A DNA stretch of 64,000 bases from Deltaproteobacteria bacterium HGW-Deltaproteobacteria-6 (GTDB lineage: Bacteria; Desulfobacterota; Syntrophia; Syntrophales; Smithellaceae). The notes beneath the pieces were generated by a model. That model was not told where the DNA came from and searched no databases. It saw only the letters and a list, made by a program, of their open reading frames with translations. Where the stretch lies: contig PHAT01000006.1 in NCBI GenBank assembly GCA_002840435.1, forward strand, positions 1 through 64,000, read 5' to 3'. Positions within the stretch are counted from its first letter, which is position 1. Every line of letters begins with the position of its first letter. Shown here piece by piece: positions 1 to 64,000 of this stretch. Position numbers and translations under genes: made by a program.

Positions 1-1338
1 ACTCTCGCCCGTAATGGGCGCCTGATTCACTGAAGAATGTCCACTGGTCACGATGCCGTCGAGAGCAATCCGCTCACCGGGGCGCAGTCGAACAATGGCC
101 TCCAGCGGCACTGCTTTGGCGGGAATTTCTTTCCAGCTTCCATCTTCCTGGCGCACAGTCGCGGTTTCGGGCGCAAGATCCATCAATCCGCGAATCGCAT
201 TGCGCGCCCGGTCGAGCGACCTGGCCTCAATCACTTCAGCCAGCGCAAAAAGGAACATGACCATCGCCGCCTCCGGCCAGTGCCCGATGATCATGGCGCC
301 TGTCACAGCGATAGACATCAGCGCGTTAATGTTCAAATTGCCATTCCTGAGCGCGATTAAACCTTTCTTGTAGGTAGGCAGGCCGCCGATCAAAATCGAC
401 ACAAGCGCAAGGGCTATGACAACCCAGTGATTGCCACCGTTTATCCAGTACACAACCTCGGCCAGCGTCGCGCTAACTCCGGAAAGCGCCAGCGGCCACC
501 ACCTGGTTTTGGGTAATGGCACCGCAGGCGTGACCACATCCGTTGTGCCTCCCGACTCCACTTTTGCCTCAAAACCGATGGTTTGGAGGGCCGCCAAAAC
601 CGCGTCCAACGCCCCGGACTTATGCGTCACGGTCAAGCGTCGCTGCATCAGATTGAAGTCCAGTCCCGTCACACCGTCCATACCGGTGAGTTTGCCCCGA
701 ATCAATCCTTCCTCTGTCGGACAATCCATTTTTGCGATATTCAGAACTGTCCGTTCAAGCCCGGCCGGTGTGTCGATGCGCTTAGCCTGCATCCCGATTG
801 CGCGCAAGGCCTCTTCGACCGGTGTAAGCGAGGCGAGTTGATGGCTGACTGTCAACGTGCGCTGCATCAGGTTAAAGTCCAGTGACTTTATACCGTCAAT
901 GGGCTTCAGTTTATTCCGGATCAGCGCCTCTTCGGTAGGACAATCCATGTTGTCGATGCGATATAGTGCCTTTCCCTGCCCCACGGGGGATGGCTCAGTT
1001 AATGTCACGGGCCCAGGAGAGCAACTGCACCCGCCAACTTTGCATTCATTCGTGCTCGTTTTGTCTGGTGCCTGAATCAGCGTTAGCCCCTTAGCTTTGG
1101 ATTGAGTAATTTCCACTTGCATATTATCGGCAGGCCGGGCGCTCATGCCGGCCCTCTGTACCGCCGTGAATATATCCTTGTTATCAACAGCGCCTTTCGT
1201 AGTCGTTACAGTCATCGTGCCGTTGCAAAGATTAAATTTTACATCGCCAATACCGGGAAGCGCACCGACAACTTTGCGCAATTTATTGGTATCTTCTTCG
1301 CAACCCATGCCTGCTACTTTGAAAATGGTTTCGCTCAT
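1..1338 (-). CDS. cadA: Zn/Cd/Pb-translocating P-type ATPase, copy 1 (N-terminal part, cut by window edge)
   Basis: The reading frame is open from the ATG at 1338 to base 1, so the gene continues outside the window. Visible parts in order are three heavy-metal-associated domains (first with MGCEED, the next two with MDCPTEE), a Cys-rich linker containing GGCSCS, the first membrane segments and the actuator domain up to ITGES. The TGES dephosphorylation loop is present here, unlike in copy 2. The metal-binding domains carry Cys-x-x-Glu rather than the usual CxxC. It lies 83 bp downstream of arsR copy 1 and is probably co-transcribed with it. As an inner-membrane efflux ATPase it would export Zn, Cd or Pb. 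The catalytic core (CPC, DKTGT) is not visible. Confidence 0.9.
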   Translation of the reverse strand, partial: MSETIFKVAGMGCEEDTNKLRKVVGALPGIGDVKFNLCNGTMTVTTTKGAVDNKDIFTAVQRAGMSARPADNMQVEITQSKAKGLTLIQAPDKTSTNECKVGGCSCSPGPVTLTEPSPVGQGKALYRIDNMDCPTEEALIRNKLKPIDGIKSLDFNLMQRTLTVSHQLASLTPVEEALRAIGMQAKRIDTPAGLERTVLNIAKMDCPTEEGLIRGKLTGMDGVTGLDFNLMQRRLTVTHKSGALDAVLAALQTIGFEAKVESGGTTDVVTPAVPLPKTRWWPLALSGVSATLAEVVYWINGGNHWVVIALALVSILIGGLPTYKKGLIALRNGNLNINALMSIAVTGAMIIGHWPEAAMVMFLFALAEVIEARSLDRARNAIRGLMDLAPETATVRQEDGSWKEIPAKAVPLEAIVRLRPGERIALDGIVTSGHSSVNQAPITGES

Positions 1339-1384
1339 GTGCTTATTCCTTTCATCGCAAAATACATCCTTCAATTTACCAGTT

Positions 1385-1408
1385 ATATATGTGCGTACAT
1401 TCATATAT
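1385..1408. promoter_or_regulatory. ArsR-type operator between arsR copy 1 and cadA copy 1
   Basis: Imperfect palindrome with outer arms ATATATG and CATATAT around a 10-bp centre. The same design occurs at 1805-1828, 8289-8312 and 8709-8732. Its place between arsR and cadA suggests a second regulator-binding site or internal promoter for the ATPase gene. Confidence 0.6.
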
Positions 1409-1421
1409 ATAAATAAAAAAA

Positions 1422-1790
1422 TTATTCCTCTACGTGCTTCAAACCCGCCGTGAGGATGGAACTGATGTGATCATCATCCAAACTGTAATAAGCAATTCTG
1501 CCGTCCTTCCGATATTTAACCAAGTCCATATTTCTCAAGACTCTCAATTGATGCGAAATGGCAGATTGGGATGTGCCGATCAGTGTACTCAGGTCACATA
1601 CGCAAAGTTCTTCCTGCAAGAGCGCGGAGATAATCTTCGTTCTTGTCGGATCGCCCAAAACCTTGAAAATTGCCGCGAGTTTAAAAAGCGTTGCATCGGA
1701 TTTCATGGCTTTTCTGGCGGAGGCCACCTTCCGATCATTAATGCATAAGATTTCGCAAACATCTTCTTTACTTTTCTTTTCTCTTTTCAT
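1422..1790 (-). CDS. ArsR/SmtB-family metal-sensing repressor, copy 1
   Basis: 122 aa winged-helix repressor. Family marks are LGDPTRTKIISALL, SQSAISHQLRVLR (recognition helix) and YRKDGRIAYYSL (wing). Candidate metal ligands are the N-terminal Cys pair (DVCEILC), ELCVCDL in helix alpha-3, and the C-terminal DDDHxxSILxxGLxHVEE typical of the alpha-5 site. It lies directly upstream of cadA copy 1 and is nearly identical to the copy at 8326-8697, so the two units arose by duplication. The expected role is release of its operator on binding Cd, Zn or Pb. The exact metal cannot be read from sequence. Confidence 0.92.
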   Translation of the reverse strand: MKREKKSKEDVCEILCINDRKVASARKAMKSDATLFKLAAIFKVLGDPTRTKIISALLQEELCVCDLSTLIGTSQSAISHQLRVLRNMDLVKYRKDGRIAYYSLDDDHISSILTAGLKHVEE

Positions 1791-1804
1791 TGTTCAGCAC
1801 TCCA

Positions 1805-1852
1805 ATATATGAATATGTGCTCATACATTAGCATGTTTATTTATATTGTCAA
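1805..1852 (-). promoter_or_regulatory. arsR-cadA copy 1 promoter with ArsR operator
   Basis: On the minus strand a TTGACA -35 (1847-1852) and TAATGT -10 (1825-1830), 16 bp apart, overlap a palindrome at 1805-1828 with TATATGAA/TCATACAT arms. Overlap of -10 and operator fits simple repression. Confidence 0.65.
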
Positions 1853-1873
1853 GAAAATTAAAGGTTTTTTTCC

Positions 1874-2058
1874 TTATTTACTAATTTGCTTTATTGCTTT
1901 GATGGATGCGATTATTTGTTCTTCCGTGTTGAAATAACTGAAACTGACGCGCACTGTTCCCGCTGGATAAGTGCCAATAGTTTTATGCGCGGATGGTGCG
2001 CATTACAATCCGGAACGTGATATGATTTTAAAGCGCTCATCGAGTTCAAGAGCAACCA
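1874..2058 (-). pseudogene. Remnant of a cysteine desulfurase-family protein (C-terminal end)
   Basis: Translation of the minus strand gives about 60 residues of a NifS/SufS-like C terminus: RFKIISRSGL, an in-frame TAA, CAPSAHKTIGTYPAGTVRVS and a normal stop at 1874-1876. The RSGxxCAP-AHKT block is the active-cysteine loop of this PLP family. The stop falls where an ordinary residue should be and nothing upstream belongs to the gene, so this is a decayed fragment abutting the stop of the next gene. Confidence 0.7.
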
Positions 2059-2595
2059 CTAGATCGTTACCTGTCGCAACCGGATGACCGCCCTAAAGCC
2101 TAACAGGTTGCCCAGGATCGCACCCAACATCCAGGTTAAAGAACTGAGAACGAAAACCTCAAATCCAAGGGCAACGAGAGTTAGATAAGCTAAAATGCTA
2201 TAAACAGCAAAGTACAAATTGTCATTATTGAAGAAACTGCGGATTTCATCACGAGTCAAGACGAGGCCGCCCAAGGCAGCGCCGAAAATCACAAAAAACA
2301 GGCCGCAAAGGAGGTAAAAAACTACCGGTGGCGTCGCTAAGTGCAGCGCATGCAAGAACTCATTGTGCCGACTGAACCCTAAACCAAATTGCGGACAGAT
2401 GGTCAACGTCAAGAGTCCGGCAGCGACCTCGATAATAGTAAATTTGGTATAGACTTTCCAAAGGGCAGGCCGTAGATCCTTTCCTACCATTCGCAGAATC
2501 GCCTCATCTGCTGGTCCACCAGGGGCAGTCGGCTTGGCATCGATAAACTCAGCAAATTCCTTCAACATCGCTTGTTCGGATTTAGTTTCCACCAT
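2059..2595 (-). CDS. Membrane protein paired with ECF sigma factor, possible anti-sigma
   Basis: 178 aa with a soluble N terminus of about 45 residues and roughly four hydrophobic segments near 52-70, 88-112, 127-150 and 152-172. Its start overlaps the end of the ECF sigma gene by 14 bp, which implies translational coupling. Membrane proteins in this position are often anti-sigma factors or sensors for the partner sigma. No zinc-binding HxxxCxxC anti-sigma motif is visible, so that role is inferred from context only. Confidence 0.6.
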   Translation of the reverse strand: MVETKSEQAMLKEFAEFIDAKPTAPGGPADEAILRMVGKDLRPALWKVYTKFTIIEVAAGLLTLTICPQFGLGFSRHNEFLHALHLATPPVVFYLLCGLFFVIFGAALGGLVLTRDEIRSFFNNDNLYFAVYSILAYLTLVALGFEVFVLSSLTWMLGAILGNLLGFRAVIRLRQVTI

Positions 2596-3124
2596 GACGT
2601 ACCTCCTTGTTTCCCATTAGTTTACGGAGTTTACGAATGGCCCGGCTGATGATTTGTCTTATATTGTCTTCTGTCGTTTGCATTTGTGCGGAAATCTCCC
2701 TAAAGGTCAACCCCTCGTTAAAGCGGAGTTCCAGGGCTTGGCGTTGGGCATCAGTTAGACTGGAAAGCTCTGCAATCGCAACTCCGATGCTCGCCGTGTC
2801 GGACACCGGATCTGTACAGCACCCCACTTCCTTTTCGGAGATCGTGATGTGCTTCATATAGGTGTTCTTCTTTCTGACATAGTCAAACAAGTCATTTCTG
2901 GCGATGGTGAAAATCCAAGGCAAAAAGGGAATTTCCTGCCTGTATTTTTGCCTGGCGACATGAAGCTTGGCAAAAACAGACTGGAAAACATCGTCTGCCG
3001 CACTTCGGTCCTTTAATTTCGCAAAGAGGTACCCGAAGATGCGTTTTTTATGCCGCTCATACAAAGTCCGGAAAGCCTCTATATCACCATCGGCATAGGC
3101 AGCCATAAGTTCCTCATCCGTCAA
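2582..3124 (-). CDS. ECF-type RNA polymerase sigma factor
   Basis: 180 aa with only regions sigma-2 and sigma-4. Region 2 is seen in AFRTLYERHKKRIFGYL, AADDVFQSVFAKL and FLPWIFTIARNDLFDYVR. Region 4 helix-turn-helix is LTFREISAQMQTTEDNIRQI. The length is typical for the family. It is the first gene of a two-gene minus-strand operon and is divergent from the DUF6448 gene at 3469, a plausible target. The signal it responds to is unknown. Confidence 0.9.
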   Translation of the reverse strand: MTDEELMAAYADGDIEAFRTLYERHKKRIFGYLFAKLKDRSAADDVFQSVFAKLHVARQKYRQEIPFLPWIFTIARNDLFDYVRKKNTYMKHITISEKEVGCCTDPVSDTASIGVAIAELSSLTDAQRQALELRFNEGLTFREISAQMQTTEDNIRQIISRAIRKLRKLMGNKEVRHGGN

Positions 3125-3468
3125 TTTCAGTCACCTTTTCTTGAGGTTGGTTGTCAATAGTGGATACCAAATATTTCACGCTTCCATTCGTTTTTCAGAG
3201 AACCATCGTTAAAAGAGACGGGAGAGAGAAATCCGAGTCTGGTCTGCCTTCTTTAACACTGGTGTCCATTTTTTTCAACCCACCATATCTTAATACGTAC
3301 TTAAGCAGAGTCTTGTGACACTATTTTCTTGCTCTGAACCAAGTATTTGAAAATGCTGATATATTTGATGGGATCTATTTTTTATCAATTTATCTGTCAC
3401 AAATAGGTCGCCTCCCTCGTTCTAGCCGGTAAAGACACCAAAAAAACTCAAAACCAAGGGAGGAAAAA
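3125..3468. other. Divergent intergenic region between sigma operon and DUF6448 gene
   Basis: No coding sequence found. A possible ECF-type promoter reads toward 3469: GAACC at 3336-3340, 17 bp, then GATATA at 3358-3363. A near-palindrome around TACGTA lies at 3289-3305. Both are weak candidates. Confidence 0.25.
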
Positions 3469-4092
3469 ATGAAAAGAACGAAGGACTGTTTTAAAGGATT
3501 TGCAGCTATAACATTTTTGGCTTTGGCTATTCTGCTCACACCACAAACTAGTCTAGCCCACTGCGACACCCTCGACGGACCGGTGGTGGTCGAAGCGCGA
3601 GAGGCTCTAGCCAAGGGTGACGTCTACCCATTACTGAAGTGGATTAAGGCGGAAGAAGAAAAGGAAATCAGTGAAGCTTTCATTAAAACCATGGCAGTGC
3701 GCAAGCTCAACCCTGAGGCGCAGAAACTGGCCGACATGTACTTCTTCGAGACTCTGGTGCGGATCCATCGTGCCGGAGAGGGGGCTCCGTATACCGGGAT
3801 CAAGGCCACGGCAACTGGTGAAACGATTGTCGCCAAAGCCGATCAGGCTCTGGAAAAGGGGTCCATTGATGGGCTAGCCAAGGCCATCGCAACCCACACC
3901 GAAAAAGGGATCCGCGAACGTTTCAACCATGCGCTGGAAACCAGAAAGCATTCACAAGAAAGTGTGCTGGCCGGCCGGGAATATGTCAAGGCATACGTGA
4001 CTTTCACCCATTATGTCGAAGGGGTCGCCCAGGTTGTCGGTGGCAAAGGCCATGGTGCCGAGGCGGCATCCCCGGCAGCCCACAAGCACTGA
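3469..4092 (+). CDS. Exported DUF6448-family protein
   Basis: 207 aa with an N-terminal signal peptide (hydrophobic stretch at residues about 12-26, likely cleavage after SLA). The mature part begins HCDTLDGPVVVEAREAL and contains YFFETLVRIHRAGEGAPYTG, both hallmark blocks of DUF6448. It is mostly helical by composition, with several His and a His-rich tail (AAHKH), so metal contact is possible but unproven. A strong SD (GGGAGG) precedes the ATG. It is divergent from the ECF sigma operon, which suggests envelope-stress or metal-stress control. The biochemical function is unknown. Confidence 0.8.
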   Translation: MKRTKDCFKGFAAITFLALAILLTPQTSLAHCDTLDGPVVVEAREALAKGDVYPLLKWIKAEEEKEISEAFIKTMAVRKLNPEAQKLADMYFFETLVRIHRAGEGAPYTGIKATATGETIVAKADQALEKGSIDGLAKAIATHTEKGIRERFNHALETRKHSQESVLAGREYVKAYVTFTHYVEGVAQVVGGKGHGAEAASPAAHKH

Positions 4093-4099
4093 TAAAAAC

Positions 4100-4132
4100 G
4101 ACGAAGGGTGAGGAAGTTTCTCGCCCTTCGTC
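4100..4132 (+). terminator. Stem-loop just downstream of the DUF6448 gene
   Basis: 13-bp stem (GACGAAGGGTGAG pairing with CTCGCCCTTCGTC, one G-T pair) and 7-nt loop, starting 8 nt after the stop codon. No clear T-run follows. Confidence 0.6.
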
Positions 4133-4170
4133 ATATACTCCCACACGAAAAAAGGAAGTTCTTATCAAAA
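4131..4170. repeat. 40-bp direct repeat, copy A
   Basis: The 40 bases are repeated exactly at 5606-5645, where they cover the 3' end of cadA copy 2. Copy A follows the DUF6448 terminator. The two copies bracket the arsenic-transporter segment. Confidence 0.9.
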
Positions 4171-4292
4171 CTAGGACCAAGGTTGATTTCAGTGAAAGGC
4201 CTAATGTGCTTGACCCTGCCGAGTTGATCCAAAGAATCAAGACTTCGGAAACCTGAAACACTTCCCGCCAATCTTTCAGTGGTTAAAGAAAG

Positions 4293-4329
4293 ACGCCGTG
4301 AAACCATGTAGTATGGGGATTCACGGCGT
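4293..4329 (+). terminator. Rho-independent terminator-like hairpin
   Basis: Perfect 10-bp stem ACGCCGTGAA/TTCACGGCGT with a 17-nt loop, followed on the plus strand by TTTGGTTT. It could stop read-through from the DUF6448 side. Confidence 0.6.
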
Positions 4330-4349
4330 TTTGGTTTAGTTGGGTTATC

Positions 4350-4370
4350 AGGTGTCAGTGCCTGACACCT
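4350..4370. terminator. Small perfect hairpin at the 3' end of the BASS transporter gene
   Basis: AGGTGTCAG/CTGACACCT with a 3-nt loop lies 5 bp beyond the transporter stop. It may be a terminator or a REP-like repeat unit. Only one copy was noticed. Confidence 0.4.
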
Positions 4371-4375
4371 ATGGT

Positions 4376-5347
4376 TCACTTGTAGCGCCTGGCCTCTCGA
4401 AAAACGATCGACGGGACCAGCCGTATGTAAAACAACTCGCCGACCAGTTCCACCAGTGTTTGGGTCACAATGACAGCAGGCACCACCATCCAGGCGTCCG
4501 GCAAGGCAAGCGCAAGGGGAAGCACGACCAGTGAATTGCGCGTTCCCGCGCTAAAAATCAATGCCCTCCCAGCCTGGGTATCCAAGCGAAATATGCACGC
4601 TATCACGCGAGCCAGGAGGGGCACAATGACCATAAAGGTTACATAGATCGGCACGGCTTGAATCACAACCGGGAGGTATTGCTCGATTCCGCCGATTTGA
4701 GATGTCACAACGAGAAACAAGGTAAGTGCCATGAATGGTACGGGCAACCACGCTGTTGCTTCAAGCCAGACTTCTCCGCTGCGTTGGCGCTTGCCCCAGA
4801 ATTCAGTTGCCAAAGCCAGCCCCAGAGGCAAGGCAATGAGCACGAGAAATGCTTCCAAAAACGGGCCAGCACTCATTATCTGTGCGGCCTGTCCTCCCAT
4901 GAAAAGCCACAGATAAAATGGCAGAAGAAGCATCTGGGCGAGAAGCAGCAGAGGCGTGGAGGCGAGAACAAGCCGTGCGTTTCCACGCCCCAGGTGGGTA
5001 AAGACGATGACGTAGTCAATGCAGGGCGTGAGCAGAACGAGGTACACCCCGAGCAACAAAGGCGACTGCTGTGGCAAGAAGCGCGACAACAACCAAACAA
5101 ACAGGGGAACAACAATGAAATTTACGGTCAGCAAGGCGGCGGTAAACCGTCGGCTCGCGAACGCCTCGCGTAGATGGAGGAACGGAATCTGGGTAAACAT
5201 GCTGTAGAGCAAGATCGCAAGCACTGGGGAGATCAAGAACTCGAGGCTTTTACCAAAAGTCGGGCGCCACAACCCAAGCCCTCCCCCGAGAGCCAAGGCC
5301 AAGGCATATACCCAGATCTGTTTTTTTTCTAGTCGTTCTCTTGACAT
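4376..5347 (-). CDS. Arsenic-resistance transporter of the bile acid:sodium symporter (BASS/ACR3-like) superfamily
   Basis: 323 aa, almost entirely hydrophobic, with about ten membrane segments. The conserved TPCIDYVIVFTHLGRG block and the SAGTRNSLVVLPLALALP region match BASS-fold transporters annotated as arsenic resistance proteins. It would act in the inner membrane, exporting arsenite or a related anion. It sits alone, with an attC-like sequence upstream of its start and a 40-bp repeat on each side, so it may be a recently inserted cassette. No arsR or arsC lies directly beside it. The substrate is inferred from the family. Confidence 0.8.
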   Translation of the reverse strand: MSRERLEKKQIWVYALALALGGGLGLWRPTFGKSLEFLISPVLAILLYSMFTQIPFLHLREAFASRRFTAALLTVNFIVVPLFVWLLSRFLPQQSPLLLGVYLVLLTPCIDYVIVFTHLGRGNARLVLASTPLLLLAQMLLLPFYLWLFMGGQAAQIMSAGPFLEAFLVLIALPLGLALATEFWGKRQRSGEVWLEATAWLPVPFMALTLFLVVTSQIGGIEQYLPVVIQAVPIYVTFMVIVPLLARVIACIFRLDTQAGRALIFSAGTRNSLVVLPLALALPDAWMVVPAVIVTQTLVELVGELFYIRLVPSIVFREARRYK

Positions 5348-5363
5348 CGTGTTTCCTTAAGAC

Positions 5364-5412
5364 GCATAACGTCTGGCATCAGCGGCGAGCCCGCTGCATG
5401 CCGGGGTTAGGC
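5364..5412 (-). other. attC-like (integron recombination site) structure
   Basis: Read on the minus strand, GCCTAAC (R'' type, 5406-5412) and GTTATGC (R' type, 5364-5370) bound an imperfect inverted repeat, GGCATGCAGCGG against CCGCTGATGCC, with one unpaired G as in attC sites. At 49 bp it is shorter than the usual minimum of about 57 bp. It lies 16 bp upstream of the BASS gene start. No integrase is seen in the window. Confidence 0.4.
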
Positions 5413-5605
5413 TCGTCGGCGCGGTACGACGGATTCCCTGCAGCTACTTGATGAAGTAGCCGCTGACGCGTCAGGAGCCGTCTTTCTCGTACATGGGAGT
5501 AAAGATTTCTTAAAAAGACTAATGTCGCAATGTGCCTTCAACGCAATCATCGGTGCGACAACCCACATCTTGTGGTCAAGATTTCCTTGACATACAAGAC
5601 TTTCT

Positions 5606-5645
5606 TCATATACTCCCACACGAAAAAAGGAAGTTCTTATCAAAA
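5606..5645. repeat. 40-bp direct repeat, copy B
   Basis: Identical to 4131-4170. It includes the stop codon and last bases of cadA copy 2, so copy A may mark where another cadA end once lay. Confidence 0.9.
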
Positions 5646-8239
5646 TCGGCGCAGCAACCTCAACCCGTTGAACACCACCAACAGACTCGCGCCCATATCT
5701 GCGAAGACCGCCATCCACATCGTTGCCTGCCCGGTCAAGGTCAGAAACAGGAACACCGCCTTGATGCCGAGTGCCAACACAATGTTCTGCGTCAGCACCC
5801 GAGCCGTGGCCCGAGACAGGCGCACGAAAGCGGGAATCTTGCGCAGGTCGTCGTCCATCAACGCCACGTCAGCCGTTTCGATGGCGGTGTCCGTACCGGC
5901 AGCACCCATGGCAAAGCCAATATCCGCACGGGCCAACGCGGGTGCATCATTGATACCGTCGCCCACCATGCCTACCTTGCCGCCATTCCCGTTTGTCAGG
6001 AGACTTTCGATCGTTTTGAGTTTGTCTTCAGGCAGCAAATTGCCCCTTGCCTCATCAATACCGACCTCTCGTGCGATTGCTTCGGCCGTATGGACGTTAT
6101 CGCCGGTAAGCATTAATGTTTTCACACCGAGGGAATGCAAGTCAGCGATGGCCTTACGGCTTGTTTCCCTTACTGTGTCGGCAACTGCAAAAATAGCGAG
6201 CACTCCGGTTTGGTTAGCCAGTAATACTGCTGTCTTGCCCTGGCTCTCCAGTGCGGTAAGTTGGGTCTCGATATCCTGCGAACACAATCCAAGATTCTCG
6301 ATCAAACGATGATTGCCAAGTTGATAGAGGTGCCCTGCAATGCTACCTTTGACGCCATGACCGGGAATGGCGGCAAAATCGTTCACATCGCGCAGCGTCA
6401 GTCCTGCTTCTGCCGCAGCATGAGCAACGGCCAGTGAAACCGGATGATCGGAACGTGAGGCGAGGCTGGCCGCCAGTATTCTGGTTTCGTTCGCCTCACC
6501 ACTGAGAACGATAAAATCGGTTTGTACCGGTTTACCGTATGTAATGGTACCCGTCTTGTCGAGCGCCAGCGCCTTAAGCTTGCGGCCCTCTTCGAGATAC
6601 ACGCCGCCTTTAATCAGGATTCCCTTGCGGGCCGCGGCAGCAAGACCACTGACAATGGTCACGGGTGTTGAAATCACCAGTGCGCACGGGCAGGCAATCA
6701 CCAACAACACCAAAGCCTTGTATATCCAGTCGAGCCATGCAGCATCTGAGACCAGCGGCGGAATAACTGCCACCAGAAACGCGAGTGCAAAAACAGCAGG
6801 TGTATAAATTTTGGCAAACTGATCAACAAAGCGCTGTGTTGGCGCCCGGCTGCCCTGGGCAGACTCGACGGCGTGGATGATCCGAGCCAGCGTCGAATGG
6901 CTTGCCTCTGCCGTCACGCGGTATTCAAACGATCCCGTTTCGCACTGGTCACGATGCCGTCGAGAGCAATCCGCTCACCGGGGCGCAGTCGAACAATGGC
7001 TTCCAGCGGCACTGTTTTGGCGGGGATTTCTTTCCAACTTCCATCTTCCTGCCGCACGGTCGCGGTTTCGGGCGCAAGATCCATCAATCCGCGAATTGCA
7101 TTGCGCGCCCGATCGAGCGACCTGGTCTCAATCACCTCGGCCAGTGCAAAAAGGAACATGACCATCGCCGCCTCCGGCCAGTGCCCGATGATCATGGCGC
7201 CTGTCACAGCGATAGACATCAGCGCGTTCATATTCAGATTGAGGTTCCTTAGGGCAACCCAGCCTTTCTTGTAGGTAGGCAGACCGCCGGTGAAAATTGC
7301 CAGCAGCGCAAGTGCTATGACAATCCAGTGATTGCCGCCGTTTACCCAGTGCACAACCTCGGCCAGCAACGCGGCAACCCCGGAAAGCGCCAATGGCCAC
7401 CACTTGGTTTTGGGTAATGTCGCCGCAGGCGTGACCATATCTGTTGAACCTCCCGACTCCACTTTTGCCTCAAAACCGATGGTTTGGAGGGCCGCCAAAA
7501 CCGCGTCCAACGCCCCGGACTTGTGCGTCACGGTCAGGATGCACTGCATCAAGTTGAAGTCCAGTCCCGTCACGCCGTCCATACCGGTGAGTTTACCCCG
7601 AATCAATCCTTCCTCCGTCGGACAATCCATTTTTGCGATCTTCAGAACTGTCCGTTCAAGCCCGGTCGGTGTGTCGATGCGCTTAGCCTGCATTCCGATC
7701 GTGCGCAAGGCCTCTTCGACCGCTGTAAGTGAGGCGAGCTGATGACTGACTGTCAGCGTGCGCTGCATCAGGTTAAAGTCCAGTGCCTTTAAGCCGTCAA
7801 TGGGCTTCAGTTTATTCCGGATCAGCGCCTCTTCGGTGGGACAATCCATATTATCGATGCGATACAGCGCCTTTCCCGGTCCCACAGAGAATGGCTCAGT
7901 TAATTTCACGGGCATAGGAGAACAACTGCACCCGCCGGTTTTGCATTCATTTGTGCTCGTTTTGTCTCGCCCTTGTATCAGCGTTAGTCCCTTAGCGCTG
8001 GACTGAGTATTTTCCACTTGTGTATTGTCGGCAGGCCGGGCGCTCATGCCGACCCTTTGTACCGCCGCGATGATATCCTTACTATCAACAGCGTTTTTCA
8101 TAGTCGTTACAGTCATCGTGCTGTTGTGAAGATTGAATTTCACATCGCTGATTCCCGACAATGCGCCAACTACTTTCATTAAAGCGTTGGTCTCTTCGGC
8201 GCAATCCATACCTGTTACTTTGAAAATGGTTTCGTTCAT
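5640..8239 (-). pseudogene. cadA: Zn/Cd/Pb P-type ATPase, copy 2, inactivated by internal deletion and frameshift
   Basis: Two adjacent frames together make one ATPase. The 5' part (8239-6914) has three metal-binding domains (GMDCAEE, MDCPTEE twice), GGCSCS and the actuator start, ending GIVTSAKRD and then a stop. The 3' part (up to 6950 and on to 5640) resumes at TGSFEYRVTAEASHS and has CPC (IACPCALVIS), DKTGTITYGKP, MVGDGINDAPALA and the typical C terminus VVFNGLRLL. Copy 1 still has HSSVNQAPITGES at the junction. Copy 2 has lost that segment, including TGES, and changed frame. It lies downstream of arsR copy 2, which still has both operators. An active pump is very unlikely unless separately made halves assemble, and the missing TGES argues against that. 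Confidence 0.88.
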
Positions 8240-8288
8240 GTCCTTATTCCTTTCATCATAAATAGATCCTTCAATCAGTTAACTAGTT

Positions 8289-8312
8289 ATATATGTGCAT
8301 ATATTCATATAT
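8289..8312. promoter_or_regulatory. ArsR-type operator between arsR copy 2 and cadA copy 2
   Basis: Palindrome with ATATATG and CATATAT arms. It is the counterpart of 1385-1408 and is better conserved than that site. Confidence 0.6.
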
Positions 8313-8325
8313 TTAAATAAAAAAA

Positions 8326-8697
8326 TTACTCCTCTACATGCTTCAAACCCGCTGTGAGGATTGAACTGATGTGATCATCATCCAAACTGTAATAAGCAAT
8401 TCTGCCGTCTTTCCGATATTTAACAAGGTCCATATTTCTCAAGACTCTCAATTGATGCGAAATGGCAGACTGGGATGTGCCGATCAGGGTACTCAAGTCA
8501 CATACGCAAAGTTCTTCCTGCAAGAGAGCGGAGATAATCTTCGTTCTTGTCGGATCGCCTAGAACCTTGAAAATTGCAGCGAGTTTAAAAAGCGTTGCAT
8601 CGGACTTCATGGCTTTTCTGGCGGCGGCCACCTTCCGATCATTAATGCATAAGATTTCGCAAACATCTTCTTTATTTTTCTTTTCTCTTTTCATCAT
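8326..8697 (-). CDS. ArsR/SmtB-family metal-sensing repressor, copy 2
   Basis: 123 aa, differing from copy 1 at only a few N-terminal residues (two Met at the start, KNKED for KSKED, AAARK for ASARK). All candidate ligands are kept: DVCEILC, ELCVCDL and DDDHISSIL-KHVEE. The DNA-reading helix is the same, so it should bind the operators of both units. It lies upstream of the broken cadA copy 2 and may now serve mainly to regulate copy 1 in trans. Confidence 0.92.
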   Translation of the reverse strand: MMKREKKNKEDVCEILCINDRKVAAARKAMKSDATLFKLAAIFKVLGDPTRTKIISALLQEELCVCDLSTLIGTSQSAISHQLRVLRNMDLVKYRKDGRIAYYSLDDDHISSILTAGLKHVEE

Positions 8698-8708
8698 TCA
8701 ACACTCCC

Positions 8709-8756
8709 ATATATGAATATATGTTCATATATTAGCATGTATTTATATATTGTCAA
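8709..8756 (-). promoter_or_regulatory. arsR-cadA copy 2 promoter with ArsR operator
   Basis: Minus-strand TTGACA (8751-8756) and TAATAT (8729-8734) with 16-bp spacing. The near-perfect palindrome at 8709-8732 (TATATGAA and TTCATATA arms) overlaps the -10. Confidence 0.7.
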
Positions 8757-8815
8757 GAAAAACCATCCTCTTTCATTCTTTCCTTATGATTTTCCATTAT
8801 TTAAAACTTCGATGA

Positions 8816-9442
8816 TTACTTCTTTCCGGTTTCAAGCGTTGCCTTCAGTTGTATTAATCCGAGCCAGATCTCTTCGTCCCCGACATACCTGTTTTCACCG
8901 GCAACCCCGTATCGGATTACGCAGGTTGGCGTTCTCTCTATCTTATTCTGTCTGATTATATTGCTCATCATTGCAAAAACCGGATTTTCATCGAATATTT
9001 TCCATTCGATTTTTTCCTCTTTCAGATAACTGACCAGCGCTTCTTTGGTTTGAATTCGTTTTTCCTGAGCCGCCTTAAAAAGTGTTTTGCGGGTTCTGAA
9101 TATTTCTTCATCGCGCGATCCGGCGTTGACCGCATAAAGATAATAGCGTGCGTAAACCGGTGTCACGGGATTAAATGGGACGTCGACAAACGTAATCCTG
9201 ACCTTTCCCGTCGCCAGCAACTCTTTCATCAGCGGTTCGGCTTTTGTGTCGATTCGCTTGCAGGGCGGACAGAAGTAGTCGGAAAACATAATCACTTCAT
9301 AGGGGCCTTTGCCCATGGACGGAACGCCACTCATTTTATCCTGCCCATAGGCAGGCGTAGCGGAACCGGAAAAGGTAAATAGAATAATAAAATATCCCAA
9401 AATACCGACAACGAGTAACGGCAACTTGTATTTTTTAAACAT
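8816..9442 (-). CDS. Periplasmic DsbA-like thioredoxin-fold protein
   Basis: 208 aa from the ATG at 9442, chosen because GGGGAGG precedes it and an N-terminal anchor follows (LPLLVVGILGYFIILF, residues about 7-22). An upstream in-frame ATG at 9619 would add 59 residues of low-complexity sequence and is less likely. The thioredoxin active site is CPPC in MFSDYFCPPCKRID, and the cis-Pro loop is RTPTCVI. This is the DsbA/Thioredoxin_4 type: a membrane-tethered oxidoreductase making or isomerising disulfides. Its partner is probably the DsbD-like reductase at 9677. The place next to metal resistance suggests protection or maturation of Cys-rich envelope proteins. Confidence 0.8.
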   Translation of the reverse strand: MFKKYKLPLLVVGILGYFIILFTFSGSATPAYGQDKMSGVPSMGKGPYEVIMFSDYFCPPCKRIDTKAEPLMKELLATGKVRITFVDVPFNPVTPVYARYYLYAVNAGSRDEEIFRTRKTLFKAAQEKRIQTKEALVSYLKEEKIEWKIFDENPVFAMMSNIIRQNKIERTPTCVIRYGVAGENRYVGDEEIWLGLIQLKATLETGKK

Positions 9443-9676
9443 AGGTAAATTAACCTCCCCAAGAAAATATAGCCGCATCCGGCGACGGTTTTCACCGATT
9501 TTGCCCGTGGCCGTGTCTCGTTGCGCTTCTATTCCATTTTTGACTTTTTGCGCAACCACCCCGAAGACTTCGCTATCTGACGCGTTGGGAGATGCTGAAT
9601 TTTCTCTCTTGACAGTCATCTTCCCTTAAGATCTCTGGGGGGTAATTCTTCCGCAGGACGTTCTTCACGTGTTATT

Positions 9677-11131
9677 TTATCCATTTATTGTCTCCTCTCT
9701 AGATTTGGCTCTCGCTTCTTCAAACTTTCCGACGCCCCATGCAAAAAGCAAGGAAACGCCCATGGTCCCAACAAGAATGCCACTTGAGGCGATGATATTG
9801 TTGATCAGAGAGGGCTTCGCAAGCAAAACGACGCCGAGGGCAAACATCATCGTACCCGAGATGAGCTTCAACACTCTGCCCTGCCACTCGGTAAGCTTCC
9901 GTTTCCCCGCAGTAAAAGCAAATACCAAAACGATAACGGCCATGGGAATCACGTAGATCAGGTTGTACAGGGTCAAATACAGATAATAGCCGGCGGGGGA
10001 AAGATTGTTCAGGGTCAAGATTCTTGTGTAAACCATGGGAAAGCCGGCCGTGCAAAGAAGCTCGTAGGAATTGGCAGTAACGGCAAGCACGGCCGTACCG
10101 GCCAATACCGGCAGCATCGACGTGGAATGGACAAGCTGACGCATGCGGTCGAAAAGCTTCGGTTTCGCGCTATCTGGAATGGACAAGGAGATCCCCTGCT
10201 TGAATGCGAAAAAGTCTTTGATATTGACCGCACCGATCAGTATCGACACGAAGCCGGCAATCAATGTGATGAGGGCGACTTTTTCGATGACGAGAAAAAG
10301 GTTGAGCCACGCCGCCATAAACAGGAAATAGATCAATCCTGAAAACAGAAGAAAGACACCCCCTACCAGCAGCATTTTTTTTCTCGATCGGGCGTAGGTC
10401 AGTATTCCCAATAGCGACAGGAGAACGAAAAAGGCGCACGGATTGAAGCTGTCCAGGCAAGCGATGACCACTGTGACAAAGGGCAGGGAGTAGCCTGACA
10501 AGTCGACCTTTCCCACAAGTGGAATTTCAACGATGCCGCCACTCTTCGAAATTAACCTTTGCGGCGCTCCTTCAGAAGCAGGATCCGGACAGGAAGAAGG
10601 CGTGCAGGAAGTGACAGCCCTCTCGATCTCTTCGGCAATCTGTTTGGAAAAACCGTAGAAAATCTGATTCCCGACGATGGTAAAGGGAATTCCTCTAGCG
10701 TCCACGCCACGCGACGCCAGCAGATTCTGCATCATGGCTGCGTTACCGGCATGGCGCCACACTTCATATACCCGTATTTCCACCGGAATCCTCTTGGTCA
10801 ATGCCTCCAAAAAAAGCTCTTCCTCTGCGCACTTGGGACAGCCATCGCCTTTAAAAAAATAAGCGATGGGATTGGCTGCTGCTGTTGCACCGATCACGCT
10901 GTAGGATGTTCCGGTCGCGGGAACACCTTTACCTGTCTCGTAACTGTAAGCGAGAGGTGTGCCTTTGCAAGCGTCCGCTTCCGACTGTTCACAGGGCTTT
11001 GATGCTTGCTTCTCTTTGCCGGCCGGCGCCGAACCGCCAGCGGAATAAGCCATGCAGGGAATGCAGATCCATAATAGGACTAAAATAAATAACAAAAAAA
11101 CTGCATGAACTTTGCGATATGCTTTCATCAC
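9677..11131 (-). CDS. Exported thioredoxin domain fused to a DsbD/CcdA-like membrane domain
   Basis: 484 aa: signal peptide (residues about 8-30), a Cys-containing linker, a thioredoxin/glutaredoxin-like domain with FFKGDGCPKCAEEE (CxxC near residue 98), then about six to eight membrane segments from residue 215. These include DSFNPCAFFVLLSLLG and ELLCTAGFP, the paired membrane cysteines expected of electron carriers of the DsbD/CcdA type. It would pass electrons from the cytoplasm to periplasmic thiols. The domain order (periplasmic thioredoxin first) differs from E. coli DsbD. It lies upstream of, and probably feeds, the DsbA-like protein at 8816. Confidence 0.78.
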   Translation of the reverse strand: MMKAYRKVHAVFLLFILVLLWICIPCMAYSAGGSAPAGKEKQASKPCEQSEADACKGTPLAYSYETGKGVPATGTSYSVIGATAAANPIAYFFKGDGCPKCAEEELFLEALTKRIPVEIRVYEVWRHAGNAAMMQNLLASRGVDARGIPFTIVGNQIFYGFSKQIAEEIERAVTSCTPSSCPDPASEGAPQRLISKSGGIVEIPLVGKVDLSGYSLPFVTVVIACLDSFNPCAFFVLLSLLGILTYARSRKKMLLVGGVFLLFSGLIYFLFMAAWLNLFLVIEKVALITLIAGFVSILIGAVNIKDFFAFKQGISLSIPDSAKPKLFDRMRQLVHSTSMLPVLAGTAVLAVTANSYELLCTAGFPMVYTRILTLNNLSPAGYYLYLTLYNLIYVIPMAVIVLVFAFTAGKRKLTEWQGRVLKLISGTMMFALGVVLLAKPSLINNIIASSGILVGTMGVSLLFAWGVGKFEEARAKSREETING

Positions 11132-11350
11132 ACCTCCTAACCGTAGCCTGTACCACTTCAGCTTAGCTCAACACAAAGACGATATTCCGACGGCTGACTC
11201 CCGCCCTATCCCACACTTACTTCTGTCGTAGATTCTGAAGCTCCCTCTTTATTTTCCCCTTTTTTCCCTTCCAGGCCTTCACCTTTTTTTCAAACGATAC
11301 CGGGAAATGCCTCTGCTTTTTTGGTCTCTTCCACCACCACAGACTTTTCC

Positions 11351-11854
11351 TTACCTTTTCGACCCGTCAGTCCATGTTGCCCTTTTCAGGCTTGCACCTT
11401 TCAGTTTTGTACCCTCCAAGTTTGCCCCTAGCAGGTTTGCACTATCCAGGTCCGCATCTTCCAGGTTTGCATCTTCCAAGTTTGCCCCTTTCAGGTTTGC
11501 AAATCTCATTCCTGCCTTTGCCAAAAAGGCCTCGGTTAGATTTGCCCCGATCATTTGTGCTGCGATCATTGATGTTTTGAAAAGATTTGCCCCTGCCAGG
11601 TTTGCCTCTTTCAAGTTTGCCCCTGCCAGAATTGCAACTGCCAGGTTTGCCTCTTTCAGGTTTGCCCCTGCCAAGTTTGCCTCTTTCAGATTTGCCCCTG
11701 CCAAGTTTGCCTTGGATAAATTGCAGCGATCACATTTATTAGTAGTCTTTAATTGCTGCAATTGCTCCTCGTTAAACGCATACACTCCACCACCGGGGAT
11801 CAGAAATATTCCTAAAAACATAACCATAAAAACCATTAAAATAATTCTTTTCAT
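11351..11854 (-). CDS. Exported pentapeptide-repeat protein
   Basis: 167 aa with a signal peptide (hydrophobic residues 4-20) followed by about 20 tandem A(N/D)Lxx repeats such as ANLAGANLKEANL. The repeats should fold as a right-handed quadrilateral beta-helix. A CDRC motif lies just before the repeats. The function of exported members is generally unknown. The long plus-strand open frame over this gene is a by-product of the repeat. Confidence 0.85.
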   Translation of the reverse strand: MKRIILMVFMVMFLGIFLIPGGGVYAFNEEQLQQLKTTNKCDRCNLSKANLAGANLKEANLAGANLKEANLAVAILAGANLKEANLAGANLFKTSMIAAQMIGANLTEAFLAKAGMRFANLKGANLEDANLEDADLDSANLLGANLEGTKLKGASLKRATWTDGSKR

Positions 11855-12263
11855 GAGATCTTCTCCTTTTTAATTATTTTGTCCCTACGTTTTTAATCAT
11901 TTTCGCAATCGAGATACCATTTGGAGATGGCATGAACACACCTTATGCTGGTTCAAACATTATCTCGACATCTCGAATTCTAGAAAGTGTTGATTCTTCG
12001 TCATGAGCTCCCTTGGCCGTTGCTTAAAGATGAAACCGTTCCACATAATGAGTCAACACAACATAAGCTTCAATAAACTCTTATGCCGCGTGCAGTTCTC
12101 TTGAGGGCGACACCTGTGGTATTCGTTCTTGCCATTGCAGGTGTCTCGTCTATGGTTGTTGCCCTTCTATGTTTCTTAATATCTTCAATTATGTTCACTT
12201 TTGACCGCCTCCTGATCTGGCTGCTTTCCGGGTTATTGTTTCATTGCTGTAATTCGCCATTGG
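11855..12263. other. Intergenic region with one possible small gene
   Basis: Apart from the candidate at 12070-12198, nothing recognisable was found. A plus-strand frame at 12083-12337 lacks a good ribosome-binding site and family resemblance. Confidence 0.4.
12070..12198 (-). CDS. Possible 42-aa protein, unrecognised
   Basis: A GTG start at 12196-12198 is preceded at 9 nt by a perfect AGGAGG, and a 42-codon frame rich in Arg, Thr and Ala ends with TGA at 12070. No family is recognised. The strong ribosome-binding site is the only support. Confidence 0.3.
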   Translation of the reverse strand: MNIIEDIKKHRRATTIDETPAMARTNTTGVALKRTARGIRVY

Positions 12264-12605
12264 CTAGACCGCTTCCCTGTATACATGAACAAATTCCAAA
12301 CCCACCTCGAAGAGCTCATCCGCAAAGAGACTTTTGATCCATTTTATTTTTCCTAAGGCAGTTATCGTTTGAGGCGGATTCTTTGATGCAATTTTTATAT
12401 CGAGTAGGGTCCTGAAAGGCAAGAAATTATTGACCTGCATTCGCGCGCCGGACTCGGAAAGATCCATGCTTAAAGTATAGATGAGTTTTCTTTTGGGAGA
12501 AAATTTATTACATGAGACGACCATTATGGTAATTTCATCTTCCTCCTCCAGTCGTTCCGCTTTTCTTCTTTCTTTCCCGCGTTTCGCTTTCCTTCTTTCT
12601 GCCAT
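12264..12605 (-). CDS. PilZ-domain protein
   Basis: 113 aa from the ATG at 12605 (AAGGGA upstream; a longer start at 12728 adds sequence without a ribosome site). The highly basic N terminus (RRKAKRGKERRKAER) is followed by the PilZ block TLSMDLSESGARM and the strand GKIKWIKSLFADELFEVGLEF. PilZ domains bind cyclic di-GMP through an N-terminal RxxxR and a D/NxSxxG motif. DLSESG is present, and the arginines are in the basic stretch. The partner protein is unknown. Confidence 0.75.
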   Translation of the reverse strand: MAERRKAKRGKERRKAERLEEEDEITIMVVSCNKFSPKRKLIYTLSMDLSESGARMQVNNFLPFRTLLDIKIASKNPPQTITALGKIKWIKSLFADELFEVGLEFVHVYREAV

Positions 12606-12737
12606 AAAAATCCCTTCCTTTTTCGAATCATTAATCTGTTTTGATAAGAACACACTTTCCTGGCAGACGAGTATGGGTAATATGTGATTACATGCCAAGG
12701 AAATATGGACCACAAAATGTCTCTGCAAAGAAATGGC

Positions 12738-13103
12738 TTATACGAGAAAATTCTGAGGCGGTTTATCGATGGAATAATGGGGTTCGGAGACCGCAGGCAA
12801 GGTGGACGGGGTGTCGCATTGTGTCAACATGCCGGGCGGATTCACAGAAAATATTTGTGTACCCATGAGGACATTGGCGCAGATCGAACAGAAAGATTTA
12901 TGCCCCTGCTCCGTGGCAGGATTTGCGTGCGCCGAACCTTTCTTGGCATAGTTCACACCAACGGGTGTGGTTTTAACATGGCTGATGGTCTTTTCGCCCA
13001 TAAACGGCGCATTTCCTATGCAGTCGGCACATATTATGCCGTCCAGCATAGGCACGCAAAGGTAGCAAAGAAGAACGGCAACGATGATAATATTTTTACG
13101 CAT
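12738..13103 (-). CDS. Small exported Cys-rich protein, paralog A, at the 3' end of the Cus cluster
   Basis: 121 aa. An N-terminal hydrophobic signal (residues 4-18) leads into CVPMLDGIICADCIGNAP. Later blocks are EQGHKSFCSICAN and the C terminus HYSIDKPPQNFLV. The CADC and FCSIC cysteine pairs and the layout are shared with 19853-20230. The family resembles small DUF2946-like proteins near copper-efflux genes, but that match is uncertain. It is likely periplasmic or membrane-anchored, and a metal or redox role is inferred from neighbours. Confidence 0.6.
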   Translation of the reverse strand: MRKNIIIVAVLLCYLCVPMLDGIICADCIGNAPFMGEKTISHVKTTPVGVNYAKKGSAHANPATEQGHKSFCSICANVLMGTQIFSVNPPGMLTQCDTPSTLPAVSEPHYSIDKPPQNFLV

Positions 13104-13121
13104 TAGCTTTTCTTTTACGTT

Positions 13122-13164
13122 TTAACTTTCAAAGTCGTATTTCTAAAAAACATGAAAACATTTC
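13122..13164 (-). repeat. Conserved upstream element of paralog A
   Basis: TTAACTTTCAAAGTC at 13122-13136, followed by an AT-rich stretch ending GAAAACATTTC. It matches 20247-20287 upstream of paralog B. Either the duplication included the promoter, or both genes share a regulatory site. Confidence 0.6.
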
Positions 13165-13197
13165 GATTTGTCACAAAATAATATTTTCCCGGGTGTT

Positions 13198-13225
13198 AGC
13201 GGAGAGAGCCGGACCTCTCTCCGCT
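13198..13225 (-). terminator. Hairpin downstream of the lipoprotein gene
   Basis: Perfect 11-bp inverted repeat AGCGGAGAGAG/CTCTCTCCGCT with a 6-nt loop, 8 bp after the stop of the gene at 13233. No T-run is present, so it may instead stabilise the 3' end of the mRNA. Confidence 0.6.
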
Positions 13226-13232
13226 TGCCATA

Positions 13233-13835
13233 TTAAATGCGTGCGTTGTTTAGATGCACCTCATATTCTTTTACACCCTTTTTAAAGCTGGGAGTTCTTG
13301 TAGGCTGGGTTTTGGATTTATAAACGGGTCTGAATTCAAGCGTAATGAAGTCCCGTTCTTTCAGTGTTATCTCCACTTCCCTGAAATAATCATCGGCAGA
13401 CAACCCGAGGAAAACTTTGTGCGTTCCGGGGCGCAGTTGTATCTTTTTTTCCAGAACATATTTGACGCCTTCTCCAGCATCGGGGTCACGGCTTGTCTTT
13501 CCATCCTTATCGTAGAGAGGCAGGCTTTCTTTCTGCCCATCGACAGTCCATACCTGTGCCTGTCCATCAATATTGATCAGGAACGGATAGCCTGGCTTTC
13601 CATGAATAGAGTCTCTCGACTCAAGAAGGTAATATCCCGCAAGATGCGTCTTGATGCTCGCTTTGATGGATAAAACCGCAAAGCCCGGCGTTGGCGCTAA
13701 GCCATCTTTGATCTCCGTAAAAACACCGACGCGTTCATTTTGTGTTTTTTGCTTAATTGTTGTTGCCGTAGCACTACACCCTATCAAAACAAGGCTCATC
13801 ACGCCTATAAACATGCCAACTATTACGTTTCGCAT
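13233..13835 (-). CDS. Lipoprotein of unknown function
   Basis: 200 aa with a lipoprotein signal peptide ending in the lipobox LIGC (Cys about residue 20). The central part (LLESRDSIHGKPGYPFLINIDGQAQVW and LRPGTHKVFLGLSADDYFREVEITL) looks like beta-sandwich segments, similar in feel to PEGA-type surface domains. It follows the PII-like gene in the Cus cluster. No function is recognised. Confidence 0.6.
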   Translation of the reverse strand: MRNVIVGMFIGVMSLVLIGCSATATTIKQKTQNERVGVFTEIKDGLAPTPGFAVLSIKASIKTHLAGYYLLESRDSIHGKPGYPFLINIDGQAQVWTVDGQKESLPLYDKDGKTSRDPDAGEGVKYVLEKKIQLRPGTHKVFLGLSADDYFREVEITLKERDFITLEFRPVYKSKTQPTRTPSFKKGVKEYEVHLNNARI

Positions 13836-13856
13836 TTTCTCTCCTTTTCTACGCGA

Positions 13857-14213
13857 CTAAATCGCGTCCGGCCCTCTTTCATTTGTTCTGATCTTCACGG
13901 TTTCCTCGACGTTAACCACAAATATTTTCCCATCACCCGTGTTGCCGGTGTGGGCATATTTCTGAATGACGTTGACGACTTCATCCACCATCTCATCATT
14001 GACAACAACCTCTAATTGGATGCGTGGAACAAATTCCACCATTTCGTAAACAACTTTATCCTCTGCATTTTTCGCCCTGCCTTTACCAAATCCTCGAATT
14101 TCCGATACCGTCACACCGGGCAGTCCTTCAATTCCTTTAAGTTCCTCGACTACATCCCACAATTTGAGCTTCCACAGCCATTTACAGTTCTTCTTCAACT
14201 TTACGCTTTTCAA
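13857..14213 (-). CDS. PII-like signalling protein in the Cus efflux operon
   Basis: Up to 118 aa. It has GlnB/PII features: LWDVVEELKGIEGLPGVTVSEIRGFGKG (helix 1, strand 2 and T-loop start), the B-loop TGNTGDGKIFVV and the C-loop RTNERGPDAI. The T-loop is short and lacks the uridylylated Tyr context of GlnB. The start is unclear: the ATG at 14213 lies inside cusA and gives an unusual N terminus without the normal first strand, while another ATG just after the cusA stop is out of frame by one base. A small frameshift or a non-ATG start is possible. Related PII-like genes beside CusA/CzcA-type pumps suggest nucleotide- or metal-dependent control of the pump. Confidence 0.75.
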   Translation of the reverse strand: MKSVKLKKNCKWLWKLKLWDVVEELKGIEGLPGVTVSEIRGFGKGRAKNAEDKVVYEMVEFVPRIQLEVVVNDEMVDEVVNVIQKYAHTGNTGDGKIFVVNVEETVKIRTNERGPDAI

Positions 14214-17200
14214 ACCAGCCGTAAACCGATGGAATAATCAGCAATGTGAGCAGTGTTGACGTAATTAAGCCGCCCACAACAACTGTAGCCAGCGGTTTTT
14301 GAATTTCCGATCCCGCCCCGCCGGCAATTAACATGGGAATCAAGCTGAAAATGGCAATGGATGCCGTCATCAACACCGGACGAAGTCTGTCCATAGCACC
14401 TTTCCGGATCGCTTCCGGCAATTCAAGGCCTTCTTCGCGCAATTGCGATATACGCGACACCAGTACAAGGCCATTGAGCACGGCAACGCCAAACAGGACG
14501 ATAAATCCCACTGACGCCGGGACCGACAAATACTGCCCGGAGATAAAGAGCGCAAAAACGCCGCCGATCAGCGCAAAGGGTAAATTTGAAATGACCAGAA
14601 GCGATAAACGGATCGACCGAAACGTAACGAACAGGAGAAGCAAAATTAATCCAATGGCTACGGGACCAATAATCATGAGCTTATTCATCGCTCTTTGCTG
14701 ATTCTCAAACTGCCCCCCCCAGGTCAGGTAATACCCGGCAGGCAGTTTGACCTGCTCTTTGATTTTTTGTTTTGCTTCTGACACAAAACTGCCGATGTCT
14801 CTGCCACTGATATTCATTTCTATTCCGATTCTTCGCATGCCATCCTGGCGGCTGATCTGAACCGGGCCTTCGATGATTTTGATATCGGCCAGCTGTTCGA
14901 GCGGAACATTCATGCCCGATTTTGTAGTGACCAGTATATTTTTTATCGCTTCGAGAGAATTTCTCTTTTCTTCCGGCAGGCGAACGGTGATATCAAAACT
15001 CCGGTTTTCTTCATAGAATTGGGAAGCGGCTTTTCCCGCAATTGCTATTTCGACGACACTCTGGACATCGCTGATGTTCAGGCCGTACCGCGCAATTTTC
15101 GCCCGATCAATGTTGACGGTCAGATAGGGCTGTCCTGTCACTTTTTCCGCCGCCAGATCGGTTCCGCCTTCGATTCCGGATAGAACCCGCGCAATTTCCG
15201 CTGATTTATTATTCAAGACATCAATGTCATCGCCAAACAGTTTAACGATGAGTTGCGCGCGTGTTCCGGCCACCAATTCATCGATTCTGCATTGGATGGG
15301 CTGGCTGAAACCAAAGGTGATTCCCGGAATGGATTCCAGGGATTTGCGCATTTCATTGGTCAGGTCTTCTTTGGAAATATCCCGCTTCCATTCACTTTTA
15401 GGTTTGAAGATGCCTACGTATCCGGTTTTATCCGTTCCCCGCGTATCGAGCGCCACGCCGGTTTGCCCCGTGCGCGACACCACCACATCCAGTTCTTCAA
15501 ACTGCTTGAGCTTTTGAGCGGCGCGCTGATTGACGTCCATCGCGGTGGCAAGCGATACACCGGGAAGCATGGCAATGTCCATATCAAATGAGCCTTCGTC
15601 CATCGTGGGGATGAACTCCGTTCCCAGCCGGGTGATCAGAAACACAGAAACAACAAGGAGGACACCGGCAATGCTCAAGACAACCTTTTTCTTCATCATG
15701 GCCTGTTCCAGCAAAGGCAAATAAGCTTTCTTGGCATACTTCATGATGATGCTCTCTTTTTCGGGCTGTGGTTTCAGAAAGAGGCTGCAGAGAACCGGAA
15801 CAACGAATATGGAAAGTAACAACGATGAAAGAAGCGCCATAGTTACAGTGATAGCCAGCGGCCCGAACATTTTCCCTTCAATTCCGGATAAGGAAAGAAT
15901 CGGGATAAACGTGATGGCAATAATCATTTCACCGAAGATGCTCGGTTTTCTGACTTCCATCACGGCTTTAAGGACCGTCAATAATTTGGGATGCTTTCCC
16001 ATCTCTTCACTTAGATGCCGTTGAACATTCTCAACCTGAATGATCGTCGTGTCGATGATCATTCCGATGGAAATCGCCAAGCCTCCCAGCGACATCAGAT
16101 TTGCGCTGATGCCAACCAGTTTCATCACGATAAATGTGGCCAGTAACGATAGCGGCAATGTGATGAGAACGACAAGACTGCCCCTGAAACTATTCAGTAG
16201 AAGGTACAATACGATCAGAACCAGAATGGCGCCTTCGATCAAAGCCTTGTTTACAGTGCTAACGCTCGCATTCACAATATCACTTCTATCGTAATAAGGA
16301 ACGATCTTGACACCGTCCGGAAGCATATTGTTCTCATTAATTTCCTTAACTTTTTGGGCCACCCGACGAACAACGTCACGGCTGTTTTCGCCTCTGAGCA
16401 TCATGACGATTCCACCAACGGCTTCATCCTTGCCGTCTTTCATGGCCGCACCCATCCGCACGGCTTCGCCGATTTTCACCTGGGCTACGTCTTTGATGTA
16501 GGTCGGCGTTCCATGTTCGGATTTCAAAACAATGTTTTCTATATCGCCGATGTTTTTTATCAAACCAACGCCGCGAACAATATATTGATCCGTGTTGCGT
16601 TCGAGAATATTGCCGCCGACGTTCTGGTTATTGTTTTCAACCGCCTTATAAATATCATCAACCGTAACGGCATACTTGACCAGTTTTTCCGGCGCTACAA
16701 TAACCTGGTATTGCTTGAAATAACCGCCGAAGGAATTAATTTCATTCACCCCTGCTATGCTTTTTAACTGCGGTGTGATCACCCATTCCTGAAGCGTTCT
16801 CAGGTTGGCCAGGTAGGATTTTTTTTGCAGGGGGTCCGCCGGTATTTTACCCTCAATAGTGTATTGATAGATTTCCCCCATTGCCGTGGCGATTGGCCCA
16901 AGAGCAACCTCAACGCCTTTGGGGACTTTTTCGCGGGCTTCGGCCAGGCGTTCAAAGACCAACTGCCGCGCGAAATAGATATCGACATTGTCTTTGAATA
17001 CGATGGTAACGATGGACAGGCCAAACTTGGTGACGGACCGCATCTGTTCAATGTCCGGCAAACCGCGCATGGCCATCTCTATGGGATAGGTCACGTTGCG
17101 TTCAATTTCTACCGCCGATAGTCCGTCGGCGTGGCTGACGACTTCCACCTGAATGTTGGTGACATCCGGAAAAGCGTCAATCGGTAATTTGAAATACGAA

Positions 17201-17286
17201 TACAATCCGAACGCAATGATCAAAAGTGAAAGGAAAATGACCATCCCCTTTTGCCGTAATGTATATGCAATGATTTTTTCCAGCAT
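14182..17286 (-). CDS. cusA: CusA/CzcA-family heavy-metal RND efflux pump
   Basis: 1034 aa, full length for an HME-RND inner-membrane pump. Features include IIAYTLRQKGMVIF (TM1), IDAFPDVTNIQVEV, TM4 with GGLAISIGMIIDTTIIQVEN, GTEFIPTMDEGSF, and a repeated second half ending in LLIIPSVYGWFEKRK. The TM4 block is closer to the CusA type (GGIAIAIGAMVDAAIV) than to the CzcA DFG-DGAVV type, suggesting monovalent metals, but this is inference. It is driven by the proton gradient and works with the adaptor at 17286 and the outer-membrane channel at 18527. Its start overlaps the stop of cusB (TAATG), so translation is coupled. Confidence 0.92.
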   Translation of the reverse strand: MLEKIIAYTLRQKGMVIFLSLLIIAFGLYSYFKLPIDAFPDVTNIQVEVVSHADGLSAVEIERNVTYPIEMAMRGLPDIEQMRSVTKFGLSIVTIVFKDNVDIYFARQLVFERLAEAREKVPKGVEVALGPIATAMGEIYQYTIEGKIPADPLQKKSYLANLRTLQEWVITPQLKSIAGVNEINSFGGYFKQYQVIVAPEKLVKYAVTVDDIYKAVENNNQNVGGNILERNTDQYIVRGVGLIKNIGDIENIVLKSEHGTPTYIKDVAQVKIGEAVRMGAAMKDGKDEAVGGIVMMLRGENSRDVVRRVAQKVKEINENNMLPDGVKIVPYYDRSDIVNASVSTVNKALIEGAILVLIVLYLLLNSFRGSLVVLITLPLSLLATFIVMKLVGISANLMSLGGLAISIGMIIDTTIIQVENVQRHLSEEMGKHPKLLTVLKAVMEVRKPSIFGEMIIAITFIPILSLSGIEGKMFGPLAITVTMALLSSLLLSIFVVPVLCSLFLKPQPEKESIIMKYAKKAYLPLLEQAMMKKKVVLSIAGVLLVVSVFLITRLGTEFIPTMDEGSFDMDIAMLPGVSLATAMDVNQRAAQKLKQFEELDVVVSRTGQTGVALDTRGTDKTGYVGIFKPKSEWKRDISKEDLTNEMRKSLESIPGITFGFSQPIQCRIDELVAGTRAQLIVKLFGDDIDVLNNKSAEIARVLSGIEGGTDLAAEKVTGQPYLTVNIDRAKIARYGLNISDVQSVVEIAIAGKAASQFYEENRSFDITVRLPEEKRNSLEAIKNILVTTKSGMNVPLEQLADIKIIEGPVQISRQDGMRRIGIEMNISGRDIGSFVSEAKQKIKEQVKLPAGYYLTWGGQFENQQRAMNKLMIIGPVAIGLILLLLFVTFRSIRLSLLVISNLPFALIGGVFALFISGQYLSVPASVGFIVLFGVAVLNGLVLVSRISQLREEGLELPEAIRKGAMDRLRPVLMTASIAIFSLIPMLIAGGAGSEIQKPLATVVVGGLITSTLLTLLIIPSVYGWFEKRKVEEEL

Positions 17287-18530
17287 TAGTGTGCATCTCC
17301 TTCAAGTTCACCTTTTTTAAGCTCAGACTTCAGGGTAAAAGCGCCTTTGACTGCGATTATTTCGCCCTCCTTGAGTCCTGTTTTTACTTCCAGACTTTTC
17401 CCCAGGGTTCTGCCTGTTTCGACATCTCTTCTTTGGAACTTGTCGGGCGCGATCTGAACAAAGACATAGCGCATGGCACCTTCAATCTGGACGGCTTCCT
17501 CCGGAACAGCGATCAGACGTTCACCGCCGCCTTGTTTTGTTTCCACAAGAACGGATGCAAACATACCCGGTTTGAGCTGTCCACTTGCGTTGTCGATGGT
17601 GACCCGCGCTTTTTCGGTGCGCGTTTTCTCATCTACAACATCGGCAATGTAGGATATTTTCCCCTTGAAGACCTTGTCGGGAAACGCTGTGACGGACAGC
17701 TTTACGGGACTTCCGACCTTGAGACGGGACATGTCTTTCTCGTAAACATCAATGACCACCCACAGCGTCGTGAGATCCGCCACTGTAAAGATGATTTTTT
17801 CCGGACTAACAACCTCACCCTGCGTCAATGTCTTTTCTATCACGATGCCACCAACCGACGATGCAACCGGAATCAGCGGGTGACTGCCGTTTCCTTTGTT
17901 TGCGGCAAACTGCGCAGCATCTACACCAACAAGCCGGAAACGTTCCACGGCCAGGTTCATATCTGCCTCCGCCTCGCCCAGTTCCTGTCTTGCCTTCAAT
18001 ACGTCTTTTTCCGGGGATATCTTTTTTTGAAACAGCGTTTCCTCCCGTTGGAGGTTTCTCCGCGCCAACTCCACCTTACCCTGCGCTTTCCGGTAGTCGG
18101 CCCAAATCTGGTCGAGTTCTACACTGTCGAGATAGGCAAGCGGCTGTCCCGCCTTCACGCGGTCACCCTGCGTGGCGATGATTTTAATCGCCTTTCCCGT
18201 AACCCGTGAACTGATCTTTGCAGCCCTGTCCATGTTCATTTCGATAACGGCTGTCGCCGCAAGCGGAACGTCCGCTTCTTCCATGGCTACCGGTTTGACT
18301 TCTATTCCTGAAGACTTCTGTATTTCCTTGGACAGCGTTACAATACCTTGCTCTTCTTTGTGATCCTTCCCTTCATGGCCTGATTCCTTTTTCTCCGACA
18401 CCCCTGCTGTGTTTCCTTCTTCATGTGCTTCCTTATTTCCGCATCCCACGGTCAGGATGGCCATTCCCAAGAGAAGAAAGATTGCAACAAGCAACCCCTG
18501 CTTCGCTCTATTTCCAGTTTGTTTTATCAT
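17286..18530 (-). CDS. cusB: CusB-family periplasmic adaptor (membrane fusion protein)
   Basis: 414 aa. N-terminal membrane/lipoprotein-like segment (LLVAIFLLLGMAILTVGC, possible lipobox Cys), then a His/Glu-rich stretch (HEEGNTAG and SGHEGKDHKEEQG) that may bind metal. The hairpin and lipoyl-type regions follow (KAGQPLAYLDSVELDQIWADY, then SVGGIVIEKTLTQGEVV), then the beta-barrel (FTVADLTTLWVVIDVYEKDMSRL). It links CusA to the outer-membrane channel. The start overlaps the cusC stop by 4 bp (ATGA). Confidence 0.92.
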   Translation of the reverse strand: MIKQTGNRAKQGLLVAIFLLLGMAILTVGCGNKEAHEEGNTAGVSEKKESGHEGKDHKEEQGIVTLSKEIQKSSGIEVKPVAMEEADVPLAATAVIEMNMDRAAKISSRVTGKAIKIIATQGDRVKAGQPLAYLDSVELDQIWADYRKAQGKVELARRNLQREETLFQKKISPEKDVLKARQELGEAEADMNLAVERFRLVGVDAAQFAANKGNGSHPLIPVASSVGGIVIEKTLTQGEVVSPEKIIFTVADLTTLWVVIDVYEKDMSRLKVGSPVKLSVTAFPDKVFKGKISYIADVVDEKTRTEKARVTIDNASGQLKPGMFASVLVETKQGGGERLIAVPEEAVQIEGAMRYVFVQIAPDKFQRRDVETGRTLGKSLEVKTGLKEGEIIAVKGAFTLKSELKKGELEGDAH

Positions 18531-19756
18531 TTTAGTGTTCCCCCTGTGATCTTTTCTATCGCATTTTGCGCAAGCTGTGTTCGAGTCTGCGCTTCAATAT
18601 AGGCAAACCGAGCCTCAATCGTATCTTTCTGAGCCAGCCGCACTTCGAAGAAGCCGACTTTTCCTTCCTTGAAAGCCAGATTCAGGAGATTCAAATTCTC
18701 CGCAGTTTTTACAATGATCTCTTTTTTGAAAAGTGTCAGCTCTTCAATGGCGGTCGCCAGATCGCTGTAAGATTGTTCGACTTCGCGTTCTATCGTTTTT
18801 TTAAGTCCCTCGGATTTTATCTTCGCCCCTTCGGCTTTGGCATAGGCTTCTTTCCTCTCAGCCTGCTTCCTGTCAAAAAGAGGAAAGGGAATGGATACGG
18901 CAAGCCCTGTAACGTTCCTCAACTCGTCGCGGTCATAAAATCCTGAAAGAGTTACATTCGGGATGACTTCTTTTCTTGCCAGTTTTAGCGCGGCCTTGGT
19001 TTTCTCCACATCAAACACGGCTGCCCTGGCATCCGGTCTCCGTAAAAAGGTAGCTTCCTTCAGGGCTTCTCTATCAGGCAACACCGGTGCTTCTGAAGGC
19101 AAGTTACCCTGGAGGGCAAAAGACCGGTCCGGTGATAAACCGAGTAATCCCTGCAATGCGACAAGCGATTCCCGGTATTCTCTCTCTGACAGGAGAAGAT
19201 CTCTTTTAGCCTTGCTCAACTCAACTTCGGCCAGGTTCACATCAAGGCCGGATATGTCACCTGCTTGAAACTTAACCTTCGTGTAACCGAGCAATTCTTC
19301 TTTCAGTTGAACAACCTCCCTGGACAGTCCGTTTTTCTTTTTTAACGCCAACACTCTGGTAAAAGAATCCTTTACTTCCCAAGTCAAAACCCTTTCCCTG
19401 TCCTTGATTCCAGACTGCACACGGGCCAACTCATTTTTTGCCACCGCGATCCTTGATCCTCGTTGACCCGCGACTTCAAATTCCTGTGAAAGTTTGATGC
19501 CATAGTTTGTAAACGCACCTCCGCCATCTTCTTCCGGCTTGTCCTTTTTTGATATATTTCCCTCGATGGTCGGATTATTGATTAAAAGTAGTTGAGCTTT
19601 TTCAAGCAGGCCTTTGGCAGTATCTTCTTCGAGCCGCAGTGCCTGGAGGTCGGGATTATGCCCAATGGCATGCTGCACCGCCTCTTCGACAGTCATCGAA
19701 TAAGCAGGGGCAACAAGAAAAAGCATTAAAAAAAGCGTAATAATAAAACGTCGCAT
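18527..19756 (-). CDS. cusC: TolC/CusC-family outer-membrane efflux channel
   Basis: 409 aa from the ATG at 19756, chosen because GAGGTGAATTA precedes it and the N terminus is a signal peptide (RRFIITLFLMLFLVAPAYS). An upstream ATG at 19843 gives a less plausible leader. Duplicated TolC-type helical repeats are visible: VEEAVQHAIGHNPDLQALRLE, LAEVELSKAKRDLLLSEREYRE and later FRQAxA-type helices ending IEAQTRTQLAQNAIEKI. It forms the exit duct for CusBA. Confidence 0.9.
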   Translation of the reverse strand: MRRFIITLFLMLFLVAPAYSMTVEEAVQHAIGHNPDLQALRLEEDTAKGLLEKAQLLLINNPTIEGNISKKDKPEEDGGGAFTNYGIKLSQEFEVAGQRGSRIAVAKNELARVQSGIKDRERVLTWEVKDSFTRVLALKKKNGLSREVVQLKEELLGYTKVKFQAGDISGLDVNLAEVELSKAKRDLLLSEREYRESLVALQGLLGLSPDRSFALQGNLPSEAPVLPDREALKEATFLRRPDARAAVFDVEKTKAALKLARKEVIPNVTLSGFYDRDELRNVTGLAVSIPFPLFDRKQAERKEAYAKAEGAKIKSEGLKKTIEREVEQSYSDLATAIEELTLFKKEIIVKTAENLNLLNLAFKEGKVGFFEVRLAQKDTIEARFAYIEAQTRTQLAQNAIEKITGGTLK

Positions 19757-19852
19757 TAATTCACCTCGTATAAAATAGTTTGATATTGGATGCAGATACT
19801 TCAGCGGGATTTTGATAGAAATCCGGCTGATATTACTCTGCAAAGATAAAGT

Positions 19853-20230
19853 TCATACGAGGGAATTCGGAGGTGGCTTATGAATGGAATAGTGCAATTC
19901 TGAAAATGGAGACGCTATATATGTGCCAACGCTTTGAACTACCAGAATAGGCATCTGCGAAGAATAAACTTCAAAGCCCAAAATGGAATTAGCACAGATC
20001 GAGCAGAAAAATTTATGCCCCTGCTCATTGTTAGTGCTTGATCGCGTCTGCCCTTTCTTTGAATAGCTCACATCAATATGTGAGGTCTTCATGTGGCTGA
20101 TGGTTAAGCCACCCCCCAAAGGAGCATTACCTACACAATCTGCACATACCATGCCGTCAAGCATCGGCGTGCAAATGTAGAAAATGATAATAGCATAGGT
20201 GATAAAATTTTTAAGTATTTGTAAACGCAT
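19853..20230 (-). CDS. Small exported Cys-rich protein, paralog B, first gene of the Cus operon
   Basis: 125 aa. It shares its layout with the protein at 12738-13103: hydrophobic N terminus, TPMLDGMVCADCVGNAP, NEQGHKFFCSICAN and C terminus HYSIHKPPPNSLV. Two Cys pairs (CADC, CSIC) and several His could bind a metal such as copper. It lies 96 bp upstream of cusC behind a clear sigma-70 promoter, so it is probably expressed with the pump. A periplasmic metal-binding or sensing role is inferred from context. Confidence 0.65.
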   Translation of the reverse strand: MRLQILKNFITYAIIIFYICTPMLDGMVCADCVGNAPLGGGLTISHMKTSHIDVSYSKKGQTRSSTNNEQGHKFFCSICANSILGFEVYSSQMPILVVQSVGTYIASPFSELHYSIHKPPPNSLV

Positions 20231-20246
20231 TTTTTTCTATCGCTTC

Positions 20247-20287
20247 TTAACTTTCAAAGTCAATTTCCTAAAGCAGGAAAACATTTC
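20247..20287 (-). repeat. Conserved upstream element of paralog B
   Basis: TTAACTTTCAAAGTC at 20247-20261 plus downstream GAAAACATTTC. It is the counterpart of 13122-13164. Confidence 0.6.
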
Positions 20288-20336
20288 ATTTTACTACAAA
20301 AAATAAACGCTCCTAAGTCTAAATACTATTTTTTCG

Positions 20337-20365
20337 ATAGTAATTCCTAGGTCAGGTTTTGTCAA
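20337..20365 (-). promoter_or_regulatory. Sigma-70-type promoter of the Cus operon
   Basis: Minus-strand TTGACA (20360-20365), 17 bp, TACTAT (20337-20342), about 107 bp upstream of paralog B. The rest of the 20231-20533 gap shows no other feature besides the repeat at 20247. Confidence 0.6.
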
Positions 20366-20533
20366 GAACTAACAGAACTAACAGAAAAAACCATTTTCAG
20401 CCCTTCCTTATGATTATCTATTGCTTGAGATGCGGTGATCGTCAGGAAAAATAATCATGGGACATCACATCTACAGAAAAAGTGACCAGCCCCCTGGTTC
20501 TTTCTCTTCTTTTTCTGTCGGCTATTTTGCTCT

Positions 20534-21889
20534 TTATTTCGAAGGGGTCTCAATGCCGTATTTTTCCAGCCGGTAAAGAAGAACGTGACGCGGCACTTTC
20601 AGAAAAGCCGCTGCTGCGGATTTGTTCCAATTATTGCGTTCCAAGGCTTCAATGACCACTTCCCGCTCCAGTTGCTCAAGGGGATAGCCTTCCGGCGGCA
20701 GATTCACAACGCCTGTTTGTCCTTCATGCTGTTGCGGTGTCAGGATCTTTTTCGGCAGATCTTCCATCCGGATGATATCGGCTTCGCGCAGGATCATCAG
20801 GCGTGTGACCATGTTTTCCAGTTCACGCACATTTCCCGGCCAAGGATAGGCTCTCAGTGGTTGCAACGCATCCTTTGAGAAAACGACCTGGGGCGATCCC
20901 ACCTTGGCGGCAAAGTGCCGCAAAAGAAGGGGGATGTCTTCCATACGCTGCCTGAGCGGCGGCAGATGAATCGGGATAACGGAAAGCCGGTAGTAAAGAT
21001 CCTCACGAAAACGGCCGGCGGCGACCATTTCTTCGATATCCAGATTTGTGGCCGCCACGACACGAACGTCGATCTTTTGAGTTTTTCCGGAACCTACCGG
21101 AAGAACTTCTTTCTCCTGTAAAACACGTAGTAATTTCGGCTGCATCACAAGCGGCAAATCGCATACTTCGTCGAGAAAGATCGTCCCGCCGTCAGCCTGC
21201 TGAAATTTGCCCTGTTGATCCTTGATCGCACCGGTAAATGAACCCTTTACATGACCAAATAATTCACTCTCCAAAAGTTCGCCTGGAATGGCCGCACAGT
21301 TGATTGCGACAAACGGTGAATTCCTGCGGGAGCTCTGCTCGTGAATAGCCCGCGCCACCAACTCCTTGCCTGTTCCTGATTCGCCGGTAATGAGGATCGC
21401 CGCTTCTGTATCAGCCACCTTACTGACCAGTGAGAAAACCTCGGCCATGGCATCCGAAGTTCCAACCATGTGCTTAAATTCTTCCCGGTTTTCTATCCGC
21501 TTTTTTAGATCTTTATTTTCCTGGGACAGGCTGGTCAGATCAAGCGCCTTACGCACCATGAGCTTCAGCTCATCGCGGTTAACAGGTTTTGTAATATAAT
21601 CGTAGGCGCCCAGCTTCATGGCTTCTACGGCTTTGTCCACAGCGCCGAAAGCAGTGATAATAATAACCAGTGTATCCGGTGATTGTTTTTTGATGGCGCT
21701 CAGGACATCGATGCCGCTGATGCCGTTCATCTTCATATCCGTGATGACCAGATGCGGGGACTGCTTATCAAAAATGACCAGGCCTTCTTCACCTGATGAC
21801 GCAATCAGAACCTCATAGCCTTCTTCCTGGAGGTTATATTCCAAGATTCGCCGAAAAGATGCGTCGTCATCAATAACCAAAATTTTCAT
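20534..21889 (-). CDS. Sigma-54-dependent response regulator (NtrC/ZraR type)
   Basis: 451 aa with three domains. The receiver (residues 1-120) has phospho-acceptor Asp in LVITDMKM. The AAA+ domain has Walker A GESGTGKE, GSFTGA in place of the usual GAFTGA sigma-54 contact loop, and GGTIFLDEV. The C-terminal Fis-type helix-turn-helix is NWNKSAAAAFLKVPRHVLLYRL. It is co-transcribed with the kinase gene upstream (27-bp gap). The position next to the Cus cluster suggests a ZraSR-like metal or envelope response, but no target is shown. Confidence 0.92.
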   Translation of the reverse strand: MKILVIDDDASFRRILEYNLQEEGYEVLIASSGEEGLVIFDKQSPHLVITDMKMNGISGIDVLSAIKKQSPDTLVIIITAFGAVDKAVEAMKLGAYDYITKPVNRDELKLMVRKALDLTSLSQENKDLKKRIENREEFKHMVGTSDAMAEVFSLVSKVADTEAAILITGESGTGKELVARAIHEQSSRRNSPFVAINCAAIPGELLESELFGHVKGSFTGAIKDQQGKFQQADGGTIFLDEVCDLPLVMQPKLLRVLQEKEVLPVGSGKTQKIDVRVVAATNLDIEEMVAAGRFREDLYYRLSVIPIHLPPLRQRMEDIPLLLRHFAAKVGSPQVVFSKDALQPLRAYPWPGNVRELENMVTRLMILREADIIRMEDLPKKILTPQQHEGQTGVVNLPPEGYPLEQLEREVVIEALERNNWNKSAAAAFLKVPRHVLLYRLEKYGIETPSK

Positions 21890-21916
21890 TACCGTTGCCT
21901 GCCTTCTCCTGTCGGA

Positions 21917-23053
21917 TTATTCTTTTTTTATCTGTGAGGGGGGAACTTCCGCGGGAAGAAAAACAGTGAAGATTGCCCCTTTCGGTGAATTTGCATCCAC
22001 CTCTATCCTGCCCTTGTGGGCTTCGATGATCTTCTTCGTAATGGCCAGCCCCAATCCTGTTCCATCTTTCTTTAAGGTAAAAAAAGGGTCGAATATTTTG
22101 GGTCCGAGATTTTCAGGCGTGCCGGCACCCGTGTCGCGAAAAACAATCCGTATCTCGGAATATTCCTGTCTGGGATGTCTCACGCATTGTGCCTCTATTG
22201 TCAGCGTATCGCCACCGGCCATAGACTGAATCCCGTTAAGAATGATATTAAGAAAAGCCTGATGGAGCTTATCTCTGTCTCCCGATATTTCCAGCGGCTC
22301 TTCGGTTTTCAACTCCATGTGGAGGCCCTTATCTCGCGCTTCCGCCTGGACGAGCAAAACGACGCTACGCAATTCTTCACTGATATTGCAGAGCTTCATT
22401 GACAGGGGTTGCGGACGGCTCAACCGGAGAAAATCTTCAACCACACGGTTAAGACGATCCGATTCCTTCAAGAGGATCTCCAGAAACTCAAACTTTTTAT
22501 CCCCAGGTTGATAATCGTCTTTGAGGATCTCTGCCGTGCCGCGAATTGACCCCAGTGGATTACGAATTTCGTGCGCCAGCACCGCCGCCAACTCACCAAG
22601 AACAGACAGCCGCTCAGCGCTCCGCAATTGCTCTTCCATTCGGATGATCAGATCAGACTGCTGTTGCAGCGTGCGGTAAGATTCCTCAAGCCCTGCGGCA
22701 GTCTTTTCCAATTGTTGCCGGCGATGTTTTTCCTGATCCGAGAGAAAGCCGGTCACGCCGCCGACCAGATTGTAAAGCAATATCTCCAGATATTTTTCTG
22801 TCTCCAGCGTCGGTCTATCGCCCCATTGCAGGATAATATGGGGGGCATACAAAATGCTTACAATCAGCGCGGTTCCAATACCCCCTTTAAGACCGAACCA
22901 GAAGGCAGCAAGGATAATGGGTATATAGTAGAGGCGTTGAAAAATATCATGAAGAACGGATTCCTTCAGCGGCGTGATGTAATGCAGCAGGCTTATCCCG
23001 AGAATTGCCGCTAAAATCACCAAGAGACGGATGGGTGTCTCGTATTTTTTCAT
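21917..23053 (-). CDS. Membrane sensor histidine kinase
   Basis: 378 aa. The N-terminal membrane region (residues about 8-115, four or five helices with little periplasmic loop) leads to a coiled coil around 115-150, then the H-box LAHEIRNPLGSIRGTAEIL (phospho-His). The ATP-binding domain follows with N-box NIILNGIQSMAGG, G1 RDTGAGTPE and G2 GTGLGLAITKKI. It is the probable partner of the sigma-54 regulator. The small loops suggest sensing within or at the membrane. Confidence 0.9.
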   Translation of the reverse strand: MKKYETPIRLLVILAAILGISLLHYITPLKESVLHDIFQRLYYIPIILAAFWFGLKGGIGTALIVSILYAPHIILQWGDRPTLETEKYLEILLYNLVGGVTGFLSDQEKHRRQQLEKTAAGLEESYRTLQQQSDLIIRMEEQLRSAERLSVLGELAAVLAHEIRNPLGSIRGTAEILKDDYQPGDKKFEFLEILLKESDRLNRVVEDFLRLSRPQPLSMKLCNISEELRSVVLLVQAEARDKGLHMELKTEEPLEISGDRDKLHQAFLNIILNGIQSMAGGDTLTIEAQCVRHPRQEYSEIRIVFRDTGAGTPENLGPKIFDPFFTLKKDGTGLGLAITKKIIEAHKGRIEVDANSPKGAIFTVFLPAEVPPSQIKKE

Positions 23054-23170
23054 GGCTGCATGCTCTCAGAAGACATGTTAAGTTTAAATCGCCGGATACC
23101 TGATTGCCCCTTAAGTTTTATTATATCACGCATTGTTTTTAATGACATGCATCATCACCGTTAGCGGATA

Positions 23171-24181
23171 TTATAATTCCTTAAAGATGATGGTATAACC
23201 CAAGTCGAATCCGAACAAATCGTCAATGGCCTTGCCGTCCACTTCGGCGTATGGATACATGAAATAATTAAGTGGTTCGTCTTTCTGCCGGGGCTCAAGA
23301 ATCAAATCCCTTCCGGTCCCATAAGCAATTCGCTGTTTATCTACTGCACCGAAATAATATTCCCGGATTTCCTTCTCCTGCCCCAATTGCAGTTTCTTTT
23401 CCAACATGGCTTTTCTCACATCGGCCGGATCAACAGGAACCCAACCATACCCCGGCAGATAGAATTCCGCCCAGCAATGCTGAGACTTCGTCATCTCGCC
23501 CTTTTGGCCCTTGGGAATGCGAATGCCAAAAATCTCTCTGGACGGAATACCGGCGCTCCGCGCCAAAGCTACATATACCGACGAAATGTCCCCACACTTG
23601 CCTCCCATGCTTATCAATAGCTGCTCTACCCGTCCAAATCCGCAGCCTTTGACATTCGGGTCCCGATACATATTGTCCACGATCCAGTCATAGATTGCCC
23701 TGGATTTGCCCAAAATTGTTGTTTCCTTTTCCGTAATCGTTTCCGCAAGCCTTTTCACTTTACCGCCCGTCGGTCCAAGACTGGTTGAAGCGAGATAGGG
23801 TTCAAACAGTTTCCGGTTCAGTTCAGCTTCCCGTTGGGGGAAGTTTTTTTTGACAACTTCTTTTCGCTCGACGGTAAAGGTATACGTCAATATCCTTTCC
23901 CTTGCTGGATTCTTCCATTCCGCATAAAGGATCGAATTCCCGAAAGCCTTCTCTTTTTGAACACCGGAGGATGTGTAATTCCCATCAATCTTTATATGGC
24001 TGACATTCTGATTTTCATCTGTGACCGGATACGGGATCCAGATGCGAACATCCTTGCTATTTTCAGGAGCCTTAAGATTTAGTTTGAAGATTACTTCGAC
24101 TGGTCCGGCCACAACTTCGAGAGGGAGAATAAGTAAAAGAGCCAGTACGAAAATAAAATGCGTTATTCTTTTTAAAAACAT
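23171..24181 (-). CDS. Exported transglutaminase-like protein
   Basis: 336 aa with a signal peptide (FIFVLALLLILPLEVVAG). The N-terminal half is beta-rich. The papain-like core has the triad Cys in GGKCGDISSVYVALARSAGIP, His in KSQHCWAEFYLPGYGWVPV and Asp in PVDPADVRKAML. Such proteins act as proteases or transferases on the envelope. It sits alone behind a promoter with a large palindrome (24195-24240), so it is probably tightly regulated. Confidence 0.82.
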   Translation of the reverse strand: MFLKRITHFIFVLALLLILPLEVVAGPVEVIFKLNLKAPENSKDVRIWIPYPVTDENQNVSHIKIDGNYTSSGVQKEKAFGNSILYAEWKNPARERILTYTFTVERKEVVKKNFPQREAELNRKLFEPYLASTSLGPTGGKVKRLAETITEKETTILGKSRAIYDWIVDNMYRDPNVKGCGFGRVEQLLISMGGKCGDISSVYVALARSAGIPSREIFGIRIPKGQKGEMTKSQHCWAEFYLPGYGWVPVDPADVRKAMLEKKLQLGQEKEIREYYFGAVDKQRIAYGTGRDLILEPRQKDEPLNYFMYPYAEVDGKAIDDLFGFDLGYTIIFKEL

Positions 24182-24194
24182 GAGTCACCTCTTT

Positions 24195-24249
24195 AATTTT
24201 AATTACTACAATTACTATTATTATAGTAGTAATTAAAATTATCTGTCAA
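24195..24249 (-). promoter_or_regulatory. Promoter with a large operator palindrome for the transglutaminase-like gene
   Basis: TTGACA (24244-24249), 18 bp, TATAAT (24220-24225) on the minus strand. Perfect 15-bp inverted arms (24195-24209 and 24226-24240, core TTTTAATTACTAC) cover the spacer and the start region. A related half-site, TTTAATTACTA, occurs upstream of bioB. Confidence 0.7.
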
Positions 24250-24283
24250 GAATAATATTTACGAAAAGATTTCTGAAGTGTTT

Positions 24284-24334
24284 GTTAAAAAAGAGCGAGC
24301 TACCGCCATGATAGTCTGGGGTAGTTCGCTCTTT
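24284..24334 (-). terminator. Rho-independent terminator of the small lipoprotein gene
   Basis: Stem AAAGAGCGAACTACC/GGTAGCTCGCTCTTT (one G-T pair), then a run of T on the minus strand, 22 bp after the stop codon at 24356. Confidence 0.85.
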
Positions 24335-24355
24335 GGCCGATAGTCTCAAATCCTT

Positions 24356-24730
24356 TCAGTTTGTCAATTCGACAATATCGTTCTTCTCTGCTTTACCTGA
24401 AATTACCGCGGCCGTTGCAAAATGTTCATCGACGATCTGCGTAATCTTTACCTTCCCGATCTTCTCTCTCTTAAAAGTGGGTGCCTTCGGCTGACCGGTG
24501 AAAGTTATTTTATAGACGTCCAATTCCTGACCGACTGCGGCGCCATCTTTAGTGCCGATGCACAAATAAACGCCATCATCGGCTGTGTGGATGATACTGC
24601 CTTTCATGTAAACACCATGATAGACCTTTTGCTGCTGACTTGCCGTACAGGAGGCCAGCATAAAAAGTCCAACCATCATCAGGGTCACTAATAGTAACCT
24701 CTTTCCTTTACCACTTTTTAGTTGATGCAT
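24356..24730 (-). CDS. Small lipoprotein, unrecognised
   Basis: 124 aa. Signal peptide with lipobox LASC (Cys about residue 28), then a beta-rich domain of about 95 residues containing GVYLCIGTKDGAAVGQELDVYK and GKVKITQIVDEHFATAAVISG. This resembles FlgT/SH3-like envelope domains, where a GxxxVxxG-D pattern is common. A terminator follows it. No function is assigned. Confidence 0.65.
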   Translation of the reverse strand: MHQLKSGKGKRLLLVTLMMVGLFMLASCTASQQQKVYHGVYMKGSIIHTADDGVYLCIGTKDGAAVGQELDVYKITFTGQPKAPTFKREKIGKVKITQIVDEHFATAAVISGKAEKNDIVELTN

Positions 24731-25008
24731 AATACTCTCCTTTCTTGACGTTTGACTAAATTGATTGCAATGTTTTCCACTTTTATATTTTTATCATCAA
24801 AATATATGCCATAAATGTAATCCATTGAAATTATGATTAATTGCATACTATGCCTTCAATATTAATCAAATAATTGTAACAAATATGTGCAATTCTCTAT
24901 ATTAGTATCGCATTTGTCTTTTAATTTAAGCCATCTTGCCAATCTTCGACAGCCCTTTTGTGCCGCAAACCGTACCGCTTGCCCTTCTTTTTTCTCACTA
25001 CTTGTAAA

Positions 25009-26283
25009 TCACGACGTCCTAAAATATCGATCAACTATTTCGTCCAGGGCTGTCTCTAGTGTCGCCCCTTTGGAGCGGCTCACCTCTGCGTGAAGCTGTC
25101 CGGCAATAGTATCGAAAGTGGCAAGAAGTTCAGGATCAAAATGACTGCCATTACCGGCATGCATGATATCCATAGCTGCGGCCAAAGAGAATGCTTTCTT
25201 ATAAGGTCGTTCGGAGGTAAGGGCGTCAAAGACATCGGCAATGGCGAATATTCTGGCGTTCAAAGGTATGCTGGTATTTTTGAGTCCATCACCGTAACCG
25301 GTGCCATCAAATTTTTCATGGTGATGAAGGACAACATCGGCCGCGTCTCTTAGCCATGCATAATGGCCGATGATATCGATGCCATGGCGCACATGGGTCT
25401 TCATGCCGGCAAATTCTTCATTCGTCAATTTTCCCGGCTTGAGCAGGATGTTGTCGCTAATGGCGATTTTGCCGACATCATGGAGAAATGATCCCTTGAT
25501 CAGGGCCTGCATATTGCTCGATTTTAGCCCAATCGCTTCGGCAAGACGGACAGCGTAGATAGTCACCCTGTAATTGTGAAGGTTAGTATCGCTATCTCTT
25601 TTGGCGACAGCGCTACCCAGTACCTTAAGCATCCCAATGTTGGCATGGGACAGGTCAGTCGTTAATCGAATCAGCCCCCTGTTCAACATCAGCACAATCG
25701 GATAGATCACCGCTGTTGTCAGGAAGATGATGAAAACGACCTGTAACAAAGAAAAAGCAATGCGGCGTCTGATCTCACTCATGGTATCGGCAGTCACTTT
25801 GTAAACGCCGTTTAAGTAGCCGATAATCTCATTTGTCTCTGTTTTCAAGGGTGTCAGGATCAAGACGTAAATCTGTCCGGCTTGACCGTAGAATTTTTCA
25901 AAATGAACCTCTTTGCCCATGAAAGGAGTAAGACTGTGCATCTGGATTTTACCCTCAATGGCCTCCTCTTTGGGCAGGCGCTTCTCGATGATCTTTTGCT
26001 TGTTCCCGTCATAAAGTTCCACCGAGATGAAGTGCCCTTTTTGAATATGCCGCTGGCTTTCTTGAATCATCTGTTCGCGCTGATCAGCCTCCGGGGCTGT
26101 GTGATAATCCTGCATGATCTTAACAAAACTACGGGATTCCTCTGCCGCCATTCTGCCGACATACTGGTCAATTTTACTAATTTCGATAAAGTAAACGGCC
26201 GCCCCTATCACAAGGGAAAGTACCGCCCAGACCAGTATCAGTCGAGTAATCAATTTTTTATGAATTCGTGAATCAGGCGCCAT
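25009..26283 (-). CDS. Membrane HD-GYP-domain cyclic-di-GMP phosphodiesterase candidate
   Basis: 424 aa from the ATG at 26283 (AGGAG 8 nt upstream; a longer start at 26337 is less likely). Two membrane helices (about 13-35 and 170-195) flank a periplasmic sensor region. The cytoplasmic HD-GYP domain has FLHDVGKIAI (HD), HVRHGIDII, VVLHHHEKFDGTGYGDGL (HHExxDGxGY, with G for the usual P of GYP) and ARIFAIADVFDALTSERPYKKA. These are the metal-binding and substrate residues of the family. It would lower cyclic di-GMP in response to a periplasmic signal. Confidence 0.88.
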   Translation of the reverse strand: MAPDSRIHKKLITRLILVWAVLSLVIGAAVYFIEISKIDQYVGRMAAEESRSFVKIMQDYHTAPEADQREQMIQESQRHIQKGHFISVELYDGNKQKIIEKRLPKEEAIEGKIQMHSLTPFMGKEVHFEKFYGQAGQIYVLILTPLKTETNEIIGYLNGVYKVTADTMSEIRRRIAFSLLQVVFIIFLTTAVIYPIVLMLNRGLIRLTTDLSHANIGMLKVLGSAVAKRDSDTNLHNYRVTIYAVRLAEAIGLKSSNMQALIKGSFLHDVGKIAISDNILLKPGKLTNEEFAGMKTHVRHGIDIIGHYAWLRDAADVVLHHHEKFDGTGYGDGLKNTSIPLNARIFAIADVFDALTSERPYKKAFSLAAAMDIMHAGNGSHFDPELLATFDTIAGQLHAEVSRSKGATLETALDEIVDRYFRTS

Positions 26284-26517
26284 CGGACAAATCTCCTGCC
26301 ATCGGCAATGGACAAATCCTGCAACATCCATCCTCACAGGGCATATATATCATTCATCCCGACGAACGGAAGACGAAATGAGCCCGGTCGCCAATGTTGA
26401 AGGTTAAACAACGGCAGACAGGGTTCATTTCGTTTCGGGGGCTCGTTTTCAGTTGCCATGCAATATATCATAATTACGTGGCAACAAGATATCATAAATA
26501 ATGGTCACCCCTGTGAT

Positions 26518-26793
26518 CTAATACGTCTCAGCCTTAAAAATGACTTTCTTAAAGATGACTGCGCCATCCTTTTGAACTTCAACAACCCGGTACGTTTCAA
26601 CGCTCTCTACCTTGTCTTTGTAGTACCTGAGTTCGCTGCCATTTGCCAATTTTTCGACTTTCTCGGCCGCCCCCCAGAGACGATCCTGGACGTCAGCGTC
26701 CTTTGCCTGACTCGGCTGCGGCAATAAGAACGCAACCCCCAGCGCTACCGCAAAAGTTCCAATTGCCAGTTTTGTTTTCATTGTCTTTTTCAT
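26518..26793 (-). CDS. Small exported protein, unrecognised
   Basis: 91 aa from the ATG at 26793, chosen for the strong upstream AGGAGG. Signal peptide (TKLAIGTFAVALGVAFLLPQPSQA), then a short charged mature region of about 60 residues (DRLWGAAEKVEKLANGSELRYYKDKVE). No cysteines remain after export. Function unknown. Confidence 0.6.
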   Translation of the reverse strand: MKKTMKTKLAIGTFAVALGVAFLLPQPSQAKDADVQDRLWGAAEKVEKLANGSELRYYKDKVESVETYRVVEVQKDGAVIFKKVIFKAETY

Positions 26794-27055
26794 TTTGAAC
26801 CTCCTGAAATATTTTTTTAATTTCACTCACATATTTGTTTCACTATCCTGATGCCCATGGACAACTTCATCAGTGGAACGATACCAACAAGATCAGCATA
26901 TAGCATGCCAAAACGTAACATACTGTAATTATTGAGTATCAGCAAATAGTACAATTAAGAATGGCGAATATCCTACAGAGCAAATAGAATAGTCTGCATT
27001 GAAAAGCGGTTTAACACAAATTTGAAGAAACTTTGGAATGGATGGAGGAAAATCT

Positions 27056-27868
27056 TTATATCAACCGGGTCTCACCGGAATAGACAAAACCAGAGTTTTT
27101 GCGCACATAGCCTAAGAGCGTGACATCGTACTCCCGTGCCAGATTGACAGCGGCGGCCGTGGGTGTTGATCGGGAAACAAGCACGGGAACGCCCAGGCGA
27201 ATGACCTTGGTGATGATTTCGGAAGAAACCCGCCCGCTGACCAACAGCATGCCGGCTGCAACCAGCGCCATTTTATTGTTTTTCAGAAGTACGCCCCCGA
27301 TTTTGTCAAAGCAGTTATGCCGCCCGATATCTTCATTGAAAACGGAAAAGTCAGGGTGCCGGAAAAGAACGCTATGCACACCGCCCACGCTCCTGTAAAT
27401 CTCCGATTGCCGTTCAAATTCTTTCATGACGTTCAAAATATCAATAATGGAATATTTATCCTGATTGCCGACAGGCAGAAATTTTTCATGCTTGAGCGGA
27501 TTGATGTAGGTAAAGCATTTGCCGCATCCGGATGTCACACTGCGTAAGCTCTCGCACTTCTCGACCGACCTTCCGGGAACAAGATTGATCATGACGGCAA
27601 AGAGGCGCTCGTTATAGGAGATGTCGGCGATATCTTCGATTGTGTCGATGACACCTTCGCTGTAGAGAAAGCCCAAAGCCAGTTCTTCCGTCAGCTGATT
27701 GAGGCATAGAAGCGATGCGTATTCTGTTCCGTTGATGTATATTTTCAGCGATATCTCACCGATGACGTCTTTTACTCTATCCTGCAGAAGAGTCACGCCG
27801 TTGTCAGTGACAATCTCTTTGACGTCGAAAGTAGCGAACAGTCTTTCATCCATGGTTTTCACCGCCAC
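27056..27868 (-). CDS. fdhD: FdhD sulfurtransferase for formate dehydrogenase maturation
   Basis: 270 aa. Hallmarks are SVTSGCGKC (the CxxC that carries sulfur), FNEDIGRHNCFDKIGG, SGRVSSEIITK and VSRSTPTAAAVNLA. FdhD passes sulfur from IscS to the Mo/W-bis-MGD cofactor of formate dehydrogenase in the cytoplasm. The start overlaps the larE end by 23 bp, so the two sulfur-transfer genes form one operon. No formate dehydrogenase gene lies in the window. Confidence 0.93.
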   Translation of the reverse strand: MAVKTMDERLFATFDVKEIVTDNGVTLLQDRVKDVIGEISLKIYINGTEYASLLCLNQLTEELALGFLYSEGVIDTIEDIADISYNERLFAVMINLVPGRSVEKCESLRSVTSGCGKCFTYINPLKHEKFLPVGNQDKYSIIDILNVMKEFERQSEIYRSVGGVHSVLFRHPDFSVFNEDIGRHNCFDKIGGVLLKNNKMALVAAGMLLVSGRVSSEIITKVIRLGVPVLVSRSTPTAAAVNLAREYDVTLLGYVRKNSGFVYSGETRLI

Positions 27869-28685
27869 ATTTTAATTTAGTCAGATCAATGGATTCGTTG
27901 AAGCTCCCCATGCGATAACCCTGGATATCGACCGTGACATATTTAAATCCAAACGATTTCAGCTTTTGTGATATTTCCGTTGCCAGGGGTTCGCCAAGGA
28001 GCTTTACCCTGTCTGCCACAGTCACCTCGATTCGGGCCAGCTCGCCGTGACACCTCACCCGAACAGTCCTGAACCCTTTGTCGATAAAGAATTTTTCGCT
28101 CTTCTCGACTTTTTCCAGATCCTCAAGCCGAATTTCCTGCCCGTAGGGAATGCGGGAAAACAAGCAGGCATAGGCTGGCTTATCCCAGGTCGGCAGGTTG
28201 AGCTCTCTGGAAAACTTCCGAATTTCGGCTTTTGTCAAACCGGCTTCCAGTAAGGGGCTCATCACCTGCAACTCTTTTATGGCGTTCATCCCAGGGCGAT
28301 AATCCGTCAAGTCATCGGCATTGCTTCCGTCCAGGACATGCCGGATGCCGAGGCTTGTTGCTTTTTCAATGACCGCGCCAAACTCCACCTTCTTGCAGAG
28401 GTAACAGCGGTTCACGGGGTTAAGTTTTACTTCATCTTCAATCTCAGGAGATTTTACGATGATATGCCTGGCCCCGATCAAACCGGCTATTGCCACGGCA
28501 TCTTCCAATTCATAGCGAGGCAATGCCGGCGAATCGATGGTGATACCAACCGCTTTGTCACCCAGGGCATCTTTGGCTGCGGCAAGCAAAAACGAACTGT
28601 CAACACCGCCGGAAAAGGCGACGGCCAGGTGCTCCAGGCGCTTCAAAGTTGCCAGTAAATTATTGTATTTCGGATGTTGGATCAT
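27846..28685 (-). CDS. larE: LarE-type ATP-dependent sacrificial sulfur transferase
   Basis: 279 aa from the ATG at 28685 (GAGAA upstream), or 291 aa from 28721. PP-loop ATP site AFSGGVDSSFLLAAA, then NRCYLCKKVEFG, DGSNADDLTDYRPG and PAYACLFSRIPYGQ. The Cys in the CLFSR segment corresponds to the sulfur-donating cysteine region of LarE. LarE makes the nickel-pincer cofactor of lactate racemase-type enzymes. No larB or larC is present here, so the actual target is open. It is operonic with fdhD. Confidence 0.88.
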   Translation of the reverse strand: MIQHPKYNNLLATLKRLEHLAVAFSGGVDSSFLLAAAKDALGDKAVGITIDSPALPRYELEDAVAIAGLIGARHIIVKSPEIEDEVKLNPVNRCYLCKKVEFGAVIEKATSLGIRHVLDGSNADDLTDYRPGMNAIKELQVMSPLLEAGLTKAEIRKFSRELNLPTWDKPAYACLFSRIPYGQEIRLEDLEKVEKSEKFFIDKGFRTVRVRCHGELARIEVTVADRVKLLGEPLATEISQKLKSFGFKYVTVDIQGYRMGSFNESIDLTKLKCGGENHG

Positions 28686-28745
28686 AGGACAATTCTCATT
28701 TATTCTTTTCCATTGCGGCATGAGATCATGGTGGGTTGACCGGAA

Positions 28746-29888
28746 TCAGGCATGGGTTAGAGCCTGCTCCAGATCAGCAATCAGGTCGTCGGCATGTTCA
28801 ATGCCGACGGAGATGCGGATCAGGTTTTCTGTAATGCCTGCGGCCTTGCGGACATCCTCCGGCATGGACAGATGGGTCATCGTCCAGGGATGTTCAATGA
28901 GCGACTCCACGCCGCCCAGCGATTCCGCCAGGATAAAAAGTTTGAGATTCTCTAAAAGGCGAAACGCCTCTTCTTCGCCTCCTTTGACTTTGAAAGAGAA
29001 TGTACCGCCGAAACCACGCGCCTGCGAGAGGGCAAGTTTATATTGCGGGTGGCTCTCCAAGCCCGGATGCAAAACCGCTTCAATCTTAGGATGCGCTTCC
29101 AGCCATCGAGCAATAGTGAGCGCGTTGCGGTTGTGGGCTTCCATCCGCAAGGCCAGCGTTTTCAGACCGCGTAAGACCAGAAAACAATCATGGGGCGCCT
29201 GGCAGGTGCCCATCGCATTTTGATGGAAATAAACACGCGAGGCCAACTCCTTATTATTAACAACAATGGCGCCGCCCACTACGTCGGAATGTCCGTTGAT
29301 GTATTTGGTCGTGGAATGAAGCACAATATCAATTCCCAGTGCCAGGGGATTCTGGAAATACGGAGACAGAAACGTGTTGTCGCAGACGGTCAGCACGCCT
29401 TTGGATTTTGCAATGCCGGCAATGGCCGCGAGATCCAGAATATTCATCAGGGGATTCGTCGGTGATTCCGTCCAGATCATTTTCGTATTGGATTTGATCG
29501 ATTTTTGAAGTGTGTCCAGATTACGCAGATTGACGAACTGGACGTCCACACCATGCCGTGCGGCTACACTGGTCATTAGGCGATAAGTGCCACCGTAAAG
29601 GTCATCATGGACGATGATGTGGTCTCCGGCTGCCAAAAGAGCAATCGCGGTTGTTTCCGCAGCCATCCCCGTGCCGAAGGCAAAGCCGTGCGTTCCGCCT
29701 TCGAGGGCGGCAATGCAGTCTTCCAGCGCTTTGCGCGTTGGATTGCCAGAGCGGGAGTAATCAAAAGGCCCCATCTGCTTCACGCCCTTGTAGGCAAACG
29801 TCGATACCTGGTAAATCGGCTGCATAACCGCACCGTACGCCGGGTCCGGCGCCTGACCGGCATGAACGGCAAGCGTTTCAAATTTCAT
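28746..29888 (-). CDS. Cystathionine gamma-synthase/lyase-family PLP enzyme
   Basis: 380 aa Cys/Met-metabolism PLP protein. PLP lysine in VLHSTTKYINGHSDVVGG, phosphate contacts in YSRSGNPTR and GMAAETTAI, and C-terminal LAESLGGVESLIEHP-ISVGIEHADDL. The LGGVESL and SLIEHP blocks are typical of MetB/MccB enzymes (gamma-synthase or gamma-lyase). It would interconvert cysteine and homocysteine. It lies just upstream of larE-fdhD in a cluster of sulfur genes. Confidence 0.85.
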   Translation of the reverse strand: MKFETLAVHAGQAPDPAYGAVMQPIYQVSTFAYKGVKQMGPFDYSRSGNPTRKALEDCIAALEGGTHGFAFGTGMAAETTAIALLAAGDHIIVHDDLYGGTYRLMTSVAARHGVDVQFVNLRNLDTLQKSIKSNTKMIWTESPTNPLMNILDLAAIAGIAKSKGVLTVCDNTFLSPYFQNPLALGIDIVLHSTTKYINGHSDVVGGAIVVNNKELASRVYFHQNAMGTCQAPHDCFLVLRGLKTLALRMEAHNRNALTIARWLEAHPKIEAVLHPGLESHPQYKLALSQARGFGGTFSFKVKGGEEEAFRLLENLKLFILAESLGGVESLIEHPWTMTHLSMPEDVRKAAGITENLIRISVGIEHADDLIADLEQALTHA

Positions 29889-29980
29889 ACTTCTTTCCCC
29901 CTGGGGTTATTTTAGGGTAATTTATATCATTATATTAATGAAAACAATCTTTGATTTAAAGAGAATAGCAGACAGATAAT

Positions 29981-30538
29981 TTACATTGTTGTTATTATCA
30001 AATCCTGCAACAGATCTTCACCTTGCGGCCAGGGACCATGGCCGGAATCCAGATTGATATGTCCAACAGTACCGGCATTCACAAAACGGCTTTTCCAAAA
30101 CCCGGCCAGCCTTCGCGCGGCTTCCAGCGTCATATGATGATCACTCTCACTACCAACCAGCAAAGAAGGGAATGGAATTACTTTATGCGTGGCAAAGCAT
30201 CGCAGAGCTTCGGGTATATCGAATGATGATTTCACGTCGGGTGGCGCAACCAGAAAACCACACTGGATGCGGCCGGTATTTTCCGGATAGGCTTGCGCCC
30301 AGTGCGCGACAGTCAGGCAACCCAGGCTATGGGCCACTATAATGCTGCGCTCTGATCCTGCGGTAACCGCGGCATTCAATGTGTCCATCCACAAGGCGAG
30401 ATCGGGGTTTTCCCAATCTCTTTGATAGACGCGCTCGCAGTCGTATTTTTCTTCCCAGATAGTTTGCCAGTGTCCCGGACCCGAACCGTTTAATCCGGGA
30501 ACGATCAATGTCCTTATTCTCATGACGTCCTTCATCAT
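29981..30538 (-). CDS. Small alpha/beta-hydrolase (RBBP9/YdeN family)
   Basis: 185 aa. Start region TLIVPGLNGSGPGHWQTIWE, nucleophile Ser in IVAHSLGCLTVAHW, PSLLVGSESDHH and the catalytic His in GHINLDSGHGPWPQG. The length is right for the family (about 180-190 aa). It is a cytosolic esterase-like enzyme of unknown substrate. It overlaps the preceding small ORF by 4 bp and seems to share the pdxS transcript. Confidence 0.85.
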   Translation of the reverse strand: MMKDVMRIRTLIVPGLNGSGPGHWQTIWEEKYDCERVYQRDWENPDLALWMDTLNAAVTAGSERSIIVAHSLGCLTVAHWAQAYPENTGRIQCGFLVAPPDVKSSFDIPEALRCFATHKVIPFPSLLVGSESDHHMTLEAARRLAGFWKSRFVNAGTVGHINLDSGHGPWPQGEDLLQDLIITTM

Positions 30539-30738
30539 TGGTTTTTCATGTTACTCGCATTCTGCCGAATTTCACCGTCACGCTGATCTATAGCTGCCAT
30601 TAACTGCCGGAATCTGCTCTGACCGCAACGTTGCATGACAACGTATGGGCAATCATGCTTATGTGCTAAACGCTTGGCCAGTTGAACACCTTGATGGCTG
30701 TTGATGGTTGTCAGAATAACAACCACTGCTGAACGCAA
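30535..30738 (-). CDS. Small DUF2325-like protein or fragment
   Basis: 67 aa, beginning with TTG directly after the pdxS stop (TGATTG) and ending 4 bp inside the hydrolase gene. INSHQGVQLAKRLAHKHDCPYVVMQ with QSRFRQLMAAID resembles the conserved C-terminal half of DUF2325 proteins (SHN-aKriakr-p-vf-rssS-ssf-raL). The N-terminal half of that family is absent, so it may be truncated. Tight spacing argues it is translated. Confidence 0.4.
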   Translation of the reverse strand: MRSAVVVILTTINSHQGVQLAKRLAHKHDCPYVVMQRCGQSRFRQLMAAIDQRDGEIRQNASNMKNQ

Positions 30739-31620
30739 TCACCATCCGCGCCCTGCCAATAGTTGCTCAGACGGTATCTGCGATATTTCCAGACCCGGCA
30801 TTGCTGTACCGATGGCGATTGACGCTTCCAGAATCTTTGCCGGATCATTGAAGTAGGCTGTCGCCTTGACGATTGCGCGAGCCCGGGCCTCGGGATTGTC
30901 TGATTTGAAAATACCGGAGCCGACAAAGATGCCGTCACAGCCCAGTTGCATCATGAGGGCCGCATCGGCCGGTGTCGCAATGCCGCCGGCGGCAAAATTG
31001 ACTACCGGCAATCTTCCCAATTCCTTAACCTTGAGCGCCAGTTCATAGGGCATGCCGTTTGTTTTGGCAAAGCCGGTGACTTCTTCGACAGGCATTCCCA
31101 CCAGAATCCGGATCTCGCGATTGATGGCCCGGATATGGCGCACTGCTTCCACCACATTGCCCGTACCTGCTTCGCCTTTGGTGCGGATCATTGCCGCGCC
31201 TTCGGCGATTCGGCGCAGGGCTTCGCCCAGGTTGCGGGCGCCGCAGACAAAGGGAATCGAGAATTTGCTTTTGTCGATGTGGCATTCCTCATCCGCCGGG
31301 GTGAGCACTTCGCTTTCGTCAATATAGTCAATTTTCAGCGCTTCCAGAATTTGCGCTTCCACAAAATGACCGATGCGCGCCTTGGCCATGACCGGAATGG
31401 TGACACTCGCTTTAATTTCCGCAATCATGGCCGGATCGGACATCCGTGCTACACCCCCATCTCTGCGGATATCCGAGGGAACTCTTTCCAGAGCCATAAC
31501 CGCAACAGCGCCTGCCTCCTCCGCAATTTTTGCCTGCTCAGCGTTTGTAACATCCATAATGACACCGCCCTTGAGCATTTGCGCCAGTTGGAGATTCAAT
31601 TCATACCTGTTTGAACTCAT
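30739..31620 (-). CDS. pdxS: Pyridoxal 5'-phosphate synthase subunit PdxS
   Basis: 293 aa, full length. Conserved blocks are [74 protein letters not shown] and [21 protein letters not shown]. The Lys that forms the sugar imine is in VMAKARIGH. PdxS builds PLP from ribose 5-phosphate, glyceraldehyde 3-phosphate and ammonia. Its glutaminase partner PdxT is not beside it. PLP supply fits the many PLP enzymes here (CysK, MetY, MetB-like). Confidence 0.95.
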
Positions 31621-32547
31621 TTATTGCTCCTTAAACAACCACGTCGAAAGATAACGTTCACCGGTGTCGGGAATGATGACGACGATCAGCTTCCCGGCAT
31701 TTTCCGGCCTGCGGGCGACTTCGAGCGCCGCCCAGAGTGCAGCGCCGCTGGAGATCCCGGCCAGGATACCCTCTTCGCGAGCCAGCCGCCGCGCAGTAAG
31801 GCCTGCATTGTCATTGGAAACCTTCACAATTTCATCAATAATATTTTTGTTCAAAACACCGGGAACAAATCCTGCGCCGATGCCCTGAATTTTATGCGGT
31901 CCCGGTACCCCGCCGGAAAGCACAGGCGATGCCTCCGGCTCCACGGCAATCGCCCGGAAGTCTTTCTTTCTTGCTTTGATAACTTCGGCAACACCGGTAA
32001 TTGTGCCGCCGGTGCCCACGCCGGAAATCAGGATATCGACCTTGCCGTCGGTGTCCTCCCAAATCTCTTCGGCGGTTGTTTTCCGGTGAATCTCAGGATT
32101 GGCCGGATTTTCAAACTGCTGCAGCAAAACGCCGCCCGGCGTCGTTTCTGCAAGCTCCTTTGCTTTTCTTACGGCTCCGGGCATGCCTTCCGCCCCCGGC
32201 GTCAACACCAGTTCCGCGCCGAAGATTTGCAGAAGCTGCCTGCGTTCCAGGCTCATGGTGTCCGGCATAGTCAGGACCAGCCGATACCCGCGCGATGCGG
32301 CCACAAAGGCCAGCGCAATCCCGGTATTGCCGCTGGTGGGTTCAATGAGGACGGAATCCTTTTTGATCACGCCTCGTTTTTCGGCGTCCTCAATTAATGA
32401 AACGCCTATGCGGTCTTTCACGCTGGAAAGGGGGTTAAAAGACTCCAGTTTTAATACAACCTGGGCTCCAATCCCCTCAGTCATTCGATTTAAACTAACC
32501 AAAGGCGTGCGTCCGATAGTTTGAGTAATGTCTTTATATATTTTCAT
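31621..32547 (-). CDS. cysK: Cysteine synthase (O-acetylserine sulfhydrylase)
   Basis: 308 aa. PLP lysine in [11 protein letters not shown], substrate loop [19 protein letters not shown], phosphate loop [10 protein letters not shown], and [17 protein letters not shown] near the C terminus. It makes cysteine from O-acetylserine and sulfide. It lies between metY and pdxS on one strand with short gaps (1 bp to pdxS), so it is probably in the attenuated metY transcript. Confidence 0.95.
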
Positions 32548-32645
32548 TTTGTTCTCCTTTCATTGCCGGCGGATCAGGAAATGATTTGACCGGCCATTAT
32601 TTGCTTAAATTTCATTTTCCAATTCGCGGCACTCAGCGTGATGCA

Positions 32646-33935
32646 TCAGATTTTCGCCAGTGCGCCATCCAGAGCTTCGATAATGTCATCAATATGCTCA
32701 ATCCCGATCGACAGCCGGATAAGATCAGGTGTCAATCCGCCTGCCAGCTGTTCTTTTTCGGAAAGCTGCGAATGAGAAGTGCTGGCCGGATGCAGGATCA
32801 GGCTCTTGGCGTCGCCGACGTTTGCCAGATGCGAGAATAAATCGATATTTGAGATAATCTTTACCGCTGCATCGTATCCGCCCTTCACGCCAAAAACGAC
32901 CATGCCTCCGAAACCTTTTTTCAGATACTGGGATGCCGTTGGATAAGTCGGATCATCGGTCAGCCCCGGATAGCGCACCCAGGCGACCTTGGGATGTTTC
33001 TTCAGATACTGGGCAACAGCCAGCGCATTTTCGCTGTGCCGCACAATGCGCAATGGCAGTGTTTCAGCGCCCTGTAAAAATATCCATGCGTTATCCGGTG
33101 AAAGCGCTGCGCCGAGATTACGAAGCGGTACCGTTCGCACGCGCAGGGCAAAAGCAATCGGCGCCAGCGCTTCCGGCAGATCGAGCGCCCAGCGCAATCC
33201 GTGATAGTTGTTATCCGGCTCCGTTAACAATTTGTGCTTTCCGCCTTTCCAGTTGAACTTTCCGGAATCCGTAATGCTTCCGCCGATTGCCGTGCCGTGT
33301 CCGCCGATCCACTTGGTCAGCGAATTAACCACGATGTCCGCGCCGTAATCGATCGTGCGCAGCAAATACGGTGTGGTGAAGGTTGCATCGACAATCAACG
33401 GAAGGCCGTGTTTATGGGCGATGTCGGCCACCGCTTTCACATCCGTAAAATCCAGAACCGGATTGCCGATGGTTTCGATAAACAAGGCGCGTGTTTTGGG
33501 CGTGATGGCCTTCTCAAAATTCTTCGGATCGTGTGGATCGACAAATTTCGTATTGATGCCGAGTTTCGGCAAAATGGCGTCAAACTGCGTGTAGGTTCCG
33601 CCATACAAATTATTTGCCGATACAATCTCATCGCCGGCTTCCGCAAGAGTTATGATGGCGTAAAAAATTGCCGATGTGCCGGATGAGACAACGACCGATG
33701 CGGCGCCGCCTTCCAGTTGCGTGATGCGTTCTTCCAGGACGGCATTGGTCGGGTTGGTCAGCCGTGAATAGATATTGCCCAATTCTTTCAACCCAAATAA
33801 ATTCGCCGCGTGTTCTGTGTTCTTGAATACAAACGACGATGTCCTGTAAATCGGCACCGCCCTCGCTGTTGTTGCAGAATCCGGTGTTTCCTGCCCGGCG
33901 TGTACTGCAATGGTTTCCAGTCTTCTTTTTGTCAT
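32646..33935 (-). CDS. metY: O-acetylhomoserine sulfhydrylase (MetY), copy 1
   Basis: 429 aa from the ATG at 33935 (AAAGGAG upstream). A longer in-frame start at 33989 would place coding sequence in the attenuator terminator and is rejected. Family marks are [38 protein letters not shown], the PLP lysine in [17 protein letters not shown] and [20 protein letters not shown], a MetY-type ending. It makes homocysteine from O-acetylhomoserine and sulfide. A Cys-rich leader ORF and terminator precede it. Confidence 0.93.
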
Positions 33936-33973
33936 TTTGTTTTCTCCTTTAAGTTGTATTAAATTTTTAGGTA

Positions 33974-34020
33974 TAAAAAAACCCACCATCCGGAATGAAT
34001 TCTAAATTCCGGGTGATGGG
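33974..34020 (-). terminator. Leader terminator (attenuator) of metY
   Basis: Stem CCCATCACCCGGAAT/ATTCCGGATGGTGGG, then seven T, 39 bp before the metY start. Its 5' arm CCGGAATTT (34004-34012) is complementary to AAATTCCTGG in the leader ORF (34074-34083, one bulged T), so a competing antiterminator can form. Confidence 0.85.
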
Positions 34021-34049
34021 ATATCTTCCGTTACTACAATGATTCAGTT

Positions 34050-34106
34050 CTACATGAACGAATCTCCCCATTTCCAGGAATTTCGCATTTCCATGCAACA
34101 ACACAT
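34050..34106 (-). CDS. Cysteine-rich leader peptide upstream of metY
   Basis: 18-codon ORF encoding MCCCMEMRNSWKWGDSFM, too short for ordinary gene calling. An extra in-frame ATG lies directly before it (34109). Three consecutive Cys codons sit at positions 2-4. The peptide matches that at 36345-36401 at 12 of 18 positions, and both are followed by a terminator. Expected action: ribosomes pausing at Cys codons when Cys-tRNA is scarce free codons 8-11 to pair with the terminator arm, allowing metY expression. No strong SD is visible. Confidence 0.75.
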   Translation of the reverse strand: MCCCMEMRNSWKWGDSFM

Positions 34107-34162
34107 CATTGGTAAGATATTATTCAGCCTTATTAATTTTAATTTCATAGTTAAAACATTCA

Positions 34163-34606
34163 TTAAATATCGTAATTAACAGTCTGGCGCTGTTTTTTGT
34201 CTTTTTGCCGTACCACGAGAGAGTCAAGAGTTGTTTTTGCAAGCGTTTCGGCAAACGCTCTGGAAGCCTCTTCCCACAAATCACGGGTTATACAGAAGTC
34301 CGAGCGATTGCAGGCTGACGGTTTCTCCACACAATCGACCAGGCAGATTGGCCCTTCGACAACCTCAAAAATATCTTTGACGGTTATTTCGGACGGTGCT
34401 TTCGCCAGCTCATACCCGCCGTGCGATCCTCGTGTTGAATTAATTAATCCGGCTGATTTTAACGGATTAATCAAATGCCAGAGATATTTTTCTGAGATAT
34501 CTTCCCTTTGAGATATCTCTCTTAAAAGAACCGGACGTTCGCCGTAATGGGTTGCAAGATCTAACATAAGCCGGACGCCGTAGCGTCCTTTGGTCGAGAG
34601 TTTCAT
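34163..34606 (-). CDS. Rrf2-family transcriptional regulator
   Basis: 147 aa. MKLSTKGRYGVRLMLDLA is the family start, the winged helix is SQREDISEKYLWHLINPLKSAGLI, and RGSHGGYELAKAP is the wing. Three or four cysteines (CLVDCVEKPSACNRSDFC) lie where IscR-type members bind an iron-sulfur cluster. CymR-type members instead control cysteine genes. Its promoter and that of the sulfate ABC operon share the same operator-like sequence. It may be autoregulated and may read through into the metY leader 54 bp downstream. Confidence 0.9.
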   Translation of the reverse strand: MKLSTKGRYGVRLMLDLATHYGERPVLLREISQREDISEKYLWHLINPLKSAGLINSTRGSHGGYELAKAPSEITVKDIFEVVEGPICLVDCVEKPSACNRSDFCITRDLWEEASRAFAETLAKTTLDSLVVRQKDKKQRQTVNYDI

Positions 34607-34630
34607 AATTCTTTAATCTCTATTTTTTTC

Positions 34631-34669
34631 ATTGAAATACTAGATATTATAATTAAAGACCATTGTCAA
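34631..34669 (-). promoter_or_regulatory. rrf2 promoter with candidate Rrf2 operator
   Basis: TTGACA (34664-34669), 17 bp, TATCTA (34641-34646) on the minus strand. The plus-strand sequence ATTGAAATACTAGATA (34631-34646) overlaps the -10 and is identical at the sulfate operon promoter (47884-47899). Confidence 0.75.
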
Positions 34670-34800
34670 GAGAAATTATTAATTATGGACAATTCCCATA
34701 ATATTTTAAATACAATAATAAATCATATACATAGACAACATATTGCTTTGCGTTATGGAGAAAATTGAACAGAGACGATGATCCGAGGTCTCGGTTCGAA

Positions 34801-34853
34801 ATCAGCAAAACACGAATCCCGGAGCAAAACTATTCTGCTCCGGGATTGCTGAT
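34801..34853 (-). terminator. Long hairpin terminator after the porin gene
   Basis: Perfect inner 12-bp stem AATCCCGGAGCA/TGCTCCGGGATT (34815-34826, 34836-34847), extended by outer ATCAGC/GCTGAT pairing. It ends 23 bp after the porin stop at 34876. Confidence 0.7.
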
Positions 34854-34875
34854 TTAATATGTGAATAGAATCTCC

Positions 34876-36192
34876 TTAAAACGTCAGCGTCAGCTTGTTG
34901 ATGACCAGATAATCGTTGCGCAGATTATTGGCGTCTGACTTCCCTTTATAGTAATCATCAGTAAAAAGATAACCCACGCCCAGCATATAGGAGAGGTTAT
35001 TAGTGATTTTGTAAATGGCTTTCAAATCGACTTCATAACCGTAAGCGTTGTTAAGGTAGTCCGCCGGCTTCTTATCGGCATTGGCATAAGACACAGACGC
35101 CATGATATCCAGGGCATCAATCGGTTTCACACCACCTCTGGCCTGGAAAAACCAGCTGTTGGTCATGGCCGTGTCTTGCGCAGCACCATCGTAACCGGCC
35201 AGCGTTCCCGCCCAATTGGTGCGCTCATAGTTCCACATAATCAGGCAGGGGCTCCAGTCACGGCCGCCATTAAGAATGCCGCCTTCATTTTTATCAGTCG
35301 TACCGGGATCATTACCGGACACATACGCAATGGTCCCACCGGCGTAAAATTTACCGAGATCGGCAGTTGCATCAACCCAGCCGGCTATATTGTCCAGCGT
35401 AATATCGGCTGCACCGTTATCAAACTTGTCTCTACCGTTCAGGTAATTGAATTCAGCCTGCAGCGCCACCGAACCGATTTTGGCAAGGATATAAGGAGTC
35501 AATAGAAAATAGTTTCTTTTGTAAGGTTGAGCGGCAGTGCGGTTTTCAGCATAATTGTAATATTTGATGTCCAAGCCGGCTCTGCCGGTTTTCCAGTTAT
35601 AAACGCCTTCAATACTGTATTTGTCATTGTCTCTATCCGTTGTTGTGGCAGTCGTGTTGACTGCGGTGCGGTTGGCCTCTTTAACTTTGGTATAGGCCGC
35701 ATTAAGCGTTACCGGACCTACGGCATAAGAATATTTAATCCGCCCGGCGGGCGCGTAGCTATTGCCGAATATAGTTCCCGTGGCGCCGTCATTCATATAA
35801 CCGACATCGAAAACGCCGACGGCTGATTTATAATTGATGTATGCCCAGTCAAGAGCAATGTTTTCGTTTTCCGCACGCGTTCCGGCCGAATCCGCAGCCA
35901 GTGCCGTGCCGGCAGCGTCTCTTGTCGCACCCCATGCTCTCTCCATTGCATCAAAACGGGTAACTAAAGTCAAACCGGGTGACACGGTAAAATCTGTTCT
36001 GACCCTTAATCTCTGGTAATAAAAAGCGGTCGAAGGACCGTCCGTGGCTGTATCTTTCTTCACCGTGGTCTTATCCAGATACACGCCTGCCGCATAAAAC
36101 TCGCCGCTAAACTCTACATCGAGCGCCATAGCCGATATGCTGAAGGCCAGGACAAGTCCCAGCGACAGCATTACTAACCAAAATCTCTTCAT
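34876..36192 (-). CDS. Outer-membrane porin in the sulfur-assimilation cluster
   Basis: 438 aa. Signal peptide (LVMLSLGLVLAFSISAMA), then alternating hydrophobic beta-strands, and a C terminus ending in Phe (YLVINKLTLTF) as outer-membrane barrels do. Strand-like repeats such as GVYNWKTGRAGLDIKYYNY and GSVALQAEFNYLNGRD suggest a 14-18-strand porin. It follows cysN and has its own Cys leader and terminator, so it is placed under cysteine control. An uptake role for sulfate or sulfonates is inferred. The mature chain holds only one Cys, sensible for a protein made during cysteine starvation. Confidence 0.8.
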   Translation of the reverse strand: MKRFWLVMLSLGLVLAFSISAMALDVEFSGEFYAAGVYLDKTTVKKDTATDGPSTAFYYQRLRVRTDFTVSPGLTLVTRFDAMERAWGATRDAAGTALAADSAGTRAENENIALDWAYINYKSAVGVFDVGYMNDGATGTIFGNSYAPAGRIKYSYAVGPVTLNAAYTKVKEANRTAVNTTATTTDRDNDKYSIEGVYNWKTGRAGLDIKYYNYAENRTAAQPYKRNYFLLTPYILAKIGSVALQAEFNYLNGRDKFDNGAADITLDNIAGWVDATADLGKFYAGGTIAYVSGNDPGTTDKNEGGILNGGRDWSPCLIMWNYERTNWAGTLAGYDGAAQDTAMTNSWFFQARGGVKPIDALDIMASVSYANADKKPADYLNNAYGYEVDLKAIYKITNNLSYMLGVGYLFTDDYYKGKSDANNLRNDYLVINKLTLTF

Positions 36193-36269
36193 TACTCTTC
36201 TCCTGAATTAAAATATTTATTATTCCCTTAAAAACAGGCATTTTTAAGGCCTCTTATGCTTCAATTAAT

Positions 36270-36315
36270 AAAAAAACCCACCTGCCAAAATGGATTCTAA
36301 ATTCCGGCTGGTGGG
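36270..36315 (-). terminator. Leader terminator (attenuator) of the porin gene
   Basis: Stem CCCACCAGCCGGAAT/ATTTTGGCAGGTGGG, then seven T, between the leader ORF and the porin start. The arm CCGGAATTT (36299-36307) is complementary to AAATTCCTGG in the leader (36369-36378), as in the metY leader. Confidence 0.85.
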
Positions 36316-36344
36316 TTGTTTCTAGCTATTATGATGATGCTCTT

Positions 36345-36401
36345 TTACAAAAACAAACCTCCCCATTCCCAGGAATTTCGCATTTTCATACAACGACACA
36401 T
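36345..36401 (-). CDS. Cysteine-rich leader peptide upstream of the porin gene
   Basis: 18-codon ORF encoding MCRCMKMRNSWEWGGLFL. Cys codons are at 2 and 4. The MC-CM-MRNSW-WG pattern and length equal those of the metY leader, and a terminator follows in the same arrangement. The gap 36193-36506 holds only this leader and its terminator. No separate promoter is obvious, so transcription may come through from cysN, with the attenuator deciding whether the porin is made. Confidence 0.75.
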   Translation of the reverse strand: MCRCMKMRNSWEWGGLFL

Positions 36402-36506
36402 CGTTTGTTTGAGATTGTTCAGTTTTGTTAATCTTAAGTTCATATTTAAACCATTCGTAATGACAGCCCCTAGTAATAACCGAAGCCCCTATAACAATGC
36501 GACCTT

Positions 36507-38306
36507 TCAAATAATATATTCGGCGACGATTTCTTTGTTCCGGAGCAATGCGTTAACTTCACGGACGGCGTCATCCGGCGACGCGTCTGCCGGAATGACC
36601 AGATCAACCGGGAAACTCGAAAAAATATTATTCCCCACGCACACCACCAGAATTTCGGCAGGCGTGTTGAGCACTTTCAATATTTCCAGATCATAATCGT
36701 CGATGCCGGACAAGGCTGTAATGAAGATCTGGCCTGCGTCGGTCAGAATCCTGGCCAGTTCTCCCAAGCGGTTAATCGCGTCGTCCGTATCCGCGGTGTT
36801 TCCCGGAACATCGGAAGCAATGCCGGAAAGCAGATTATTGAAACCGAGATAGTAAGTCTGGTGATTATGAAAAAACAACATCCGTTCCAGTCCCTTGGCC
36901 AGTGCTGTAACCCGATCAAATTCTTCGCCCGCAAAGACGATGAACTTTGCGCCATGGCTGTTATGGCGAGAACGATCAACCGGTGTAATGAAGCCCTTGT
37001 CCCAGGCAATCTCCCGCTGCCGGATATGATCCGCAAGAAGTGTATCTCGATTATCAGCTTCGTCCAGGATGATGCCGCCTCCGGCAATTTCAAAATGATC
37101 GACGATGACAAACCTTCCGGTGCCTTCGATGGCAGTCACGGAATCAAAGGCAATCGGCTTGGTGGTCTCCAGAATGACTTCTCCGACATCGTGCCGGTTG
37201 AGCTGTTTCTTATGCTGCGTCATACTGAGATCCGTCGCATCAAGGACATGAATAATCTCGGCAAGCCGAACAGGCACACGGCAGGTCGCCAGCTTCAGTT
37301 TATAGGATTTATCTCTGATCAGCGGCGAACGTCCCATCCAGAAGATATGGGCTTTGAAACGCGAATTCACGAGCGGCAGTGTATCGCCGGGTTTGGTAAC
37401 AATCTCACCCGGCTTGATGTATAGCTGCGTATCAAGAGTAATGCCGATGGCTTCCGAGGCCTTCGCTTGCGTCTTGACCGGTGTATTGAAGGCCTCGATG
37501 GTTCGGATACGCGCTTTTTTATTGGAAGGCAGGAATAAAACCTCGTCGCCGGCGCTTAAGCTCCCGGTCTCGATGGTTCCGGCGATAATGCGGCGGTCGT
37601 CATTTTCTTCCGTAAATTTATAGATATCCTGCACCGGAAAACGCAGCGGCAGATGGGTATCGCTACGCTTCTTTTCAAACGCATCCAACTGATCAAGTAC
37701 CGTCGGCCCTTCATACCAGGGCATAAGGGAAGAAAGCGTGACCAGATTCTCGCCGTCGCGGGCACTGATGGGAATAAAGGCAATTGGCTTCACCTGTAAG
37801 GTTTCCAAAAATGCCGTATATTCCGCGCAAAGCAAATCATAGGCCTTGCGGTCATAGCCGACGAGATCCATTTTATTGAGCAGCACCACCACCTGGCGAA
37901 CCCCCAGCATGGAGACGAGATAACCGTGGCGTTTGCTGTTTTCCTGCACGCCTTCGTCAGCGGCGATGACCAATAATGCCGCTTCCGCGCGGGCAGCCCC
38001 CGTTACCATGTTTTTCAGAAACTCGATATGACCCGGTGCATCGATCACGATGTAATCCCGCTTGTTTGTTTTAAAGAAACAACGGGCGCTGTCGATGGTG
38101 ATGCCTTGCGTCCTTTCATCCTTGAGTGCATCCAAAAGGAAGGCATACTCAAATGGTTTGGCGTTTCTGGCGCAAAGGGCTTTAACGTCTTCGAGTTTTC
38201 CTTCGGGAAGTGATCCCGTATCGGCCAGAAGCCTCCCAATCACCGTGCTCTTGCCGTGATCGACATGGCCCACAATAACAATATTGATTTGGTCGCGATC
38301 TTTCAT
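36507..38306 (-). CDS. cysN: Sulfate adenylyltransferase large subunit CysN with degenerate APS-kinase-like tail
   Basis: 599 aa. GTPase part (1-430): G1 [16 protein letters not shown]3 DAPGHIEF, G4 NKMD, then EF-Tu-like beta domains. With CysD it makes APS from sulfate and ATP. Residues about 445-599 align with APS kinase ([39 protein letters not shown]), but the P-loop position reads [11 protein letters not shown], lacking GxxGxGKST. The kinase domain should therefore be inactive. The cluster's CysH looks like an APS reductase, so PAPS would not be needed. It is adjacent to cysD. Confidence 0.93.
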
Positions 38307-39209
38307 TTACATATATCCTTCCCGGCGCAGTGTTTCCAGACCACCGCCGTCTTCTTTATCCTGCGCGCGGCCTGATCGCTCCGCAATGTTGGAAAATTTC
38401 CCTTCCCGCAGCTCCGCAATGATTTCCTTCACTGTGCGGGCCTCCGACGCTACAGGTGTTGTACAGGGGTAGCAGCCCAGCGAGCGATAGCGTTTGCCGT
38501 CGCCCTGATTGAAATACAGGGAGACCAGCGGAATATTCTCCCGTTCGATATATTCCCAGATATTGAGTTCCGTCCAATCCAGCAGGGGATGAACGCGAAT
38601 ATGCGTCCCCGGCGCGAAATCAGTTTTGAATTGATTCCATAATTCCGGTGGTTGATCGCCGACATCCCAGTCATTTTCACGATCGCGCGGCGAGAAATAC
38701 CGCTCTTTCGACCGGCTGCCTTCTTCGTCAGCACGCACGCCGACGATGACGCCGGTATACTGCTCGGTATTTGTATCCGGCACATAGCGGCCAAGGCCGT
38801 GATCGAACCGGTAGCGCGGCCACTGCCCCGACAGCGTGTTTTTCAGCGCCTCACTTTTCAATTTGCGGCAGCAGCTGATACGGTCGCAGTTCCCATCAGG
38901 GTAGGTTTCCTTTTTTGCCAGCGCTTCCGTGTTTTCCCCATAGAGGATATTCAAATGCCATTGCCGGGCCAATGCATCGCGGTATTCAATCATTTCTGGA
39001 ATTTTGAAATGCGTATCGATGTGCAGCATGGGCATAGGCACATGACCGAAAAAAGCCTTCCTCGCCAGCCACAGCAAGACGGTGCTGTCTTTGCCGATCG
39101 ACCACAGCATAACCAGGTTCTTAAATTCCCGGTAGGCCTCCCGGAATATATACACGCTCTGTGCTTCCAGTTTGTCAAGATGATCCATTTTACTTATTCC
39201 TTCCGACAA
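38307..39209 (-). CDS. cysD: Sulfate adenylyltransferase small subunit CysD
   Basis: 300 aa. PP-loop-like site [20 protein letters not shown], then [50 protein letters not shown] and [13 protein letters not shown]. Length and motifs match CysD, which adenylates sulfate with CysN. It directly abuts cysN and overlaps cysH by 20 bp. Confidence 0.96.
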
Positions 39210-39963
39210 GTTTGCCGTTTACAATATGCAGACCGCATTCCTTCTGTTCGGGTGTTTCCCACCACCAGCGCCCCGACCGGAGATCTTCGCCGGACAACAC
39301 CTTCCGGGTACAAGGGGCGCAGCCGATGCTCGGATAGCCCTGATCGTGCAGTTTATTGTAGGGTATCTGATGTTCCTTAATATAGGCCCATACCCGCTCT
39401 TCGCTCCAATCGGCCAGAGGATTGAGCTTGATGAGGCCATTGCCTTCATCCCACTCAATTTTTTCCAGGGCATTTCTTGTGACAGCCTGTTGCCTGCGCA
39501 ATCCCGTAATCCAGACATCCAGTGTGGACAGAACTCTTCCAAGCGGCTTTACCTTGCGCACGAAACAACATTTTTTTCTGTTTTCGATGCTTTCATAAAA
39601 GAGGTTAGGCCCCTCCCGGCTTTCCATGGCCTCGACATCTGCTGATTCCGGAAACAAAAACTCATACTTCATCTTGTATCGCGACATGGTGCGGTTCACA
39701 ACGTCATAAGTCTCACTAGGGAGCCTCCCCGTATCGAGGATAAAGATTCTTGCTTCAGGCTTTATGGCTAGAATGATTTGCGTGAGGACTTGATCCTCTG
39801 CGCCAAGGCTCGACGCCAGAGCAATGCGATCCTTGTTATTAATGGAGCTTCCGGCATAGGCCGAAAGGAAATAGCGCAGAATCTGATCCGGTTCCTGGTC
39901 TTTGAATTGCAAAACCAATTCCTTTATTATTTCTTGCTGCATCATAACCATTCTATTATTCAC
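39190..39963 (-). CDS. cysH: Adenylylsulfate (APS) reductase, CysH family
   Basis: 257 aa. Catalytic C-terminal [12 protein letters not shown] carries the family ECGLH motif. [12 protein letters not shown] and GCAPCTRKV supply the CC and CxxC pairs that bind a [4Fe-4S] cluster in APS-specific (plant/bacterial) reductases and are missing in PAPS reductases. It reduces APS to sulfite in the cytoplasm. It lies between tusA and cysD, consistent with an APS-only route. Confidence 0.93.
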
Positions 39964-39965
39964 AC

Positions 39966-40199
39966 TTATCCTTTTTTCACGACGACCCGGAAGGTTTCGC
40001 CAATAGGCTCAACTTTGACCACCCGATGACCTTCTTCCTTCAGACTCCGGGGCACATTCAGCATGGGTTCTCCTTCATCAAGGATCACTTCCAGATATTC
40101 ACCGGATTCCAATTCTTCAAGAGCGAGCTTCGTCTTGACGAAATTCATAGGGCAGGCGACACCATGCAGATTCAGATGTTTCTTAATCTCATGTTCCAT
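39966..40199 (-). CDS. tusA: TusA-family sulfur carrier protein
   Basis: 77 aa. LHGVACPMNFVKTKLALEELE is the TusA/SirA core with the sulfur-carrying Cys in the CPxxxxK motif, and the rest is a two-layer alpha/beta fold. It may relay sulfur between the assimilation enzymes and the thiocarboxylate pathway. Ends 2 bp from cysH and overlaps the sulfite reductase gene by 11 bp. Confidence 0.9.
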   Translation of the reverse strand: MEHEIKKHLNLHGVACPMNFVKTKLALEELESGEYLEVILDEGEPMLNVPRSLKEEGHRVVKVEPIGETFRVVVKKG

Positions 40200-41055
40200 G
40201 AAGTATCTCCTCGTTCACTTTTTCCACACCAATCCTGTTGATCGTGTGTCCAAATCTTTCTTTCTTCCGTCCATTGCGGCGGTAAAACGCGATGGTCCGG
40301 TCAATCAGCTCATAGAGCCTGTCGGCGTTTTCGATTAACCCGCCAAGGCGTGTGCCCAATCGGGGAATCTTCCCCATCGTTCCACCGATCCAGAGGATAT
40401 ACCCGCGCTTGGCTGCCCTCCATGACCCTTCCGGGCAGCCGGATGTGCAAATACTGCAATAGAGGCACTTCGCTTCGTCCAGAACATAGTCATCACCTAC
40501 TTTACTGATGGCTCCCGTGGGGCAAATATTAAGGCAAAGCCCGCAATCACTGCATGACGCCTTGTCCCACGCGGGCAGAATCCCGCCCATGACGCCGATA
40601 TCGTTTTCCGTCGCTTTGGCGCAATTATGCGGGCAACCCGTGACGGACAGCTTGAACTTGTGCGGCGTTTCCTGCCGGAAATATTTCTCGTCCAGCTTAC
40701 GGGCGATGGCTTTCGTATCGATGATGCCCCAGTGGCAGGTTAACTCCCCCGGGCAGGCAACAATAATACGGATTCGCGGGCCGCAGGCACCCATGGTCAC
40801 GCCGACCGAGTCCAGCTCGCCTCTGGCCTCTTCGAGATGGCTGTGATGGACGAAGTGGATCTCGATGCCCTGTCTTGTTGAAAGGTGAAGCTGCCCACGG
40901 CCATACTTTTCTGCCACGACAGCAACTTTCGCCAATTGGGCGGAGGTGAAATCGCCGCCCACGGCGTGCAGCCGCATGGCAAAATAATCTTTCTGCTTCT
41001 GTTGAATCATGCCGACTTTTTTCAGGGCCGCCAGATCAAAATCTTTCTCACTCAT
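40189..41055 (-). CDS. Short siroheme sulfite reductase with ferredoxin domain
   Basis: 288 aa. The siroheme/[4Fe-4S] motif is split as ACPGELTC (C-x5-C) and TGCPHNCAK (C-x3-C). A 2[4Fe-4S] ferredoxin insert follows: CSDCGLCLNICP and CLYCSICTSGCP. It reduces sulfite to sulfide. It is half the size of CysI and resembles the small assimilatory-type enzymes of anaerobes. It is embedded in the hcyD-tusA operon, as sir is in the Wolinella homocysteine cluster. Confidence 0.88.
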   Translation of the reverse strand: MSEKDFDLAALKKVGMIQQKQKDYFAMRLHAVGGDFTSAQLAKVAVVAEKYGRGQLHLSTRQGIEIHFVHHSHLEEARGELDSVGVTMGACGPRIRIIVACPGELTCHWGIIDTKAIARKLDEKYFRQETPHKFKLSVTGCPHNCAKATENDIGVMGGILPAWDKASCSDCGLCLNICPTGAISKVGDDYVLDEAKCLYCSICTSGCPEGSWRAAKRGYILWIGGTMGKIPRLGTRLGGLIENADRLYELIDRTIAFYRRNGRKKERFGHTINRIGVEKVNEEILHGT

Positions 41056-41453
41056 AGTTTATCCTCGATGATTAATGGTTCTTCATTGACCTTTCCCTGT
41101 TTGATCCAAAACCCCTTAACGACGGGCCGGTCATCCAGAAGGGAAATAATAACGTATAAAGCCGACGGGTCATAGGCCAGTGCGATGTCTTCCACGGATG
41201 GCCGCGCCGGTGTAACCGGATGGCTGTGATAGACACCGATGATTTTGAGACCCGCCTGCCTGGCTTTTTTATGGGCGGCAAACTGCTCCTGCGGCTCGAA
41301 GGAAAAGTGATCTTCCCGGCCATCGATGTTTTTCATTTCATAAATCGCGGTGATCCGGTCATCCATGCCGCCCAGGTAGCCGCAAGCCTCAATCGGGGCT
41401 TCCCGGCAGGCGTGGGCGATGATCTGATCGACAATGTTCTGTGCAATAATCAT
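41052..41453 (-). CDS. hcyD: JAMM metalloprotease HcyD/Mec-like, trims the sulfur carrier
   Basis: 133 aa. JAMM motif: EACGYLGG, then GVYHSHPVTPARPSVEDIALAY (HxH-x7-S-x2-D zinc site). In Wolinella, HcyD removes the C-terminal residue(s) of HcyS so that GG can be thiolated; mycobacterial Mec has a related role. The sulfur carrier here ends in GGGSGA, which needs such trimming. Its start overlaps the hcyF stop and its stop overlaps the sulfite reductase start. Confidence 0.85.
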   Translation of the reverse strand: MIIAQNIVDQIIAHACREAPIEACGYLGGMDDRITAIYEMKNIDGREDHFSFEPQEQFAAHKKARQAGLKIIGVYHSHPVTPARPSVEDIALAYDPSALYVIISLLDDRPVVKGFWIKQGKVNEEPLIIEDKL

Positions 41454-42250
41454 CTTCTAATCTCACAAGCCTTTTGTTCATAGTCCACCAGACTGGTAAT
41501 GGTCGGGTTTTTGCCGCACACCGGGCAATCGGGATTCTTGTTTACCTTGACCTCGCGGAAGCGCATGGCCAACGCGTCAAAGATCAGCAGCCGCCCAGTC
41601 AGCAATTCCTTCAGCCCCAGCAGATATTTGAGAGCCTCCACCGCCTGGATGGTGCCGATGATGCCCGCCATACCGCCCAAAACGCCGGCCTGACTGCAAC
41701 TCGGCACTGCGCCAACCGGCGGGGGCGCGATGAACAGACAGCGGTAACATGGGCTTTCACCGGGCAGGACCGTAATCGTCTGCCCGTCAAACCTCAGAAT
41801 ACCCGCATGGGAAAAAGGCTTGCCTTGCAAAACACACGCGTCGTTGATCAGAAACTTCGCCGGGAAATTATCCGTTCCGTCGATCACGAAATCATAATCG
41901 GTGATCATGGACTGAATATTCCCCGACAATGCCCGTTCCTTATATGTAACGACCCGGACATCGGGATTCAGCGCTTTTATTTTTTCCGCTGCTGAGTCCA
42001 CCTTGGGAATACCCACATCGCCGGTAAAGTGAATAATCTGCCGCTGGAGGTTGCTCAGATCGACATGATCGCCATCCACAAGGCCGATCGTCCCCACGCC
42101 CGCGGCGGCAAGATAAAGGGCCGCAGGAGCGCCCAGGCCCCCGGCCCCGATGATGAGTACTTTCGAGGCAAGCAACTTTTCCTGACCTTTGCCGCCGACC
42201 TGCTTTAAAATTATATTACGGCTGTATCGCTCAATTTGTTCATCGTTCAT
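41450..42250 (-). CDS. hcyF: E1-like adenylyltransferase HcyF (ThiF/MoeB family)
   Basis: 266 aa from the ATG at 42250 (AAGGAG upstream, just past the metY2 stop). NERYSRN-like start, nucleotide loop IGAGGLGAPAALYLAAAGVG, LVDGDHVDLSNLQRQ, DGTDNFPAKFLINDAC, and two CxxC zinc pairs (SPCYRC, CPVC). It would adenylate the C terminus of the trimmed sulfur carrier for thiocarboxylate formation. The operon context picks HcyF over ThiF or MoeB. Confidence 0.87.
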   Translation of the reverse strand: MNDEQIERYSRNIILKQVGGKGQEKLLASKVLIIGAGGLGAPAALYLAAAGVGTIGLVDGDHVDLSNLQRQIIHFTGDVGIPKVDSAAEKIKALNPDVRVVTYKERALSGNIQSMITDYDFVIDGTDNFPAKFLINDACVLQGKPFSHAGILRFDGQTITVLPGESPCYRCLFIAPPPVGAVPSCSQAGVLGGMAGIIGTIQAVEALKYLLGLKELLTGRLLIFDALAMRFREVKVNKNPDCPVCGKNPTITSLVDYEQKACEIRR

Positions 42251-42254
42251 AATT

Positions 42255-43490
42255 TTATGCTCCTTCATTTAAGGCTTGCGAAATGTCCTCACGCAGGTCA
42301 TCAATATCTTCAATGCCGAATGAAATGCGAATCAGGGTGTCATCCACCCCCAGACCTTTCATCTCTGCTTCCGTAAACCCGGCAAAAATCGTTGACGCGG
42401 GGTGCAGGGCCAGCGTTTTATTGTCGCCCAGATTGGAGGCCCGGCTGATCACAGACAGCTTGTTTAAAAAACGGAAGCAGTCCGCCTTGCTGAAGAGATT
42501 CAATGATAGAATCCCGCCGAAACCTGAAAATTGCTTTTGCGCCAGCTTGTGAAACGGAGATGACGGCAACCCAGGATATAAAACGGACTTAACGGCGCGA
42601 TGGGTTGATAAATACTCCGCCATACTACCGGCGTTGGCGCAGATCCTCTCCATGCGCAGGCCCAGGGTTTCCAGTCCCAGGGTTTGCAGCCAGGCGTTAT
42701 GGGGCGCAAGGCAACTGCCCGTTTCCCGATAGATCTCTTTTCGCAGCCGGGCAATAAAGGCCATATCTCTGAACCGATGATAGTCCTGAAGCGCGGGAGA
42801 GAGCGACCAGTCATAATTGCCCAGATCAACGATAACGCCGCCCATACTGGTTGCGCCTCCCGAGACATACTTTGTCGTGGAATGCAAAACGACGTTGACG
42901 CCGAAATCCCGGGCGCGAAAAAGATAAGGCGTTGTTACCGTGCTGTCGGCAATGACGGGTATCCGATGCTTTGCGGCAATCGAAGAGATCTCTTCAAAAT
43001 CGGCAACGATCATGCAGGGATTGGAAATTGTCTCCATGAAAATTGCCCGGGTGTTCCCGTCAATGGCCGCTTCTATGGCAGCTAAATCTTCCGCTGGAAC
43101 AAAACGCGTTTCCACCCCGAAGGGCGTGAGGATTTTTTTGAAAAACGTATAGGTCCCGCCAAAGAGCGACGCGGTGGAAATTATATTTTCGCCTGACGCA
43201 ACTAAATTGAGAAAGGTTGTGGAGATGGCCGCCATTCCCGATGCAACGGCCACGGAGGCAACGCCGCCTTCCAGGGCTGTGATCTTGCGTTCAAAGGTTT
43301 CCACGGTCGGGTTGGATATGCGTGTATAGGCATGAGAGGCCTGCCGTCCGTAAAAAACATCGGCCATGGACTCAGCGGATTCAAACCCGAAAGCGGCCGT
43401 GTCATAGAGGGGAAAGCGCAGCGCTCCCTGCGCCTCTTTCCGGAGACCCGATTCGTGAATGGCCCTGGTTGTAAATCCGCGTTGTTTCAT
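42255..43490 (-). CDS. MetY-like sulfhydrylase, copy 2, of the thiocarboxylate pathway
   Basis: 411 aa Cys/Met PLP enzyme. YTRISNPTVETFERKI, PLP lysine in VLHSTTKYVSGGATSMGG, and LSVISRASNLGDNKTLALHPAS, a MetY-type block. It differs from copy 1 (32646) and sits between hcyS and hcyF. In Wolinella the co-clustered MetY takes sulfur from the HcyS thiocarboxylate to make homocysteine, and that is the likely job here. Its start overlaps the hcyS stop by 4 bp. Confidence 0.85.
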   Translation of the reverse strand: MKQRGFTTRAIHESGLRKEAQGALRFPLYDTAAFGFESAESMADVFYGRQASHAYTRISNPTVETFERKITALEGGVASVAVASGMAAISTTFLNLVASGENIISTASLFGGTYTFFKKILTPFGVETRFVPAEDLAAIEAAIDGNTRAIFMETISNPCMIVADFEEISSIAAKHRIPVIADSTVTTPYLFRARDFGVNVVLHSTTKYVSGGATSMGGVIVDLGNYDWSLSPALQDYHRFRDMAFIARLRKEIYRETGSCLAPHNAWLQTLGLETLGLRMERICANAGSMAEYLSTHRAVKSVLYPGLPSSPFHKLAQKQFSGFGGILSLNLFSKADCFRFLNKLSVISRASNLGDNKTLALHPASTIFAGFTEAEMKGLGVDDTLIRISFGIEDIDDLREDISQALNEGA

Positions 43491-43699
43491 GCCCCGGACC
43501 CGCCGCCCATGAAATAGAGAAATTCCACGGCATCGCCTTCCTTTATCTTGATCGATACAAAATCCTGGCGCTGCAGAATGGTCCCGTTTAGTTCCACCGT
43601 AACCATATCGGGGTCCGCGACCTTCTTCTCGGCCAGCAGCTCCGTTATGGTCAAAACGCCCGAAACCTCTTCTGCATTTCCATTAATCAGTAATTTCAT
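43487..43699 (-). CDS. hcyS: ThiS/MoaD-like sulfur carrier protein HcyS
   Basis: 70 aa beta-grasp protein: MKLLINGNAEEV, LLAEKKVADPDMVTVELNGTIL and EGDAVEFLYFMGGGSGA. Mature ThiS ends in GG. Here residues follow the glycines (GSGA or SGA), so processing is required before activation. Next to hcyD (protease), hcyF (E1) and metY, this fits the protein-thiocarboxylate homocysteine pathway. Confidence 0.85.
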   Translation of the reverse strand: MKLLINGNAEEVSGVLTITELLAEKKVADPDMVTVELNGTILQRQDFVSIKIKEGDAVEFLYFMGGGSGA

Positions 43700-43711
43700 G
43701 TTTCTTCTCCT

Positions 43712-44779
43712 TTATATCTGGTAATCTTCGAACACCCTGACATGCCGGGGCCTTACAAAAATCGGTTCATTTTTTTGCAGACCCAGGCTTTGAAAAACGT
43801 CTCTCGTCAATTCGGCCTCCAATGTCTCACGGCTGCCCGCCAGAGTCAGGCTGACGCGCACCACGGGACCGATGGCATGGATATGGAGAACCCTGGCCTC
43901 AATACTGGTATGATCGAGGGGCTTTCTTTCCAAAGCCAGATCGTGTGTCCGGACGTAGCCCAGAACCTCTGGGGCGCCTGTCTCCTCGCGGCCTGCGACT
44001 GCTGAAACGCCTTCACCGGATTTGCCTCGCGTCTGATGAGAGCGGCAATGAAAGAGGTTGACGTTGCCTAAAAAATTCAGGACAAAAGCATTGGCCGGGT
44101 GTTCATAGACTTCCTCCGGTGTGCCGATCTGTTCGATCCTTCCTTCGCGCATCACGACAATGCGGTCGGCCAGTTCCAATGCCTCTTCCTGGTCATGCGT
44201 TACAAAGACGCTCGTTACGTGGATCTCATCGTGAAGTTTTCGCAGCCAGCGGCGCAATTCCGCCCGGACCTGGGCATCAAGCGCCCCGAAGGGTTCGTCA
44301 AGAAGCAGAATCTGCGGCTCCACGGCCAGTGCCCGCGCCAGGGCGATTCTCTGGCGCTGCCCTCCCGACAATTGGGACGGATGGCGGTCGGCCAAGCCAT
44401 CGAGCTGTACCAGACGCAATAACCCCAATACTTTTTCCCGGATTTCCTGATCCGGCAGGCGCGCCTTTCGTGATTTGACCCGCAGGCCGAATGCGACATT
44501 TTCCAAAACCGTCATATGCTTGAACAAGGCATAGTGCTGAAAGACAAACCCGACCTTTCGCTCACGGACATGCCGGCTGGTAGTGTCTTCGCCATTGATT
44601 TGAATAGTCCCGCCTTCAGGCGTTTCCAGTCCGGCGATGATCCTGAGCAGCGTTGTCTTGCCGGAGCCCGAAGGCCCGAGCAGCGCCACAAGCTCTCCTG
44701 ACGGAATATCCAGACTTACGTCCTTGAGGGCGGTGAAACTACCGAATCGCTTGCTGATATTTCTTGCTTCAATGCTCAT
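43712..44779 (-). CDS. cysA: Sulfate/thiosulfate ABC transporter ATP-binding protein CysA
   Basis: 355 aa. Walker [13 protein letters not shown]-loop FVFQHYALF, signature [15 protein letters not shown], Walker [13 protein letters not shown]-loop VTHDQEEAL, then a C-terminal TOBE-type regulatory domain ending [13 protein letters not shown]. It powers sulfate uptake by CysT/CysW. Order binding protein-T-W-A is the standard operon layout. Confidence 0.95.
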
Positions 44780-44800
44780 ATTAATTGCTTTCTAAAAATG

Positions 44801-45667
44801 TCACGAGAGCTGCTCGCGCATCTTCCATTCCACAAAACTCTTGACGGCCAGCGTTACCAGCGCCAGAAGGGCCAGCAGCGATGCCACGGCAAAAGCTGCG
44901 GCAAAGTTGTATTCGTTATAGAGGATCTCCACATGCAGGGGAATCGTATTGGTCGCGCCCCGGATATGCCCCGAAACAACGGAAACAGCGCCAAACTCTC
45001 CCATGGCGCGCGCATTGCAGAGAATAACCCCATAAATGACGCCCCATTTGATATTGGGAAGCGTTATCTTAAAAAAAGTCTGTAAGCCGCTCGCGCCCAG
45101 GACCAAGGCAGCTTCCTCTTCATCCCTGCCCTGCGACTCCATCAGGGGAATCAATTCCCGCGCCACAAACGGAAAAGTGACAAATATTGTTGCCAGAACG
45201 ATTCCCGGCGTTGAAAAAATGATCTTGATCCGGGAAGCATCAAGCCACGGACCCAGCCATCCCTGAAGTCCGAAAATAAGAACAAAGATCAATCCCGAAA
45301 TAACCGGCGAAACGGAAAACGGAAGATCAATCAGTGTAATTAAAAAATTCTTGCCGGGGAACTGAAACTTGGTAATGGCCCAGGCAGCCGCCAGCCCGAA
45401 GATAAGATTAAGCGGCACGCTGATGGCCGCCACCCAAAGCGTCAGGCGGATGGCAGCCAGAGCATCCGTTTCGTGCAGAGAGGCAAGGTAAACCGCCAGC
45501 CCTTTTTCCAGAGCTTGAGCAAACACCGCAGCCAGGGGCAATAGCAGAAAGAGCCCGAGAAAAAGGACGGCTATCCCCGTCAACAGCCAGCGGACCGGTG
45601 CGGGTTCAGTGAGATCCCTGCGTCTGCCCGGCGCTTTGATCAATTTTGTTTGTAAAGTATCCGACAT
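44801..45667 (-). CDS. cysW: Sulfate ABC transporter permease CysW
   Basis: 288 aa with about six membrane helices and the permease EAA-type loop EEEAALVLGASGLQTFFKITLPNI (contact with CysA). PVRWLLTGIAVLFLGLFLLLP is TM1, and GAVSVVSGHIRGATNTIPL is a sulfate-permease mark. It lies between cysT and cysA. Confidence 0.94.
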   Translation of the reverse strand: MSDTLQTKLIKAPGRRRDLTEPAPVRWLLTGIAVLFLGLFLLLPLAAVFAQALEKGLAVYLASLHETDALAAIRLTLWVAAISVPLNLIFGLAAAWAITKFQFPGKNFLITLIDLPFSVSPVISGLIFVLIFGLQGWLGPWLDASRIKIIFSTPGIVLATIFVTFPFVARELIPLMESQGRDEEEAALVLGASGLQTFFKITLPNIKWGVIYGVILCNARAMGEFGAVSVVSGHIRGATNTIPLHVEILYNEYNFAAAFAVASLLALLALVTLAVKSFVEWKMREQLS

Positions 45668-45682
45668 ACCCTTTTCCTTTCT

Positions 45683-46516
45683 TTAAGTTTCCGTCACTTT
45701 TCTGCTCCAGCGCTGGAGCACATTGATCATCAGGAGCATGATAAAAGAAGCAACCAGCATCACCAGAGCAATCGCCGTCGCACCGCTGTAATCGTACTGC
45801 TCCAGCTTGGTGATGATCAAAAGCGAGGTAATCTCCGAGACCATGGGCATATTACCGGCAATGAAAATGATGGAACCGTATTCTCCCACCGCGCGGGCAA
45901 AGGCCAGCGCAAAACCTGTCAGGATCGATGGGACGATGACCGGAAACAGAACATGATGAAATGTCTGCCAGCGGCTTGCCCCCAGAGAAGCGGCCGCTTC
46001 CTCCGTCTCCTTTTCAATGTCCTCGATCACCGGTTGCAGCGTCCTGACCACAAAGGGCAGGCCGATCACTGTCATGGCAATCACAATGCCCAGTGGCGTG
46101 TAAGCAACCCTGATACCCAACGGCTCTAAAAATGATCCGACCCAGCCGTTGGCCGAGTAAACCGTGGCGAGCGTTATGCCCACCACGGCTGTAGGCAGTG
46201 CGAAAGGCAGATCGACCAGAGCATCCATGATTTTACGACCGGGGAAGTCGTATCTGATCAAAACCCAGGCCACCAATGTGCCGAACACGGCGTTGATCAA
46301 AGCTGCGATGAGAGCGGCGCCGAAAGTGACGCGATAGGAAGCCATCACCCGCGGCGATGTCACCGCCGATACAAATGCCGCCCAGGTCATCCCCGCTGTG
46401 TTGATCACCAGCGCGGACAGCGGAATCAGGACAATGAGGCTGAGATAAAAAACCGTATAGCCCATCGTCGGCCCGAATCCGGGAAGCACATGTTGGTTTC
46501 TCAATCGCAAGTTCAT
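45683..46516 (-). CDS. cysT: Sulfate ABC transporter permease CysT (CysU)
   Basis: 277 aa with six helices. VLPGFGPTMGYTVFYLSLIVLIPL start, EAA loop EEAAASLGASRWQTFHHVLFP, and GEYGSIIFIAGNMPMVSEITSLL, all CysT/CysU-specific. It pairs with CysW as the channel. Confidence 0.94.
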   Translation of the reverse strand: MNLRLRNQHVLPGFGPTMGYTVFYLSLIVLIPLSALVINTAGMTWAAFVSAVTSPRVMASYRVTFGAALIAALINAVFGTLVAWVLIRYDFPGRKIMDALVDLPFALPTAVVGITLATVYSANGWVGSFLEPLGIRVAYTPLGIVIAMTVIGLPFVVRTLQPVIEDIEKETEEAAASLGASRWQTFHHVLFPVIVPSILTGFALAFARAVGEYGSIIFIAGNMPMVSEITSLLIITKLEQYDYSGATAIALVMLVASFIMLLMINVLQRWSRKVTET

Positions 46517-46540
46517 GACAATTCCTTCTATTCCCTGCTC

Positions 46541-47635
46541 TTAATTCTTCGCGTATATCAGGTCGAAAACACCGCCATCGGAGAAGTGCGTCTTCTGTGC
46601 CTTCTGCCAACTGCCGAACACTTCCTCGAGAGTAAAGAGTTTCAGATTCGGAAGCCTGGAGGCTGCAGCAGCTATCTTCTTGTTGATTGGCCGGTAGTAG
46701 TGCCTGGCGGCAATCTTCTGTCCCTCGTCGCTATACAGGTATTTCAGATAGGCCTCGGCAATGGCACGTGTTCCGTGCTTCTCGACAACCTTGTCCACAA
46801 TTGTTACGGGTGGTTCGGCCAGAATACTGACCGAGGGCGTGATGATCTCGAATTTATCCGGCCCCAGTTCATTGATGGCCAGAAAAGCTTCATTTTCCCA
46901 GGCAAGCAGTACATCGCCAATACCGCGCTGGACGAAGGTAGTCGTCGAACCACGGGCGCCGGAATCCAGGACCGGTACATTTTTAAAGAGTTTTTTGACA
47001 AATGCCTGGGCAGTGGCATCATTCCCACCCTTTTGCCGCAGGGCGTATCCCCAGGCAGCCAGGTAATTCCAGCGCGCGCCGCCGGAGGTCTTGGGGTTCG
47101 GAGTAATGACGGAGATGCCCGGTTTGATCAGGTCATTCCAATCGTGAATATTTTTCGGATTACCCTTGCGGACTAAAAATACAATTGTGGATGTATAAGG
47201 GGCGCTGTTATGGGGCAGTCTCTTCTGCCAGCCGGTTTTGATCAGGCCTTTCCCCTGAACCTCGTCGATATCATAGGCCAAAGCCAGGGTAACAACATCC
47301 GCCTCCAGGCCGTCGATGACAGAACGCGCCTGTTTACCGGACCCGCCGTGAGATTGCTTAATCGTCACCTGTTGCCCCGTCTTCTTCTGCCAGTCTTTAA
47401 TGAACGCCTGGTTGAATTCCTGGTAAAGTTCACGCGTCGGATCGTATGAGACGTTGAGCAGGGTCACGGCCTCCGCAGCGGTAGCGGCTAACGACCAAGT
47501 CAGGATAATTGCAAAGAAAGCGATAAAAAATGCAAAAACCCGGCTGCCTGCAGTTAAGTAACTTCCAGCCTTATGACTGCTTCGATGAATGCTCAATTGC
47601 TGAGCACTATTTATATTGAACTTCTTGGTTATCAT
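46541..47635 (-). CDS. sbp: Periplasmic sulfate-binding protein
   Basis: 364 aa. Long N-terminal export signal (hydrophobic [20 protein letters not shown], cleavage likely after AEA). Mature blocks [58 protein letters not shown] and LLAWENEA are typical of Sbp/CysP. AAGGAG precedes the ATG. It is the first gene of the operon, behind the Cys-rich leader and attenuator. Confidence 0.93.
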
Positions 47636-47664
47636 TTTATTTCTCCTTATATATTTCAGTTAAC

Positions 47665-47709
47665 AAAAAACCCACTTCACGGTTTGTTCCTTTTTGCCGG
47701 TCAGCGGGT
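47665..47709 (-). terminator. Leader terminator (attenuator) of the sulfate operon
   Basis: Outer stem AACCCGCT/AGTGGGTT with an imperfect inner part, then TTTTTT, about 30 bp before the sbp start. It lies directly downstream of a Cys-rich leader ORF. Confidence 0.65.
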
Positions 47710-47739
47710 TCGTCAGTTCTTATTGATTTTGGTTTGCAA

Positions 47740-47820
47740 TCACATCGACGAACATCCTTTTTCCCGACAACAACATATGCCCATAAGACACATGCCGGCG
47801 CATATAAGATATCTGCGCAT
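47740..47820 (-). CDS. Cysteine-rich leader peptide of the sulfate-assimilation operon
   Basis: 26-codon ORF beginning MRRYLICAGMCLMGICCC and containing six Cys, three of them consecutive. An in-frame upstream ATG at 47856 with GGAGAA before it would give 38 aa. It lies between the operon promoter (47884-47922) and the terminator at 47665. The sequence is unlike the other two leaders, yet shares the Cys-codon run. Ribosome-mediated cysteine attenuation is the simplest reading. Confidence 0.7.
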   Translation of the reverse strand: MRRYLICAGMCLMGICCCREKGCSSM

Positions 47821-47883
47821 GTAACCGGAAACATTGTTTTGTAATCTTTTTATCATTCTTTGTTTTTATTCTCCATTAAATCT

Positions 47884-47922
47884 ATTGAAATACTAGATAA
47901 TAGAAAAAAGGCGATCTGTCAA
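47884..47922 (-). promoter_or_regulatory. Promoter and candidate Rrf2 operator of the sulfate operon
   Basis: TTGACA (47917-47922), 17 bp, TATCTA (47894-47899) on the minus strand. ATTGAAATACTAGATA is identical to the site at 34631-34646. In the rest of the gap up to 48220 only a small TCTCTAC/GTAGAG hairpin near 48040 was noticed. Confidence 0.75.
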
Positions 47923-48220
47923 GAACTATTTTTAGTCTTCATCAAAGTATCGATATGGTTTTTAAATAATAATCAATAAATTCGTAATAATAAGATTATG
48001 CATACTTTTATTGAAGCACAGTAACTTCCATAATGGATAATTCTCTACTTTTTTAGTAGAGTAATGACCTCAAGAAGCCTGCCTGACGGAAAGAAACAAT
48101 TAGTGAAAATAGATTGATTTTATAGGTAATTTTTTCTATTCACTTTGTGAAATAAAGGCCCCGCGTGTAATTTTGAAGATAACAAATTTATTACAATATC
48201 TTAGAAATGAACGGATATCC

Positions 48221-48670
48221 ATGAGCCCCAGCAGATTGTTTAAAAAGAAGACACAAAAACAAAACACGTCTAAAACAGATCAAGGAGCGGTGGAATCACC
48301 AAAGATTAATAACGCGCTCAGCATTCAGGTCGCCACGGCGACAAGATGTATACAGTTGAATTTAGAATTAGTTAATTTTCTTGCAACATGCGAAGGCATA
48401 AATAAAGAACAACTTGCGGCCATAAGAGAGATCTTAAATCAATCTGCTCTGCCGGCATCTTATACTCAAAATATGCGGAAAATAACGGATACGGTCGAAC
48501 GCAGTTTAGATGCCTTATCGCCCCTCCAGTTGGATGAATGGCGCAGCAATACAGCTAGTGACTTGTCAAAAGAGATGCTGATCTATCTGAAATTCGTAAA
48601 TAAAATTGATCCACAACGTGCCGCGGAAATAGAAAAGACAGTCCAGTCGAAACTGATAAAAACATCATAG
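48221..48670 (+). CDS. Conserved-looking hypothetical protein, unrecognised
   Basis: 149 aa from the ATG at 48221. A TTG start at 48173 would add 16 residues. The basic, Gln/Lys-rich N terminus (RLFKKKTQKQN) is followed by a helical region with heptad-like Leu/Ile spacing (CIQLNLELVNFLATCEGINKEQLAAIREIL). No signal peptide. It is the only plus-strand gene in a long minus-strand stretch. Function unknown. Confidence 0.5.
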   Translation: MSPSRLFKKKTQKQNTSKTDQGAVESPKINNALSIQVATATRCIQLNLELVNFLATCEGINKEQLAAIREILNQSALPASYTQNMRKITDTVERSLDALSPLQLDEWRSNTASDLSKEMLIYLKFVNKIDPQRAAEIEKTVQSKLIKTS

Positions 48671-48804
48671 CTCTCGTTGACCCACGGGCATAATGCCCTC
48701 CGCTTTGCGGGATAAGTTAAGCAAACCAATTCCCTCGCGCTTCGCTTGTGGAATTAGAGTTTCACTAAGAATATGAACTTCAATCACACGCAACGTGATG
48801 CTGG

Positions 48805-49842
48805 CTAACGCGTATCGCGTTTCAGCCGTCCACCCTGCCCGCTGCCCACGGTTCGTCCGATATTCAGGATTCGCATAGAAAGACACGATGCGCAGGCTTC
48901 AGACGTTTCGTTGATGCAGGCCTTGTTGGGATAGATTTCATACATCACCCGGTACTGCGGCGGTGTCAGGTTGGGCATCACGATGTTGGCGCCGCGCATC
49001 AGGCCCAGTTCGCGGCCATCGGCTTTGTTGAGACTGGCCAGAGCCGTTGTGCTGGGGATGTTTGCCTCCGGGCAAACCAGGCGAGTCAGCGCAATAACTT
49101 TGTAGGTCATTTGTTCGGTATTCGGCACTTGATTGGCTGAAGCTTCCGGCAAACACTGCCCCAGCGGCGTTTCCGGATGAGGAATGAATGGGCCAACCCC
49201 GATCATGTCCAGATCCAATTCACGAAACGCCAGGATGTCGCATGCCAAATCTTCATAGGTCTGGCCGGGAATACCGATCATAATGCCGCTGCCCACTTCA
49301 TAACCCAGCTTTTTTAGATTCGAAAGAATGGCAAACCTGTCCGACGGATGCTCTCCCAGAGGCGGATGAATCCGGTCATAAAGGTCCCTGTTGGAGGTTT
49401 CAAAACGGATGAGATAGCGGTTGGCACCGGCCTCGCGCCAGGCAATCAGGTCTTCATCCGGCCGTTCACCAAGGCTCAAGGTCACTGCCAGGGACGTTTC
49501 AAATTTGATCCGGCGGATAATATTGGCCATCCATTCCCGTGTAATGCCATAGTCCTCTCCCGCCTGCATAACGACGGTTCCATAACCGAAGTCGACAGCC
49601 TTGTGCACGTATTCCATAATTTCTTCTTCGGTCATGCGATAGCGCTCAATCTGGCTGTTGTCGGCGCTGATGCCGCAGTATCCGCAACGCCTGACGCAGA
49701 TATTGGAAATTTCGATCAGGCCGCGCAGATGAACCTGATCGCCCACGTTGGCGATACGCGTATCGTTGGCCTTGCTCCAAAGCGTTTCCAGTTTCCGTTC
49801 ATCTTCTTCGCGAAGCCAGGTAATTATTTCTTCTTCAATCAT
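48805..49842 (-). CDS. hydE: [FeFe]-hydrogenase maturase HydE (radical SAM)
   Basis: 345 aa. Radical SAM CxxxCxxC in NICVRRCGYCGISADN, then VMQAGEDYG, LSLGERPDEDL, YLIRFETSNRDLYDRIHPP and IGIPGQTYEDLACDIL. The C-terminal Cys triplet ACINETSEACASCLSM binds the second cluster known in HydE. It makes part of the H-cluster diiron ligand set. HydF and HydG are not in the window. The downstream plus-strand region 48671-48804 contains no gene. Confidence 0.9.
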   Translation of the reverse strand: MIEEEIITWLREEDERKLETLWSKANDTRIANVGDQVHLRGLIEISNICVRRCGYCGISADNSQIERYRMTEEEIMEYVHKAVDFGYGTVVMQAGEDYGITREWMANIIRRIKFETSLAVTLSLGERPDEDLIAWREAGANRYLIRFETSNRDLYDRIHPPLGEHPSDRFAILSNLKKLGYEVGSGIMIGIPGQTYEDLACDILAFRELDLDMIGVGPFIPHPETPLGQCLPEASANQVPNTEQMTYKVIALTRLVCPEANIPSTTALASLNKADGRELGLMRGANIVMPNLTPPQYRVMYEIYPNKACINETSEACASCLSMRILNIGRTVGSGQGGRLKRDTR

Positions 49843-49860
49843 GATGATGAAATCCTGTTT

Positions 49861-50874
49861 TCAACCCAGACGCTGTCTGTCCCAAGTCTCCCGAAGCTGC
49901 CTTTGTGCTTTGAATATCGTTAACGTGCTATCGGAGCGCACCTTCTTCATGATGTGATACGATGGTATTGTATCCTGACTGTGAGAGGCGATCATCGCAC
50001 CGATCGTTTTTTCTCTTTCTTCATCCAGACGGCCCACGGCCAGAATTGTCGGTCCGCGGAAATTGTCCGGTTCAAAAATACTCTGTCCATCTTTGGCGAG
50101 CGAAAGAAGACGCTCATTTTCTTCCTGGTTGCGCCCCAGGATAATCTTGAGATCAGGACACAGCCGGTAGTGACGGCCCAATGTTAACAGAACCAGATCA
50201 CTGTGGTTGTAATCGGGTGTATGATCGAAAAGATCGCGCAGACGCGCGGCAATGACTTTGTCTGTAAGCAGGCATCCGCCTGCGGGACAGGGATAGTCTT
50301 TGACTCCCAGGTCTTCCGCCAGCGCGAATTGTTCCTTGCGGCCCCGCCCGGAAATATTGAGTAGTTTATCCCGATCCACAATCCCTTCGCGTTCCGGCAG
50401 CGTCGGTGCGAAATGCTGTGCCGAAAGAGGCCGGAGTATGAGGTCCTGCAAACCGCTTTCCTTCTCGATCAAACGAATCGTATGCCGCTGCTGAGACATC
50501 GGACGTTGCCCGAGGACTTCTCCCGTGATCACAAAAGATGCGCCCATCTCTGGCATCATCTCTTTGACCTTCCGCAGCATATAGATGCGGCAATCAATGC
50601 AGGCATTGATGGCGCTGCCATGGCCATGCGGCGGATTTTCCACCATCTTGATATAGTCCATTCCCTTGTGGATGACGTGAATGGGAACACCAAATTCTTC
50701 GGCAACCTGGCGCGCGTGCATTTTGCAGCCCGCCGTCTTGGGCGAACAGTTGCAAAAGACGCTGGTAAAATGAATGGCCGTGATATCGATGCCCTGATCA
50801 ATCATCAGTTTTACGGCTAATGTGCTGTCTAACCCCCCGGAGAGCAGGGCTACAGCCTTTTTATTGATGTTCAT
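49861..50874 (-). CDS. PP-loop ATPase related to tRNA thiolation enzymes
   Basis: 337 aa. PP-loop ALLSGGLDSTLAVKLM, then FCNCSPKTAGCKMH, INACIDCRIYMLRKVKEMM, FVITGEVLGQRPMSQQ and PCPAGGCLLTDK. This is the MnmA/ThiI-like family with a C-terminal domain (NFACT-R-like). Several paired cysteines suggest iron-sulfur or sulfur transfer. Likely cytosolic tRNA thiolation, substrate unproven. It lies between bioB and hydE, two sulfur-radical genes. Confidence 0.78.
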   Translation of the reverse strand: MNINKKAVALLSGGLDSTLAVKLMIDQGIDITAIHFTSVFCNCSPKTAGCKMHARQVAEEFGVPIHVIHKGMDYIKMVENPPHGHGSAINACIDCRIYMLRKVKEMMPEMGASFVITGEVLGQRPMSQQRHTIRLIEKESGLQDLILRPLSAQHFAPTLPEREGIVDRDKLLNISGRGRKEQFALAEDLGVKDYPCPAGGCLLTDKVIAARLRDLFDHTPDYNHSDLVLLTLGRHYRLCPDLKIILGRNQEENERLLSLAKDGQSIFEPDNFRGPTILAVGRLDEEREKTIGAMIASHSQDTIPSYHIMKKVRSDSTLTIFKAQRQLRETWDRQRLG

Positions 50875-50905
50875 ATCAATCTATTACCTCTAATATTCTT
50901 GCTAT

Positions 50906-51886
50906 TTATGCCGCCGTCCAGTCCGTCACATGAAATCCGGCCTGGGCAATCATCTCCATATCCTCTTCGTATCCCTGACCGGGCGTGGTGAGATAGCCTT
51001 TGGTGAAAATGGAGTTTGCCGCATAGAGAGACAAGGCCTGCATCGAGCCGAGACAGGCTTCCCGTCCGCCGGCTACGCGAATCTCCTTATCCGGATGGAC
51101 AAAACGAAACATGGCAAGCGTTCGCAGACAATCTGCAGGAGTTAGTCTGGCCAAGTTTTCCAACGCAGTTCCCGGACGTGGATCGAGGAAATTCAGTGGA
51201 ATGGAATCCACCTCAACTTCACGCAGGGCGAAGGCCATCTCCACACGATCTGCAAGTGTTTCTCCCATACCGATCAGGCCGCCACTGCATAGTTCCATTC
51301 CGGATGCCTTGACAATTTCTGCCGTTCTCTTACGGTCGGCAAAGCTGTGTGTTGTACAGATGGAAGGATAAAATCTTTCCGACGATTCCAGATTATGATT
51401 GAAGCGATCTACCCCGGCATTTTTCAACTTCAGCGACTGGCCGACTGTTAAGATGCCCAGTGACGCGCAAATCTGAATCGGAACTTCCTTTTTTATCTGA
51501 CGAGCCGCCGCGCAGATAATTTCCAGATCTTCGGGGTCGGGCGCCCGGCCGCTCGTTACGATGCAGTAACGCATCGCCTTCATGCGATGGGCATCACGAG
51601 CACCTTCAACCAGCTCTTCCACTTTTTGCAACGCATATTGCGGCGAATCCGTATTGGCGCCTCCCGCTTGACTGCAAAAAGCGCAATCCTCAGTGCACAA
51701 ACCGCTTTTGGCATTCTTGATGATATGAATGGTGACGTTGCGCCCAAAGTAATGCCGGCGAATAAGGAAGGCCGCTGCAAGAACACCAAGCAAATCGTCA
51801 TCGGCGGACATCAGTAGATCAAGAGCTTCATCCTTTGATGATAGATCTCCATGTAAAATCCTTTGCGCACGTTGGAACCAAAACAT
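50906..51886 (-). CDS. bioB: Biotin synthase
   Basis: 326 aa. Radical SAM CTEDCAFCSQAGGANT, then IVTSGRAPDPEDLE, NRFNHNLESSERFYPSI, CSGGLIGMGETLADRVEMAFALRE and the Arg-containing AGGREACLGS. It inserts sulfur into dethiobiotin. A palindrome-bearing promoter precedes it. No other bio genes occur in the window. Confidence 0.93.
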   Translation of the reverse strand: MFWFQRAQRILHGDLSSKDEALDLLMSADDDLLGVLAAAFLIRRHYFGRNVTIHIIKNAKSGLCTEDCAFCSQAGGANTDSPQYALQKVEELVEGARDAHRMKAMRYCIVTSGRAPDPEDLEIICAAARQIKKEVPIQICASLGILTVGQSLKLKNAGVDRFNHNLESSERFYPSICTTHSFADRKRTAEIVKASGMELCSGGLIGMGETLADRVEMAFALREVEVDSIPLNFLDPRPGTALENLARLTPADCLRTLAMFRFVHPDKEIRVAGGREACLGSMQALSLYAANSIFTKGYLTTPGQGYEEDMEMIAQAGFHVTDWTAA

Positions 51887-52044
51887 TAGTCTTCTGCCCC
51901 GTTAAGGTGATTTTATTTAGATATATTTTCCCATAGGAAAATCTGGATGAGACAATAAGTTTGTCCTTCCACCTCTTTCGCCCACCGTCCATTTCTTACG
52001 GCATAAGATTATCACCGACTATTATACAACTGAACTAACATTAC

Positions 52045-52096
52045 TTTAATTACTATCTTATTGGTAGTGATTAAATGGCAAGTTAAATTTTGTCAA
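52045..52096 (-). promoter_or_regulatory. bioB promoter region with palindrome
   Basis: TTGACA (52091-52096) on the minus strand. Inverted arms TTTAATTACTA (52045-52055) and TAGTGATTAAA (52065-52075) cover the -10/start region. The arm resembles that at 24195-24240. The gap 51887-52183 holds nothing else recognised. Confidence 0.5.
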
Positions 52097-52183
52097 GAAT
52101 ATTTTTACATCCGGGATGCAGTAAAATGATCATAGTAACACCTCAAGTCACGCAACATCCAGGCCAATCCTGGAATCTGATTA

Positions 52184-52332
52184 TCATCGACGCAGCAAAC
52201 TCAATCCATTGAACACGAACAACAAACTTACGCTCATGTCTGCAAAGACCGCCATCCACATCGTTGCCTGCCTGGTCAAAGCCAGAGCCAGAAACACTGC
52301 CGTGATGCAGAGTGCAAGCACAATGTTTTGTG
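52184..52332 (-). pseudogene. Third cadA remnant, 3' end (left of the transposon)
   Basis: Matches the 3' end of cadA copy 2 (5640-5800), including the LRR-stop and the AVFADMS-type region. Interrupted at 52332 by the element at 52333-56086. Continues at 56087. Confidence 0.85.
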
Positions 52333-52433
52333 GGTAGTGACTCATTTTGAATTAAAAAAAATTTTAATTACACTTTTGTTAAAAATGCGCTATTCGCTGT
52401 TGTAATATTAGGAATAATATAGTTTGAAAAATA

Positions 52434-52681
52434 ATGACTAACACCAAACCTGTAAGGTTTGTGGTAGAAGAGATAAGTTTAATTTTTTTGTTCCAGATAA
52501 CATATGGGAGGCTATTATACCTCCCATATTTAGAACAAGAGTAGTATGTTTATCGTGTTTTGATGATTTCGCATTTAAAAATAATATTGATTATTCGGAG
52601 TATTTAGAGGTTCCTTGTTTTACGGGAGATAGAGCGTCGTTTGAGTTTGAAGTGAAGTCGAGATCTAATATGGTGGATTAA
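52434..52681 (+). pseudogene. Small CxxC zinc-binding-like protein with a frameshift near its start
   Basis: The ATG at 52434 begins MTNTK, but the body lies one frame away: CKVCGRRDKFNFFVPDNIW, IIPPIFRTRVVCLSCFDDFA and FTGDRASFEFEVKS, ending TAA at 52679-52681. Insertion of one base at about 52448 would join them into about 82 aa. Two CxxC pairs suggest zinc. It overlaps the convergent gene at 52678. Lies inside the transposon. Confidence 0.6.
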
Positions 52682-52842
52682 CTACAATTCCCAGCAGCTT
52701 TTTTTGCTTTGCATTCATTGCACAATTCACCAGTAGTTGGCTTTGAGGATTGTTCAATATAATCACTCTTGGGCCAGTTACTGCAATTTGAACAAAAATG
52801 CCACGTATCATTTCCTTTTCTTTTTCTATACGTGCTTGCCAT
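52678..52842 (-). CDS. Small zinc-ribbon-like protein
   Basis: 54 aa from the ATG at 52842 (AGGAGG upstream; a longer start at 52905 lacks support). RKGNDTWHFCSNCSNWP and TGELCNECKAKK give two CxxC pairs. Proteins of this pattern are widespread and uncharacterised. Cargo of the transposon. Confidence 0.65.
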   Translation of the reverse strand: MASTYRKRKGNDTWHFCSNCSNWPKSDYIEQSSKPTTGELCNECKAKKAAGNCS

Positions 52843-53014
52843 AGTGGTTTTCCCCTCCTTTCTTGGATTTGTGGCGAATATTAGCACAATAGAACCGATA
52901 ATCAATCAAAATAATTACATAAGATTAATAACTTCCTCCAGAGACCACGCATGATCTGCGATCCCTGCTTCCATTGCTGGTGTTACTCTTAAAGTCTTAT
53001 GAATCCGACAAAAG

Positions 53015-53729
53015 TTATAATACATATAGTGCAGGGACAAATGATAAATGGTTTTCTACTTTCTTACTGAATCCATTTGTTAATCTGGAGAACCTTCTCA
53101 TGCACATCCGCATGGTTAAGTTTTGCCGTTCAACATAGCTGGTAGAAACATTTTTCGGATCAGGATTTCCGCTAATTCTCTTTTTATCAGAACCCGTGCA
53201 TCTAGCAGGGCTGTAAAGTGTTTCTTCTTGGCTTGATTCATATGACTTAACTAGCATTGCATAATCAATATCGTCATCGAAAGCATTATCAACAGCCTGT
53301 AAATATGCATGATGCCCGTCGGTCGTAAGCTGAACACGATTTATAAAGGCGTTCAGCAAGATCATCCATGAAAATCTTTGCGCTTTTCGCATCACGATTG
53401 CCCACCATGAAAGTAGGGACAAGCTTTTATCCGCGTCAATCGCAACCCATGTCCAAACGTCACCATAACCAAAGGTGTCTTTCTTGTCTTGAGGAACATT
53501 TTTAGCTTTGGCGTAACAGAATGTCCAAATCTCATCACACTTAATTGTTTTACACTTGAGATTGCGAAATACTTTATCCTGGTATTAGCGTAAGCCTCGC
53601 CTATTTCAGGTATGAATTTAAGCACGGTATTGAACGCAACATCACACATACGCGCTGTGCGCGAAGTAAATTGCCTTCTATAAGGCAGCTTAACATCTGT
53701 GTTCTTTTTGCTGTGTTTAGTTTATTCAT
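53015..53729 (-). pseudogene. IS1-family transposase, degenerate
   Basis: Pieces in different frames: MNKLNTAKRTQMLSCLIEGN, CDVAFNTVLKFIPEIGEA, then (other frame) FRNLKCKTIKCDEIWTFCYA and VWTWVAIDADK (first D), then LTTDGHHAYLQAVDNAF (second D) and STSYVERQNLTMRMCMRRF (E). At least four frameshifts separate them, so it is inactive. The catalytic layout matches IS1-type DDE transposases. Confidence 0.85.
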
Positions 53730-53866
53730 CACCATTCTCCTCATGTTCGTTCTTGATGATTAACATGCATGAACAGGTCAAGCATGTTAATCATAAATTT
53801 AATAATTCTTAAATTTATATATTTTATATTGACAAGTGTATATTTAATTGCTATTACTATCTCCCA

Positions 53867-54172
53867 ATGGGACTGGAAATAGTATTTAAAGATAAAAACC
53901 TCGATAGATTAGAAATTGATGCTGGTTTCAATGCCGGGCATCCACCTAATATTGTTAAGGCGTACAGAAGGCGGATGCAACAAATAAGGGCTGCGAAAGA
54001 TGAAAGAGATTTTTATAATATAAAATCCTTAGGATATGAAAAATTGAAAGGAAATAGAAAGCACCAACATTCTATGAAATTAAATGATCAATGGCGTTTG
54101 ATTTTAGAGTATGTGGAAAATGGAAACAGTAAAAGAATTTTAATAGTTAGTATTGAGGATTATCATCGTTAA
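53867..54172 (+). CDS. HigB-like RelE/ParE-family toxin
   Basis: 101 aa. MEIVF-like start, IVKAYRRRMQQIRAAKDERDFYNIKSLGYEKLKG, HSMKLNDQWRLILEY and ILIVSIEDYHR are typical of HigB toxins that cleave mRNA on ribosomes. It lies 11 bp before its HigA-type partner, toxin first as in hig loci. Cargo of the transposon. Confidence 0.85.
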   Translation: MGLEIVFKDKNLDRLEIDAGFNAGHPPNIVKAYRRRMQQIRAAKDERDFYNIKSLGYEKLKGNRKHQHSMKLNDQWRLILEYVENGNSKRILIVSIEDYHR

Positions 54173-54183
54173 GGAGAATTGCC

Positions 54184-55311
54184 ATGGCAGAAAGAAGAGC
54201 CGCTGAAGTTTTTCCGCCGGGAGAATTTATAAAGGAAGAATTAGAAACGCGCAATTGGAATCAGACTGAATTGGCTGAAATTATTGGACGCCTCCCCAGT
54301 GTGATTAATGAGTTGATTTCTGGGAAGAGAGCTATCAGCCCAGAAATAGCAAAAGCATTAGGTGAAGCGTTTGGAACTAGCGCAGATTATTGGTTAAATT
54401 TGGAAAGCATGTATCAGCTTTGGCATGTTGCGGATACTGGTAATGTTATTTCACGTAGAGCAAGACTTTATAAAATAGCACCAATCAAGGAAATGGTCAA
54501 AAGACATTGGATTGAACCATCTGAAAATATTGATGTTCTTGAAAATACAGTAAAAGGTTTTTTCAAAATAGATGATTTAGATAATCCAATTCAGTTGCCA
54601 TATGCCGCGCGTTGCAGCAGACAAGAAATACCGTCCGCTTCGCTCAACGCATGGTTAGTTAGGGCCAAGCAATTAGCCATTTGTGTAGATGCAAAACCAT
54701 TTTCTGTTAAGTCATTTAGTAATTGTTTAGCACAATTAAAGAAATTAATGCCTAGTTTACAAGAAGTAAGACATGTCCCTAGAATTTTAGCAGAAAATGG
54801 CATTCGTTTCTTAGTATTGGAACACTTGCCGCAGACCAGCGTTGATGGCGTCACTTTCTGGCTTGATAATAAAAGCCCTGTGATTGTTCTTTCCTTGAGA
54901 TCTGATAGGATTGATAATTTTTGGTACACATTGGCACATGAATTAGGACATGTAAAACGAAAGGATGGATTAACGGATGTAATTATAGACACCAACCTTG
55001 TCGGTAATGAATACTATCTTAATGACATACAATCAGAAGCAGAGCAGCAGGCGAATTTATTTGCAGCAGATTTTTTAATTAACCAATCAGATTTGAATAA
55101 TTTTATTGCAAGAGTTCGCCCTCTTTATGGAACTACTAAGATAATTGGATTTGCGCAAAGAATTGGTGTTCACCCTGCCATTGTTATTGGACAACTCCAA
55201 TTTAAGGGAGAAATACCCTGGTCATCGTTTCGGAAAATGTTAGATAAAATGAGACATGTTTTAATCCCATCGGCCTTAACTGATGGATGGGGGCAAACTG
55301 TTACACTATGA
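54184..55311 (+). CDS. HigA-like antitoxin fused to an ImmA/IrrE metallopeptidase domain
   Basis: 375 aa. N-terminal XRE/HigA helix-turn-helix (PPGEFIKEELETRNWNQTELAEIIG, SGKRAISPEIAKALGEAFGTS). From about residue 190 an ImmA/IrrE peptidase domain has WYTLAHELGHVKRK (HExxH) and EQQANLFAADFLI. Fused antitoxins of this kind occur with HigB toxins. The peptidase may control antitoxin stability. It is translated with higB (11-bp gap). Confidence 0.85.
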   Translation: MAERRAAEVFPPGEFIKEELETRNWNQTELAEIIGRLPSVINELISGKRAISPEIAKALGEAFGTSADYWLNLESMYQLWHVADTGNVISRRARLYKIAPIKEMVKRHWIEPSENIDVLENTVKGFFKIDDLDNPIQLPYAARCSRQEIPSASLNAWLVRAKQLAICVDAKPFSVKSFSNCLAQLKKLMPSLQEVRHVPRILAENGIRFLVLEHLPQTSVDGVTFWLDNKSPVIVLSLRSDRIDNFWYTLAHELGHVKRKDGLTDVIIDTNLVGNEYYLNDIQSEAEQQANLFAADFLINQSDLNNFIARVRPLYGTTKIIGFAQRIGVHPAIVIGQLQFKGEIPWSSFRKMLDKMRHVLIPSALTDGWGQTVTL

Positions 55312-55330
55312 GAAAACAAGGAGAAATAGA

Positions 55331-55795
55331 ATGGCTACTTTAGCGAAGCAATTACAAAAGATTGTTGATGCGTATATTGATGATGGTCAGAATTGGCCAG
55401 CCACAACTCGACAAATTGCAGCTTGGGCGGTTTTAAAAAAACTATGGCAGCCACAATCGTCTGCCATTATAGATCAGTGTGCTGATCAGTTAGCACGAGC
55501 CATGCGAGAGGAACATATTATTGATCCGCAAGGCAGGACAGTGCGGGCTAAACATGTAGCAAGAATAAGCAAAAATGGTGAACAGACAGCATTATGGGCA
55601 GACATCAGAACTGCAAAAGCAGAACATATGGAAATTGCCTTTCAACAAAGAAGGCAGCAAGTAGTAGGTGATTGTAGACAGTTAAAAACTGATGTGGATA
55701 GCTTTAATGAAAATAGAAAGCCCGAAAAACCCATACAGATAATTTTTGACTTCACCTACGACATTGAAGAATTACAAGCAGGCTCTAACTTTTAG
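55331..55795 (+). CDS. Hypothetical protein linked to the HigBA-like pair
   Basis: 154 aa from the ATG at 55331 (AAGGAG upstream). An earlier ATG at 55283 overlaps the antitoxin gene. Helical, with ATLAKQLQKIVDAYIDDGQNWPATTRQIAAWAV and RAKHVARI. Looks like a DNA-associated accessory protein, but no domain is recognised. Third gene of the toxin-antitoxin operon. Confidence 0.55.
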   Translation: MATLAKQLQKIVDAYIDDGQNWPATTRQIAAWAVLKKLWQPQSSAIIDQCADQLARAMREEHIIDPQGRTVRAKHVARISKNGEQTALWADIRTAKAEHMEIAFQQRRQQVVGDCRQLKTDVDSFNENRKPEKPIQIIFDFTYDIEELQAGSNF

Positions 55796-56021
55796 ACCAT
55801 CTTGCAGCGGCGGCATTTTCAGCAATCTCTTTCCTCCGCTCAGGGGTTAGTTTATCTTTCCTTGCTTTCCCGCCTTTTAATCCGCCCTTGCGCCCGATTT
55901 CTGCTAGGTACTTAGAAATCTCTGACCGCTCTGGCTGTTCTTCCGATTCTTCGGTAGAAATCCGCACGATTTCAAAAGCTCTTTTGTTTGCGTCTTTGGG
56001 TAAGTTTTTTATTTTCTTCAT
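55785..56021 (-). CDS. Small basic protein with GRKGG-LKGGKAR repeat
   Basis: 78 aa. EISKYLAEIGRKGGLKGGKAR and LTPERRKEIAENAAAARW match a common family of small basic, histone-H1-tail-like proteins. Overlaps the end of the convergent gene by 11 bp. Cargo gene at the right end of the element. Function unknown. Confidence 0.6.
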   Translation of the reverse strand: MKKIKNLPKDANKRAFEIVRISTEESEEQPERSEISKYLAEIGRKGGLKGGKARKDKLTPERRKEIAENAAAARWSKS

Positions 56022-56086
56022 GGCATCAGCATATTAAATATGCATGAGCCGGTCAAGTGTTGAAAAAATCAAACTGAGTCACTACC

Positions 56087-56215
56087 GTTTTGTGTCAGAA
56101 CCCGAGCGGTGGTCATAGATAAGCGCACCAAAGCAAGAATTTTTCGCAGGTCGTCGTACCGTCCGCTGTATCGATAGCGGTGTCTGTATCAGCAGCCATG
56201 GCACTCATCAACCGG
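56087..56215 (-). pseudogene. Third cadA remnant, continuation right of the transposon
   Basis: After the duplicated GTTTTGTG the sequence follows cadA (compare 5795-5915) with small deletions and no open frame. Match fades by about 56215. The next stretch to 56298 shows nothing recognisable. Confidence 0.8.
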
Positions 56216-56298
56216 CAGAGAACGGAACAAGTCCCGTCTCGGATCAACCCAAAGCGGATTTACCGTCTTGTGAAAATACACAGGCTCCCTCTCTATCT

Positions 56299-56348
56299 TG
56301 TTTAGTGTTTAGTTATTGGTTGACACGCAAAATAGAATATGTTACAAA
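56299..56348 (+). promoter_or_regulatory. Promoter/operator of the HTH-ImmA pair
   Basis: TGTTTAGTGTTTAG (56299-56312, two TTTAG half-sites) lies just upstream of a TTGACA (56320-56325), 17 bp, TACAAA (56343-56348). The same 14 bp recur at 57427-57440 before the Ubl operon. Confidence 0.6.
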
Positions 56349-56368
56349 CACGAACAAGGAGAGAATTT

Positions 56369-56716
56369 ATGAGTGAAACACTTGGAGACCGTTTAAAACG
56401 TATGAGGTCTTCGCGGGGGCTCGGTTTACGTGAGACAGCCATCAAAGTTGGTATGTCAGCAACATACCTTTCGCGTGTGGAAAACAACCAAGAAACCAGT
56501 CCCCCAAGCGAAGAGAAAATTCGGAATCTTGCAGACGTGCTCAAAGGCAATTTTGATGAGTTGATGCAACTTGCGGGTCGAATATCCTTTGAGGTCACGG
56601 AACTAATCAAGGCCGATTCAAATATGCCAGCATTTCTCAGGCGATCCAGGGAAAAAAACTTAACCGCCGAGGAATTGATGAAACTACTTGAAAAACAGGA
56701 TACTGAGGATAAATGA
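56369..56716 (+). CDS. XRE-family HTH repressor (CapH-like position)
   Basis: 115 aa from the ATG at 56369 (GGAGAG upstream; 56339 lacks an SD). LGDRLKRMRSSRGLGLRETAIKVGMSATYLSRVEN is the helix-turn-helix. A helical C-terminal part, DEEL-free, ends MKLLEKQDTEDK. It overlaps the next gene by 4 bp. In CBASS loci a HTH protein (CapH) and a peptidase (CapP) form such a pair that controls the defence operon. Confidence 0.85.
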   Translation: MSETLGDRLKRMRSSRGLGLRETAIKVGMSATYLSRVENNQETSPPSEEKIRNLADVLKGNFDELMQLAGRISFEVTELIKADSNMPAFLRRSREKNLTAEELMKLLEKQDTEDK

Positions 56717-57405
56717 GCATAAAAGTTCCCTACAGAAAAATATCTGAGATAGAGACAATGTCACGCGAACTTTTGCATAAGTATGAGGTGTGGAAGAAAC
56801 ACCCATTGGCGCCTCCAATCAATGTAGATGAAATAGTGGAAGGCTACTTCCATATCTCCCTCGAATTCGGGGATTTAAAGCAACATCTTTCGATTCCAGA
56901 TGTCTTAGGGGCTACCTGGTTCGATGAGCAAGTGATACGAATAGACTCTTCACTAGAAACTAAAGAAGGTCGTTTATCTTTCACAATGGCCCACGAGATC
57001 GGACATTGGTGGATGCACCGCCCAATCTATGAAATGGGAAAAGTAACATTCCCACTATTTGCTTACGGACAGGCACCACCATCTGCTGCTGTTGTATGCC
57101 GTATTTCAGGGAAGAAAGAACCGGCAGAGTGGCAGGCGGATCAATTCGCGGCTATGCTTTTGATGCCCGCATCATTATTACGGGCGTCGATATCTTCTAT
57201 TAATGGTTACGAACAAATAAAAATTGAAGGACTTGCAAAACATCTCGGAAATCTTGCTGACAATCCGGACCTTCGTAAAGCAGCCAAGTGTATCATCGAA
57301 ACCAGTTTCAGTAATGTATCAATAGAGGCGATGTGTTATCGGCTCATCGATCTTAAGCTTGTTGTGGATTCGACCCCATCACAGACAGTTTTGTTGAATT
57401 GCTAA
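56713..57405 (+). CDS. ImmA/IrrE-family metallopeptidase (CapP-like)
   Basis: 230 aa. TMAHEIGHWWMH (HExxH zinc site) and EWQADQFAAMLLMP (third ligand region). A Cys in AAVVCRISGKKEP lies between them, reminiscent of the cysteine described for CapP as an inhibitory zinc ligand. It likely cleaves the HTH repressor encoded just upstream. No signal peptide. Confidence 0.82.
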   Translation: MSIKVPYRKISEIETMSRELLHKYEVWKKHPLAPPINVDEIVEGYFHISLEFGDLKQHLSIPDVLGATWFDEQVIRIDSSLETKEGRLSFTMAHEIGHWWMHRPIYEMGKVTFPLFAYGQAPPSAAVVCRISGKKEPAEWQADQFAAMLLMPASLLRASISSINGYEQIKIEGLAKHLGNLADNPDLRKAAKCIIETSFSNVSIEAMCYRLIDLKLVVDSTPSQTVLLNC

Positions 57406-57426
57406 GAAGTGTTTTTTTGTCAATGC

Positions 57427-57440
57427 TGTTTAGTGTTTAG
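57427..57440. promoter_or_regulatory. Second copy of the TGTTTAGTGTTTAG site
   Basis: Identical to 56299-56312, placed 30 bp before the first gene of the Ubl operon. Probably bound by the XRE protein. Confidence 0.55.
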
Positions 57441-57470
57441 GGAACAAATAATTAGAAAGGAGGTGATAAC

Positions 57471-57641
57471 ATGGCAAAAAACCCACCTGTAGGAGATGGG
57501 CACCGGCACGGCGCAGTTAAGGAACGAAGCCAAACCTACAATCCGAACATAGACCGTTGGACCAAGCGTGGACCAGATGGTAAGTTCATGGATCAGAAGG
57601 TTGACGGCGATCCTTTTAAGGGTGTGCGTAAAGAAAAGTGA
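57471..57641 (+). CDS. Small conserved basic protein at the head of the Ubl operon
   Basis: 56 aa with a strong SD (AAAGGAGGTGATAAC). Starts MAKNPPVGDGHRHGAVKERS and ends DGDPFKGVRKEK, with WTKRGPDGKFMD in between. Small proteins of this pattern are common and unnamed and may be DNA- or RNA-associated. Too short for routine gene calling. Confidence 0.65.
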   Translation: MAKNPPVGDGHRHGAVKERSQTYNPNIDRWTKRGPDGKFMDQKVDGDPFKGVRKEK

Positions 57642-57723
57642 AAAAGAAAATGGAGGTATGTCTTCAAAAACATGCCTCCGATTTTTTACCCTAAACAACA
57701 AATTAGAAAAAGGAGAACAACTT

Positions 57724-57993
57724 ATGACTAGCAACCATTCAGAACAGTCCCCCGGCCATAATAAAACTACGATGATTATTATTAACGGTCGGCAGCGTGA
57801 AGTTACCGGAAAAGAAATCACGTATTCCCAGGTTGTTCAAATGGCTTTTCCTGATGACCAGAATAGCGAGACGATAGAATATACTGTAGCCTATGCCAAT
57901 CCACACGGACAAGATGGTACACTGGTTAACGGACAAACAGTTCATATCAAAGAAGGGATGGTATTCAATGTCACCAAAACCAATCGTTCTTGA
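57724..57993 (+). CDS. Ubiquitin-like (multiubiquitin-domain) protein
   Basis: 89 aa from the ATG at 57724 (AAGGAG upstream). A single beta-grasp unit: MIIINGRQREVTGKEITYSQVV, ETIEYTVAYAN and LVNGQTVHIKEGMVFNVTKT. It matches the bacterial multiubiquitin domain, which can occur singly. The C terminus ends TNRS without a Gly-Gly, so any conjugation would need trimming or another chemistry. It overlaps the E1 gene by 26 bp. Confidence 0.75.
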   Translation: MTSNHSEQSPGHNKTTMIIINGRQREVTGKEITYSQVVQMAFPDDQNSETIEYTVAYANPHGQDGTLVNGQTVHIKEGMVFNVTKTNRS

Positions 57994-59176
57994 TCCGGAT
58001 CTTGAACGCCTCCAAAAGGAGGGTTATGAAATTGAAGTTCGGGATGGACATTTATTGGTTCATTCCGTTCCATATGTGAATGCTCAACGCAACGTCCTGC
58101 AAGGAATTATAGTAACCAATCTTAACGGAAATATAGGTAAACTGGGACCGCCTAGCGATCATCAGGTTTGGTTCGCTGGCGAATACCCATGCCATCACAC
58201 AGGAGCTCCCATTGATGGTATTCGCTGTTCCTCGGGCTCGTTTAAGTTCTGGGATGGGTTCGAGGCACAGCACCATTTTTCATGTAAACCTGAAGGGGGC
58301 AGCAATTATCCAGATTATTACTCAAAAGTTAAGAGCTACATATCCATTATTTCGAATGAAGCCAAAGTAATTGATCCGAGTACTACTCCTCTCACATTTA
58401 AAATCATCGTATCGGCTGAACAAGATACCATCTTTCGTTATTGGGATTCAGCATCAAGCAGAGCCAACATTGTTGCTGTCTCTGAAAAACTCCTCATGAA
58501 CAAGGTAGCTATAATTGGCCTTGGAGGCACCGGTTCCTATGTCCTTGATCTTGCCGCAAAGACACCAATTCGAGAAATCCATTTATTTGATGGCGATATC
58601 TTTCATCAGCACAATGCATTCAGGTCACCCGGTGCCCCTTCTATAACCACTCTTCAGGCGAAGCCCGCCAAAGTAGATTACTTTGCAAGCGTCTACAATG
58701 AAATGCGAACCGGCATCGTTCCGCATTGTTGCTATCTTACTGAAGACAATATTGTCGAGCTTACCGGATTCGATTTTGTTTTTATGTGTGTGGATAAAGG
58801 CGCAGTAAGAAGACTGCTGAGTGACTTTTTGCACAACCAAAATATTCCGTTTATTGATGTCGGCATGGAACTCATTATGATACAAGAAGACAATTGTATT
58901 TTGGGTACATGCCGCGCCACCTTGAGCACTCCAGAGAGAAATGATCATTTTGAAAGACGTGCACCGATGGGTAACGAAAGCGGTAATGATCTTTACAAAA
59001 GCAATATTCAGGTTGCAGACATGAATGCCTTGAATGCAACACTTGCTGTTATAAAGTGGAAACAGTATTATGGCTTTTATCAGGACGTTTACAAATTTCA
59101 CCATACAACCTACTCTGTAAATGCACATTCCCTGACACGGGACGAGATAACAGGAATGAGTGATACAACCCCATGA
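57968..59176 (+). CDS. ThiF/E1-like enzyme with N-terminal E2-like (DUF6791-type) domain
   Basis: 402 aa from the ATG at 57968. N-terminal 140 residues: HSVPYVNAQRNVLQGII, WFAGEYPCHHTGAPIDGI and AQHHFSCKPEG, as in DUF6791 domains next to ThiF. From about 170 an adenylating fold: KVAIIGLGGTGSYVLDLAA, EIHLFDGDIFHQHNAFR and FVFMCVDKGAVRRLL. It would activate the ubiquitin-like protein. Bacterial Ubl-E1 systems are linked to phage defence. Confidence 0.8.
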   Translation: MSPKPIVLDPDLERLQKEGYEIEVRDGHLLVHSVPYVNAQRNVLQGIIVTNLNGNIGKLGPPSDHQVWFAGEYPCHHTGAPIDGIRCSSGSFKFWDGFEAQHHFSCKPEGGSNYPDYYSKVKSYISIISNEAKVIDPSTTPLTFKIIVSAEQDTIFRYWDSASSRANIVAVSEKLLMNKVAIIGLGGTGSYVLDLAAKTPIREIHLFDGDIFHQHNAFRSPGAPSITTLQAKPAKVDYFASVYNEMRTGIVPHCCYLTEDNIVELTGFDFVFMCVDKGAVRRLLSDFLHNQNIPFIDVGMELIMIQEDNCILGTCRATLSTPERNDHFERRAPMGNESGNDLYKSNIQVADMNALNATLAVIKWKQYYGFYQDVYKFHHTTYSVNAHSLTRDEITGMSDTTP

Positions 59177-59601
59177 AACGATCATCAATTACTCCAGTAT
59201 TTGTGGATATTATTCCAGACCGGCTGGAAGAAGGATATTTATATATTTGTGAGCGCTATAAGACGGTTGCCCATAAATGCTGCTGCGGATGCGGAGAAGA
59301 GGTTATAACACCGCTATCTCCTGCAGACTGGACTATACGCGTGCTGGGAAAAACAGTTTCACTTATTCCCTCCATAGGTAACTGGAGTTTTGCGTGTAAG
59401 TCTCATTACTGGATTTCCAACAACAAGGTTTTATGGGCGAGTAAGTTATCCGCACGGCAGATTGACCAAGTCAAAGCACGAGACAAGGCGGATAAGAAAG
59501 CCTATATTGTGGCCATCAACAAACAAAAAGAAAGACAGGTGAAGCCAATTTCGTTTGTGGCAAGGGTCTGGCAAGCTTTCAAGCATTGGTGGAAATCATA
59601 A
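59173..59601 (+). CDS. DUF6527-family protein of the Ubl operon
   Basis: 142 aa. CCCGCGEEVITPLSPADWTI forms a zinc-knuckle-like cluster, then GNWSFACKSHYWISNNKVLWA. This layout is DUF6527, often found beside ThiF/Ubl genes. Overlaps the E1 stop by 4 bp (ATGA). Role unknown; substrate recognition or deconjugation can only be guessed. The next 126 bp up to the coming gene hold no feature. Confidence 0.75.
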   Translation: MKRSSITPVFVDIIPDRLEEGYLYICERYKTVAHKCCCGCGEEVITPLSPADWTIRVLGKTVSLIPSIGNWSFACKSHYWISNNKVLWASKLSARQIDQVKARDKADKKAYIVAINKQKERQVKPISFVARVWQAFKHWWKS

Positions 59602-59760
59602 AAAATGAACTTTTTCCAAGAAACATCCTTATCTAGCTATTTACACTGAGGTTGAATGTTGCGAGATTAATACTGACAACCACCGGAAATATAAGTTCTC
59701 CATCAATTTATTTGATGGGAGGTTTTTGTGCTCATGCCAAAAACACAAAAGGAGATAAGC

Positions 59761-62337
59761 ATGAAAAAGACTTTTATGATCGTCATCCTATTGGTTATTT
59801 CCATATTATCAATTTATTCCGCACAGCCTGATCTAATCTATGCCCATGGCAAGGCATCATCCACTGAAGAAGGCATATATCCCACTGGACCGACATGCTC
59901 AAAATTATCCACTGCCAAGTGGGAGGATATCAGTCTTTATGATCTGACCTACGGTTGTATGCCGGCTGGATGGGATACCTTTTTTAAGACAGATGACGTA
60001 CGCGAGCAGATAAGCAATATCTCCGACGCAATAACGCATCAGGTCAAACAAGGGTATAGGATAGGCCCTGCGATCGGGAACACCTTCAGGGCGTTGTACC
60101 TTGTTAAGCCAGATGAAGTAAAAGCCGTTATCATGGGACAAGACCCGGCTCCTCAACCAGGTCTGGCCACAGGCCTGGCATTTTCGACAGAACCCAATGT
60201 ACCTTCATCAAAAGTAGCTTCAATACAGCGCGTCCTTCTCGAAGCGCAAAACGAAGGTTTCTGCATAAATCTCAACAACGGAGATTTGAAAAAATGGACG
60301 GATGACGGTTTATTGCTGCTGAATATGGCTCTTTCTATCCCCTGCCCTCCGGATGAACAGAGTTGCACGATCGGCGGGCATATAGCTTTATGGGGCGTCT
60401 TTACGGATCATCTGGTTAATTACATCGACAACAATGCAGGCGCCGCCGCATTCATCTTATGGGGCAGCAAATCCGGCGAGTACGGGAAAAATGTTAAAAA
60501 CAAAGCTCATAAAGTCCTCAAGGGTGGTCATCCGTCCCCGAGGGTTTCAGGAGCAAATTTCTTTTGTAAGAATTATTTCAACTGCACGAACAAATGGCTG
60601 ACGGCAAACGGCCGTAAACCGATCGACTGGAAATTAAAAGATACCTGCAGCAAATCAAAACCCTGTATCTGGGCCTGGCATAGCGGAACAGGAACATCAA
60701 CATGCAGTAAAGAATGCTCCCTTAAGGATTGTGACGTAGCAAAAGTTCCAGAGATGGCAATACCTTTAACAGCCACGAGAGGCGGTAATGATCCGGAGGT
60801 TGTCCAATGCAAAAAACTGGAACCACCTAAACAGGGGGTATGTTCAGTCACACAAGGAAATGACTCTATCCTGATCAGTGGGAATATTCTGGCGCCGTCG
60901 AAAGTATATGCCGGCGGCGATGTCCTTATCAAAGACGGAATGATCGCCTGTGTCGGATGCGACTGTAGCAGCGGTTTAGCGGAAAAACCGACAAAGATCT
61001 CGTGTGCAAACGGTGTCGTATCTCCCGGCCTGATCAATGCCCACGACCACATCACATACAACCAGAACTTCCCGGCGGACTGGGGCAGCATACGCTATGA
61101 CCACCGCAATGTCTGGCGGAAGGGCGGTGATTCCGGTCATCCAATAATACCGTCCAACAAGGGTCGGGATAATCAGTTCCCATGGTCCGAATTACGACAG
61201 GTGCTGTCAGGCACCACATCCGTTGCAGGATCGGGAGGGGCAAAGGGATTACTGCGTAACCTAGACAAGGATGAACTCCTTGAGGGCCTCAAAGCGAAGA
61301 AGGTGTTTTACAGCACATTTCCATTGGGGGACGTTGACGGCGTCATGCACACCAATGACTGCAACTATCCCAAAATTGACAGTCCTTCTGTTGTCCTTGC
61401 TGACCAGTGTTACTTGCCGCATGTGGCCGAAGGTGTCAACCAGGCTGCAAACAACGAGATACGTTGCATGAACGAAAGCAAACTTATAACGTCCGAAAGC
61501 GCATTCATACATGCAGTCGGAGCTTCAGGCAAAGATGCCTATCTTTTAAAAGAAAAAGGAACTTCCATAATCTGGTCGCCCCGATCGAACATATCTCTAT
61601 ACGGGAATACTGCCCTGGTAACCATGTACAAAACCCTGGGATTAAATATTGCACTCAGTACGGACTGGACTCCTTCAGGCTCCATCAATCTCTTAAGAGA
61701 ACTCAAATGCGCAGACTCCTTCAACTCCGATTATTTGGCGAAAACGTTTTCCGATAAGGACCTGTGGAATATGGTCACTGCCAATCCGGCAGATGCCCTT
61801 AAGTTGTCCGATAAAATCGGGAGATTGCAGAAAGACATGGTGGCGGATATTGCCATTTACGACGGATCATCGCGATCCAATGTCTATCGAGCAATTATTG
61901 ATGCCGACGTTGAACACGTGGCACTTGCTCTTAGAGGAGAAATGCCACTATATGGCGATACCAATATAATGCAGTCTATTCCGAATGGTCAGCAAGGATG
62001 TGAGCCTTTCCCCAGCGGAATAAAAGGGCGGCAAAAGACGGTCTGTATTGAGAGAGAAATCGGGATAGACTTTAATGCCCTTCAAAACAACAATAAGGAC
62101 TCATACCCGTTGTTTTTCTCCGGCGTTCCGACAGGTGAACCGACGTGCGTTCCCTCCAGACCGAACGAATACACAGGCAAAAAAACGCCCGCCGACTGGG
62201 ACGGTGACGGAATTCCAAACGAAAAGGACAACTGTCCGTATATTTTTAATCCAATCCGGCCAATGGACAACGGTGCACAGGCGGACTGCAACAAAGACGG
62301 TATTGGCGATGCTTGTGATCCAAAGCCGTGCAGTTGA
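59761..62337 (+). CDS. Exported fusion: uracil-DNA-glycosylase-like domain + amidohydrolase + TSP3-like repeats
   Basis: 858 aa from the ATG at 59761 (AAAAGGAG upstream). Signal peptide (residues 1-21 or so). Residues about 60-290 are family-1 UDG-like: GQDPAPQPGLATGLAFS (Asp128, with Ala130 replacing the usual Tyr of GQDPYH), LLLLNMALSI (Asn188), GGHPSPRVSG (His257) and a PIDW end. Residues about 360-750 are an amidohydrolase: NAHDHITYN (H428, H430), LPHVAEG (H554, E557), FIHAVG (H584) and LSTDWTPSG (D635), the full ATZ/TRZ-type metal set. The last 50 residues have DWDGDGIPNEKDNCP and CNKDGIGDACD, calcium-binding TSP3-like. Why a base-excision enzyme would be exported is unclear. Confidence 0.82.
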   Translation: MKKTFMIVILLVISILSIYSAQPDLIYAHGKASSTEEGIYPTGPTCSKLSTAKWEDISLYDLTYGCMPAGWDTFFKTDDVREQISNISDAITHQVKQGYRIGPAIGNTFRALYLVKPDEVKAVIMGQDPAPQPGLATGLAFSTEPNVPSSKVASIQRVLLEAQNEGFCINLNNGDLKKWTDDGLLLLNMALSIPCPPDEQSCTIGGHIALWGVFTDHLVNYIDNNAGAAAFILWGSKSGEYGKNVKNKAHKVLKGGHPSPRVSGANFFCKNYFNCTNKWLTANGRKPIDWKLKDTCSKSKPCIWAWHSGTGTSTCSKECSLKDCDVAKVPEMAIPLTATRGGNDPEVVQCKKLEPPKQGVCSVTQGNDSILISGNILAPSKVYAGGDVLIKDGMIACVGCDCSSGLAEKPTKISCANGVVSPGLINAHDHITYNQNFPADWGSIRYDHRNVWRKGGDSGHPIIPSNKGRDNQFPWSELRQVLSGTTSVAGSGGAKGLLRNLDKDELLEGLKAKKVFYSTFPLGDVDGVMHTNDCNYPKIDSPSVVLADQCYLPHVAEGVNQAANNEIRCMNESKLITSESAFIHAVGASGKDAYLLKEKGTSIIWSPRSNISLYGNTALVTMYKTLGLNIALSTDWTPSGSINLLRELKCADSFNSDYLAKTFSDKDLWNMVTANPADALKLSDKIGRLQKDMVADIAIYDGSSRSNVYRAIIDADVEHVALALRGEMPLYGDTNIMQSIPNGQQGCEPFPSGIKGRQKTVCIEREIGIDFNALQNNNKDSYPLFFSGVPTGEPTCVPSRPNEYTGKKTPADWDGDGIPNEKDNCPYIFNPIRPMDNGAQADCNKDGIGDACDPKPCS

Positions 62338-62401
62338 TTGCAATGGCATTTCATCCGCTTATTGCAAATATATCATTATGGAATATATTGATAAAATTTA
62401 A

Positions 62402-63268
62402 TCACGCAGCTGATGCTCTGGAGCTGCGCGTATATGGTACCGAAGGTAGTACAAGGTTGTTATAGAACATCACTTCGCTGCCACGAATACGGCTAATGTG
62501 AGCAGAGTAAGAAATATCGTATTTTGCATAGGGCTCACCCTTATAAAGTTTTCTTATTTCTGGAACGTTATCATATGTAACGATCCATGGGTATTTTAGT
62601 ACACGTATAAGAGCTGCAATATGTGCATGGTCACCGAGGGAGTAGTAATTTTTATATAGAGACTTACCTTTATTGAAATAGGGTGGATCAAAATATATTA
62701 AGGATTTTGAGGGCAATCCTGGGATAATGGTCTTGATAATCTCACTAGCATCCCAATTAAATAATTTAATGCGGTTTTTATATTTCGCTATCAGACTTAT
62801 TCGGTCGAGCATATCCTTTTTGTTGAATCTTGCATCGATCTTAAAAGGTCCATTTTGGTTTTTCCCGCCAATGACTCCAGCTTGGAGGATGCCTGAACGA
62901 TTCGTTCTATTGAGGAAAAAAGTGGCAAAGCCAACATCGGTTGTCGTGAATTGTTCTGGGTGAAGATGGACTTGTTTTTGTTTATACCACACTTTCATAT
63001 TTACTGGAGTATCATGGATTTTTCTAGAAATTGTTTCCGTGTCATCGAGCACTGACTTCCAAAAAGCATAAATAAGAGCATCAATATCATTAATGACTAC
63101 TTCCCAGGCATAACCCTCAAGTAGAAGAGTTAGCGCTACAGATGAGCCTCCGGCATAAGGTTCCACATAAGTACCATCACATAAATTGTTGTGCTGAAAG
63201 AGATGTTTTATGAAAGGCGCGAGTTTTCCTTTGCCTCCAGGATACCGCAGTGGTGAATATGAATGCAT
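62402..63268 (-). CDS. D12-class adenine-specific DNA methyltransferase (Dam-like)
   Basis: 288 aa from the ATG at 63268 (GGAGG 8 nt upstream; the longer start at 63418 adds an unlikely 50 residues). SPLRYPGGKGKLAPFI and YVEPYAGGSSVAL (SAM binding), NDIDALIYAFWKSV, and the catalytic IYFDPPYFNKG (DPPY). It adds N6-methyl to adenine in a target site. The gene upstream (63321) may be a restriction or defence partner. A hairpin near 62405-62428 is inside its 3' end. Confidence 0.9.
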   Translation of the reverse strand: MHSYSPLRYPGGKGKLAPFIKHLFQHNNLCDGTYVEPYAGGSSVALTLLLEGYAWEVVINDIDALIYAFWKSVLDDTETISRKIHDTPVNMKVWYKQKQVHLHPEQFTTTDVGFATFFLNRTNRSGILQAGVIGGKNQNGPFKIDARFNKKDMLDRISLIAKYKNRIKLFNWDASEIIKTIIPGLPSKSLIYFDPPYFNKGKSLYKNYYSLGDHAHIAALIRVLKYPWIVTYDNVPEIRKLYKGEPYAKYDISYSAHISRIRGSEVMFYNNLVLPSVPYTRSSRASAA

Positions 63269-63320
63269 TTCGCTGGCCTCCAAACCTGATATATCAAAAC
63301 AATATGATTCTGGCCAGCGT

Positions 63321-64000
63321 TTATTTCCAGCACGCGCATAAAAAGAAATAAATATTATCCCAAAGTGTACATACATGACGTGGTTCAGGTGTGTATGTAG
63401 AATGGTGTACCCAGGCATTAAGTGTATGTACAGAGATCAGTTCTTCGCTATTTCTCATTTTATTGAGTAGTTCAAATTGCTTCTTGTTTATTTTCCCTAA
63501 TGCCTTCATTTTGCCTGCAACCTTTGTAATGCAGACATGCAATTTATCATTTGAGATATCGACTTCGTTATTATTTGCATAATGTTCAACACTTTGTTCA
63601 AGAACCAAACGAACAAGTATACCCGCAGCAATCGGTGCCTCTCTTACATCAATTTTTGATGTCAATTCCACAAGAATGTTATTGAGCTTAGTCTCTGTAG
63701 TTGGTGTAGGCAATCCAGCTTTGGGCTGTATAACTCGCTTCCGATCCCAAGAGGCTTTTGCTCTCGCAGTATACTTTGGCGCACCGGTTGTTGATGTGCC
63801 TGCGGCTTGCACTCCAGTTTTCGGTTTAATAGGATTGTTTATGGGTGTTGGTTCTTTAAATCCTCTACTCTCAAAAAAATCATTAATATATTTTGCCCGG
63901 TCTTCAGGATGATAAATATCTTTTACCATTAGTTTGTTTTCTTTCCGAGTGAAGTCAGTCACGATTTCCCTTAAAAGATTGAAAATTTCATTCTCTTTGG
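63321..64000 (-). CDS. C-terminal part of a ParB-associated family protein (partial, runs off the edge)
   Basis: The frame is open past the window end. Within it, KLNNILVELTSKIDVREAPIAAGILVRLVLEQSVEHY and SVHTLNAWVHHSTYTPEPRHVCTLWDNIYFFL resemble the C-terminal region of ParB/Srx-domain proteins of defence islands (LRvflElSvd-y..., siHtLNayVHn...W-nl). The N-terminal ParB domain, if any, lies outside. Neighbour of a DNA methyltransferase. Confidence 0.5.
   Translation of the reverse strand, partial: KENEIFNLLREIVTDFTRKENKLMVKDIYHPEDRAKYINDFFESRGFKEPTPINNPIKPKTGVQAAGTSTTGAPKYTARAKASWDRKRVIQPKAGLPTPTTETKLNNILVELTSKIDVREAPIAAGILVRLVLEQSVEHYANNNEVDISNDKLHVCITKVAGKMKALGKINKKQFELLNKMRNSEELISVHTLNAWVHHSTYTPEPRHVCTLWDNIYFFLCACWK

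Follow-up and report, generated by a model that had tools for sequence, protein, structure and literature searches.

A cysteine-responsive, ribosome-mediated transcription attenuator is likely to gate the expression of an outer-membrane porin in the window (the whole stretch of 64,000 nucleotides analyzed here), and this gating probably takes place inside a sulfate-assimilation operon. The leader lies on the minus strand between cysN (36507..38306, -; TIGR02034 above cutoff) and the porin gene (34876..36192, -), and it combines a short cysteine-rich reading frame with an intrinsic terminator in the same manner as a second leader upstream of metY.

A metY-type leader upstream of the porin

The initial annotation had recognized the metY leader-attenuator again in front of the porin, and the alignment bears this out at the correct location: the two leaders form a direct repeat of 214 nt at 75% identity, the largest in 33900-48300 (77% over the 139 aligned columns of the leader core), and their 18-residue peptides, MCRCMKMRNSWEWGGLFL at the porin (coded from 36401, -) and MCCCMEMRNSWKWGDSFM at metY, are identical at 12 of 18 positions. 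An in-frame ATG lies 14 codons upstream of the 18-residue start, with an equivalent upstream ATG in all six strong leaders (giving 32 codons in five and 34 in that of the relative G029). Given the open frame and this matched ATG, the porin leader ORF probably starts at 36443 and has 32 codons rather than 18 (MNLRLTKLNNLKQTMCRCMKMRNSWEWGGLFL plus stop; 36345..36443, -), in which codons 16 and 18 encode Cys; no clear ribosome-binding site was found upstream of it. The metY leader ORF also encodes 32 residues (MKLKLIRLNNILPMMCCCMEMRNSWKWGDSFM plus stop; 34050..34148, -).

Downstream of the porin leader ORF is an intrinsic terminator (36271..36317, -; about -22 kcal/mol folded alone) whose 5' arm contains CCGGAATTT (36299-36307). 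The antiterminator 5' arm, AAATTCCTGG (36369..36378, -), lies inside the ORF and is complementary to that stretch, so that the pairing of a leader segment with a downstream terminator, first proposed by analogy with metY (terminator at 33976..34022, -, from folding and conserved pairing), is present here as well. CCGGAATTT occurs exactly at only two sites in the window, 36299-36307 and 34004-34012, and this 9-mer is not significant by itself (1.51 chance occurrences expected). The element does lie in the span originally assigned to it, 36299-36401, but the longer ORF (to 36443) and the terminator end (about 36271) fall outside. In a comparison with 200 dinucleotide shuffles each, the fold of the porin leader region was better than 199 (z -2.7) and that of the metY leader better than all 200 (z -3.7), and a covariance model built on four leaders, the porin copy included, matches the porin leader at E 2e-30. 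Between the terminator and the porin start there is also an AT-rich hairpin with arms CCTTAAAAA and TTTTTAAGG (36216-36243, -).

Distribution of the leader among relatives

A model of four leaders (R1), searched in 155 genomes of the class, gave matches at E<=0.05 in 7 of them. Convincing leaders (E<=7e-18) are present in five, namely the window's own genome, G070, G037, G042 and G029; G026 has a weak but credible leader (E 0.0104), and the match in G060 (L015) was judged to be due to chance. A further model (R3), searched in a phylum sample of 395 genomes that was drawn evenly and includes only part of the relatives, returned nothing beyond the own genome and a single terminator-like match (G467; L114, E 0.0086) that looks like a plain terminator as seen from 1400-1700. 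A plasmid search for the leader gave no match. A pattern search for a Cys run followed by a terminator in 50 genomes, whose spacing limit excludes metY-type leaders, found 7 matches in 7 genomes, and only the window's third leader (described below) was leader-like, L085 having been inspected at 1300-1800 and the other five judged from the matched sequence. The pattern matches in L006, L007 and L008 share a 20-mer but showed no Cys ORF with a terminator and were attributed to chance, the model matches in contig C3 of the own genome (G000:C3, L019), L037 and L081 proved on inspection to be chance or plain terminators, and reverse-strand R1 and R3 matches over terminators reflect the palindromic hairpin rather than extra leaders.

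In every relative whose upstream side is available the leader follows rrf2, and its usual downstream neighbor is metY; a porin copy was seen in the window's genome only. The order rrf2-leader-metY-cysK is found in G070, G037 and G029 (G037 having an additional short frame ahead of metY), and the G042 contig begins at the leader and continues with metY and cysK, so that metY or metY-cysK is downstream of leader homologues in four other genomes. The window's rrf2-type, CymR-like regulator (34163..34606, -; Pfam Rrf2 E 1.5e-40) has CymR as its best NCBIfam match at 138 bits, under the equivalog cutoff of 195. Leader-adjacent rrf2 genes are 82-86% identical to it, versus at most 58% for every other rrf2 match, and since the metY of G029 is a different paralog (56% identical), rrf2 and the leader appear to stay together while the target varies. 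The G026 leader precedes a small hydrolase and is flanked by two rrf2-like genes (L113:4058-5699), the first of which matches only from residue 44.

A survey of porins preceded by this leader had been suggested at the outset. Of 30 porin loci searched with R1, some of which end at contig ends, the window's own carries the leader and the remaining 29 do not; the nearest homologue of the window porin (76%) is in G070, which is the closest of the genomes with the metY leader, and it lies elsewhere in that genome, without a leader.

Folding with a modelled ribosome and proposed mechanism

Each transcript was folded at the length it has immediately before synthesis of the terminator 3' arm, the ribosome footprint being represented as 30 unpaired nucleotides. 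In all six leaders, pairing to the terminator 5' arm is maximal (11.5 to 18.5 pairs) when a codon of the Cys run occupies the A site, and it is 0 to 1.6 pairs when the P site is at codons 10-15 downstream of the MCCC Met; a ribosome at the stop codon leaves 3.1 to 9.1 pairs, or 21-76% of the stalled value. According to this profile, the end of the Cys run coincides with the point at which a paused ribosome would start to mask the antiterminator. A similar profile was obtained for the third leader, with a pairing peak of 12.2 to 12.7 at codons 26-30 and 6.7 to 8.8 at codons 34-38, and the G026 leader gave no such clear pattern in the same folding.

Ribosome-free equilibrium folding favors the antiterminator in five of six leaders, contrary to a strict trp-type model; full-length folds show a leader hairpin that blocks the antiterminator, and before the 3' arm is made this hairpin wins only in metY (n=6). 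When leader-terminator pairing was compared with that of shuffled ORFs, the result was clear in only one of eight leaders (1 of 300 shuffles reaching the observed value), the remaining seven giving 14, 22, 22, 26, 36, 49 and 147 of 300, and in a duplex test of seven leaders none fell under 37/1000.

We propose that RNA polymerase, most likely arriving from cysH-cysD-cysN, would transcribe the 32-codon leader ORF, and that when Cys-tRNA is short the ribosome would pause at Cys codons 16 and 18, leaving the second half of the ORF to pair with the terminator 5' arm and permitting read-through into the porin. With plentiful Cys-tRNA, the ribosome would cover the second half of the ORF, the terminator would form, and the porin would be off. 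The sequences themselves show the leader family, the ORF, the terminator, the complementarity and the conservation of these parts; translation of the leader ORF, charged tRNA-Cys as the signal and the entry of transcription from cysN are what we infer. The porin module would be a copy of the one controlling metY, with a relative standing before the sulfate-type transporter, and on these grounds the porin would belong to one cysteine-starvation regulon. Met codons at leader positions 15, 19 and 21 flank the Cys run (MCCCMEM), the last being Ile in two of six leaders, and with such codons around the run methionine supply might be read by the leader too.

Identity of the porin and a potential role in sulfur uptake

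The porin is a 438-residue protein with a signal peptide and a weak match to NF033939, the Desulfovibrio-type homotrimeric porin (54 bits, under the curated cutoff of 250). Its AlphaFold model is an 18-strand barrel (mean pLDDT 72.9) with generic Foldseek matches (AlgE, MOMP, chitoporin, OmpF and OprD), and it thus has the broad marks of an outer-membrane porin, a signal peptide and a barrel of about 16 to 18 strands. A terminator-like hairpin of 15 pairs lies 3' of the gene (34815..34847, -).

The strongest competing interpretation, to which we assign a little less than an even chance, is that the attenuator is real and cysteine-responsive but that the porin is a general pore upregulated in starvation, with no sulfur-specific role. 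The family is common (matches at E<=1e-10 in 126 of 155 class genomes, the window's own genome having four copies), the net charge of -6 and pI of 5.2 are ordinary among 31 further homologous ORFs, and nothing in the fold or charge of the porin indicates sulfate; bulk charge was dropped as a sign of anion selectivity, being unremarkable among homologues. The Desulfovibrio porin DVU0799 is described, in the accessible text of PMC5686591, as a general porin that modestly prefers anions. Against a purely general role, the porin sits in the sole sulfate-assimilation cluster of its kind among 50 family genomes (at E<=1e-40, the solute-binding protein that begins the cluster is found in this genome only, 1 of 50), and it comes directly after the sulfate-type transporter-cysHDN cluster, at the junction with rrf2-metY-cysK. 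Regulation and neighborhood are the best indirect evidence for a sulfur role: from them we infer that the pore serves sulfur uptake, which makes a sulfur-uptake porin a plausible identity. The uptake of sulfate or sulfonates that had been suggested for it originally keeps the sulfur-gene neighborhood in its favor, but draws nothing from a common family, an ordinary charge and a generic barrel.

Operon context and origin of the locus

The gene for the solute-binding protein (46541..47635, -; PF13531) opens the sulfate-type ABC transporter cluster, whose specificity for sulfate is suggested by its cys neighbors. Beside cysHDN, the interval 40189-43490 (-) encodes a sulfite-reductase-like protein, JAB, ThiF and a Cys/Met PLP enzyme, and has the look of a pathway that makes cysteine or homocysteine by way of a sulfur-carrier protein.

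That the porin follows cysN without an obvious promoter, so that the attenuator could act as a gate within the operon, was already part of the initial annotation and agrees with our promoter scan, in which the minus strand from the cysN stop to the start of the leader ORF (36444-36506) had no sigma-70-like match listed; promoter-like sites in the scan numbered 9, against 6.3 expected. With no visible promoter in this gap, the leader can reasonably be read as a gate inside the operon. It is unlikely, though worth keeping in mind, that the leader promoter instead lies in or just before the copied cassette and that the porin is its own transcription unit. The copied unit starts right after the position equivalent to the rrf2 stop, where it could carry a promoter, and its start is AT-rich; however, besides the empty gap downstream of cysN, this AT-rich block is an open frame with related N-termini in all six leaders (most commonly M-x-L-K-L-I-K-L-N-N), and one of the possible leader starts at metY shares a base with the rrf2 stop. 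Such a further in-frame ATG, with a 1-base overlap with the rrf2 stop, is present in the metY (34163), G037 and G029 leaders, and the overlap suggests that there is little promoter room after rrf2 and that the leader is coupled to it. We also considered a nearly leaderless start, in which a -10 box would lie 12 nt upstream of the ATG, and dropped it when the block proved to be an open reading frame.

Comparison with other genomes bears on how the gated porin came to stand beside the cys genes. In G070, genes matching 48805-51886 lie upstream of rrf2-leader-metY-cysK with others, read as thiamine-type, between, and there is no porin match at this locus; the window's counterpart of that interval holds the sulfate-type transporter, the cys operon and the porin. 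G150, from another family, has the cys operon in the same order (cysN 86%, cysD 90%), with no porin match in the surrounding 14 kb, and the operon it shares with the window has likely moved by horizontal transfer; in G150 (L107), the operon is followed by a gene that by eye resembles a transglutaminase. Taken together, the two comparisons indicate that a home-family porin and a copy of the home metY leader now adjoin an operon that was seen nowhere else in the family. In a tree of the leaders, the porin copy falls beside the metY-G070 pair (support 86/91) on the second longest branch (0.22), and the copying may predate the split between the window metY and G070 leaders, the support for this being moderate.

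Conservation of the leader

The reading frame is intact in all six leaders, including that of G029, in which a 6-nt insert adds two codons and keeps the frame. When the observed changes were placed at random (five pairs from five leaders, G029 being excluded owing to its insert), an in-frame stop arose within 32 codons in 67-90% of trials. Cys is retained at 17 of the 18 Cys-run codons over the six leaders (the Cys background being 0.9% in 19 window ORFs), and the single loss is in the porin copy, which reads Cys-Arg-Cys and keeps two of three where all five metY leaders have Cys-Cys-Cys. Non-synonymous changes are clearly below expectation only for the G037-G042 pair (P 0.0015), and the porin copy compared with metY has no synonymous excess and no purifying signal in the peptide (P 0.93); the leader peptide itself therefore seems loosely constrained.

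The terminator helix is 93.7% paired across the six leaders, with two pairs changed on both sides, and a change in the G029 core is mirrored in its terminator arm (CCGGG pairs with CCCGG); for the antiterminator, no covariation on both sides was found. Over the 19 columns of the antiterminator arm, the porin copy has no differences from metY, G070 or G037, versus 27-32 differences in the 139 columns overall, and retention of all 19 positions has P 0.005-0.012. This retention weighs against the improbable scenario in which the porin leader is a relic of a fortuitous duplication of the metY cassette, and the porin is transcribed from a separate promoter downstream of the terminator, free of cysteine control. 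The lost Cys codon, the long branch and the unconstrained peptide would all suit such a relic, as would a weak promoter-like match (9/12; 36247..36219, -) between the terminator and the porin; but the terminator of the copy remains paired, two pairs now being G-U, and the promoter-like match is no stronger than shuffles also give. A strong promoter downstream of the terminator, which had been raised initially as the observation that would speak against gating, is thus not seen, and this weak match is what stands in its place. A metabolite-binding riboswitch (for cysteine, SAM or O-acetylserine, for example) in place of a ribosome-read leader would suit the strongly conserved 139-nt core (74-94% identity within a set of five of the six leaders) but is very improbable, there being no Rfam match above the gathering score (none in the window; leaders sub-threshold or without a match), a conserved core that consists of the ORF with its terminator-complementary stretch, a core and terminator arm that change together in G029, and a frame that survives an insertion.

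A third leader and a candidate Rrf2 operator

The attenuator reading extends to a third Cys-rich leader ORF 5' of the sulfate-type ABC transporter (MIKRLQNNVSGYMRRYLICAGMCLMGICCCREKGCSSM plus stop; 47740..47856, -; shorter starts at 47793 and 47784), whose frame ends MCLMGICCCREKGCSSM and which has its own terminator (47665..47714, -; -15.3 kcal/mol, with a U-run). R3, with this leader outside its training set, matches 47665-47786 on the correct strand and in the correct place at 16.9 bits (E 0.17). Judged by sequence, it is a divergent member of the group, at the head of the porin's sulfate-assimilation cluster.

Upstream of it, a promoter/operator-like block, TTGACA-17-TATCTAGTATTTCAAT (47865..47934, -), is matched by another before rrf2 (34612..34681, -) at 70% identity over 70 nt, and exact copies of the 16-mer TATCTAGTATTTCAAT occur in the genome only at 34631-34646 and in the block at 47865-47934. 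A similar but less exact block precedes rrf2 in G070 and G029, and the G037 sequence gave no alignment to it. We take the shared TATCTAGTATTTCAAT block as a candidate Rrf2 operator. More tentatively, the three leaders (at the sulfate-type transporter, the porin and metY-cysK), on two transcripts, could represent a movable operon-internal cysteine gate with a possible shared Rrf2 operator, a copied cassette having recruited a general porin as a dedicated sulfur entry under Cys-tRNA control; we think this possible, at rather worse than even chances.

To our knowledge, it is rare for a sensor of amino-acid charge to control sulfur supply at the outer membrane. Were Cys-tRNA to gate the porin, outer-membrane permeability would be set by the same device as metY, an otherwise anonymous porin would receive a testable functional assignment, and a regulatory cassette would have been copied whole, recruiting a new gene into the regulon.

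Comparison with known systems

In mycobacteria, polycysteine leaderless short ORFs reportedly control cysteine genes according to Cys supply (work of Canestrari, 2020). Those ORFs are cited as leaderless and as acting by translation attenuation, whereas the leaders here consist of a longer ORF followed by an intrinsic terminator that is strong. Candidate Cys leaders of Actinobacteria without terminators also appear in the accessible text of PMC1262725. In the literature covered, which mostly leaves aside subscription papers and in part was available only as excerpts, we saw neither a porin nor a metY gene preceded by a Cys leader, and no such leader in a relative of this organism. For DVU0799, an 18-strand barrel like the window porin, which matches NF033939 remotely, the accessible text of PMC5686591 mentions no such leader, in contrast to the Cys leader at the window porin.

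A closer parallel is the uORFC-8-2 motif, which precedes cysS in Rhodobacterales and is proposed, in the portion of PMC8632094 available, to act by ribosome-mediated transcription attenuation. Both have a Cys-codon leader ORF followed by an intrinsic terminator; according to the same text, uORFC-8-2 carries tandem Cys codons at positions 14-15 and is found in Alphaproteobacteria before cysS only, whereas the leaders here occur in Smithellaceae-type genomes before metY, a sulfate-type transporter and a porin, with the Cys codons of the porin and metY-type leaders at 16-18. The classical trp, his and leu attenuators (Shewanella leuA in the accessible text of PMC2659441) likewise share leader codons, alternative hairpins and a terminator with the leaders described here, but the latter differ in that the amino acid is Cys, a porin is among the targets and the position is probably operon-internal. 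The mechanism is of a known type, and it is the porin target and the position inside an operon that are unusual.

Follow-up and report, generated by a model that had tools for sequence, protein, structure and literature searches.

A probable CapH/CapP-type repressor-protease switch ahead of a bacterial ubiquitin-like operon

Work on Bub operons, which encode a bacterial ubiquitin-like (Ubl) system, shows that CapW or CapH+CapP is associated with 219 of 544 operons and that CapK+CapS acts as a further controller, while protection against phage has not been demonstrated (PMC13373217, 2026). The occurrence of CapW or CapH+CapP beside Ubl operons is therefore already published for Bub, a sister class of the operon described here, and is not new. 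In CBASS, CapH and CapP (7t5u, 7t5t) are an HTH repressor and an M78 peptidase whose zinc-site loop contains a Cys, and the pair adjoins an immune-type operon. In Deinococcus, the M78 protease PprI (IrrE) cleaves the HTH repressor DdrO, and PprI without its GAF-like domain loses both ssDNA binding and ssDNA-stimulated cleavage (PMC10904395). HTH-ImmA pairs have also been described as toxin-antitoxin pairs (PMC10538038).

Here we analyze a locus at positions 56299-59601 (+ strand) of the window, that is, of the whole 64,000-nucleotide stretch under analysis (positions 1 to 64,000 of contig PHAT01000006.1, assembly GCA_002840435.1, from the 4.09-Mb genome of Deltaproteobacteria bacterium HGW-Deltaproteobacteria-6). 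According to our in silico analysis, its Ubl-conjugation operon is probably controlled by a CapH/CapP-type switch made up of an autoregulated repressor and a protease. Judging from sequence, what differs from the published switches is the protease, in which the Cys is conserved but no C-terminal sensor half is present.

A six-gene locus with a Bub-related operon

Six genes on one strand (56369-59601) encode an HTH protein, an ImmA/M78 peptidase, PDC-S38, a Ubl, a DUF6791-ThiF E1 and a DUF6527 protein (Table 1); the first two genes overlap by 4 bp. The first-pass annotation had read the locus as a CapH/CapP-like pair, made of an HTH protein and an ImmA peptidase, ahead of an operon for a small protein, Ubl, E1 and DUF6527. 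All these parts were found, in that order and on one strand, and the identity of the pair is borne out by the PADLOC capH and capP profiles and by matches to the 7t5u and 7t5t structures. The window also contains a separate HigB + HigA-ImmA module at 53867-55308, some 1 kb upstream of the locus.

Table 1. Features of the locus, in window coordinates
Feature	Positions	Strand	Basis or remarks
Putative operator O1, TGTTTAGTGTTTAG	56299..56312	+	5' of repressor gene; exact 14-mer match to 57427-57440
Probable repressor-gene promoter, TTGACA-N17-TACAAA	56320..56348	+	sequence; L115 counterpart
CapH-like HTH repressor, 115 aa	56369..56716	+	Pfam HTH_31, PADLOC capH, PDB 7t5u
Short CapP-like ImmA/M78 metallopeptidase, 230 aa	56713..57405	+	HEIGH 94-98, C129, E139; without C-terminal sensor domain
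Putative operator O2, TGTTTAGTGTTTAG	57427..57440	+	between peptidase and PDC-S38 genes
PDC-S38 small protein, 56 aa	57471..57641	+	PADLOC PDC-S38
Terminator-like hairpin	57651..57680	+	between PDC-S38 and Ubl genes
Ubl, one Multi_ubiq domain, 89 aa, C-terminus ...TNRS	57724..57993	+	Pfam Multi_ubiq
E1-like adenylyltransferase, 402 aa	57968..59176	+	DUF6791 (10-161) + ThiF (about 165-396)
DUF6527 protein, 142 aa	59173..59601	+	Pfam

The operon shares with Bub a Multi_ubiq Ubl, an E1, DUF6527 and control genes of the ImmA/HTH type. As in BubA, the Ubl matches Multi_ubiq (Pfam, E 4.2e-20), and a solved relative is 9cd2 (E 1.4e-10). Unlike the Ubl of Bub, which ends in Gly, it ends in Ser, as do 89/89 of its relatives; the Ubl of a Rhizobium phaseoli plasmid locus (L140) ends in Gly. 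The E1 consists of DUF6791 (E 3.7e-51) and ThiF (E 1.6e-14; both Pfam). In a structural comparison of its predicted model (pLDDT 90), the ThiF half was closest to Citrobacter BubCD (9ea4; Z 24.2, rmsd 2.7, 224 aligned residues). The sequences also match, mainly over the ThiF half (E 7.7e-7), which relates this E1 to BubD. However, DUF6791 stands in place of the JAB of BubCD. Pfam searches found no JAB match in the window operon, the mark of BubC, and no Prok-E2_E match in any of its proteins, the mark of BubB. The window operon, with its DUF6791 E1, is related to Bub without being a canonical Bub operon.

Within DUF6791, H65 (74/74) and C75 (71/74) are conserved 10 residues apart. DUF6791 was considered as a hidden E2, a reading that found no support: despite these two residues, hhalign against an E2 alignment gave a probability of 1%. 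In a structural search with the E1 model, the matches listed all fell on the ThiF half, and none of them informed on DUF6791. The DUF6527 protein (Pfam, E 2.3e-23; model pLDDT 93) gave no PDB match at E <= 0.001, the best Z being 5.3, on helices. Its alignment shows invariant C36, C40, C75 and H78, which suggest a metal site. Plasmid-record rows were left out of the alignments behind the E1 and DUF6527 models. PDC-S38 matches its PADLOC profile over residues 1-56 of 56 (E 3.7e-29), and a homologue lies directly 5' of the Ubl gene in 7/90 relatives and in locus L115 of another genome (G359). A literature search found no paper naming DUF6527 or PDC-S38.

The repressor and its short peptidase

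The HTH protein matches HTH_31 (Pfam, E 8.5e-13). Its best PADLOC match is capH (E 5.8e-12, residues 1-112 on 3-97 of 103 model positions) and its best solved-structure match the HTH domain of CapH (7t5u, E 5.3e-7). Like CapH, it has an N-terminal HTH followed by a short C-terminal region fitting the capH model. Its gene is preceded by the ribosome-binding site AAGGAG, and an alternative in-frame ATG lies further upstream at 56339.

The peptidase matches Peptidase_M78 (Pfam, E 3.8e-10), and its HExxH motif is present as HEIGH. The best PADLOC match is capP (E 1.2e-19) and the best solved-structure match CapP (7t5t, E 0.0026). C129 lies in the loop from HExxH to the third zinc ligand, E139, and is invariant in 4/4 aligned co-directional short peptidases. 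In the other close relatives readable there (L124, masked at that position, was left out), a Cys is present as a VC motif ahead of the E..QAD ligand region. Across a wider set, that loop contains a Cys in most separate ImmA proteins of 226-312 aa and none in shorter ImmA proteins, in most fused ones or in the HigA-ImmA of the window. The candidate Cys of the first-pass annotation was thus located in the right loop and is conserved in the short subfamily, its role as a switch being putative.

The same annotation had carried the DNA-damage trigger over from CapH/CapP, and this part is not supported. The window peptidase fits the capP model over positions 12-128 of 242, whereas the full-length CapP proteins at sister Ubl loci cover 16-241 (L003) and 10-241 (L017). 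In alignments, it stops where longer relatives run on for about 100 residues. By these two measures, the C-terminal sensor domain of CapP was not found in the window peptidase. PprI requires its GAF-like domain for ssDNA binding and activation (PMC10904395), and the window peptidase has none. By analogy, we infer that the C-terminal domain of CapP has the role that the sensor domain has in PprI. Without the sensor half of CapP, the window peptidase need not share the trigger of CapP and PprI, and this absence is the main reason why we do not call the pair CapH/CapP outright.

In a strict CapH/CapP system, ssDNA produced by DNA damage or phage would bind the peptidase and trigger cleavage, and the Ubl operon would be DNA-damage inducible. 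The family matches of the pair, the conserved C129 and the full-length CapP proteins at sister Ubl loci are consistent with such a system. The absent domain argues against it, and we consider it possible but doubtful. It is a narrower version of the explanation that we prefer, and the confidence given to the one overlaps with that given to the other. Two further differences separate the locus from CapH/CapP of CBASS: it has two putative operators, one ahead of each unit, and its effector is a Ubl operon.

Association with Ubl operons and candidate operators

A search for related loci with the single E1 sequence as query found none. With an alignment as query, 540 relatives were found, of which the nearest 80 were used, so that the sample leans to close relatives. 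No match was found in phages. An ImmA-type gene lies within 3.6 kb upstream in 50/90 DUF6791-E1 loci, and a WYL gene in 10/90. The first-pass annotation had named a lack of co-occurrence of the pair with Ubl loci as one refuter of its proposal. This check did not refute it: after removal of near-duplicates, 31/66 Ubl loci had ImmA in the 3 kb upstream, against 1/63 in the 3 kb downstream. The association of ImmA genes with Ubl operons is not due to chance. The upstream ImmA takes several forms: separate HTH and ImmA proteins, a fused HTH-ImmA, or ImmA accompanied by a sigma-like protein and another protein of some 145 aa. At L018, the genes instead resemble CapK and CapS, an alternative controller ahead of the same kind of Ubl operon (PMC13373217), which pairs a repressor with a kinase, unlike the protease and repressor of the window.

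Multi_ubiq is present in 4 of 395 genomes of the phylum. Three of these 4 genomes also contain the three peptidases of the set that reach 50% identity or more over full length. DUF6791 is absent from the same-genus and same-family genomes in the sample, and the operon is therefore accessory. Locus L115 encodes a peptidase 66% identical to that of the window and a close relative of its HTH protein. Downstream of this cassette are PDC-S38, a Multi_ubiq-Prok-E2_E fusion, a JAB-ThiF protein and DUF6527. With a match to BubB in the E2 part and a full-length match of the JAB-ThiF protein (Prok-JAB) to Citrobacter BubCD (E 6.8e-78), L115 is a true Bub operon. The Rhizobium plasmid locus is a Bub operon behind the same kind of cassette, with the annotated order HTH, ImmA, DUF2188, multiubiquitin, E2, ThiF and DUF6527; as in the window, genes for an HTH protein, an ImmA protein and a small protein precede that for the Ubl. 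Elsewhere in the phylum, relatives of the HTH/peptidase pair precede AAA ATPase genes (in L121, AAA E 3.7e-24), and the pair is therefore not specific to Ubl operons.

Exactly two copies of TGTTTAGTGTTTAG occur in the 4.09-Mb genome, O1 and O2, and O1 is directly ahead of the -35 hexamer TTGACA. In G359, TGTTTAGTGTTTAG lies 5' of the HTH gene of L115 and TGTTTAATGTTTAG 5' of PDC-S38; these two sites are the sole exact matches to TGTTTARTGTTTAG in that genome. The L115 promoter counterpart, TTGACA-N17-TATAAA, is directly behind the operator. The promoter at 56320 was not reported by our consensus scan, whose rule demands a T at position 6 of the -10 element, and the scan found no strong consensus promoter at O2. 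The pair adjoins an immune-type operon with candidate repressor sites ahead of it, near-unique in two genomes. A putative operator before both transcription units is new support for a switch.

We also compared the two promoters of other loci. Among the loci tested, the longest word common to both was significant in the window and weakly so in L053, and not significant in L115, L002, L045, L046 and L062. As this test was significant in so few loci, we added an ungapped score, computed for co-directional loci over fixed short windows on both promoters and compared with 400 shuffles. Paired sites common to both promoters were found in L140 (2/400 shuffles), L117 (4/400), L045 (8/400), L046 (12/400) and L053 (16/400). 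The score was not significant in L002 (88/400), L118, L121 and L062, partly due to the fixed short window. In L118, a site was seen by eye beyond the test window, further from the peptidase stop.

If the genes were a toxin-antitoxin-like pair of an HTH and an ImmA-like protein, present by chance or as an addiction module and not as a Ubl regulator, the published HTH-ImmA pairs of that kind and the HigB + HigA-ImmA module nearby would fit. The bias of ImmA genes to the upstream side, the second operator, which stands ahead of the Ubl unit and is kept in another genome, and the intact HExxH with a conserved Cys, pointing to a controlled protease, make this unlikely. By eye, the terminator-like hairpin of the window is not seen in L115; it could uncouple PDC-S38 from the Ubl genes. 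Although this hairpin 5' of the Ubl gene and the lack of a strong consensus promoter at O2 would suit an HTH protein that represses its own gene only, with a Ubl operon constitutive from its own promoter 3' of the hairpin, such an arrangement is very unlikely given that O2, identical to O1, lies ahead of PDC-S38 and is kept in L115, where the hairpin is not seen.

Proposed control of the operon

Under the repressor-protease switch that we prefer, the CapH-like HTH protein would bind O1 and O2 and thereby repress two units together, its own of two genes and that of PDC-S38-Ubl-E1-DUF6527. The M78 peptidase would normally be kept in an inactive state, in which C129 may serve as a cysteine switch on the zinc. 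Upon a stress or infection signal, it would cleave the repressor, a step shown for PprI and DdrO and predicted here, and both units would be derepressed. Derepression by proteolysis is likely. The E1 would then activate the Ubl C-terminus for conjugation. Since the C-terminal sensor half is absent from the peptidase, detection of the signal may fall to the peptidase/HTH core or to a partner, and not work through ssDNA as in CapP and PprI.

More tentatively, and with rather less confidence than in the switch itself, we suggest that sensor-less CapP-like proteases with a conserved Cys and dual operators could form a portable control cassette, with AAA ATPases and two classes of Ubl operon as its exchangeable effectors. 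The cassette would answer a signal other than ssDNA, for example metal or redox state sensed via the Cys, or a partner protein.

Two near-unique operators offer a direct handle on the function and trigger of bacterial Ubl operons, as an O2 reporter would show under which conditions the operon is called for. In addition, a CapP relative that has no sensor half provides a test of DNA damage as the common trigger. Finally, the presence of one cassette ahead of two Ubl classes, and of its relatives ahead of AAA ATPases, suggests that control modules are exchanged independently of their effectors.

Ubl C-terminus and DUF6791 domain

In all DUF6791-class relatives analyzed (89/89), as in the Ubl of the window, the last Ubl residue is a serine, and a Gly-Gly end is absent from every one of these C-termini. 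The DUF6791 domain of the window E1 carries a conserved histidine and cysteine (H65 and C75) spaced 10 positions apart, a spacing reminiscent of that between HPN and Cys in E2 enzymes. An E2-like identity of DUF6791 was unsupported by profile comparison with Prok-E2_E.

Features in and around the Ubl operon
Feature	Position	Remark
HigB-like toxin, then HigA-ImmA fusion	53867-55308	~1 kb upstream
Terminator-like hairpin with T run	57651-57680	between PDC-S38 and Ubl genes
Ubl	57724-57993	
DUF6791 of E1	57968-58453	
869-aa ORF	59728-62337	start resembles signal peptide

Genes flanking the operon

The HigA-ImmA fusion matches PADLOC PD-Lambda-2_B (E 6e-44). By eye, the 869-aa ORF is a candidate fusion of uracil-DNA-glycosylase-like and amidohydrolase-like parts.

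Putative regulators at related Ubl loci

At L018 (3806-5474), PDC-S38-Ubl is preceded by a gene pair resembling CapK and CapS in size and order, whose Pfam matches are limited to weak winged-helix ones. A divergently oriented gene for a long CapP-like ImmA protein lies upstream of Ubl at L012, L014, L017, L019, L020, L021, L054, L060, L064, L067, L072, L081, and L083; CapH was not found beside these genes. Where read (L012, L017, L019, L054, and L072), the ImmA partners are a ~145-aa protein and a ~200-aa sigma-70-like protein (Sigma70_r2, E 5e-4 in L017). A similar trio precedes a Bub operon, of the sister Ubl class, in L136. The ImmA/~145-aa/sigma-70-like trio possibly represents protease control of a sigma factor.

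Follow-up and report, generated by a model that had tools for sequence, protein, structure and literature searches.

Uracil-DNA glycosylases (UDGs) are textbook intracellular repair enzymes. What, then, is the function of a gene that appears to place such an enzyme behind a signal peptide and to join it to a metallohydrolase and a calcium-binding-type repeat? The gene lies in the window, by which we mean the whole 64,000-nucleotide stretch of DNA analysed, and is a single uninterrupted open reading frame of 858 codons, ordered as Sec-type signal peptide, family-1 UDG domain, TRZ/ATZ-type amidohydrolase and TSP3 repeat. Its ATG, preceded by AAAGGAGATAAGC, is favoured over a possible alternative GTG start at 59728 because of the strong Shine-Dalgarno sequence before it. 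The G+C content is alike in both gene halves (0.46 and 0.49). The features to which we refer are as follows.

59699–59719, + strand: terminator-like hairpin between the upstream ubiquitin-type operon and the gene, from a consensus scan only
59761–62337, + strand: whole gene for the 858-residue, probably exported UDG-amidohydrolase-TSP3 protein; open frame, Shine-Dalgarno AGGAGAT at about 59750
59761–59844, + strand: Sec-type signal peptide, residues 1–28, with KK n-region and hydrophobic core; predicted cleavage between IYA and HG
59959–60642, + strand: family-1-type uracil-DNA glycosylase domain, residues 67–294, from NCBIfam, PDB phmmer, and AlphaFold2 with Foldseek
60136–60153, + strand: motif A, GQDPAP, residues 126–131, by alignment; Asp128 kept, Ala130 at Tyr66 (E. 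coli)/Tyr147 (human)
60322–60324, + strand: Asn188 in LLLN, equivalent to E. coli N123 (uracil recognition), an invariant alignment column
60529–60543, + strand: motif B, HPSPR, residues 257–261, by alignment; catalytic His kept, Arg in place of intercalating Leu191
60643–60804, + strand: Cys-rich linker (CIWAWHSGTGTSTCSKECSLKDC) and fusion junction, from comparison with L004 and stand-alone amidohydrolases
60805–62160, + strand: TRZ/ATZ-type amidohydrolase, residues 349–800, from Pfam and hhalign; HxH 428/430, HxxE 554/557, His584, Asp635
62191–62328, + strand: TSP3 calcium-binding-type repeat, residues 811–856, Pfam TSP_3 23 bits

The UDG assignment of the N-terminal module is firm. NCBIfam ung models match residues 67–294 at E 6e-44, with the best equivalog score just below its cut-off (150.5 versus 162 bits, PRK05254.1-5) and other models further below; Pfam UDG scores 24.4 versus 24.3 bits, and phmmer against the PDB returns E. 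coli Ung at E 3e-30, other UNGs likewise lying at about 1e-30. An AlphaFold2 model of the module, built from an alignment of the window UDG, its relative at locus L004 and 54 viral UDGs, has a pLDDT of 87.7 and a pTM of 0.87, and family-1 UNGs head its Foldseek matches in the PDB (3tr7: E 4e-20, target TM 0.92, rmsd 1.7 Å). The first-pass annotation of this DNA, which had called a family-1 UDG-like domain, an ATZ/TRZ amidohydrolase and TSP3 repeats, had staked its reading on a UDG-like structure for the first domain. The model matches UNG crystal structures, and profile searches bear out all three domain calls. The E-values and the UDG fold exclude chance matches as the source of these assignments.

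Catalytic Asp128, stacking Phe141, Asn188 of LLLN and His257 of HPSP are invariant across the alignment of secreted and bacterial UDGs. Three further residues of the pocket and loop have changed together: Tyr to Ala, His67 to Pro and Leu191 to Arg. Motif A reads GQDPAP, not the family-1 GQDPYH, in the window protein and in L004, and both carry HPSPRV, lacking the intercalating Leu of HPSPLS. The 74 viral UDGs compared have Tyr (72) or Phe (two) at the motif-A Tyr position and never Ala, while in 29 of them Pro instead of His follows. A natural GQDPAP motif in a putatively secreted UDG is the new element of this analysis; the first-pass annotation had missed both it and HPSPR. Because family-1 motif A fails, we name the protein a divergent, exported UNG-like protein and not an Ung; the module is homologous to family-1 UDGs by descent and fold, without that family's defining motif A.

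What these changes would do to activity can be judged in part from characterized enzymes. The motif-A Tyr bars the thymine methyl group, and human UNG Y147A and D. radiodurans UNG Y85A excise thymine (PMC11289083). Vaccinia D4, in which Pro replaces His67 and Arg replaces Leu191, is nonetheless described as uracil-specific (PMC1936997), so the His-to-Pro and Leu-to-Arg changes alone need not abolish activity. With Tyr, His67 and Leu191 all differing at once, activity may be low or gone. Our prediction is that the UDG module is still catalytic, with room at C5.

Export of the UDG-amidohydrolase-TSP3 protein from the cytoplasm is probable. The signal peptide, MKKTFMIVILLVISILSIYSAQPDLIYA followed by HG, has a charged n-region, a hydrophobic core and a cleavage site as judged from sequence features, and its peak 13-residue hydropathy is 3.3, compared with values below 0 for ordinary cytosolic bacterial UDGs. 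The L004 protein has a matching signal-peptide end (...RPDFIYA before DG), and on these features the signal peptide proposed in the first-pass annotation stands. All 12 Cys of the UDG module are conserved between the two secreted copies and are largely missing from aligned cytosolic UDGs, which fits an exported protein held by disulfide bonds.

The L004 protein (also G036/L007), from the same family as the host, is 71–74% identical over residues 1–329 and shares GQDPAP, HPSPR and the signal peptide before running into an unrelated 368-residue C-terminus. Over the shared module, dN/dS is 0.154/2.18 by NG86 (~0.07) and 0.164/1.30 by LWL85 (~0.13), and a ratio of about 0.1 shows purifying selection on the secreted UDG module. 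In a tree of the secreted pair with 54 viral and five bacterial UDGs, the pair is fully supported on a stem branch of 2.65 changes per site. It appears as a remote, deeply divergent branch of family-1 UDGs, the exact placement of which is not fixed by the tree.

This module is rare, with two genomes found. It occurs in no further genome among 155 of the class or 395 sampled from the phylum, and further class-level searches, together with searches of plasmids and phages, returned no secreted UDG module. L004 was the sole match to the UDG module in a genome-contig scan sensitive to close relatives only, other class members gave no family-1 UDG match at E 1e-15, and viral scans found no relatives of the secreted UDG and none of the amidohydrolase; plasmid and phage records held ordinary UDGs only, at ~25–38% identity. 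A housekeeping role for the fusion protein was considered and rejected: the host genome carries, on another contig, a separate family-4 UDG with the GEAPG motif, which would serve repair. The alternative C-terminus of the secreted UDG in L004 (8985–10088, 368 aa) has no relatives in the 395 phylum genomes or plasmids, and none of its Pfam matches exceeds the cut-off. The N-terminal glutamine amidase model matches below threshold (23 versus 27 bits), in a stretch that overlaps the CIWAWH linker common to the L004 and window proteins, and we take a glutamine amidase identity as only a lead.

The second enzyme-type module is recognized by Pfam Amidohydro_1 above cut-off at residues 580–705 (E 6e-10), with the HxH motif lying upstream of the match. 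An hhalign comparison with MTA/SAH-deaminase-like proteins of related genomes reaches 98.6% probability (E 9e-16), and each of the six catalytic positions is aligned (H428, H430, H554, E557, H584 and D635). Profile matches to solved members, at E 8e-15, comprise amidohydrolases, 8-oxoguanine deaminase and atrazine chlorohydrolase; scores against the named deaminase and chlorohydrolase equivalogs are far below all cut-offs (best 59 bits, cut-off 522). A single-sequence AlphaFold2 model of this module alone reaches a pLDDT of 36, and the TIM-barrel fold of the TRZ/ATZ family is putative here. The TSP3 repeat scores 23.0 bits against Pfam TSP_3, below the gathering cut-off of 25; its pattern is canonical (DxDGDGxxxxxDNCP...DxNxDGxGDACD-type), phmmer matches it to thrombospondin-2 at E 3e-6, and it is common to the amidohydrolase relatives L037, L046 and L140.

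A survey of the architecture across genomes, which the first-pass annotation had proposed, found the modules again but in other combinations: in L004 another C-terminus follows the UDG, and the amidohydrolases occur without UDG. Among the latter, L008 (G076; 54% identity) passes directly from signal peptide to domain and lacks TSP3, and L037 (G172) and L046 (G607) have other N-termini together with TSP3, L046 being without a His equivalent to H584. The protein resembles L004 up to about residue 329 and the stand-alone amidohydrolases from about residue 345 onwards. This junction, and the occurrence of the modules apart, indicate that the protein is a modular fusion, joining two enzyme-type modules that are each exported independently. 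Only one genome yielded the complete fusion.

Two further loci carry related sequence. L140, a long open reading frame on the minus strand, is an amidohydrolase-TSP3 relative that has lost all metal ligands; by inspection, it is followed by a lamin-tail-like C-terminal sequence and has a transposase-like gene beside it. On host contig C5, a decayed 190-nt copy (L003, 1490–1674) is 74% identical to the 3' TSP3 end of the gene and looks like the trace of a lost paralogue.

The surroundings of the gene suggest a link to defence. Upstream, window positions 56339–59601 (+ strand) hold a CapH/CapP-like regulator pair followed by multiubiquitin, DUF6791-ThiF (E1-like) and DUF6527 genes, a bacterial ubiquitin-type operon that may be a CapH/CapP-controlled defence system; a second HTH plus metallopeptidase-like (HigA-like) gene lies just upstream of the CapH/CapP pair (54184–55311, + strand). 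Elsewhere in the window, positions 1–8697 (− strand) contain two very similar units of ArsR-like regulator and heavy-metal P-type ATPase, the second ATPase unit being split, apparently by a lesion, into open reading frames 5640–6917 and 6914–8239. Neighbours of the L004/G036 gene include an ArdC-like gene, a CBASS pair (SMODS, Cap15) and what looks on inspection like a coupling-protein-type ATPase, and the stand-alone amidohydrolase of G076 adjoins type I restriction genes. At L135 (11752–18734), a stand-alone exported amidohydrolase adjoins a PIN-like gene, an HTH-M78 gene and type I restriction HsdR. The window, L004 and G076 genes all lie in accessory or defence islands, and the defence link is suggestive; an accessory-gene island setting by itself does not mean defence. 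PADLOC models match neither the window protein nor the L004 protein, a Pfam search of the window protein returned no delivery domain, and the fusion gene is not coupled to any candidate immunity gene, to a secretion apparatus or to a nuclease. A classic toxin-immunity pair was rejected for want of a candidate immunity gene, the next gene downstream being a convergent D12-class adenine methylase.

We propose, tentatively and with rather less than even confidence, that the gene encodes an exported, active UDG with an enlarged C5 pocket that acts on DNA outside the cytoplasm and is fused to an exported, TSP3-bearing metallohydrolase. The signal peptide would carry the fusion protein to the periplasm or cell exterior, where the UDG module would cleave from DNA both uracil and uracils substituted at C5 (thymine, hydroxymethyluracil or modified phage thymines). 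This wide C5 range is proposed because Ala stands where Tyr normally blocks C5, and export would keep the enzyme from harming the cell's own chromosome. The TRZ/ATZ metallohydrolase and TSP3 repeat would probably give surface or calcium-dependent placement, and the amidohydrolase module would probably add an independent small-molecule hydrolase activity. Action on DNA outside the cytoplasm is plausible, and the biological role may be an attack on, or a barrier to, foreign DNA. A bolder version, in which an exported natural glycosylase for thymine (or C5-substituted uracil) would strip bases from the DNA of phages, plasmids or neighbours, the host's own genome being spared by compartment, we consider a long shot.

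The strongest rival is a non-catalytic role, in which the UDG fold would be an exported DNA-binding head that removes no base and, for example, tethers extracellular DNA to the surface via TSP3. Both the Tyr and the intercalating Leu are lost, the stem of the secreted pair is very long at 2.65 changes per site, and L140, stripped of its metal ligands, suggests that such surface proteins can drop catalysis. Conversely, the two secreted copies agree at Asp128, Phe141, Asn188 and His257 and throughout motifs A and B, and the window amidohydrolase retains six of six catalytic residues. Vaccinia D4, with GIDPYP and Arg at the Leu position, speaks on both sides, since it has a catalysis-independent replication role but is still described as a uracil-specific glycosylase (PMC1936997). 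We judge a DNA-binding head unlikely, while giving it serious weight.

Other readings turn on the fusion itself. The first-pass annotation had suggested a nucleic-acid scavenging or attack enzyme acting on extracellular DNA. In the scavenging version, bases would be freed from such DNA by the glycosylase and then processed for nutrition by the deaminase fused to it. Probable export and the activity of both domain families on nucleobases or related rings would be in keeping with this idea, but neither uracil nor thymine carries an exocyclic amine that a deaminase could remove. Because a deaminase cannot act on the first domain's product, coupled scavenging is very unlikely; the modules, moreover, occur apart in other genomes and so are not obligatory partners, and no nuclease or base-uptake gene was seen alongside the gene. 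The idea was not borne out. It is somewhat easier to imagine, if still improbable, that the fusion is neutral or accidental, without joint function in an accessory-gene island, or that the contig is misassembled. Exported UDG-only and amidohydrolase-only proteins exist, the fusion is known from a single genome, and the decayed 3'-end copy elsewhere in the host suggests that such genes move and decay here; the junction, however, is in frame, at a domain boundary and without a stop, both halves are similar in G+C, and an assembly error joining two exported modules in frame is unlikely.

Returning to the exported, active glycosylase that we favour, such a UDG branch would, if real, mean that base excision also reaches DNA beyond the cytoplasm, and would hint at a new kind of barrier to foreign DNA or weapon against it. 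The window Ala is the natural counterpart of the laboratory mutation that turns UNG to thymine excision, and an active enzyme would supply thymine base editing, which at present depends on engineered UNG, with a natural scaffold.

A literature search, conducted mainly in papers available without subscription, found no paper on a secreted UDG of the window type or on the GQDPAP motif, and comparison is therefore with enzymes that share parts of its design. Family-1 Ung/UNG proteins (E. coli Ung, Coxiella 3tr7, D. radiodurans 2boo) are alike in fold over ~225 residues (TM 0.92), in the catalytic Asp, Phe, Asn and His, and in the LLLN and HPSP motifs; the window protein differs from them in its predicted export, the 12 Cys kept in both copies, GQDPAP and HPSPR, short inserts, a C-terminal fusion and a score just below the NCBIfam equivalog cut-offs. 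Human UNG Y147A and D. radiodurans UNG Y85A have Ala at the same motif-A position (PMC11289083), but are laboratory-engineered and intracellular, whereas the window Ala is natural and is accompanied by Pro at His67 and Arg at Leu191. Vaccinia D4 shares this Pro (GIDPYP) and Arg, and differs in keeping the Tyr, in being an intracellular replication factor and in its remote sequence (PMC1936997). With TRZ/ATZ (subtype III) amidohydrolases, namely MTA/SAH, guanine and 8-oxoguanine deaminases, the second module has in common the six catalytic positions and the C-terminal barrel part; it is distinguished by predicted export, Cys richness, the TSP3 tail and WSPRSN/TDWTPSGS signatures. Brig1, an anti-phage glycosylase of the UDG superfamily with a roomier C5 pocket (PMC11078745), resembles the window protein in superfamily, in the opening at C5 and in its location among defence genes. 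It differs in being structurally nearest a family-4 enzyme, in acting inside the cell and in recognizing a modified cytosine, whereas the window UDG keeps the Asn for uracil/thymine-type bases. Brig1 nonetheless shows that a UDG-fold enzyme with extra space at C5 can be an anti-phage weapon, which lends support to the role proposed here.
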